Positions 1 through 27,685 of a stretch of DNA of 27,685 bases are shown here, in pieces; the first letter of the stretch is position 1; every line of letters starts with the position of its first letter. Made by a program: the position numbers and the translations under genes. Origin of the DNA: a virus; the IMG/VR virus record IMGVR_UViG_3300046808_001165, positions 1 through 27,685 of that record; one strand, 5' to 3'. The notes below the pieces were generated by a model. The model was not told the DNA's origin, did not search any database, and saw only the letters and a program-made list of their open reading frames with translations.

Positions 1-2
1 TG

Positions 3-1469
3 GCTCTTTGGATTCCTGACTTATTTATGAAGCGTGTAGAGCAAGATGGAAATTGGACTCTTTTTTCACCTGAAGCTGTTCCTGGCTTGATTGATGCATA
101 CGATACTCCAGAAAGCAAAGCGTTTACAGAGCTTTATGAGAAGTACGAAGCAGAGGGTAAAGGATTAAAGACCATCAAAGCCCGTGAATTGTGGGAAAAA
201 GTTTTAACTTCCCAAATTGAAACAGGTACCCCGTACATGCTTTACAAGGATGCTGCTAACTACAAGAGCAACCAGAAGAACCTTGGAACAATCAAATCTT
301 CTAATTTGTGTACAGAAATCCTCGAGTATACAGACAAGAATGAAATTGCTGTTTGTAATCTTGCTTCTATTGCTTTGCCTAAGTATGTTGTAATTCCTAC
401 AGGCAAGGTACGTGAAAAGGATAAGAAACTAAGAAAGTTTGATTTCCAAAGATTGTATGAAGTTACATATCAAGCAACTGTCAATTTGAATCAGGTTATT
501 GATGTTAACTTCTATCCAACAGAAGAAACAAAGGTTTCTAATTTTAAGCATCGTCCTATTGGCTTAGGTGTTCAAGGTTTGGCTGACACTTTTGCTATGA
601 TGGGTGTTGCCTTTGAATCTGATGAAGCACGTAAATTAAACAAAGACATTTTTGAAACAATTTACTTTGCTGCTCTCACCGCATCTAAGGATTTGGCTAA
701 GAAGTATGGCTCTTATGCGTCTTTTGAAGGGTCTCCAGCATCTCAAGGTTCATTACAATATGACCTCTGGGGAATTTCTGAAAATGATCTTTCCGGTTTG
801 TGGGATTTTTCCGCTCTCAAAGAAGAAATCAAAGAATCTGGTTTGAGAAACTCATTACTTGTTGCACCAATGCCTACAGCTTCTACTGCTCAAATCCTTG
901 GTAATAATGAGTGTTTTGAACCATTCACTTCAAACCTTTACAAGAGAAACACATTGTCCGGTGAATATGCAATTGTAAATAAGCATCTTGTTGAAGATCT
1001 TGTTAACAATGGATTGTGGACTGACAATATCAGAATGAAATTGTTCCTAAACAATGGATCTGTTCAAGAAATTGAAGAAATCCCAGCTGAGATTCGTGAT
1101 GTTTACAAGACTGTTTGGGAGATGAAGGGTAAATCTATTCTTGAAATGGCTCGTGATCGTAATTATTTTATTGATCAATCTCAGTCATTGAATATGTTTA
1201 TGGCAGAACCGACAATGTCTAAACTTTCTTCTGCTCACTTCTATGGATGGAAGCTTGGTCTTAAGACAGGCATGTATTACCTAAGAACAAAGCCAAAAGC
1301 TTCTGCAATTAAGGGACTTGGAATTGATACTTCTGGAATGCAGTCACTTGATAAGAATCCAGTTGTTGAAACTCCAAAACCAGAGATAAACTCAGACTTT
1401 AACCCCGACGAGTTTAATTCTGCAGTTTGCTCGCTGGATAATCCAGATTGTGAGGCTTGCGGAAGCTAA
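3..1469 (+). CDS. nrdA: Ribonucleoside-diphosphate reductase, large (alpha) subunit, 3' part
   Basis: Reduces ribonucleotides to deoxyribonucleotides for phage DNA synthesis. The gene enters from the left edge: the frame is already open at base 3 and reads [13 protein letters not shown], a conserved internal RNR stretch, so the ATG at 27 is not the start. The class I active-site triad N-x-C-x-E lies at 303-317 (NLCTE). The second redox cysteine is in AVCNLAS (Cys codon at 354). Further conserved blocks are [27 protein letters not shown] and the radical-transfer tyrosine pair in GMYYLRT. The C-terminus carries the mobile re-reducing cysteine pair (CEAC, next to the stop). The first redox cysteine would lie upstream of the window. 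No small subunit is seen here. Codon use (CGT for Arg is common) differs somewhat from the AGA-rich head genes. Family identity is certain; the Ia/Ib subclass cannot be settled from this part. Confidence 0.97.
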
Positions 1470-1498
1470 AAAAAGGGAGGAGAAATCCTCCCTTTTTT
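1469..1498 (+). terminator. Intrinsic terminator after nrdA
   Basis: Perfect 7-bp stem GGGAGGA (1475-1481) / TCCTCCC (1486-1492) closed by a GAAA tetraloop. It is flanked by an A-tract (1469-1474) and a T-tract (1493-1498) that can extend the stem. It starts at the nrdA stop codon, so it ends that transcript. Confidence 0.9.
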
Positions 1499-1499
1499 C

Positions 1500-1528
1500 T
1501 TTACAATTTAGATATATCGTGGCATAAT
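1500..1528 (+). promoter_or_regulatory. Putative sigma-70 type promoter for the dut unit
   Basis: TTTACA (1500-1505), a 17-base spacer, then CATAAT (1523-1528): five of six matches to each housekeeping box at ideal spacing, directly behind a terminator. The expected transcription start near 1535 falls inside the SD sequence (GGAG, 1534-1537) of the next gene. The leader would be only about 9 bases, which lowers confidence. Confidence 0.4.
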
Positions 1529-1543
1529 ACATTGGAGAAAAAC

Positions 1544-1870
1544 ATGGCTGAAAAAAAGAAAAACATGCAAGAAAGATTGGTCAAAATTATTGACGCACTT
1601 GTAAAAGAGGATGAAGGCACCGAAGAACTTCCAGTGGTTGAAAAAACATTATGGCTAGTACTTCAAGATGTTGAAACTGAAGCTATTTTTCAGTCTCCTT
1701 TAAGTTTAGAAGACATAAAAGAAATAACTGGTATGTCAAGAACTTTGCAAGGAAGAGAATTATATAATTTTGCAACTAATTTGAGAAATCGTGTTGAACC
1801 TATTAAATTAATTGTTGACTTGAATCAATCAGAAGTATCTCCAGAACAAATTATGAAGGAATCTATTTAA
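1544..1870 (+). CDS. Unknown small phage protein (108 aa)
   Basis: I do not recognise this family. The start is ATG 1544 because GGAG (1534-1537) sits at ideal spacing before it; the frame is open further upstream, but that part runs through the terminator. The product is 108 aa, Lys-rich at the N-terminus and predicted mostly helical. The segment SLEDIKEITGMSRTLQGREL (about residues 53-72) could form a helix-turn-helix-like pair of helices, but this is weak. No cysteine pairs, signal peptide or membrane segment are visible. It is the first gene of a three-gene unit: its TAA is followed without a gap by the dut ATG at 1871, so it is probably translationally coupled to dUTPase. A link to nucleotide metabolism is inferred from position only. 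Confidence 0.85.
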   Translation: MAEKKKNMQERLVKIIDALVKEDEGTEELPVVEKTLWLVLQDVETEAIFQSPLSLEDIKEITGMSRTLQGRELYNFATNLRNRVEPIKLIVDLNQSEVSPEQIMKESI

Positions 1871-2347
1871 ATGGATATCGTTGCTAAGGTAGAAATTAAA
1901 GCATTTCGTGAAAGTGCTATTATTCCAAAGAAGGCTACAGAAGGCGCAGCTGGTTACGACTTGTGTGCATGCATTCCTGATTACACAAGCGGTATGATGA
2001 TTCACCCACATAACAGCCTGATTGTCCCAACAGGATTAAATGTCAATATTCCTGAAGGTTACGAAATCCAAATTCGTCCTCGTTCTGGGTTGGCTGCAAA
2101 GCATGGAGTGACCGTTCTCAATACACCTGGAACTATTGATTGTGATTATTCTGGTGATGGAGAAGATTTTGAGCTGAAGGTTATCCTTTTCAATCATAAC
2201 AAGGTCCCATTTATCATCAACAATGGCGATCGAATTGCTCAAATGGTTGTTGCGAAATTAGCAGCGCATGAGCTTGTTGAGGTTGAAGAGTTTGGTAAGT
2301 CAGCAAACAAGTCTCGTAAGGGTGGACTTGGAAGCACAGGTAAGTAA
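1871..2347 (+). CDS. dut: Deoxyuridine triphosphatase (dUTPase)
   Basis: Hydrolyses dUTP to dUMP and pyrophosphate, keeping uracil out of phage DNA and supplying dUMP for thymidylate synthesis. All five motifs of the trimeric dUTPase family are present in order: I AAGYDLCA, II RPRSGLAAK, III GTIDCDYSGD (with the catalytic Asp), IV GDRIAQMVV, and the flexible C-terminal arm V RKGGLGSTGK, which closes over the active site. The 158 aa length is usual for the family. The gene abuts the upstream ORF (TAA then ATG). Its last stop base overlaps the next ATG (TAATG at 2345-2349), so the three genes are likely coupled. It appears intact and active. Confidence 0.97.
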   Translation: MDIVAKVEIKAFRESAIIPKKATEGAAGYDLCACIPDYTSGMMIHPHNSLIVPTGLNVNIPEGYEIQIRPRSGLAAKHGVTVLNTPGTIDCDYSGDGEDFELKVILFNHNKVPFIINNGDRIAQMVVAKLAAHELVEVEEFGKSANKSRKGGLGSTGK

Positions 2348-2679
2348 TGAACCCAGAGTTTAAGAAGTTCGTGAATCTTATTGGTCACGAAATTACAATC
2401 TCAGGTCATGGAACTTTACCCAAATCTGATAATCCATGCTTTGTAAAAACTAAGCAAAGGATTGTTGGAAAAGTGGTAGGGATTCCAATTGCTGAAACTC
2501 ATTTTGAATCAATTGAGAACCTTCCAGATCCAGAGGAAGGGGTGTACTACATTGTTAACAGAGTTACAATGGATTTCATTCCTTTTAATCGAGAAGATGT
2601 CTTCTGTGTTGATACAGGACCTTCTGCAATTAGGGATGATAACGGTCAGGTAATTGCAGTAACTCAACTGACCTTTTAA
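2347..2679 (+). CDS. Small conserved protein, NLTPH-type family
   Basis: 110 aa, starting by one-base overlap with the dut stop. From memory it matches a family of short, uncharacterised bacterial and phage proteins with three blocks: an N-terminal FVNLTPHxI-like block (here KFVNLIGHEITI), a central ENLPDPEEGVYYIVNR block, and a C-terminal GPSAIRDDNGQVIAV block. All three are present in order and the length is right for the family. No enzymatic motif is recognisable. The protein follows dUTPase and ends just before a strong terminator, so a nucleotide or housekeeping role is possible, but this is inference from location only. The family assignment rests on pattern memory, not a search. Confidence 0.88.
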   Translation: MNPEFKKFVNLIGHEITISGHGTLPKSDNPCFVKTKQRIVGKVVGIPIAETHFESIENLPDPEEGVYYIVNRVTMDFIPFNREDVFCVDTGPSAIRDDNGQVIAVTQLTF

Positions 2680-2681
2680 TT

Positions 2682-2710
2682 AAAAACCCATCGATTTCGA
2701 TGGGTTTTTT
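2682..2710. terminator. Bidirectional intrinsic terminator between convergent genes
   Basis: CCCATCG (2687-2693), loop ATTT, CGATGGG (2698-2704), with an A-tract at 2682-2686 and a T-tract at 2705-2710, so it can work on both strands. It separates the plus-strand dut unit from the minus-strand exonuclease, whose stop is at 2711. Confidence 0.93.
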
Positions 2711-3301
2711 CTATACCAGTCTGACGTTTTCAATAAAGTCTTCTAATTTACTTTGACGCCTAAGTAATCCAAAGAACAAAGCAAGTGTATTAGAAGCATC
2801 AACGTCTGCTCTATGTGGTGCACCAACAAAGTTCATCTTAAACTTACCCATTGCAGATTTAAGACTAGAAGTGGTGTTTTTGTTCTGGGCAATCATCAAG
2901 AATGTATTGAGAGTTTTGACATCAATTTCTCTTCTGCCAAACTTCTTAAAATCTATATGCCTGTCTTTGAACTCTTTCTTAAGTTCATCACAATCCCCAC
3001 CGCCCCATGTAACTGGGTTTACAAAGCAATCATATTGATCCATTAGGTCAGTAATTTCTAATGCAACTTGATTGTGAGAAACTGATTGACTTAGAACATC
3101 ATCATCGGTAATTCCAGTAAGAGCTGTTATGTAAGGGTAAATTGGTTCATGGGGATTTATGTACCATTTACACGTAAAATAATCAGATTGCTTTTGATTA
3201 ATATTTCCAATAGCAATACCTACTTGAATAATTTTTCTCTCTGGAAGATTATTCTCTTCATTGTTATTTAGCTCTAAGTCTATTGCTAAAAAGTTTTTCA
3301 T
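2711..3301 (-). CDS. DnaQ-like 3'-5' exonuclease (DEDDh)
   Basis: 196 aa. Predicted 3'-5' exonuclease of the DnaQ/RNase T superfamily, using two metal ions. Motif Exo I is AIDLELNN (D8, E10). The ALTGIT block (residues 60-65) is the typical substrate-binding region. Exo II lies in WGGGDCDE (D103 or D105). Exo III is HRADVDA (H163 and D168, H-x4-D, the DEDDh signature). All catalytic residues are present. It could be a proofreading subunit for a polymerase lacking its own exonuclease, or a nucleic-acid scavenging/oligoribonuclease-type enzyme; sequence alone does not decide. It is the only minus-strand gene in the window and is monocistronic, lying between a bidirectional terminator and a divergent intergenic region. 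No SD is visible before its ATG. Confidence 0.92.
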   Translation of the reverse strand: MKNFLAIDLELNNNEENNLPERKIIQVGIAIGNINQKQSDYFTCKWYINPHEPIYPYITALTGITDDDVLSQSVSHNQVALEITDLMDQYDCFVNPVTWGGGDCDELKKEFKDRHIDFKKFGRREIDVKTLNTFLMIAQNKNTTSSLKSAMGKFKMNFVGAPHRADVDASNTLALFFGLLRRQSKLEDFIENVRLV

Positions 3302-3330
3302 GAAGCTATTATACTTTACTGATAGGTCAA
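3302..3330. promoter_or_regulatory. Divergent promoter region (putative)
   Basis: This short gap separates the minus-strand exonuclease from the plus-strand replication operon, so promoters for both are expected near here. The minus strand has an exact TATAAT (3313 to 3308) only six bases before the exonuclease ATG, which would start transcription at or next to the A of the ATG (leaderless). The plus strand has TATTAT (3307-3312) with a weak TTGCTA (3283-3288) 18 bases upstream. Neither has a good -35 box on the minus side, so this is tentative. Confidence 0.3.
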
Positions 3331-3335
3331 ATGCT

Positions 3336-3827
3336 ATGAAGAATGTTGTGTTTTTAGAAGCCCCTGAGATTAAATCTTTAGCTGAAAAGCTTAAAGAGAG
3401 ATACTACGTTTATATTGGATACGTAGATTTAGAGCAGATATACTTTGCTGAAATGGTTGGTCCTACTCCAAAAAAAGCAAAGCCAATTGTTGTTAATGGT
3501 CTTGCGCAAAAATGGGTAAGAGATTTGCTTCTTGGTGACGTTCAAGATAAGAAAATATATTGCTTGGGAGTTTATGAAGAAAAATGGGCGGAACTAACAA
3601 AGCCTCATAAAGAATGGGCATTGTTTTCTGCTTTATATTCTATTAGCCCACAAAACGATGGAACTATTAGACAATTTGAAGTACAGGATTATGCATTTAT
3701 TTTGGAATACTTTATCCGAAATAATTATGGCGCTAACTACATGAATCATAGTATACTGCCTTCATTGTTGGATAGTAAAGACCCACTACCAATACCATTA
3801 CCAGCAGATCCAGAGGACAATGAATGA
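3336..3827 (+). CDS. Unknown protein (163 aa) at head of replication operon
   Basis: Not recognised. ATG 3336 is preferred over the earlier in-frame start at 3261: the latter lies inside the exonuclease coding region, while 3336 has AGGT about nine bases before it. The product is a soluble, mixed alpha/beta-looking protein with many aromatic residues and an unusual proline/acidic C-terminal tail (LPIPLPADPEDNE). No Walker, zinc or nuclease motif is visible. Its stop overlaps the ATG of the dnaX-like gene by four bases (ATGA at 3824-3827), so it is translationally coupled to the clamp loader. A role as a clamp-loader partner or replication accessory is possible from position only. Confidence 0.85.
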   Translation: MKNVVFLEAPEIKSLAEKLKERYYVYIGYVDLEQIYFAEMVGPTPKKAKPIVVNGLAQKWVRDLLLGDVQDKKIYCLGVYEEKWAELTKPHKEWALFSALYSISPQNDGTIRQFEVQDYAFILEYFIRNNYGANYMNHSILPSLLDSKDPLPIPLPADPEDNE

Positions 3828-4891
3828 GTTTCTATAACAAATATCGCCCTAAGCAATTTTCTGATTTTTCTGGTGACTTTACAGTTCAGGTTTTAAAAGC
3901 ACAAATTGAGAAAAATCAAGTTCAGCATGCTTATTTATTTTCAGGCCCTCCAGGTACAGGTAAAACATCTTTAGCTCGCTTGATGGCTATGTCTCTTCTT
4001 TGCGAAAATAGAGAAGATGGAAATGCAGAACCAGATATCAATAGTAATTCATCTAAAATGATTCTAGTTGATAAGCATAGAGATTTAATTGAAATAAACT
4101 GTGCTGTCAATAACGGTGTTGATAATGTAAGAGAAAACATTGCTGAGAAGATGAGATTAATGCCTGCTTATGGTAAATATCGCATCTTTATTTTAGATGA
4201 ATGTCATATGCTCACTACACAAGCACAGAACTCTCTTCTTAAAATTGTCGAAGAGCCACCAGCCCATATTATCTTCTTTTTTTGCACTACAGATCCTAAT
4301 AAAGTGCTTCCTGCAATCAAAACAAGATGTCAACACTTTCAATTAAAGAAGCTAAGTGTCAATAACTGTAAACATATATTAGAAAAAATTGTAAAAGTAG
4401 AATTGATTGATTCTGAAAGTAAAGCTCTAGACTTAATTGTCAAAGAGTCAAATGGAAGTGTTCGAACTGCTTTGAGTATTCTTGAACAAATAAGCACAAT
4501 TGGTGTAAATGAAGAGAATGTTAGAAGTATTTTGGGTAGAAGTCCAAGGCAACTTTCTGTTGAATTAATAAAAAATATATATAGTAAGAATAGAGGTAAA
4601 TCATACTCGATCTTAGAGTCATGTCATTTGGAGGGCAGAGATCTTTCTGCAATATTAGATGAAATGGCTAGGTTATTGATGGAAAGCATTTCTTATCGGT
4701 TATTAAAAATAAAGGAAACTGATAGGGCAGAAGACATAGAGTTTTTAATGCAAGAAAAGCCATCAATAATTTTAGAGACAGTAGAACAGCTATTACTAAT
4801 TGTTAAAAATATACGGCAAAACGTTTCTGAAGATTTAATTGTTCAAACAGGAATCTTAAGAATTATTGATCTGGTTGCTTCTAAAGAGTAA
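3824..4891 (+). CDS. dnaX: DNA polymerase III gamma/tau-like clamp loader ATPase
   Basis: 355 aa AAA+ ATPase that would load the sliding clamp encoded downstream. It opens with the DnaX signature YNKYRPKQFSDFSG. Walker A is GPPGTGKTS (residues 41-49) and Walker B is IFILDECHML (D125, E126). Sensor 1 is FCTTDPNKV, and the arginine-finger SRC motif appears as TRC (167-169). Sensor 2 lies in GSVRTALSILEQ. The four zinc-binding cysteines of bacterial DnaX, normally between Walker A and B, are missing; an NSNSSK-type loop takes their place. The length matches the gamma form: the tau extension that binds polymerase and helicase is absent. It could therefore act for both the gamma and delta-prime positions. 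It starts by ATGA overlap with the upstream gene. Confidence 0.95.
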   Translation: MSFYNKYRPKQFSDFSGDFTVQVLKAQIEKNQVQHAYLFSGPPGTGKTSLARLMAMSLLCENREDGNAEPDINSNSSKMILVDKHRDLIEINCAVNNGVDNVRENIAEKMRLMPAYGKYRIFILDECHMLTTQAQNSLLKIVEEPPAHIIFFFCTTDPNKVLPAIKTRCQHFQLKKLSVNNCKHILEKIVKVELIDSESKALDLIVKESNGSVRTALSILEQISTIGVNEENVRSILGRSPRQLSVELIKNIYSKNRGKSYSILESCHLEGRDLSAILDEMARLLMESISYRLLKIKETDRAEDIEFLMQEKPSIILETVEQLLLIVKNIRQNVSEDLIVQTGILRIIDLVASKE

Positions 4892-4930
4892 CAAAGTAGT
4901 TTGTTGACTTGTAGCCGTAGAGTGGGGAAT

Positions 4931-5632
4931 ATGGCTCAAGAAGAAGTTAGAATTGTAAATATTGTTAGAAAAGCGAAAAAAGGTGACAAGCGATCATTTA
5001 ATTTCTTGCTCAAATTAGTAGAGCCGGATCTTAAAAAAATTGCTAGTCACTTTTTTATTTTAGGTGGAGATAGAGATGATGTATTGCAAGAGTTGAGATT
5101 AGGAGTTGTCAAAGCAGTCAATTCTTATGATCCAACCAAAGATACAACATTTAAAAACTTTTGTGTTAATTTAGTTTGTAAGAGACACCTAGCCACAGCA
5201 ATATCATCAGCCAAAAGAATGAAGAACTCCATACTAAATGACTCCATTTCTCTTGATGCGCCTATCATTCTTGGAGATGATGGTAATTTACAAACTCTTG
5301 CAGACTTTATTCCAGATAGATTGAATCCATTTGATGAGTCTCCTGAAACAAATTTGATCGAAGACATCATCATCAAAGAAGAGTATGAACAAACTTCTAG
5401 GTTGTTGAAGCAAAAATTAACACCACTAGAGGAAGACATCTTTACAGAGTATGGATTTAATTCTTCATATAAGGAAATATCAAACTCTTTAAACGTTCCT
5501 CCAAAGTGTGTTGATAATGCGCTCACTAGAATTAGAAAGAAAGCTACTGAGGTATATCATGTGTACTCTCAGCAGGAAACAATTCTTATTCAGAGTAAGA
5601 TAAAGAAAGAAGAGCCCAAGCCAGAAGAATAG
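4931..5632 (+). CDS. RNA polymerase sigma factor, SigH (Spo0H)-like
   Basis: 233 aa from ATG 4931; TTG 4901 and GTG 4922 are in-frame alternatives and the SD is poor. Directs host RNA polymerase to particular promoters. Region 2 closely follows the SigH pattern: GDRDDVLQELRLGVVKAVNS (core binding and -10 recognition), then TTFKNFCVNLVCKRHLATAI and SISLDAPI, which parallel SigH landmarks. Region 4 is LTPLEEDIFTEYGFNSSYKE followed by an HTH ending in CVDNALTRIRKK, matching the SigH IDNALQRVKRK block. It has a Lys/Glu-rich C-terminal tail with a Q-rich segment (SQQETILIQ). It sits between the clamp-loader and clamp genes. It probably serves middle or late phage promoters, but the promoters it reads are unknown. 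Confidence 0.93.
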   Translation: MAQEEVRIVNIVRKAKKGDKRSFNFLLKLVEPDLKKIASHFFILGGDRDDVLQELRLGVVKAVNSYDPTKDTTFKNFCVNLVCKRHLATAISSAKRMKNSILNDSISLDAPIILGDDGNLQTLADFIPDRLNPFDESPETNLIEDIIIKEEYEQTSRLLKQKLTPLEEDIFTEYGFNSSYKEISNSLNVPPKCVDNALTRIRKKATEVYHVYSQQETILIQSKIKKEEPKPEE

Positions 5633-5642
5633 TTGCAAATAT

Positions 5643-5660
5643 TTCTACGAAGAAGTAGAA
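5643..5660 (+). promoter_or_regulatory. Inverted repeat before the adenylosuccinate synthetase gene
   Basis: Perfect 6-bp repeat TTCTAC (5643-5648) / GTAGAA (5655-5660) with a GAAGAA loop, ending seven bases before the ATG at 5668. It has no T-tract, so it is not a terminator. It overlaps the place where an SD should be, so it may limit or shape translation initiation of the gene. Confidence 0.4.
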
Positions 5661-5667
5661 TAGATGC

Positions 5668-6663
5668 ATGGAAACTTCGATTGTTGATGTAGTAATCGGC
5701 ATGCAATATGGCGATGAAGGCAAGGGCAAAATAGCCAATCAAATGGCTGCATCTGGTGAATATGACTATGTAGTCCGCTTCAATGGTGGAGGGAATGCAG
5801 GTCATACAATTTACCTCAATGGAGAGAAAATTGTTACACATCTTGTTCCTTGTGGTATTCTGCATGGCATTCCTAGTGTCATTGGTAATGGTTGTGTTAT
5901 CAATACGCAAAAATTATTTGACGAACTTGCGTATCTTGAAGGACTTGGATTTGACACAACGCTTCTGAAGATTGCAGAAAACGCCCACATAATTACCCAA
6001 GATCATATTGACGAAGATTCCAAAGATACAAAGATTGGAACAACTCGTACTGGAAATGGCCCTTGTTATAAAGACAAAGTGGGTCGCACAGGTCTTCGTG
6101 CCAAAGATGTTCCAGAATTAGCACCATTTCTCATTGATATGTATGGTCTTATTCACTCATCACCAAAGAAATTTTTAGCTGAAGGTGCTCAAGGATATTG
6201 GCTTGACATCGATTTTGGTGATTATCCTTATGTCACTTCATCAAACACTGGAGTAGGAGCAGTATTAAATAATGGTTTCAATTATCGGCAAGTATGGAAT
6301 GTTGTCGGGGTTATCAAGTGTTATTCTACCTATGTTGGAGCTAAAGGATACCAAAAAGATGACGAACGATTTGAAAAGTTGCGCGAGATTGGTCAAGAGT
6401 ACGGAGCCACTACAGGAAGACCAAGACAAATAGATTGGCTCAATATTAACGAAGTAATTACAGCTTGTCAGATGAATGGTGTTACAAAACTAATCATCAA
6501 CAAAATGGATGTTCTTCGGCAAGTTGATAGTGCTTGGAATTATTACAAGGATAATCTGTTGACTTCTTGTGCAAATGAAGATACATTTATAAATAATATC
6601 CGTAAAGAAATTGAAAATGTTCTTCCTGGTACATGGGTTCAATTCCAAGGACAACTACATTGA
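5668..6663 (+). CDS. purA: Adenylosuccinate synthetase, short (archaeal/phage-type) form
   Basis: 331 aa. Predicted to join IMP (or a related purine nucleotide) and aspartate in a GTP-dependent step toward AMP. The N-terminal P-loop IGMQYGDEGKGK keeps the catalytic Asp (D16); GGNAGHT supplies the phosphate-stabilising His (H46). GTTRTGNGPCY and KVGRTGLRAKDV match the IMP-binding loops. EGAQG, YPYVTSSNTGVGAV, TGRPRQIDWLN and NKMDVL (guanine recognition) follow in order. At 331 aa it is about 100 residues shorter than usual bacterial PurA and matches archaeal PurA and phage PurZ-group enzymes. PurZ proteins that make 2-aminoadenine nucleotides have the catalytic Asp replaced; here it is retained, so ordinary adenylosuccinate synthesis (or a PurZ0-like intermediate activity) is more likely. 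It lies in an operon of replication genes. Confidence 0.95.
   Translation: METSIVDVVIGMQYGDEGKGKIANQMAASGEYDYVVRFNGGGNAGHTIYLNGEKIVTHLVPCGILHGIPSVIGNGCVINTQKLFDELAYLEGLGFDTTLLKIAENAHIITQDHIDEDSKDTKIGTTRTGNGPCYKDKVGRTGLRAKDVPELAPFLIDMYGLIHSSPKKFLAEGAQGYWLDIDFGDYPYVTSSNTGVGAVLNNGFNYRQVWNVVGVIKCYSTYVGAKGYQKDDERFEKLREIGQEYGATTGRPRQIDWLNINEVITACQMNGVTKLIINKMDVLRQVDSAWNYYKDNLLTSCANEDTFINNIRKEIENVLPGTWVQFQGQLH
6647..6662 (+). promoter_or_regulatory. Ribosome binding site that fixes a TTG start for the clamp gene
   Basis: AAGGA (6647-6651) is followed after eight bases by TTG (6660-6662), which overlaps the upstream stop as TTGA. The upstream in-frame ATG (6633) has no SD and would add nine residues not expected in a clamp, since clamps start directly with a beta strand. 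Confidence 0.75.
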
Positions 6664-7775
6664 AAATCACATTAGACACGGTGCTTGCTAACAAAATATT
6701 TAAAAAAGCAAAGCTTACATGCAATGTTGCATTAAAAGGCACAGCAGATTCAGAGTTTAACTTTTTTTCTCAAGATGGCAAATTGTTTCTTCAAACAATT
6801 AACGATTATTGTCAGCAAATAATTGACACTAACATTGTTGTTGAAGACGATTTTGAATCATTTTCATGTGAAGCCAACCTAACCTCTGACTTTACAAATA
6901 TCTACACAGCAGACAAACTAAATATTGTTTATTCTGCTGATAACTTTGTTGTGCATTTAGGTGACAAACAAACTAAATGTGTAGTTCTTGCAAATGATGG
7001 TTCTGATTTTGTACCATTCAATTTCATACCAAAGCCTATAACATTTGAAGTTCCTGGTAATTCTCTTTGGCATGCTTTAAATTACACTGCGTTTTCAACT
7101 TCAAAAGAAAGTATGATTAATGCAGTTTATCTTAACTTTGATTCTGCTTATCTAACCGCATATTCTTTTGATGATAGAAGAATGTCAAGATTTAGAGTTA
7201 AAATTGGAGATAATTGCCCTGAATTTGAATCTTTTTTTGTGCCTAAAGAAACTGCAGAAATCTTGATTAATTTACTTCAGGATTCTACAGTTACATTTCA
7301 AGTTGGTCATAGGCATTTAAAGCTTTCATGGGAAGACACAACCCTTATCTTGTCTTTAGTTCAAATTGATAAGAAAAGCTACCCTGATTTAAATAAGTTT
7401 TTTAGGAAAGATGATACTGCAACTTTTTCAGTAAATAAGTCTGAAATGATGAAGGCTCTAAAACTTGCTGGTCTTGTTGCAAAAAACTCTTTCATCAATA
7501 TAGAATTAAAAGACTCTAAGCTTATTTTCACTGGGTCTGATAAAGAACGTGGATCTACTCAAAACAAAATTGACTGTACATCATCTGAAAACAATGGTGA
7601 AGTTCAAGTTTTACATAAAGATTTGATGGACTGTATTAGCAAGGTTGAAGATGACGAACTTACATTCAAGATAAAGCAAATTGATGATGACAAGTTGTCA
7701 TTGTGTTTAATGTGTGGTAACTTTAATCACTTATTAATGCCGATAGTTTCTAAAGAAGAGAATGAAGAAGACTAA
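6660..7775 (+). CDS. dnaN: DNA polymerase III beta sliding clamp-like protein
   Basis: 371 aa from TTG 6660 (start choice explained in the RBS entry); E. coli DnaN is 366 aa. It would form a ring around DNA that tethers the polymerase. Sequence similarity is low but the pattern fits: a start on a beta-strand (LKITLDTVLANKIFKKAKLT), three roughly equal domains rich in beta strands, the FVPKETAEILINLLQD middle-domain helix, and a C-terminus LLMPIVSKEENEED recalling the YVVMPM(R/K)L end of DnaN, with an added acidic tail. The partners found alongside, a DnaX-like loader and a HolA-like delta, strongly support the call. It overlaps the next gene by 14 bases. Confidence 0.85.
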   Translation: MKITLDTVLANKIFKKAKLTCNVALKGTADSEFNFFSQDGKLFLQTINDYCQQIIDTNIVVEDDFESFSCEANLTSDFTNIYTADKLNIVYSADNFVVHLGDKQTKCVVLANDGSDFVPFNFIPKPITFEVPGNSLWHALNYTAFSTSKESMINAVYLNFDSAYLTAYSFDDRRMSRFRVKIGDNCPEFESFFVPKETAEILINLLQDSTVTFQVGHRHLKLSWEDTTLILSLVQIDKKSYPDLNKFFRKDDTATFSVNKSEMMKALKLAGLVAKNSFINIELKDSKLIFTGSDKERGSTQNKIDCTSSENNGEVQVLHKDLMDCISKVEDDELTFKIKQIDDDKLSLCLMCGNFNHLLMPIVSKEENEED

Positions 7776-8862
7776 TCCTCATATTGAAGATAATTGGAAA
7801 AAAGTTTACATCTATACGGGAGATGAATATATCTCCCGTATTTTTAACTTTTCTGAGACAATTGTTGAACGCTTGGACACTAATACATCTGTCTCAAAGA
7901 TTCTAAACTCATTACAATCAGTTAATATTTTTGATTCTAAAAGATGTGTTAAAATCTACAATCCAAATGCTGCTCAATTAAAAGCTATCTATGAATCAAT
8001 TATTAATTCCAAAATAAATGTTGATTATGTCCAGATTTATTGCTGCAACGATAGTTTAGATGGAAGATCTGCAATAGCTTCTAAGGCCAAATCTGCTGGT
8101 AGAATATTTCACTATGGAGCTATAGAATATTCAAATACCAGTCCCTTTAACAGATTTTTGAATGACTGGCTTTCTTCTAACAATATAAAAATGAATCATG
8201 AGGCTGTGAATTATCTAGAACATAATTCGCCTTCAGCTATAGTAAAAATTAAATCTGGCACAACTAAAAAAGAAGTAATTGTCTATGATTTGCCTTTGCT
8301 TGTAAATGAATTGACTAAACTGATCCATCTTGACTTAGAAGAAATTACATTAGACCACGTACATCAATTCGACTTTGAAGATCATAACAAGAATATATTT
8401 GACTTCTTCAATCTTTGCATGTATGGCGAAGCTAATGAAATACTCTCAGGTTTAAAAGGATTAAATGAATCCCATGGTCATCAAATGATCTTGATGATTT
8501 TTCTTTCTCAATTATTTTTCTATCTTAAAATTGCTGAGTACAAAGAACTTAAAACTAATAACGAGAATATGTTAAAAGATTTGAGCTTAGAACCTTATTT
8601 GAAAAAGTTTCTTGACATTAATTTTAAAGAAATTGAACAAGAAATACCATTGAAGCAAGTAAACCCTATAAGATTACAAATAGCATATAATCAAACTAAA
8701 ATGTCATCTAAAGATGTATCTAATCAGATTCAGTCAACTTTAAACGCAGTAATTGATTTAAGAAACAATTTGAGTACAGATATTGTCTTTCCATACTATT
8801 CTTTATGTTTATCGCACAAGAGATTATATAAGGTGATGACGTATAACTATAGTGATGATTGA
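7762..8862 (+). CDS. holA: DNA polymerase III delta subunit-like protein
   Basis: 366 aa; E. coli HolA is 343 aa. Delta opens the clamp ring during loading. It has no intact Walker A, as expected for delta. The N-terminal part (VYIYTGDEYISRIFNFSETI) matches the first strand and helix of delta. The region around residues 210-275 (IFDFFNLCMYGEANEILSGL, then LMIFLSQLFFYLKIAEYKE) resembles the delta C-terminal collar helices, where a small gene-dosage-like helix pair is followed by a long hydrophobic helix. Position is the strongest evidence: its ATG lies inside the end of the clamp gene (AGAAGAG as SD), in an operon with a clamp loader. The call is reasonable but not certain from sequence alone. 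Confidence 0.65.
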   Translation: MKKTNPHIEDNWKKVYIYTGDEYISRIFNFSETIVERLDTNTSVSKILNSLQSVNIFDSKRCVKIYNPNAAQLKAIYESIINSKINVDYVQIYCCNDSLDGRSAIASKAKSAGRIFHYGAIEYSNTSPFNRFLNDWLSSNNIKMNHEAVNYLEHNSPSAIVKIKSGTTKKEVIVYDLPLLVNELTKLIHLDLEEITLDHVHQFDFEDHNKNIFDFFNLCMYGEANEILSGLKGLNESHGHQMILMIFLSQLFFYLKIAEYKELKTNNENMLKDLSLEPYLKKFLDINFKEIEQEIPLKQVNPIRLQIAYNQTKMSSKDVSNQIQSTLNAVIDLRNNLSTDIVFPYYSLCLSHKRLYKVMTYNYSDD

Positions 8863-9427
8863 CGAACATTATATATACATAAATGAATTGGTCAAGAAAA
8901 TTAAAGAAGATGATAGTTCTGCTTTAATTGAACTTTACAATTTTTATAAGCCCTTAATTTTTTCTTCCATTTCAAGATGTATTAATAAAGATAAAAGCTT
9001 AATTACCTTTAAGGAAGATTTAGCTCATGAGTCAATATTTGCTCTTCAAAAGTTAAGTAAAAATTACGATCCTTCTCTTAGCTATTTTTCATATTATTTA
9101 TCCACAAGAATTGATCATGCTTTAGCCTCTCATTTCAAAAATACATTTGATACGAGATTGGAAATACATGAACACCCTGTAATACATACATATTTTGATC
9201 CCTTTAATAGAATAAATAATGAAATTGTAATTGACGAAGCTATGAGCCAACTTAATGAAAAACAGAAAGAAGCGGTTGAATTATATTTCTTTCAAGAACT
9301 AACACAAGAAGAGGCAGCTTTCAAACTTGGAATACAGCAAGCAGCCTTTTCTAAGCGCCTGGACAGAGCTTTAGAAAAACTAAGAAGCATATTGAGTGAA
9401 ACTTACAAAACCGATGGAATATTTTAG
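8855..9427 (+). CDS. Sigma-70 family RNA polymerase sigma factor (second)
   Basis: 190 aa from ATG 8855 (GTG 8852 is an alternative), overlapping the upstream gene end by eight bases. Region 2 is divergent: KEDDSSALIELYNFYKPLIF, then FKEDLAHESIFALQKLSKNY and FSYYLSTRIDHALA fit the core-binding and -10 helices. Region 4 is clear: LNEKQKEAVELYFFQELTQE followed by the HTH EEAAFKLGIQQAAFSKRLDRALEKL. The protein ends with hydrophobic residues (TDGIF), reminiscent of the short clamp-binding tails of T4 late-transcription proteins, which is speculative. Two sigma factors in one replication operon suggest staged phage transcription. It is the last gene before a strong terminator. Confidence 0.88.
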   Translation: MIDEHYIYINELVKKIKEDDSSALIELYNFYKPLIFSSISRCINKDKSLITFKEDLAHESIFALQKLSKNYDPSLSYFSYYLSTRIDHALASHFKNTFDTRLEIHEHPVIHTYFDPFNRINNEIVIDEAMSQLNEKQKEAVELYFFQELTQEEAAFKLGIQQAAFSKRLDRALEKLRSILSETYKTDGIF

Positions 9428-9464
9428 TAAGATTTTTTGTACTATATATGTATGTTAATTAACT

Positions 9465-9500
9465 TAAACCCCTAGATTTCTCAAGGGGTTTATTTTTTTT
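9465..9500 (+). terminator. Intrinsic terminator closing the replication operon
   Basis: TAAACCCCT (9465-9473) pairs with AGGGGTTTA (9484-9492), 9 bp. The loop can form a further GA/TC pair. It is followed by a T-tract (9493-9500). The 113-base gap 9428-9540 holds this terminator and the SD of the next gene; I see no convincing promoter between them. Confidence 0.9.
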
Positions 9501-9540
9501 ACATATAGATTTGCAAATTTATTTTAAGGGGAGTCTTAAA

Positions 9541-10260
9541 GTGTCCGAAAAAAATAATGATGACTTTATTTACAATTGGCGCAATGAATTAAAGCAACAC
9601 GCTGATGGTGCTTATCTTGTAGCTAAAAGAATGGCCTCAAATCTCAAAGATAAAGGTTTAAGCAAGAACGATGTTGTTGAACTTTTAGCAGTAGAGAACT
9701 TTGATATCGATTTAGCTAGAAGAGTTGCATCTAAAGTATTTGATACAAATGAAAAAGTTGCTGAGAATAATACAATCGAAGTTTCCGTTGTTCCTACCAA
9801 GTACGCCGATTGTGCTCCAATTATAGAAAGAAGTCTTATAAAATTAAGTGCTAAAGAGTTTGCTAAAAGACTTTGTTCAGGTCCATATGCAATTGTTAAG
9901 ACTGACGAGAAGTCTTTTGATTCATGGGTAAGATTAGCAGAATTAGCTAAGGCATCTGCTAACGGCAAACATAATCTTCACACTGAATTAAAGCCATGGG
10001 TAGAAGAAGCTCTTTTAAACTCAGTTTTAGTTGCTCAAAACGAAAAGCCAGTTATTACTGCTTCTGACAAAACAAATAAAGTTTTTAAAGTTGCCATGAG
10101 AAGAGGCGAAGCAACAGTTGATTTATCTGCTGGTACATCTTCTTCAGACAAGTATACCAAGGGTAATTATGAAACATTTGGAATTGCAGATGAGTTTATT
10201 GTATCTGCTGCTGACACTGTTTCCCCTTATCAAAGATTGAAAAGAGCATTAGACTTTTAA
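9541..10260 (+). CDS. Unknown protein (239 aa), monocistronic with strong SD
   Basis: Not recognised. The start is GTG 9541: the SD AAGGGGAG (9526-9533) lies seven bases before it, the strongest SD in the window, so the TTG at 9511 is rejected. The N-terminal half is helical, with a run GLSKNDVVELLAVENFDIDL followed by ARRVASKVF that could be a small helical DNA- or protein-binding domain. The middle has SAKEFAKRLCSGPYAIVKT, and the C-terminus ends in SPYQRLKRALDF. No cysteine pairs, signal peptide or membrane helix are visible. It is isolated between two intrinsic terminators, so it must have its own promoter or depend on readthrough. That isolation and the strong SD suggest separate, probably high, expression at the boundary between replication and head genes. 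Confidence 0.88.
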   Translation: MSEKNNDDFIYNWRNELKQHADGAYLVAKRMASNLKDKGLSKNDVVELLAVENFDIDLARRVASKVFDTNEKVAENNTIEVSVVPTKYADCAPIIERSLIKLSAKEFAKRLCSGPYAIVKTDEKSFDSWVRLAELAKASANGKHNLHTELKPWVEEALLNSVLVAQNEKPVITASDKTNKVFKVAMRRGEATVDLSAGTSSSDKYTKGNYETFGIADEFIVSAADTVSPYQRLKRALDF

Positions 10261-10277
10261 TTATTATTTAACTATTT

Positions 10278-10308
10278 AAAACCCGTCGATTTCGACGGGT
10301 TTTCTTTT
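10278..10308 (+). terminator. Intrinsic terminator before the packaging operon
   Basis: AAAACCCGTCG (10278-10288), loop ATTT, CGACGGGTTTT (10293-10303), then T-rich sequence. The stem and loop are the same design as the terminator at 2682-2710. It is A/T-flanked on both sides, so it could also work on the minus strand. Confidence 0.9.
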
Positions 10309-10328
10309 ATCTGTAAAAAATAATTAAT

Positions 10329-11015
10329 ATGGCAAACTCTAAAGACAATATCGTCAATTCTCTAGTGCATGCTTCTGACAATCTTCCTGAACAATCTTTT
10401 ATATATTTCAAAGATATTAAAGAAGGAGACGAGCCTATAATTCCTCTACCTCCTGACCATATGGGAGATGTCACTTATCCTCAATTTATTGAGGTCAGAT
10501 GTGCTATATGTAGTTCTCACCTTCGCAACCTTGCAGAACACGTATATCTTGAAAGTGGTAAGAAACCTCAATCTGTCATTAAGTTTTTTGAAAGACACTT
10601 CAATGCAAGATTAAACTGGACTCAAGTTTCTACTCACATGGACCAACATTGTGACTTTAAGAAATTGATGACTTCAGGCCTTAAGAGCTACGAACAACAA
10701 GAAGAATTAATTGCCCCTTGGATATTCAGAGAAAACCAATTAGCCCTCACCGCATTAATGGTTGAACTTGATGATGTAAGAGGAATTGATTGTAGTAAAA
10801 ATAATGATCTAAAACTTAAAAGAGCTGCTATGGTTGAAAAACTTATCAGCAAGATTTTAGACATCAAAGAGAAAAGAGACAATCAGGGTGTTTTTTCAAT
10901 TAACATCTTTGAGATTTTAGCTGAATTGCACGACAGGTTTGACAGTGAGTTCGACAAGAGACTAATCAGAGACGAATTGAAAAAGCTAAGAGAAAAGCTT
11001 AAGCAAGAAAACTAA
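10329..11015 (+). CDS. Zinc/HTH protein, candidate small terminase subunit
   Basis: 228 aa. It sits directly before the large terminase with a one-base overlap (TAATG at 11013-11017), the usual position for the small subunit, which recognises phage DNA and regulates packaging. Residues 58-110 form a zinc-HTH unit: CAIC (C58, C61), then a helical stretch around QSVIKFFERHFNARLNWTQV, ending in STHMDQHCDF (H103, H107, C108). This recalls the CxxC...HTH...HxxxHC layout of short DNA-binding domains in terminase-like and transposase-like proteins. The C-terminal half (from about 170) is strongly helical and charged (DELKKLREKLKQEN), suitable for oligomerisation. The ATG has no SD; it follows an A/T-rich leader (ATTAATATG). 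The small-terminase call is inference from position and domain type. Confidence 0.6.
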   Translation: MANSKDNIVNSLVHASDNLPEQSFIYFKDIKEGDEPIIPLPPDHMGDVTYPQFIEVRCAICSSHLRNLAEHVYLESGKKPQSVIKFFERHFNARLNWTQVSTHMDQHCDFKKLMTSGLKSYEQQEELIAPWIFRENQLALTALMVELDDVRGIDCSKNNDLKLKRAAMVEKLISKILDIKEKRDNQGVFSINIFEILAELHDRFDSEFDKRLIRDELKKLREKLKQEN

Positions 11016-13141
11016 TGAGAAAAAACGCATCTAAAGCCACACTAACACAAGCTGAAATAAGACAGCAACTAATTCAACAAGCAAACCAAGCATCAGAAAA
11101 GTTTAAAGACTCTGAATATGCTGAAGAGTTTTTGGATGAGCTTGCCCCTAGTGTAAGATCTGAAGTTGCACCACCTCAAAAGCCAGAGAAAACAAGATTT
11201 AACCCTGATCAAATTGTAGATATTGTTACTTTTATTGAACATCCGTATTTCTGTAATTTAAGACCATATCCTTTACAGAGGCTTATTTTAAAGTGTTTCT
11301 ATATGGGTCAAGAAGGCAACACAGAGCTAACAATACAAGACATACCAGAAGAAGAAAGAGTTGGATGTAATGGATGTGTTTGGGATTTTGTAAGGAAGAA
11401 TGAAGAAAAGTCTGTTGAAATGCACAAACAAAACAGACCATTTAAAGCATCATTTACTGTTATTAATTCACCTTGTCTAACTTGTAATAGGATGGATCAA
11501 GATATTGCAGCACAGAGATACATCCACGAAAAAGATAATGCTACTAATCCCGATGCTCTTAAAACAATTGAGTTACTAGAAGAAAGACCAATTATAGACA
11601 ATTTCCAAACAGAAAAAGACTTGTTGTATTCTGAAGAGTTTGACCCAAAGCTTAGAATGCAAATTATCAACAAATGTGAAAATAGATTTAAGTTTCAAGA
11701 ATTAGTTTTAGTATTAGGAAGAAGATCTGGTAAGTCATTCCTAGTTTCTGCTATTGGACTTTATGAGCTATATAGGCTCATTTCTATGGGTCATCCTCAA
11801 GCTAGATATGGATTGATGGAGTTTGATGCAATATACCTATTAAACGTAGCTAAAAATGAAGAACAGGCAAAGAACGCTATCTTCGCTAAATTGAAACAAA
11901 CTGTATTAGCTTCGCCATATTTCCAGCCTTATATTGGTAAAGACACAGAACTTGAAATGCGATTCTTTACCGAAAATGACAGAAAAGAAAATGAAAGAAG
12001 AGAAAACGCAGGTCTCAATTTATTTTCTGGTTCATTAGTTCTTAAATGCGGATCTAGTAGTGCATCTGGTCTCGTTGGTCTTACTTGTTGGAGCGTAATC
12101 ATGGACGAAATCGCTGCTATGGCTGGCGATAATCCTGATTCTGGTCTTGACTATGATTTATATAATGATCTAAAGCCATCTCTTGCAACTTTTGGTCGTG
12201 ATGGAAAAATGATGATGCTTTCCAACCCTAAAGGACCAATTGGATTGCTTTATGATTTACATGAAAACAGACAAGACGATCCTTCCACTCTTGTTATGCG
12301 TGGACCTACTTGGCTTGTGAATCCTAATATTGACAGAGACTTCTTAGATTCTGAAAAGAAGAAGAATCCAACAGAATATCAAATGCAATATGGCGCAGAG
12401 TTTGGTGCTTCATCTTCCGACCCTATGTTTACAGAAGACGATATCAATAGATTTTTCTCAAGCATGTCAATGATCAAAAGAGCAGAAATGGGAACTGGAA
12501 TGTTTGAATACTACTGCCATATTGATCCAGCGAGAACATCTGACTACTATGCTTTAGCTGTAGCACATTGTGAGACTATGTATGGCAGTTTTGGTAAAGA
12601 TAACAAACCATTGAGAAGGGTTGTAATTGACCACATTCACTTTTGGAATCCTAAAACTAAAAATCAGCCAGTTTCAGAAAAAGATGTAGAAGATTATGTT
12701 TTAGCTCTACATGCAAAGTTCAGATTTAAGCAAGTAAGTATAGATCAATGGAACTCACAATCATCAGTCATCAAATTAAGAAACATGAGAGTGCCAATTA
12801 TAGAAAAAACATTTAACAAGAACTACAAAGAATCTATTTACACTGAACTTGCCACCTTATTAAGAGAAGACAGAATTGATATCTATGATTTATCAGGTGG
12901 AGAATATACAGACCTAAGAGGCAATAAAATGCCATTAGATGAAATCAAAGAAGCAAAAATACAATTCTTATTTTTACAAAAGAAATGGAAAGGCAATAGA
13001 TTTATTATCGAATCTTTAAAAGGATACAAGGATGATATTTGTGATGCTGTTGCTGCTGTAGCATACGAAGCCTATTTTTCTAAAATTGCCGAAGTTCTAC
13101 CAAGGTCAAGGACGATCAACTTGGGTGGAAGAATAAAATAA
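11015..13141 (+). CDS. terL: Terminase large subunit
   Basis: 708 aa packaging motor: N-terminal ATPase that pumps DNA into the prohead and C-terminal nuclease that cuts the concatemer. Walker A is GRRSGKS (235-241), Walker B is SVIMDEIAA (D364, E365), and the coupling block is MMLSNPKGP. The RNase H-like nuclease has its first Asp in CHIDPARTSD (D504), a second block VSIDQWNSQS, and a final acidic pair in YKDDICDAVAAVAYEAY. Unusual: about 230 residues precede Walker A, and they contain a probable zinc ribbon, C118-x2-C121 (CNGC) and C154-x2-C157 (CLTC). The protein is longer than typical terminases, mainly through this extension. No intein or intron signs are visible. It is the second gene of the head operon. 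Confidence 0.95.
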   Translation: MRKNASKATLTQAEIRQQLIQQANQASEKFKDSEYAEEFLDELAPSVRSEVAPPQKPEKTRFNPDQIVDIVTFIEHPYFCNLRPYPLQRLILKCFYMGQEGNTELTIQDIPEEERVGCNGCVWDFVRKNEEKSVEMHKQNRPFKASFTVINSPCLTCNRMDQDIAAQRYIHEKDNATNPDALKTIELLEERPIIDNFQTEKDLLYSEEFDPKLRMQIINKCENRFKFQELVLVLGRRSGKSFLVSAIGLYELYRLISMGHPQARYGLMEFDAIYLLNVAKNEEQAKNAIFAKLKQTVLASPYFQPYIGKDTELEMRFFTENDRKENERRENAGLNLFSGSLVLKCGSSSASGLVGLTCWSVIMDEIAAMAGDNPDSGLDYDLYNDLKPSLATFGRDGKMMMLSNPKGPIGLLYDLHENRQDDPSTLVMRGPTWLVNPNIDRDFLDSEKKKNPTEYQMQYGAEFGASSSDPMFTEDDINRFFSSMSMIKRAEMGTGMFEYYCHIDPARTSDYYALAVAHCETMYGSFGKDNKPLRRVVIDHIHFWNPKTKNQPVSEKDVEDYVLALHAKFRFKQVSIDQWNSQSSVIKLRNMRVPIIEKTFNKNYKESIYTELATLLREDRIDIYDLSGGEYTDLRGNKMPLDEIKEAKIQFLFLQKKWKGNRFIIESLKGYKDDICDAVAAVAYEAYFSKIAEVLPRSRTINLGGRIK

Positions 13142-13166
13142 TTATCCGTCTTTGAGGTTTCGCATA

Positions 13167-14120
13167 ATGTCTTCAAAAAAGAATATCAAAACAGCTGCTG
13201 GATTTGGTGGTGTTGGTGGAGCAGGTTCAGGTGCATGGGCTCCTGGTGGAAATCCTGGCGGTAGCACATATGGTGATTTTAATCAATTTATTACAGATCA
13301 ATCATTTGAATCTGTTTTAGCAAGATCGCATAATCCCCCTGATCCTGATGAAACAAGAAACTTTGAAGCAAGATTAGTTCCTTTCCACACCTCAAAAGAA
13401 GACGACATTCTTGGGAACATTGATATTTTAGACCCAGTAGAAAGAGAAAGATTAAAATTAAGAGCAAGATTGAGAGATCATAAATCTATGCTTGAAAATG
13501 CAGCAAATAATATGCATAAATCCAAAGAAACAGACAATAAAGATTCTTATGTTTCAATGGAACAATCTTTATCAAAACGCAGAAAATATAAAGATAAGCA
13601 AAAGTTTGATTATGAAGATGATGTCCCAGAACAAATTAAGCCTGAAAGATTACATTATGCTTCAACTAGACAAGCAAAAGATTTTACATCAAAAAATAGA
13701 GGCCAAATAACTGAATCAGGTCCAGATGACAATCCTTTTTATGATGCTCAATATTCTAATGCTCAATTAGCCAAAACTCCTTTACTTACTGAAGGTGCTA
13801 ATTTTGATCAATATGTGCAAGACTTAAAGAATGAATACACACCTGATCAAGATGGTTCAAGAAACGAAACTACAATTCTTGATACTTTAGATCCTGATGC
13901 TGCCACTCCTAATTTTTCTGGAAGAAGTTCTGCAGAATCTTATGATCCTGATGAACAAGATAAGACATTAGAACAAATGCTTCATACAGAAGAATATGTC
14001 TATAAAAATGATTATGACAGAAACAATAGAGGCAATGAAGAAATGAGCTTTGATGATAATCCAGGATTGAAAGGCCAGGGTAATTTCTCAAGAGTTCCAT
14101 GGGCAGGGTCAAACTTGTAA
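13167..14120 (+). CDS. Unknown head-operon protein (317 aa)
   Basis: Not recognised. ATG 13167 is chosen because GAGG (13154-13157) lies nine bases upstream; the TTG at 13152 overlaps that site. The N-terminus begins MSSKKNIKTAAGFGG and runs into a Gly-rich segment. The rest is hydrophilic, rich in Asp, Asn, Gln and Lys, with little predicted core, suggesting an extended or scaffold-like structural protein. It carries one of the K-T-A motifs that recur in the head genes (residues 8-10), close to the N-terminus where a maturation cut would release a short peptide. Its position between terminase and portal fits a minor capsid, scaffold or head-completion role, but no function is assigned. Confidence 0.88.
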   Translation: MSSKKNIKTAAGFGGVGGAGSGAWAPGGNPGGSTYGDFNQFITDQSFESVLARSHNPPDPDETRNFEARLVPFHTSKEDDILGNIDILDPVERERLKLRARLRDHKSMLENAANNMHKSKETDNKDSYVSMEQSLSKRRKYKDKQKFDYEDDVPEQIKPERLHYASTRQAKDFTSKNRGQITESGPDDNPFYDAQYSNAQLAKTPLLTEGANFDQYVQDLKNEYTPDQDGSRNETTILDTLDPDAATPNFSGRSSAESYDPDEQDKTLEQMLHTEEYVYKNDYDRNNRGNEEMSFDDNPGLKGQGNFSRVPWAGSNL

Positions 14121-14129
14121 AATATAAAT

Positions 14130-15236
14130 ATGACTTACGATTATCTAATTGTTGGAGCCGGATTATTCGGCTCCATTTTTGCATATGAAGCTAATCAGAT
14201 AGGCAAAAAAGTATTAGTGATTGATAAAAGAACTCATATTGGTGGGAATTGCTATACAGAACCTTATGAAGATTACCACTTGCACAAATACGGTCCTCAC
14301 ATTTTCCATACATCTAAAAAATACATTTGGGATTATATAAACCAATTTACAGATTTTTTAAATTATTCTCACAGAGTTAAAGCTTATTCAAATGGCAAAA
14401 TCTTTTCTTTGCCTATTAATCTTTTAACTCTCAATCAACTCTGGCCCGATATCAATACGCCTGAAAAAGCAATAGCAAAAATCGAAAGAGAAATAATTCC
14501 CTGCGAAAAACCAAAAAACTTAGAAGAACATATATTATCTCAAGTAGGCAAAACTATATATGAGAAATTAATTTATGGTTACACTAAAAAACATTGGGGA
14601 AGAGATCCAAAACTCTTACCAGCATCAATAATTAAAAGATTACCAATAAGATATACATTTGACGATAACTATTACCCAGATATTGATATTTACCAAGGTG
14701 TGCCAAAAGACGGTTACACAGCAATATTTCATAAACTCTTAGAAAATATAGATGTAGAACTAGGTGTGGATTTTTTTAAAGATAGAAGCTATTGGGAATG
14801 CAAAGCTAATAAAATTGTATACACGGGCGAAATACAAAAATATTTCGAAAATATGTTTGGCACACTAGATTACAGAGCTTTAGAGTTTAGAGATTATCAA
14901 GTAAACACAGATTTTCAAGGCTGTGCACAAATGAATTATGCTGATGAATCAACATCTTGGAACAGAATAATTCAACATAGACATTTCACTAAAAGCAAAT
15001 CAACAAAAGACTTTATTACCTATGAATACTCTAAGGATTACACAGGAGATAATGAACCTTTTTACCCAATTAATGATGAAGCAAATAATGAGATATATGA
15101 AAAATACAAGAGCTATTCAGAAACATATTCAAGCAATTTAATTATTGGTGGAAGATTAGGTAATTACAGATATTACGATATGGATATGACTATTGCTAAT
15201 GCTTTGTCAGTTTGTAAAAAAGAATTAGCAGGATAA
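14130..15236 (+). CDS. glf: UDP-galactopyranose mutase
   Basis: 368 aa flavoenzyme converting UDP-galactopyranose to UDP-galactofuranose, the donor for galactofuranose glycans. The FAD-binding start is YLIVGAGLFGSIFAYEA, followed by VIDKRTHIGGNCYTE, YGPHIFHTS, GYTKKHWGRDP, RLPIRYTFDDNYYPDID, YQGVPKDGYTAIF and the C-terminal FAD block GGRLGNYRYYDMDMTIANAL. These are the conserved family blocks in order, and the length is usual. It appears intact. It lies inside the head operon between structural-type genes, with no SD (ATAAATATG leader), so it looks like an inserted accessory gene. It may serve host surface glycan change or glycosylation of virion proteins; a partner galactofuranosyltransferase is not in the window. 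Confidence 0.96.
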   Translation: MTYDYLIVGAGLFGSIFAYEANQIGKKVLVIDKRTHIGGNCYTEPYEDYHLHKYGPHIFHTSKKYIWDYINQFTDFLNYSHRVKAYSNGKIFSLPINLLTLNQLWPDINTPEKAIAKIEREIIPCEKPKNLEEHILSQVGKTIYEKLIYGYTKKHWGRDPKLLPASIIKRLPIRYTFDDNYYPDIDIYQGVPKDGYTAIFHKLLENIDVELGVDFFKDRSYWECKANKIVYTGEIQKYFENMFGTLDYRALEFRDYQVNTDFQGCAQMNYADESTSWNRIIQHRHFTKSKSTKDFITYEYSKDYTGDNEPFYPINDEANNEIYEKYKSYSETYSSNLIIGGRLGNYRYYDMDMTIANALSVCKKELAG

Positions 15237-15264
15237 ACGAGCTAAAAATTATAAAACAAAAATT

Positions 15265-15723
15265 ATGCATAAAAGTCAAATCATTAAATTGTTAAAGCTT
15301 GCAGATCGTTTTGACAGGTCTGGTAAGTATCGTGAGAGCGACAAAATTACAAACAATTTAACAAGACTAGCTCAATATTATGGCAACTTTGGTGTTAGCG
15401 ATACTGTTAACCGTATTGTTCCATATGATGACACTGCAGAAGATGTTGAAATTGATCAAAAAAGATTAGACAAACAAGATCGTTTTAGATCTCCAGAATA
15501 TAAAGAAGACGAAGCTTCAAATTACTTAGAATTTAATCTTGAAGCAAAATTACATGGACCTTCAGGAACAGGTATTGCATATGAAGATCCTGCTCCTGAA
15601 AGCAAAAACGTTGGGTTAGATGAAAATGTAGCCCATGGCGATTTGAGTGAATTTTTGTTTGAAAATACATATGAACAAAATGTTCAAGATGGCAAGGGTT
15701 ATCTTAATAGAAACCCAAGATAG
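15265..15723 (+). CDS. Unknown small head-operon protein (152 aa)
   Basis: Not recognised as a named family. The N-terminus is a helical hairpin, IKLLKLADRFDRSGKYRESD then KITNNLTRLAQYYG. It recalls the short KLADxLDxxGxxxEADxID motif that I have seen at the N-termini of other large-phage structural proteins (memory, not a search). The remainder is acidic and probably extended, with DNxNx-type turns and little hydrophobic core. The ATG has an A/T-rich leader and no SD. The next gene follows nine bases after the stop, with its own SD (GGAG). It is probably a minor virion or scaffold component by context; function unknown. Confidence 0.85.
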   Translation: MHKSQIIKLLKLADRFDRSGKYRESDKITNNLTRLAQYYGNFGVSDTVNRIVPYDDTAEDVEIDQKRLDKQDRFRSPEYKEDEASNYLEFNLEAKLHGPSGTGIAYEDPAPESKNVGLDENVAHGDLSEFLFENTYEQNVQDGKGYLNRNPR

Positions 15724-15732
15724 GAGAAAATT

Positions 15733-16209
15733 ATGCCTTTACCAATTCAATCTTTAAACAACTTACCTAATGACAATGACAATGTAGAAATGTCATCTTT
15801 AGGTTTATCTGATATTCAAATTCAGCTTTTGGGATTAAGCAGACCAACAAGAGAAGCAAAAGTTACCGTAAGCCAAAAAGATATTGATTTACTTAAGATT
15901 ATTGAAAAGAATCAAAATGATGTCGTAACTGCAGCTAATTTAGTAAGTGATATCAAAAACGCAAAGGTTTTCAATGTTCCTAGCAATATCGGTGATGGAG
16001 AACTTTTAGCACTTAAAACTGCTGGATTATTATCTGGTAGTGGAAGAGCAGTTTCTTTAACTGAAAAAGGAAGAGTTGCACTTAGAGATGCTTATTTGAA
16101 AGATCCTGTAAATGAGTTTAAAAAGGCCAGAAAGAAAGAAAAGTTTGATTTAGAAGAAGCAAAAAATGTCAAGGTTGCTTCCAAAAAATCAACTTTCAAA
16201 AAAGTATGA
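15733..16209 (+). CDS. Winged-helix protein (158 aa), stop UGA in frame with a DUF192 domain
   Basis: The start is ATG 15733 with SD TAGGAGA seven bases before. Residues about 40-115 look like a winged helix: DIDLLKIIEKNQNDVVTAAN (helices 1-2), then GDGELLALKTAGLLSGSGRA (recognition helix region) and the wing plus final helix VSLTEKGRVALRDAYL, very like MarR-type wings. It probably binds DNA or a protein partner. The C-terminal tail is basic (KKARKKEK, KKSTFKKV). The stop at 16207-16209 is UGA followed by C, and the same frame continues without another stop for 126 codons through a DUF192 domain. The protein may therefore be made both alone and as a fusion. An unusual gene type for a head operon. 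Confidence 0.85.
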   Translation: MPLPIQSLNNLPNDNDNVEMSSLGLSDIQIQLLGLSRPTREAKVTVSQKDIDLLKIIEKNQNDVVTAANLVSDIKNAKVFNVPSNIGDGELLALKTAGLLSGSGRAVSLTEKGRVALRDAYLKDPVNEFKKARKKEKFDLEEAKNVKVASKKSTFKKV

Positions 16210-16284
16210 CTCACTGATGATTTTAAAGGTGAGTTCACTTTAAGATTTGTTGCTAAAAACGAAAAAGAATTACAAAAGGGGTTA
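16207..16284 (+). other. In-frame UGA and protein-like segment joining wHTH and DUF192 frames
   Basis: After the UGA (16207-16209) the same frame reads LTDDFKGEFTLRFVAK, then NEKELQKGLMHSEPLEKY, which is the normal first strand and GLM block of DUF192. These residues precede the first available start (ATG 16285), and no ATG, GTG or TTG lies in frame between UGA and 16285. An ATG at 16206-16208 overlaps the UGA as ATGA, but its own frame ends after three codons; a one-base slip would join it to the DUF192 frame. Confidence 0.7.
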
Positions 16285-16587
16285 ATGCATTCTGAACCCT
16301 TGGAAAAATACGAAGTAGCTTACTTTGTGTTTCCATATAAAGGAATGCACTCTTTCTGGAATAAAAATGTCTCTTACCCATTAAGCTTAGCATTTTTAAA
16401 CAGTGATAATGAAATTGTTGATATCAAAGACTTAGAAGCTGAACAAACTGAAAGTGTAGCTCCAGATAGCAATTTTGTAAAATATGTAGTTGAAGCTAAT
16501 AAAGACACATTCAAAGAATTAGGTATCAAAGTCGGCGATAAATTAGAATACAAGGATAACAAAATAGTTTTCCGTAAAAGTAATTAA
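16285..16587 (+). CDS. DUF192 family protein (start uncertain, probably longer)
   Basis: 100 aa from ATG 16285. DUF192 is a small conserved beta-rich domain of unknown function, usually found as exported bacterial proteins. Matching blocks are YFVFPYKGMHSFWNKN (family pattern FVFPxxGxxSFWMKN), YPLSLAFLNSDNEIVDI, and FVKYVVEANKDTFKELGIKV ending GDKLEY. The N-terminal block (strand plus GLM) lies upstream of this ATG, after an in-frame UGA. The ATG has AAGGGG only three bases away, too close for good initiation. The real product is thus likely a UGA-readthrough fusion, a product from a frameshifted ATG 16206, or a gene broken by mutation or sequencing error. No signal peptide is visible in the readable part, unlike typical bacterial members. 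Confidence 0.7.
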   Translation: MHSEPLEKYEVAYFVFPYKGMHSFWNKNVSYPLSLAFLNSDNEIVDIKDLEAEQTESVAPDSNFVKYVVEANKDTFKELGIKVGDKLEYKDNKIVFRKSN

Positions 16588-16710
16588 TAATGCCTTAAAA
16601 GCAGGGTTAAACATTATTTTTATAGAACGTTTTTAGTAAGTATCAATTGCTTACTTAATTACATTCTAAAAAAAGATTAGAAGGATTGAACTTGAGGAGA
16701 AATTAAGATA
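16588..16710 (+). promoter_or_regulatory. Structured leader of the acidic protein gene
   Basis: This 123-base gap can fold into a two-tier hairpin. The inner stem is AGTAAG (16635-16640) / CTTACT (16650-16655), extendable by two pairs. The outer stem is TAGAA (16623-16627) / TTCTA (16664-16668). An SD, GAGGAG, follows near 16693-16698, about 12 bases before ATG 16711. No convincing promoter boxes were found. It may stabilise or process the mRNA of a likely abundant protein. Confidence 0.45.
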
Positions 16711-17670
16711 ATGGCAGATAGAATTTTCCCAAACAAGTTTCAAGAATCTGGATTGGATTCTGAACTTGTATTTACAGGCATCAACTGGGATGCATTTGGC
16801 CAAAGACTTGCCGCAATGGAAGAAGGCGAGGATTCAGAGAAGAAGAGTGATGTACCAGCTGAGCTTATGGAAGCTCTTCACAGCAAGTATGAATCACACT
16901 TTGATGAAATTGCTGAAGGTTCTGAAGAACCAGTAAATGCTAAGTGGGCAGCTGTAGACACTGACGAAGATACTGAAGATGAAGATGAAGATTCCGACGA
17001 AGATACAGAAGACGAAGATGATGATTCTGACGTTGACACTGACGAAGATGATGAAATGACAGAAGAATCTGAGATGAAGAAGAAAGCTTCAAAGATTATT
17101 TTCAATGATCCATCACAATTATCAGCAGAAGCAGTTGAAGCAGCTTTAGCATCTGGCAATACAAAATTAGCAAATACAATTCTCGCAGCAAGACATGAGA
17201 GAAGAGTAAGACTTGCTAACAAGATTGAAGATAACATCAAGACTGCACAAGCACATGATCTTAAGCTTGCACAAAGAAGAGCTTACAGAGAGAACCTTGT
17301 AAAGACTGCATCAAACAATGCAAAGAAAGCAACTACCAGAACTGCAAAGAATACTTCTGAGTTTGTCAAGGCTCAAGATTTAAACGCTTCTGCAAAGAAT
17401 GCATTTGCAGCTAAGGCAATTGCATCTGGCTTCCCAGCTGAATATGTAGAAGCTATGCTCAATACTCCAGTTGCAGAAGCACCTGCAGTAGCTGAAATCA
17501 AGCAAGTTATGGCTTCCAACTTGAATCCTAATGTCAAGAGAACAGTCGTTGCAAGTATGATCAAAGAATCTGAATTAGACTCAGCAAATATCAACAGATG
17601 CAAAGACTATTGGAAGAACGAACTCGGTTATGGCGACCCAGAATGGGTTGACGAGTTATTTAAAAACTAA
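16711..17670 (+). CDS. Acidic-domain head-operon protein (319 aa)
   Basis: Not recognised. Three parts are visible. Residues 1-82 begin MADRIFPNKFQESGLDSE and look partly folded. Residues 83-115 are almost all Asp/Glu with Thr and Ser. From about 125 on is a long Ala/Lys/Arg-rich, strongly helical region (AVEAALASGNTKLANTILAA, then DLKLAQRRAYRENLVKTAS) ending in a Trp-containing tail, YWKNELGYGDPEWVDELF. The acidic block plus a long helical region resembles phage scaffolding or internal head proteins. It holds several [KR]-T-A motifs (IKTAQ, VKTAS, TRTAK), consistent with proteolytic removal. The codon choice, structured leader and good SD suggest high expression. A GC-rich hairpin follows the gene. 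The scaffold role is inference. Confidence 0.9.
   Translation: MADRIFPNKFQESGLDSELVFTGINWDAFGQRLAAMEEGEDSEKKSDVPAELMEALHSKYESHFDEIAEGSEEPVNAKWAAVDTDEDTEDEDEDSDEDTEDEDDDSDVDTDEDDEMTEESEMKKKASKIIFNDPSQLSAEAVEAALASGNTKLANTILAARHERRVRLANKIEDNIKTAQAHDLKLAQRRAYRENLVKTASNNAKKATTRTAKNTSEFVKAQDLNASAKNAFAAKAIASGFPAEYVEAMLNTPVAEAPAVAEIKQVMASNLNPNVKRTVVASMIKESELDSANINRCKDYWKNELGYGDPEWVDELFKN
16957..17055 (+). repeat. Imperfect repeat encoding an Asp/Glu tract
   Basis: About 100 bases of near-repetitive GAC/GAA/GAT codons give the blocks DTDEDTEDEDEDS, DEDTEDEDDDS and DVDTDEDDE. Such tracts arise by slippage and expansion. In the protein it forms a highly negative linker between two domains. Confidence 0.7.
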
Positions 17671-17679
17671 TTACAAATC

Positions 17680-17727
17680 CTCAAGTTCAAATATCCCAGG
17701 GCGAAAGCCCTGGGATTAAGCCTTGAG
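17680..17727 (+). promoter_or_regulatory. Strong GC-rich hairpin between two head genes
   Basis: Perfect 10-bp stem ATCCCAGGGC (17693-17702) / GCCCTGGGAT (17707-17716) with a GAAA tetraloop, inside an outer 6-bp stem CTCAAG (17680-17685) / CTTGAG (17722-17727). No T-tract follows, so it is not a standard terminator. The SD of the next gene (AGGA, 17735-17738) lies just after it. It could protect the upstream mRNA 3' end, act as a processing site, or partly terminate. Confidence 0.75.
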
Positions 17728-17746
17728 AATGAATAGGATGCATAAA

Positions 17747-18559
17747 ATGAGCAAATTCAGAAAAGTTTCAGAAACAGAAAATATTCCATCATTTATTGAA
17801 AAGAAGTTCGTTGGCGCTAGTTATGAAGCTTTTGACGATCCATATGCTGAATTGAAGAATAATTCTACCGAAAACAGAATTAAGATTTCAAAACAAACAA
17901 TTGGAAATCAAAAAACAGCTGAGAACTTTACTAAGTCATGGGAAAAGATTCAAGGCGCTTCCGTTTATGAAGAGCCACAATACAATTTTAATAGAGAAGA
18001 GCTTACAGGCCTTAATTCTATTAGAAGAGCTGGATCTGATTTTGATGAAGGAATGAATGCCAGAACAACTACTTCAGGTTTAAAAGCATATTCTGCAGAT
18101 GAATACATGAATGCTATGCTCAGTAGAAGTGCTTCAATTTTTAACCCAGATATGATTGCACTTTCTGAAGAGTTTTTGAACAGCCAAGAATCAACAAGCC
18201 AACAAGCTATGGTTAACGAAGCTCAAAGAAGAGAAGCAAAAGCATCTAGACACAATTCATGGGAAGAAAAGCAACTCAACCAAATTAGAAAGTCTAGTGT
18301 AGTTTCAAATAGAGCACATTCAGTTTTAAGAACAGCTAATGAAGGACAATATTCTTCACAGTTTGGCATGATTGATGTTGATTCCCTTGACAATAGAGAA
18401 ACTCAAAGATTAGCCATGAATGAGAAGTCCAGAGAGCAAAGACTCGGACTTAAGAAAAACCACACTGAAGATCTTGAAAATAGAGCTGTTAATAAGGCTC
18501 AAACAATTCATGACATTTACAACAACATCAATATCAATTTAGATATCGATAAGATTTAA
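17747..18559 (+). CDS. Unknown head-operon protein (270 aa)
   Basis: Not recognised. ATG 17747 is chosen over 17723 (TTG), 17729 and 17738 (ATG) because AGGA (17735-17738) is spaced eight bases before it; 17723 lies inside the hairpin. The product is hydrophilic, rich in Ser, Asn, Glu and Arg, with predicted helices and no cysteine pair, signal or membrane segment. It contains LRTANEGQYSSQFG (one of the [KR]-T-A motifs) about two thirds along and QKTAENF near residue 55. The C-terminus (NKAQTIHDIYNNININLDID) is helical. The composition resembles phage internal or scaffold proteins. The next ATG comes one base after the stop. Confidence 0.87.
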   Translation: MSKFRKVSETENIPSFIEKKFVGASYEAFDDPYAELKNNSTENRIKISKQTIGNQKTAENFTKSWEKIQGASVYEEPQYNFNREELTGLNSIRRAGSDFDEGMNARTTTSGLKAYSADEYMNAMLSRSASIFNPDMIALSEEFLNSQESTSQQAMVNEAQRREAKASRHNSWEEKQLNQIRKSSVVSNRAHSVLRTANEGQYSSQFGMIDVDSLDNRETQRLAMNEKSREQRLGLKKNHTEDLENRAVNKAQTIHDIYNNININLDIDKI

Positions 18560-18560
18560 T

Positions 18561-19505
18561 ATGGATAAGAAATATTCTCTTTCTGGAATTGCATCAAATC
18601 CTGCTTCTGGCATCAACAATCTTGATTTAAGACAAGTTGGTGCAGATGGAAGTCAGGCAAATATGGGTGGTTCAGAAGGCGTTTCAATTAAAGAAATGGT
18701 CGCTGTTTTGGATAAGTTTTCAAACAACGAAGAGAATATGGATAATATCAAAACAGATTTAGAAGAGATTTTTCCAAGAGTTACAAGAAGTGAATATAAA
18801 AAAATGATTTCACAACTCATGAACTCTATTGAATATGCTAATGATCCAAAGAAGAGAAGTAAGAATCCATCAACTGGTAAATACGACCCAACTCCTCAAC
18901 AATTAGCATTAAGAATGAAAAATAAACTTAATCATATTAAAGAAGTAAATTCACAACAATCTCATACTGCAGGAAATAAAACAATGGCTTTCAATTTCAG
19001 ACAAGCGCAATATAAGAAAAAGAAAAAAACAAGAGGCAATCCTTTCCGTGTTTTGATGGGTAAAGTTGGAAAACTTTTAGATCATGGACTAGAAAAGAAA
19101 GATATTGTCAGATACTTAGCAAAGCAAAAGGTCTGGAATAACGAGACTGTTGAACGTGCTGTAGATATTGTAAGAGATTATAATAAGAAATTAAAAAGAG
19201 ATTCTGTAGACGAACCTAAAAAAGAAGAAACAAAGAAAGAAGAAACAAAAAAGTCTTCAACAGAATCCAATATTAAAACAGCTGGGTATGATTATGATAC
19301 TAAACCAGATCATGGAAAGAGATCAACCCCTGAACTAATTTCAAGAGCATATTTTTTAGATGATTTATTAGCTTACGGTAAAACAACTCCTCAAGGTGAT
19401 TTTAAAGAAGCTGCTAGTAAAGATGGTGCTAAAGAAGAACTCTCAAAAATTAAAACAGAATTGACTAAAAGAGGAATTGATCTTAAGGATTTAGATTTAG
19501 GGTAA
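18561..19505 (+). CDS. Unknown head-operon protein (314 aa)
   Basis: Not recognised. The ATG follows the previous stop by one base (TTTAATATG) with no clear SD, so it probably relies on coupling. Residues about 45-130 are helical. A basic patch KKKKKTRGN (about 153-161) precedes a compact helical block VLMGKVGKLLDHGLEKKDIV then RYLAKQKVWNNETVERAVDI, which looks like a small UBA- or HTH-like three-helix domain. A direct repeat KKEETKKEETKK lies in a charged linker (about 220-231), followed by NIKTAGYDYD (a K-T-A motif) and a C-terminal helical segment. Basic patches suggest DNA or capsid contact, for example an internal head protein; function unknown. Confidence 0.87.
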   Translation: MDKKYSLSGIASNPASGINNLDLRQVGADGSQANMGGSEGVSIKEMVAVLDKFSNNEENMDNIKTDLEEIFPRVTRSEYKKMISQLMNSIEYANDPKKRSKNPSTGKYDPTPQQLALRMKNKLNHIKEVNSQQSHTAGNKTMAFNFRQAQYKKKKKTRGNPFRVLMGKVGKLLDHGLEKKDIVRYLAKQKVWNNETVERAVDIVRDYNKKLKRDSVDEPKKEETKKEETKKSSTESNIKTAGYDYDTKPDHGKRSTPELISRAYFLDDLLAYGKTTPQGDFKEAASKDGAKEELSKIKTELTKRGIDLKDLDLG

Positions 19506-19511
19506 AGAATA

Positions 19512-21080
19512 ATGGAAAATAAAAATTACACAATAAAAATGAAACTTCACTCTCACAATCCTAAGACTGTTGGAAATCTTATCGGTGGAAATGGAATTAT
19601 GGAAATGCTCAATCAAATTATGAGCAAATTTTCACCAGTACACTCTATGCCTGAAACTCCATTCCACGATTTAGAAGATGGAGATTTTGATAAGTCCGAC
19701 CCAGTAGCTGAAAAGTTCCTTAATATGGGTGGGCCTAAGCATGTAATTAAAATCTTTAGAATCGATGTTCCTAAAGAAATGAAAGATGCTATCAAACATT
19801 TGGCAAGCACTCTTCATGAAACAAGAAGTGCATATATCAGAAAAGAATTAAGACATTTATTTGCATCAATTAACTGTGCATTAGGAAATGAAAACGACGC
19901 TTTTACAATGGAAAGAATCGCTAGTAATTTACCACAAAGATCTACAGGTTTATGGCAAGCAGAATCTATTGCAACTGTTGAAAAGCTTATGAAAGTTGCA
20001 AGTGTTAAAGAATATGAGATTCTTGAAAATGTAGACAAGATGCTCAGCACTGGTGGATATGCTCACATTGCTAACGCTTCAATTGCTGTTAAAAATATGT
20101 ACGAAGCATATTCAACCCCTAGAAACACAAGAATTGCTTACACAACATTAGCTACAACCGATGGTGAACCTATTTTGATGTGTCCTAAAGGCAAAGTAGA
20201 GTTTGGATCCGCTGTACCAATGGAAGCATCAAAATGTAGATGGAACTGCGTTGATTCCAGACTTGATGCTGATGGAAATGTAAGATGTAATTACGAAGCA
20301 TGGATGAAGCAAGCTTTCCAATCACATGATGTAGTAATGAGCAAGCTTGATACAACTAGACATCCAGATAATGAAGCCAATTCTATCAACATCAAAGATG
20401 GTGATAGAAAAACACATGAAGATGAAGTTGGCTATGAAAAGATGTTTGAAGACAGTGATCTTAAAGCAGCTAAATTGAGAAAAGAAGATAAAAATGTTGA
20501 TGACAGCATGGAAAAACAATTAGCTGACTTACCTGCAGTTGGATTTGGACACACTGTAGATGATAAGAAATTAAATAAGAGAACTGCACAATCAGATCAT
20601 TCAAAAACAATCGAAGATCAATTACCACATAAGGATGAGCAAAAGAAATCTTTGTTTGACATGCTCGTTGACAAATATAACAATAGAGTTAATTTAGAGA
20701 AAGAAATCGAAACCAACTTAGAAGAAAATGCTGGTCTTTACGATAGAAAAGAAGATGAATCAAAGTCTACTATTCAAAAAGTAAACGAAATGAAAGAAAA
20801 TCCTATCAATGTCTCTGAAGAAATTAACAAAGACGCTGGTGATGGAGATGATAAGAGCTTAGTAGATCATTTAAATAAGACAGCATCAAAAGAAGAAAAG
20901 ACATTTGATGAAACCCTTGAAGAAAAAAGAACTAACAAGAAAAATGACAAAACCATTGAAGAATTGTTAGCTGATGATAGTGAAAACTGGGGTCATCAAT
21001 TTTCTGATGATGATTTGAAAGAGTTTGCAAAAGAATTAGGATTGGATTACATTTTAGAAGAATCAAGAGACGAAGACTAA
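19512..21080 (+). CDS. Unknown large head-operon protein with Cys4 cluster and repeated KTxxExL motif (522 aa)
   Basis: Not recognised as a named family. The N-terminal part (residues 1-220) looks folded and helical. A likely metal-binding cluster follows: C224, C242, C246 and C259 (MCPKGK, KCRWNC, VRCNYEAW). I recall a similar CRxNCxDSRxDxDGxVxCxYxxW pattern beside portal genes of other large phages, without being able to search. Residues 365-486 are charged and probably disordered, with five copies of K[TS]-[ILF]-x-[DE]-x-L. KRTAQ and NKTAS occur in this tail. The protein ends in a helical segment FSDDDLKEFAKELGLDYIL. Its stop overlaps the next ATG. It probably acts in capsid assembly or DNA packaging; the repeats suggest several docking sites for one partner. 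Confidence 0.88.
   Translation: MENKNYTIKMKLHSHNPKTVGNLIGGNGIMEMLNQIMSKFSPVHSMPETPFHDLEDGDFDKSDPVAEKFLNMGGPKHVIKIFRIDVPKEMKDAIKHLASTLHETRSAYIRKELRHLFASINCALGNENDAFTMERIASNLPQRSTGLWQAESIATVEKLMKVASVKEYEILENVDKMLSTGGYAHIANASIAVKNMYEAYSTPRNTRIAYTTLATTDGEPILMCPKGKVEFGSAVPMEASKCRWNCVDSRLDADGNVRCNYEAWMKQAFQSHDVVMSKLDTTRHPDNEANSINIKDGDRKTHEDEVGYEKMFEDSDLKAAKLRKEDKNVDDSMEKQLADLPAVGFGHTVDDKKLNKRTAQSDHSKTIEDQLPHKDEQKKSLFDMLVDKYNNRVNLEKEIETNLEENAGLYDRKEDESKSTIQKVNEMKENPINVSEEINKDAGDGDDKSLVDHLNKTASKEEKTFDETLEEKRTNKKNDKTIEELLADDSENWGHQFSDDDLKEFAKELGLDYILEESRDED
20604..20970 (+). repeat. Five degenerate copies of a short protein motif
   Basis: Encoded heptads KTIEDQL (365-371), KSLFDML (379-385), KSLVDHL (448-454), KTFDETL (463-469) and KTIEELL (480-486) share K-[TS]-[ILF]-x-[DE]-x-L. 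The DNA is not strictly repeated, so the conservation appears to be at protein level. Confidence 0.6.
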
Positions 21081-21586
21081 TGTGGTACCGATTTAAAAAA
21101 GCTAACATTGGAGGAGGGGCTATAAAGTCCACTCCTCTTTTGCCTGTATCATCTGAAGGTATAGAAAATATTAATCAGATCAAAGACTCACCTGAGTTCA
21201 AGAATTATGATGAATTAAATGAAGATTTATTAAACATACTTGATGAAATGGGACAAACTCTTGATGATTACTATGAACTTTCTAGAGATCAACAAAAAGA
21301 ATTGTGGGAAATTATGATTAATAGACCTCACCAAGTTGTTGACCAAGAAGCATCAAGATTGAACAGATTAAAATCTCCTTTTCATGAAAATATTATTCCT
21401 ACAGAATTAGCACTTGAACCATCTAGAGAATCATCAGTAGAAGTAGAACCAGTCAATATGCAATCTACAGAAGCTGGTAATGGTATTTTATTGCAAACTG
21501 GATTGAGTAATTCTTCATTTTTTCAACAAGGACAGAGCGGAGCAGCTTTTAAAGGCGACGCACCATCAGCAAGAACATTAATTTAG
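21080..21586 (+). CDS. Unknown protein upstream of portal (168 aa)
   Basis: Not recognised. The ATG overlaps the previous stop (TAATG at 21078-21082), so translation is probably coupled. The N-terminus MWYRFKKANIGGGAIKS is basic and Gly-rich; then comes an acidic helical core (PEFKNYDELNEDLLNILDEM, then DDYYELSRDQQKELWEIMIN), and a long Ser/Gln/Gly-rich, probably disordered C-terminal tail ending SARTLI. No cysteine pair or membrane helix is visible. Its place directly before the portal fits a small head-assembly or portal-associated protein. The 33-base gap to the portal has no SD but an A/T-rich sequence. Confidence 0.85.
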   Translation: MWYRFKKANIGGGAIKSTPLLPVSSEGIENINQIKDSPEFKNYDELNEDLLNILDEMGQTLDDYYELSRDQQKELWEIMINRPHQVVDQEASRLNRLKSPFHENIIPTELALEPSRESSVEVEPVNMQSTEAGNGILLQTGLSNSSFFQQGQSGAAFKGDAPSARTLI

Positions 21587-21619
21587 TAATTTCTAACTAT
21601 ATGTGGGTATAAATATAAT

Positions 21620-23992
21620 ATGAGTTCAAAGAATGCACCTACATTAGCAAACGTTTTAAAAACCGCAGCGCAAAATGTAACAGGAGAAAGAGTAGCGTCA
21701 GTTGATTATTCTGGTCAATATGCTACTTCTAGAATTACAACAGGTTTAGGACCGTCAGTTAATTCTAAAACATCACAATACGGTGGTAATAATGCAATGA
21801 CCACCGCACCTAACTTTTATTCTCCTTTCTTAACTCCTACCTCATTCCAAATCCCTAATGCTCGCCGTGAAGTATACCTATGGGCTAACTGGTGGAGAAA
21901 CAATGAGCCTAAAATTGCTGCAGCCATCAACTTCTATACAAACTACCCCTTCTCTGGTTGGAAGCTTGAGTGTTCTTCTTCATATGTAAAAGATTATTTC
22001 GAAAAATTAATCGAAAAATTAAACTTTCAAAAATGGCTTCCAGAAATCTCCAAAGTTTACCATTTACTAGGTGATGCATTTGTTCTTTTATCTCTTGACT
22101 GTGAGCATTGTCATGGTTCTAACTGGGATGAAGAAAAGAACGAAGTTTGTAAGCATGATGGTGCAACTTGGAAATCAGTATGTTTATTGAATCCTGATAG
22201 TGTTCTTAAATCACCAGCAATGATTGATCAAACTGGAATGTATACATATAAACCATCTCCAGAAGAAATCAAAATTGTAAATGAAAGACAACCAAGAGAA
22301 TACTATGATGCGATTCCTGATAATGTAAAGAAATTGATTTTGAAAGGAGATCCAATTCCACTTTCACCAATTTCAATTCATCACTTTAAGCACGGATCAA
22401 ACCCATGGGAAGATTATGGAACACCTTTAATTCGCCCATTATTTCCAACATTAGCATACAAGGATAAATTAAGACAGTCTCAATGGATTGTTGCTGAAAG
22501 ACACATCCTTCCTGTTAAAGTTGTGAAAGTTGGTAATGATCAAAGACCAGCATCACAAGAAGACTTAGATTCTGTACAGGACGAACTTGCTGCATTTGCA
22601 AACGACCCTAACCTTACTCTTGTTACTCACCATGCATTTGACTTTGATTATGTTGGTGCTTCTGGAAAAGTATTACAGCTTACCAATGAATACGAACTAA
22701 TTGATCAAGAGATTTTAGACGGTGTAATGCTTAATAAGGCTCTTCTTAATGGTGAAGGTCCAACTTATGGAAATGCTCAAGTTGGTCTTCTTGCAATGGC
22801 TCAAAGATTAGAGACATTTAGAAGAGAAGTTGCAAGATGGGTTGAACAATGTGTATTTAAGCCTGTAGCTGAGTGGAATGGCTTTACAATTGAAGGCGAA
22901 AGAGGGCAAGAAGAAATTATCTTCCCTACAATTAAGTTTGACGATCTTCAATTAAGAGATGACACTGGAAAGCTTCAAATGCTTGTTACAGCAAACTCAA
23001 ATGGTGTTATTTCCAACATGACACTTATTGAAGCATTTGGTTTAGATCCAGACCAAGAAATCGAAAGATTAAGATTTGAGCAAGGTTCAAACTTTGTTCA
23101 AAACCCTGCCTTTGGAAATATTGACGTAAATAATGGCTTCCAATCAGGTGATGTAACAGGTCAAGGATTTGGAGCAGATATGGGTATGGGTTCTCCTGGG
23201 ATGGGAATGACTCCACCTCCACCTGCTGGCATGGGTATGCCTCCAGGCGGTGGTGGCGGTATGCCAGGAATGCCTATGGCTAATAATTATTTACAAAACT
23301 ATAGACTTGCTTCTTCAATTATCAATGATCTTTATTTTGAGAATATTGAGAATAACAGCAGCCTAATTAATGTAAGAGTTGCAAATAGAAGATTCAAATC
23401 AGCAGCACATGAAGGTTTTGTAAGAAGTTTATCCCCTGTTTCTGGCCGTGGTAGATTAGGCTCTTTACCTGAGAATTATGATGGTTTTGGCGGAGTTTTA
23501 TCACCACAACCTTTCGGTGGTCCATATGTAAAAGCCTTGAATCCTTATGCAGAGTATGAGCAATATACTTTTGCAAACAATGAAGAGACCAAGACTGTTT
23601 ATGCTGCAAAGAAAGTTGAAAGACCACCAGCGCAAATGTTTACCTCAATTGAAAAGAAATTATATGGTCTTTTGCTTTCCATCAATTTGCCTTATCCTTT
23701 GTATGCTCAATATTCAGCTGGTCCTACAATGGATTATCAATTAGACGCTGCTATTCCAACATTGCAAATTGGTGTAGAAGCTGATGGAGAAATCTGGCAC
23801 AACAATCCAGATAAAATTGCTAAAGATAAAAGAAGAGATATTGAATTAGCATCAAATGGTTGGATTATTTTAAGGTTTACAGATAAGGAACTTGCTGATC
23901 ACCCACAAGATGTTTTAAATGTTGTGATGCAAGCTATCAGAAAAAAGACTGGTAAGAAAGAATCTCAAAACCCAGACGAAATCAAGCTTTAA
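21620..23992 (+). CDS. Portal protein fused to a DUF559/Vsr-like nuclease domain
   Basis: 790 aa. Residues about 60-470 are a portal protein, the dodecameric ring at the head vertex through which DNA enters: REVYLWANWWRNNEPKIAAA, KVYHLLGDAFVLLSLD, VCLLNPDSV, and the stem/wing region with LIRPLFPTLAYKDKLRQSQW and EILDGVMLNKALLNGEGPT. A zinc-knuckle-like insert has C161, C164, C177 and H179. A Gly/Met/Pro-rich linker spans about 516-553. The C-terminus (about 675-780) matches the DUF559/Vsr-type PD-(D/E)XK fold: LDAAIP (D709), GVEADGEIWH (E720, D722, H727), KDKRRD (735-740) and GWIILRF (747-753), with candidate catalytic residues in place. The frame is continuous. The ATG has no SD. The linker and K-T-A site (LKTAAQ near the N-terminus) may allow processing. 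The portal call is firm; the nuclease call is strong by pattern. Confidence 0.9.
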   Translation: MSSKNAPTLANVLKTAAQNVTGERVASVDYSGQYATSRITTGLGPSVNSKTSQYGGNNAMTTAPNFYSPFLTPTSFQIPNARREVYLWANWWRNNEPKIAAAINFYTNYPFSGWKLECSSSYVKDYFEKLIEKLNFQKWLPEISKVYHLLGDAFVLLSLDCEHCHGSNWDEEKNEVCKHDGATWKSVCLLNPDSVLKSPAMIDQTGMYTYKPSPEEIKIVNERQPREYYDAIPDNVKKLILKGDPIPLSPISIHHFKHGSNPWEDYGTPLIRPLFPTLAYKDKLRQSQWIVAERHILPVKVVKVGNDQRPASQEDLDSVQDELAAFANDPNLTLVTHHAFDFDYVGASGKVLQLTNEYELIDQEILDGVMLNKALLNGEGPTYGNAQVGLLAMAQRLETFRREVARWVEQCVFKPVAEWNGFTIEGERGQEEIIFPTIKFDDLQLRDDTGKLQMLVTANSNGVISNMTLIEAFGLDPDQEIERLRFEQGSNFVQNPAFGNIDVNNGFQSGDVTGQGFGADMGMGSPGMGMTPPPPAGMGMPPGGGGGMPGMPMANNYLQNYRLASSIINDLYFENIENNSSLINVRVANRRFKSAAHEGFVRSLSPVSGRGRLGSLPENYDGFGGVLSPQPFGGPYVKALNPYAEYEQYTFANNEETKTVYAAKKVERPPAQMFTSIEKKLYGLLLSINLPYPLYAQYSAGPTMDYQLDAAIPTLQIGVEADGEIWHNNPDKIAKDKRRDIELASNGWIILRFTDKELADHPQDVLNVVMQAIRKKTGKKESQNPDEIKL

Positions 23993-24010
23993 TCCACTTC
24001 TAATGTGTAC

Positions 24011-24038
24011 AAAAAACCTATCGTTATCGATAGGTTTT
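24011..24038 (+). terminator. Intrinsic terminator after the portal gene
   Basis: CCTATCG (24017-24023), loop TTAT, CGATAGG (24028-24034), with an A-tract before (24011-24016) and TTTT after. It ends the head operon's first transcript, so the protease gene likely has its own promoter or depends on readthrough. I could not identify promoter boxes in 24040-24097. Confidence 0.88.
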
Positions 24039-24097
24039 CTTGTTTAAACAGGACTTTTAAACATTTATCGAGAACACAAACAAGAGTAAATGTCTAA

Positions 24098-24127
24098 AAT
24101 TGTTTCAGCATTAAACAATTGCAGGAG
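24098..24127 (+). promoter_or_regulatory. Leader hairpin with adjacent SD before the protease gene
   Basis: Perfect 8-bp stem AATTGTTT (24098-24105) / AAACAATT (24113-24120), loop CAGCATT, immediately followed by the SD GCAGGAG (24121-24127). The ATG is at 24140, 12 bases after the SD. A hairpin just upstream of an SD can stabilise mRNA and expose the site. Confidence 0.6.
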
Positions 24128-24139
24128 AAAATTTTATTT

Positions 24140-27100
24140 ATGTATAGAGTAGCAAAAGGTGGACCTATAACAATTAATAGTTTCCTCACCGAACAAGACA
24201 GAAATACTGCAAGAGAACATATGCTTAAAACTGCTTCTAAACAAATGAGAGAGGCTGCTAAAATAGGTTTACAATCTTTATATGCAGACCCAACAGAAGT
24301 TTTAGAAAAATATAAAGATTTCGATATCGTAAAAGAAATGAAAGCTCGTAAGGACGCTAAACTCCTTTGGGTAAGAGCTAGATCCATTGATGCAGATACA
24401 GTAAATCACAATGGAGATTATTTTTCGAAAGCTGAACTATTAAAAGAAGTTGAAGTTAAGGGCGAGAAAATCCCAGCTTATAAAACATTCGAAGGTGTGC
24501 CAATTTACACAAACCATAAGAATGATGATATTGAGCAAGCTAAAGGCATGGTTGTATATGCTGAATGGGATGAATCAGAAAATTGTGTTTATTGTACTTT
24601 CTTTGTAGATGAAGAAGCTTATCCTGATATTGCTAGAAACATTAGAACAGGTGTAATTCACGATGTCTCTATGGGATGTTCTGTAGCATATGGTATTTGT
24701 TCTAAGTGTGGGAATAAAGCATACACAGAAAAAGAATATTGTTCCTGTCTTAAAAAATGGAAGGGCAAGAAAGAAAATGGCTCAGGAAAAGTTATCTACG
24801 AAGAGAACTATGATTTAAAGTTTATTGAGCTTTCCTGTGTTGGTGATGGCGCTTTTGATGCATGTGAAATCAAAGAAATATATGATGTTGACGATATTTT
24901 GAATGCTGCCACTGACGCTGAAAAGAAAGCATCAGAATTAATTTCAAATATAGTCATAGCTCAACAAGGCGCTCCATCAGATCCAATTTACAGACAAGAA
25001 TATGAAGAGTGTTTAAGAGTAGCAGAAACAACCACTAGAACTGCTTTAAGATTAGCTCAAAATGCGGGTACTTTAATCGGTGGTCAATTAATGGCTGGCG
25101 AAGGTGCTGGTCAAAATGCTACTGTTCAAGCTGTTTTGGGTGCGTTAGGTATTGACCCAAGATCAGGACTTAATATCCTCGATCTTATTAATTTATCATT
25201 GAACTTCTTGGAAGTTGCTGTGATGAATATGTTTGCACGTAAAGACAATGTTGATTTAGCTCACGTAGGCAAAATCACTAAATCAATGGCAGATCTTCAA
25301 TCAACAATGCAAGACATGATTGACGATGGAATTGATGTTGGAGCAGCTCAAGGTCAACAAGCCTTAAACCAACAACAATTGCAACAACAGCCACAACAAC
25401 AACAAGCCCAGCCTGCAGCTAATACAGCTCCTGCTAATTATATGCCTGCTGGAAATGTTGGAAGAATGATTGAACCAGCATTATTTACTGGTCAACCTCA
25501 AGGAATTGGAGGAGCTGTTGCATTAGCTTCTTCAAATCATAATCTTGTTTGGGCATCGAAAGATGGTAGAAGAGAAGTCTTTGCCAGCACATCAACTCAG
25601 CCTAAAGATAATTCATTTATAAAATTATCTAAAGGCTTGGTTCAATTAAAGGAAGCTTTGTCAGATAATACAGCAATTGCTTCTGTTACTCAAAACGTTA
25701 TTAGAGTTGCTAATGAACGAAACAAAAATATTAGAAACAATACGCCCCATTCTCTTAGGGCGGAGGGAAATAATCAAATGGATCATTTTGCTAAGATAGC
25801 GTCTGAACAACGCAAAAAATTAGCAGCCGCCGTTACAATCGATTTCAAGGTTGAGGATGGTGCTGGTAATCGTGTAGTTCTTTCAACAGATGGTTCTATT
25901 ACCGGATTCACAAATGGTAGTAGATCAAACTGGGAACCAATTCTTTCTGAACAACAACTTTCCGCAATGGAGAGTGGACAAGGTGCTAGAGTTGCAGCAG
26001 ATCTTCTTAAAGATTTTGTAAAGACTGCAATTAAAGCTCCTCACATGGATAAAGATGTTAAGGAAGTTGAACTTAAGGGTGAAAGAAAAGGCGTTCCTTA
26101 TAAAGTATTAGCTGATGGAGTTGCAACAATGCATGCAGATCCTCATGCTGATAAGACTAGAGAAGAATCTTTAGAGTCTTTAAGAAAAGACAATGCAGAG
26201 TATGGCGAAGAAGCGTTGACTTCAGCTGGTCTCTATGGTCATAAAGTAAATGACGATGATGTTAAAGAATCTTTGGCTGAATTAGTTGCACAAGCTAACA
26301 AGGGCGTTTCTGAAGAAGGTTTAAACGAAAGAATTGATTGTTGCAGAGCTGAAGGTTCCGCTCCTGCGCATGAAGTTATGGTTCACACAGTAGATGCACT
26401 CACCCATGCTGTAGTTGCTTCTTACTCCACTCCTTCTGAAATTGTTGAAGCTGCTACCAAGCTTGCTAATGAAGAACTTTTACCAGAATTGATTGCAACT
26501 GCTTCTGCAGGAACAGATGTTCGTGTAAAGCTTGCATCAAAGGCTGATTTCTTTAAGACTGAAAGAGTTTCCAGCTCACCTTTAACAGCTGTTCTCGAAT
26601 CACTTGGTGATAGAGTTTCCAAGTCTGTAACAGCAGGTGATCTTGCTGAAGCATTGAGAGTTGCAGCAAGCGAAACTGAATATACAATTGAAACTGTTAC
26701 TAAGGGTGCTGAATTAAGAATGGCACAAGCTAAAGGCACAACTTCAGAAGCAAAAGCTAAGATTTCAAAGTCCGAAGAACTTAGAACTGCTTTGAGAGGC
26801 AATGTTACTGGCGATGCTCTTATTTCAAAGAATGACCTTAAATCTGTAATTTCTGCTATGGCAATGGCTGCAGAAGAAACAGCAAGCACACCAGAAGATG
26901 TTGCTTCAGCTATTGAAATCGAAGATGAAGGCCACTTAATTGCTGAAGTTAATAAGGCTAGAACTGCATCAGCAACAAATGCAAGATTGAAATCAAGAGC
27001 CAGAAGAGAGTTCTGGGGCGAAAGAGTTGCTTCCAAAACTGACCTTTCAAGTAATGTAATTGGATGGTTGGCTGATTATGCAACTAACTTTGACCTTTCT

Positions 27101-27685
27101 ACAAAATCAATTGTAACTGCTGCTAAGAAGCTTGTTTCTGATGGTGAATTAGCTGAGAGATTGATTGTTAAGGCTATCGAAACAAAGCAAAATGCAGAAA
27201 GAACTGCAGCAATGCAAGTTACTCATGAAACATCCGATTCTATCAGATTTGTATGTAGAACAGAAGATCTTGATGGTTTAAAGCCAAATGATGAGGGATT
27301 TGAAGATGCTTTCAGACAAAAGGCAATGGAAGTTCTTCAAGGTAATGGATTTACAGTAGATCCAAATACTTTCTCATTCACAGATCTCAATGTATCAGCA
27401 TATGGTGATATTACAGCCACTGTTTCATCAAGAACATCCAAGACATTCTCTGCTCAAAGTGCACCTGAAGTTCCTACTGTTGGAACTGAAATTGGTCCTG
27501 AAGAAATGGGCGAAGCTCCTGTTGTTATGACAGAAGAAGCAAGAATGGCTAGAAATGAAAGAAGAAGCAGAATCTTAAGCAGATTTGCACAAATGGCTGC
27601 TCCTGGTGGTGGAATGGGAGCCGGAATGGGCGCTCCAGCTGCTCCTGATATGGGCATGGATGCTGGTGCATTTGGTGGACCTGGT
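24140..27685 (+). CDS. Prohead maturation protease joined in frame to a long structural region (partial at right edge)
   Basis: At least 1182 codons, with no stop from ATG 24140 to the window end; I checked the frame line by line. Residues about 70-270 are a prohead protease: LLWVRARSIDADTVNHNGDY, VPIYTNHKND (candidate catalytic H126) and GVIHDVSMGCSV (S177), then a zinc-knuckle insert C187, C190, C201, C203 typical of large-phage members. Next come a helical region (about 290-400) and a Gln-rich linker (about 405-429). From about residue 547 the sequence is helical, Ala/Glu/Lys-rich and scaffold-like, with several [KR]-T-A motifs, ending at the edge in a Gly/Met/Ala-rich stretch. An internal hairpin, SD and ATG at 25743-25780 suggest a second product. 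The protease would cut head proteins during maturation. Confidence 0.92.
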   Translation, partial: MYRVAKGGPITINSFLTEQDRNTAREHMLKTASKQMREAAKIGLQSLYADPTEVLEKYKDFDIVKEMKARKDAKLLWVRARSIDADTVNHNGDYFSKAELLKEVEVKGEKIPAYKTFEGVPIYTNHKNDDIEQAKGMVVYAEWDESENCVYCTFFVDEEAYPDIARNIRTGVIHDVSMGCSVAYGICSKCGNKAYTEKEYCSCLKKWKGKKENGSGKVIYEENYDLKFIELSCVGDGAFDACEIKEIYDVDDILNAATDAEKKASELISNIVIAQQGAPSDPIYRQEYEECLRVAETTTRTALRLAQNAGTLIGGQLMAGEGAGQNATVQAVLGALGIDPRSGLNILDLINLSLNFLEVAVMNMFARKDNVDLAHVGKITKSMADLQSTMQDMIDDGIDVGAAQGQQALNQQQLQQQPQQQQAQPAANTAPANYMPAGNVGRMIEPALFTGQPQGIGGAVALASSNHNLVWASKDGRREVFASTSTQPKDNSFIKLSKGLVQLKEALSDNTAIASVTQNVIRVANERNKNIRNNTPHSLRAEGNNQMDHFAKIASEQRKKLAAAVTIDFKVEDGAGNRVVLSTDGSITGFTNGSRSNWEPILSEQQLSAMESGQGARVAADLLKDFVKTAIKAPHMDKDVKEVELKGERKGVPYKVLADGVATMHADPHADKTREESLESLRKDNAEYGEEALTSAGLYGHKVNDDDVKESLAELVAQANKGVSEEGLNERIDCCRAEGSAPAHEVMVHTVDALTHAVVASYSTPSEIVEAATKLANEELLPELIATASAGTDVRVKLASKADFFKTERVSSSPLTAVLESLGDRVSKSVTAGDLAEALRVAASETEYTIETVTKGAELRMAQAKGTTSEAKAKISKSEELRTALRGNVTGDALISKNDLKSVISAMAMAAEETASTPEDVASAIEIEDEGHLIAEVNKARTASATNARLKSRARREFWGERVASKTDLSSNVIGWLADYATNFDLSTKSIVTAAKKLVSDGELAERLIVKAIETKQNAERTAAMQVTHETSDSIRFVCRTEDLDGLKPNDEGFEDAFRQKAMEVLQGNGFTVDPNTFSFTDLNVSAYGDITATVSSRTSKTFSAQSAPEVPTVGTEIGPEEMGEAPVVMTEEARMARNERRSRILSRFAQMAAPGGGMGAGMGAPAAPDMGMDAGAFGGPG
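25743..25780 (+). promoter_or_regulatory. Internal hairpin, strong SD and in-frame ATG
   Basis: CGCCC (25743-25747) / GGGCG (25758-25762) hairpin, then GGAGGG (25762-25767) and, after ten bases, ATG (25778-25780) in the frame of the surrounding ORF. G-rich runs like this are rare in this AT-rich DNA. The hairpin partly overlaps the SD, so initiation may be regulated. Confidence 0.55.
25778..27685 (+). CDS. Putative separate C-terminal product from internal start (scaffold-like)
   Basis: Same frame as the protease ORF. If ribosomes start at 25778, the product begins MDHFAKIASEQRKKLAAAVT and runs at least 636 codons off the right edge. The region is rich in Ala, Glu, Lys and Ser and predicted mostly helical, with few aromatic residues, as in scaffolding proteins. 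It contains VKTAI, ARTAS, LRTAL and ERTAA, which could be cut when the head matures. Phage lambda offers a precedent: its scaffold Nu3 is made from an internal in-frame start in the protease gene C. Here the evidence is the hairpin and SD plus a compositional change; expression itself is not shown. Confidence 0.5.
   Translation, partial: MDHFAKIASEQRKKLAAAVTIDFKVEDGAGNRVVLSTDGSITGFTNGSRSNWEPILSEQQLSAMESGQGARVAADLLKDFVKTAIKAPHMDKDVKEVELKGERKGVPYKVLADGVATMHADPHADKTREESLESLRKDNAEYGEEALTSAGLYGHKVNDDDVKESLAELVAQANKGVSEEGLNERIDCCRAEGSAPAHEVMVHTVDALTHAVVASYSTPSEIVEAATKLANEELLPELIATASAGTDVRVKLASKADFFKTERVSSSPLTAVLESLGDRVSKSVTAGDLAEALRVAASETEYTIETVTKGAELRMAQAKGTTSEAKAKISKSEELRTALRGNVTGDALISKNDLKSVISAMAMAAEETASTPEDVASAIEIEDEGHLIAEVNKARTASATNARLKSRARREFWGERVASKTDLSSNVIGWLADYATNFDLSTKSIVTAAKKLVSDGELAERLIVKAIETKQNAERTAAMQVTHETSDSIRFVCRTEDLDGLKPNDEGFEDAFRQKAMEVLQGNGFTVDPNTFSFTDLNVSAYGDITATVSSRTSKTFSAQSAPEVPTVGTEIGPEEMGEAPVVMTEEARMARNERRSRILSRFAQMAAPGGGMGAGMGAPAAPDMGMDAGAFGGPG

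Follow-up and report, generated by a model that had tools for sequence, protein, structure and literature searches.

A portal protein fused to a DUF559-type nuclease domain in a lineage of uncultured giant phages

Portals are generally regarded as passive rings and sensors, and DNA cutting is assigned to the terminase. Headful cutting by the terminase takes place outside the capsid, and resolvases likewise act outside. For phage T4, two further nucleases have been placed in this context, i.e., the head-completion nuclease gp4 (PMC7824862) and endonuclease VII, which associates with the portal gp20 (PMC10893049). Portal and MuF proteins fused to Nudix, 2H or ADP-ribosyltransferase (ART) domains are proposed to be packaged in the head and injected (PMC9503650). 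With regard to portal architecture, it is the crown that lies farthest inside in T4, SPP1 and P22 (PMC4493910), and the C-terminal crown of the T7 portal lies inside the capsid, where it touches core proteins (PMC6702177).

The window analyzed here is the whole stretch of 27,685 nucleotides (positions 1 to 27,685) of the IMG/VR virus record IMGVR_UViG_3300046808_001165. One of its frames runs from ATG to stop without interruption and joins a portal to a nuclease domain; its parts and the neighboring genes discussed below are listed in Table 1. A preliminary description, made from the letters alone, had read this single frame as a portal, a Gly/Met/Pro linker and a PD-(D/E)XK domain. Profiles and structure models bear this out and place the portal at residues ~60-490 and the linker at ~491-556. 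Taken as one joint claim, we hold with high confidence that the frame encodes a portal-nuclease protein with an intact catalytic site.

Table 1. Features of the window that bear on the portal-nuclease fusion (residue numbers refer to the fusion protein).
Feature	Position	Strand	Evidence and remarks
Portal-nuclease fusion gene	21620..23992	+	790 aa; open frame, portal and DUF559 profile matches
Portal core, residues 60-490, ending in crown-like helices at ~449-494	21797..23089	+	PHROG and Pfam portal matches; model superposes on many solved portals (residues ~76-446)
Linker rich in Gly, Met and Pro (residues 491-560; disorder predicted)	23090..23299	+	pLDDT about 30; sequence
Variable segment (residues 561-670) that holds the candidate protease motifs R562-LAS, R586-VAN and K593-SAA	23300..23629	+	Low conservation; [KR]xA[SAGN] kept in 56/56 main-clade fusions
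DUF559/PD-(D/E)XK nuclease domain, residues 674-775	23639..23944	+	DUF559 profile, predicted fold, invariant E678, D709, E720, D722, H727, D736 and R739
Large terminase; its ATPase and nuclease motifs are conserved (HIDPA, DQWN, KDDICDA)	11015..13141	+	phrog_2, E 2.4e-27; alignment of 58 relatives
Prohead protease with long scaffold-like extension, adjoining the fusion gene and running off the window	24119..27685	+	phrog_18299 head maturation protease, E 3.4e-17

The locus resembles each of the closest described systems in part. The nearest annotated cultured portal, gp14 of Bacillus phage G, shares 32% identity over residues 55-495 and then continues into a Pro/Gly-rich tail, but none of the portals fetched for the clade of gp14 and its IMG/VR relatives carries the nuclease domain. 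DUF559 proteins such as 3hrl from Neisseria show the same fold, the D...ExDG...H motif and the DxxR and GW..LRF-type blocks; as a rule they stand alone or are joined to helicases and the like, whereas the domain is fused to a virion portal here. The EDxHD homing endonuclease I-Bth0305I and the Vsr endonuclease share the catalytic fold but differ in that the present domain belongs to a structural protein, occurs in single copy and is inherited vertically, without mobility. Like the MuF and portal-effector fusions, the protein joins an enzyme to a head-portal protein; unlike them, it carries a nuclease of one unvarying type and no detected MuF domain. T4 gp4 and portal-bound endonuclease VII are comparable as non-terminase nucleases at the portal vertex, yet both are separate, unfused proteins acting on packaging, and gp4 is of a TnsA-like kind.

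The portal half has its best PHROG portal match in phrog_16240 (E 3.6e-39, residues 51-426) and also matches Portal_Mu (PF06074) with 41.3 bits at a cut-off of 23.9. A full-length AlphaFold2 model superposes on many solved portals over residues ~76-446 with Z-scores up to 18.5, and sequence profiles point to the SPbeta portal YonE as its nearest relative of solved structure. That is, both fold and family profiles identify the fusion protein as a Caudoviricetes portal protein. The linker starts directly after the crown-like helices. No MuF domain was matched on the protein by PHROG and Pfam profiles, and the nuclease type is identical in all fused members with no exchangeable toxin domains, i.e., the protein does not behave as a MuF-type polymorphic toxin. 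As side observations on the portal core, residues 161-179 (window positions 22100-22156) form an invariant, zinc-ribbon-like CxxC...CxH loop, and the core of many divergent fused portals is interrupted by one to three intein-like insertions (L135:1998-6368, L136:218-5194 and several of L206, L207, L210 and L307-L324).

The C-terminal part matches DUF559 (PF04480) over residues 702-773 with 30.7 bits (curated cut-off 20.6). A model of residues 560-778 built from 19 relatives reaches a modest mean pLDDT of 67.9, with values mostly between 77 and 91 in the nuclease part. It superposes on the DUF559 protein 3hrl with a Z-score of 11.5 (rmsd 1.9 over 93/94 residues), on I-Bth0305I (3r3p) with 11.1 and on Vsr with 9.0; 3hrl and 3r3p are also recovered by sequence profiles. 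The likeness to Vsr is one of fold only, given that the Vsr profile TIGR00632 scores 14.0 bits, below its cut-off of 97.85. The domain thus shows the PD-(D/E)XK-like fold that the preliminary description had expected, with the conserved D, ExDG, H and DxxR residues of DUF559, and the match to 3r3p likewise gives it the catalytic-domain fold of EDxHD homing endonucleases.

The conservation of the putative active site is strict. E678, Q697, D709, E720, D722, H727, D736, R739, D740, G747, W748 and R752 are unchanged in 53 distinct domains. Nor do the same acidic, histidine, DxxRD and GW..R positions vary among 39 divergent fusions, some of them with intein-interrupted portals. The catalytic residues are kept even where the portals are only about half identical. 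The candidate residues D709, E720, D722 and H727 and the KDKRRD and GWIILRF blocks named beforehand are all in place, none of the active residues is lost in any homologue, and E678 adds a further invariant acidic position to that set. The domain would, in our reading, be an active nuclease or nickase.

Scanning IMG/VR with the whole protein, its C-terminal part and the portal core yielded 63 distinct fused frames, and a scan with a distant member about 17 further fusions. Its carriers are giant phages, a sizeable group that is so far uncultured. In all eight long records (166-479 kb) exactly one DUF559 domain scores above the cut-off, always in the portal frame. Portal frames of the lineage without the nuclease all stop at a contig end, except for a close relative (L048) in which a single in-frame TGA (7678-7680) lies between linker and nuclease; readthrough, a natural split and a sequencing error are possible readings. 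This TGA, which parts the two halves, is the one observation in favor of an assembly or annotation artefact that joined two separate genes. Such an artefact is ruled out for practical purposes by the identical fused frame in dozens of independent metagenome contigs, where the fusion was found when sought in related phages. None of the annotated or cultured phages searched has the fusion, no relatives of the portal were found in bacterial genomes, and among the matches listed for plasmids there are only free DUF559 proteins. No description of a portal-DUF559 fusion was found in the literature either, in accordance with the earlier remark that a portal-nuclease fusion of this kind is not known to have been described.

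The portal tree unites the fused proteins in one group, which a single change of state explains (support 97/98). The nuclease domain is lacking in Bacillus phage G and in nine contigs related to it; the unfused portals of Tunturi_5 and Rctr197k sit on long branches, and their placement on the tree is uncertain. Portal and nuclease distances are strongly correlated (Mantel r 0.86, with 0/2000 permutations as high). Pairwise dN/dS of the nuclease ranges from 0.01 to 0.13, which is similar to the portal core, and the segment between the two is laxer. The nuclease has therefore been inherited vertically after a single gain and is under strong purifying selection. Separately, one phage G-like portal of 1016 aa (L296:3995-7042) has a C-terminal extension of another kind.

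We also considered the other DNA-cutting and DNA-modifying enzymes of these phages. Since the nuclease motifs of the large terminase are conserved among its relatives, the portal-borne domain is a second, extra enzyme, and the idea that it replaces a lost terminase nuclease is rejected. When six long records were searched for junction resolvases, RusA-like matches were obtained in five (only two of them above the cut-off) and an Endo VII-like match in one, i.e., at least one kind in each, while RuvC and Hjc gave no matches; the Pox_A22 profile matched nothing anywhere, which carries no weight. The replacement of a missing resolvase is thus not supported, and a debranching role of the portal nuclease is weakened. 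Methylase matches occur in only 2/6 records, which does not support uniform DNA methylation for self-protection. Amid the head genes, the window also holds a UDP-galactopyranose mutase-like gene (14130-15236).

With regard to a possible release of the nuclease, we examined the motif [KR]xA[SAGN]. It is enriched in the head-region proteins of the window (13152-27685) and occurs 446 times in relatives of the protease/scaffold protein compared to about 111 expected (59 sequences, which are related and not independent). As the motif was picked after being seen in these same proteins, its enrichment is no independent test. Between linker and nuclease it is present in all 56 main-clade fusions and absent from the seven divergent fusions tested. 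We regard it as a candidate cleavage site of the prohead protease in the main subclade. Release of the nuclease by this protease is plausible, given the protease gene next door and the conservation of the candidate motifs in that subclade. For a free nuclease translated from internal ATGs, weak upstream motifs were seen at linker residues 521, 523 and 553 and none at M673; several gene starts of the window likewise lack such a motif.

Because the nuclease follows the crown, which is internal in known portals, the domain is most likely located within the head; by this analogy, we consider a position inside the capsid probable. The expected position makes a headful cut unlikely and favors an internal nuclease that could exit with the DNA. 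The initial suggestion of headful cutting is therefore disfavored, as the terminase, with its conserved nuclease motifs, cuts outside. Our best overall explanation, to which we assign a probability of about 0.5, is a tethered intra-capsid portal endonuclease that is perhaps freed by the protease and ejected with the DNA. That is, past the C-terminal crown a long and flexible tether would connect every portal subunit to a metal-dependent DUF559-type endonuclease of its own, such that twelve subunits would present about twelve nuclease domains in the head around the exit channel. In the main subclade, the neighboring prohead protease may free the nuclease at [KR]xA[SAG] motifs during head maturation. 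At infection, the nuclease would leave the head with or just before the DNA and act on DNA in the new host. This last step is modeled on the crown-docked core proteins of T7 and on the MuF- and portal-fused enzymes of other phages, which are thought to do likewise; ejection with the phage genome is our first choice of function, if a tentative one.

Several observations do not sit easily with ejection. Injected effectors are often variable or exchanged, yet the domain type is constant here and tracks the portal tree, which a housekeeping role fits at least equally well. The candidate protease motif is missing from the linker of the divergent fusions tested. Moreover, the phage genome would share the head with this nuclease, which calls for specificity, modification or inhibition; no uniform protective methylase was found in the six records searched. 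The main rival is accordingly a packaging or genome-end nuclease that works on phage DNA while it is being packaged or afterwards, by trimming, nicking or debranching. It draws on the domain being universal in the clade, vertically inherited and strongly constrained, and on the T4 precedents of gp4 and gp20-bound Endo VII. The expected post-crown position in the head, as opposed to terminase and resolvases acting outside, speaks against it, as do the intact terminase nuclease and the resolvase match in each long record, so that we consider this role rather unlikely, if worth keeping in view. Clearly less probable is an action before the head closes, e.g., on host or competing DNA near the assembly sites, with subsequent removal of the domain by the prohead protease: the adjoining protease gene and the conserved candidate sites would suit it in the main clade, but not in the divergent members that lack the motif.

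Two readings of the domain remain. Its attachment to a DNA-handling ring would also suit a DNA-binding or structural module, e.g., one that holds on to the end of the packaged DNA. We find this improbable, since binding alone would not require what is seen here, i.e., no change at any metal-binding or catalytic-type residue even between very diverged sequences. Even less credit is due to the remnant of a selfish homing endonuclease that became trapped at the portal gene, although I-Bth0305I is among the nearest solved structures: the domain was gained once, is present in all complete members with no loss, co-evolves with the portal, and shows neither a partner insertion nor the mobile, sporadic distribution of such elements.

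Compared to these rivals, the tethered intra-capsid endonuclease stays our preferred reading. In a broader sense, the machine that packages and ejects DNA in a whole lineage of huge phages might include the nuclease as an integral second component for cutting DNA, which would act within the head on the end of the genome or on DNA that enters and leaves; we consider this a doubtful generalization at this point. To our knowledge, no described portal has such a role. A portal that has always been accompanied by an intact nuclease since the origin of the lineage implies that DNA has to be cut within the head of these phages or next to it. This also makes testable whether huge phages bring a nuclease into the cell on their portal, and how the packaged genome survives its presence.
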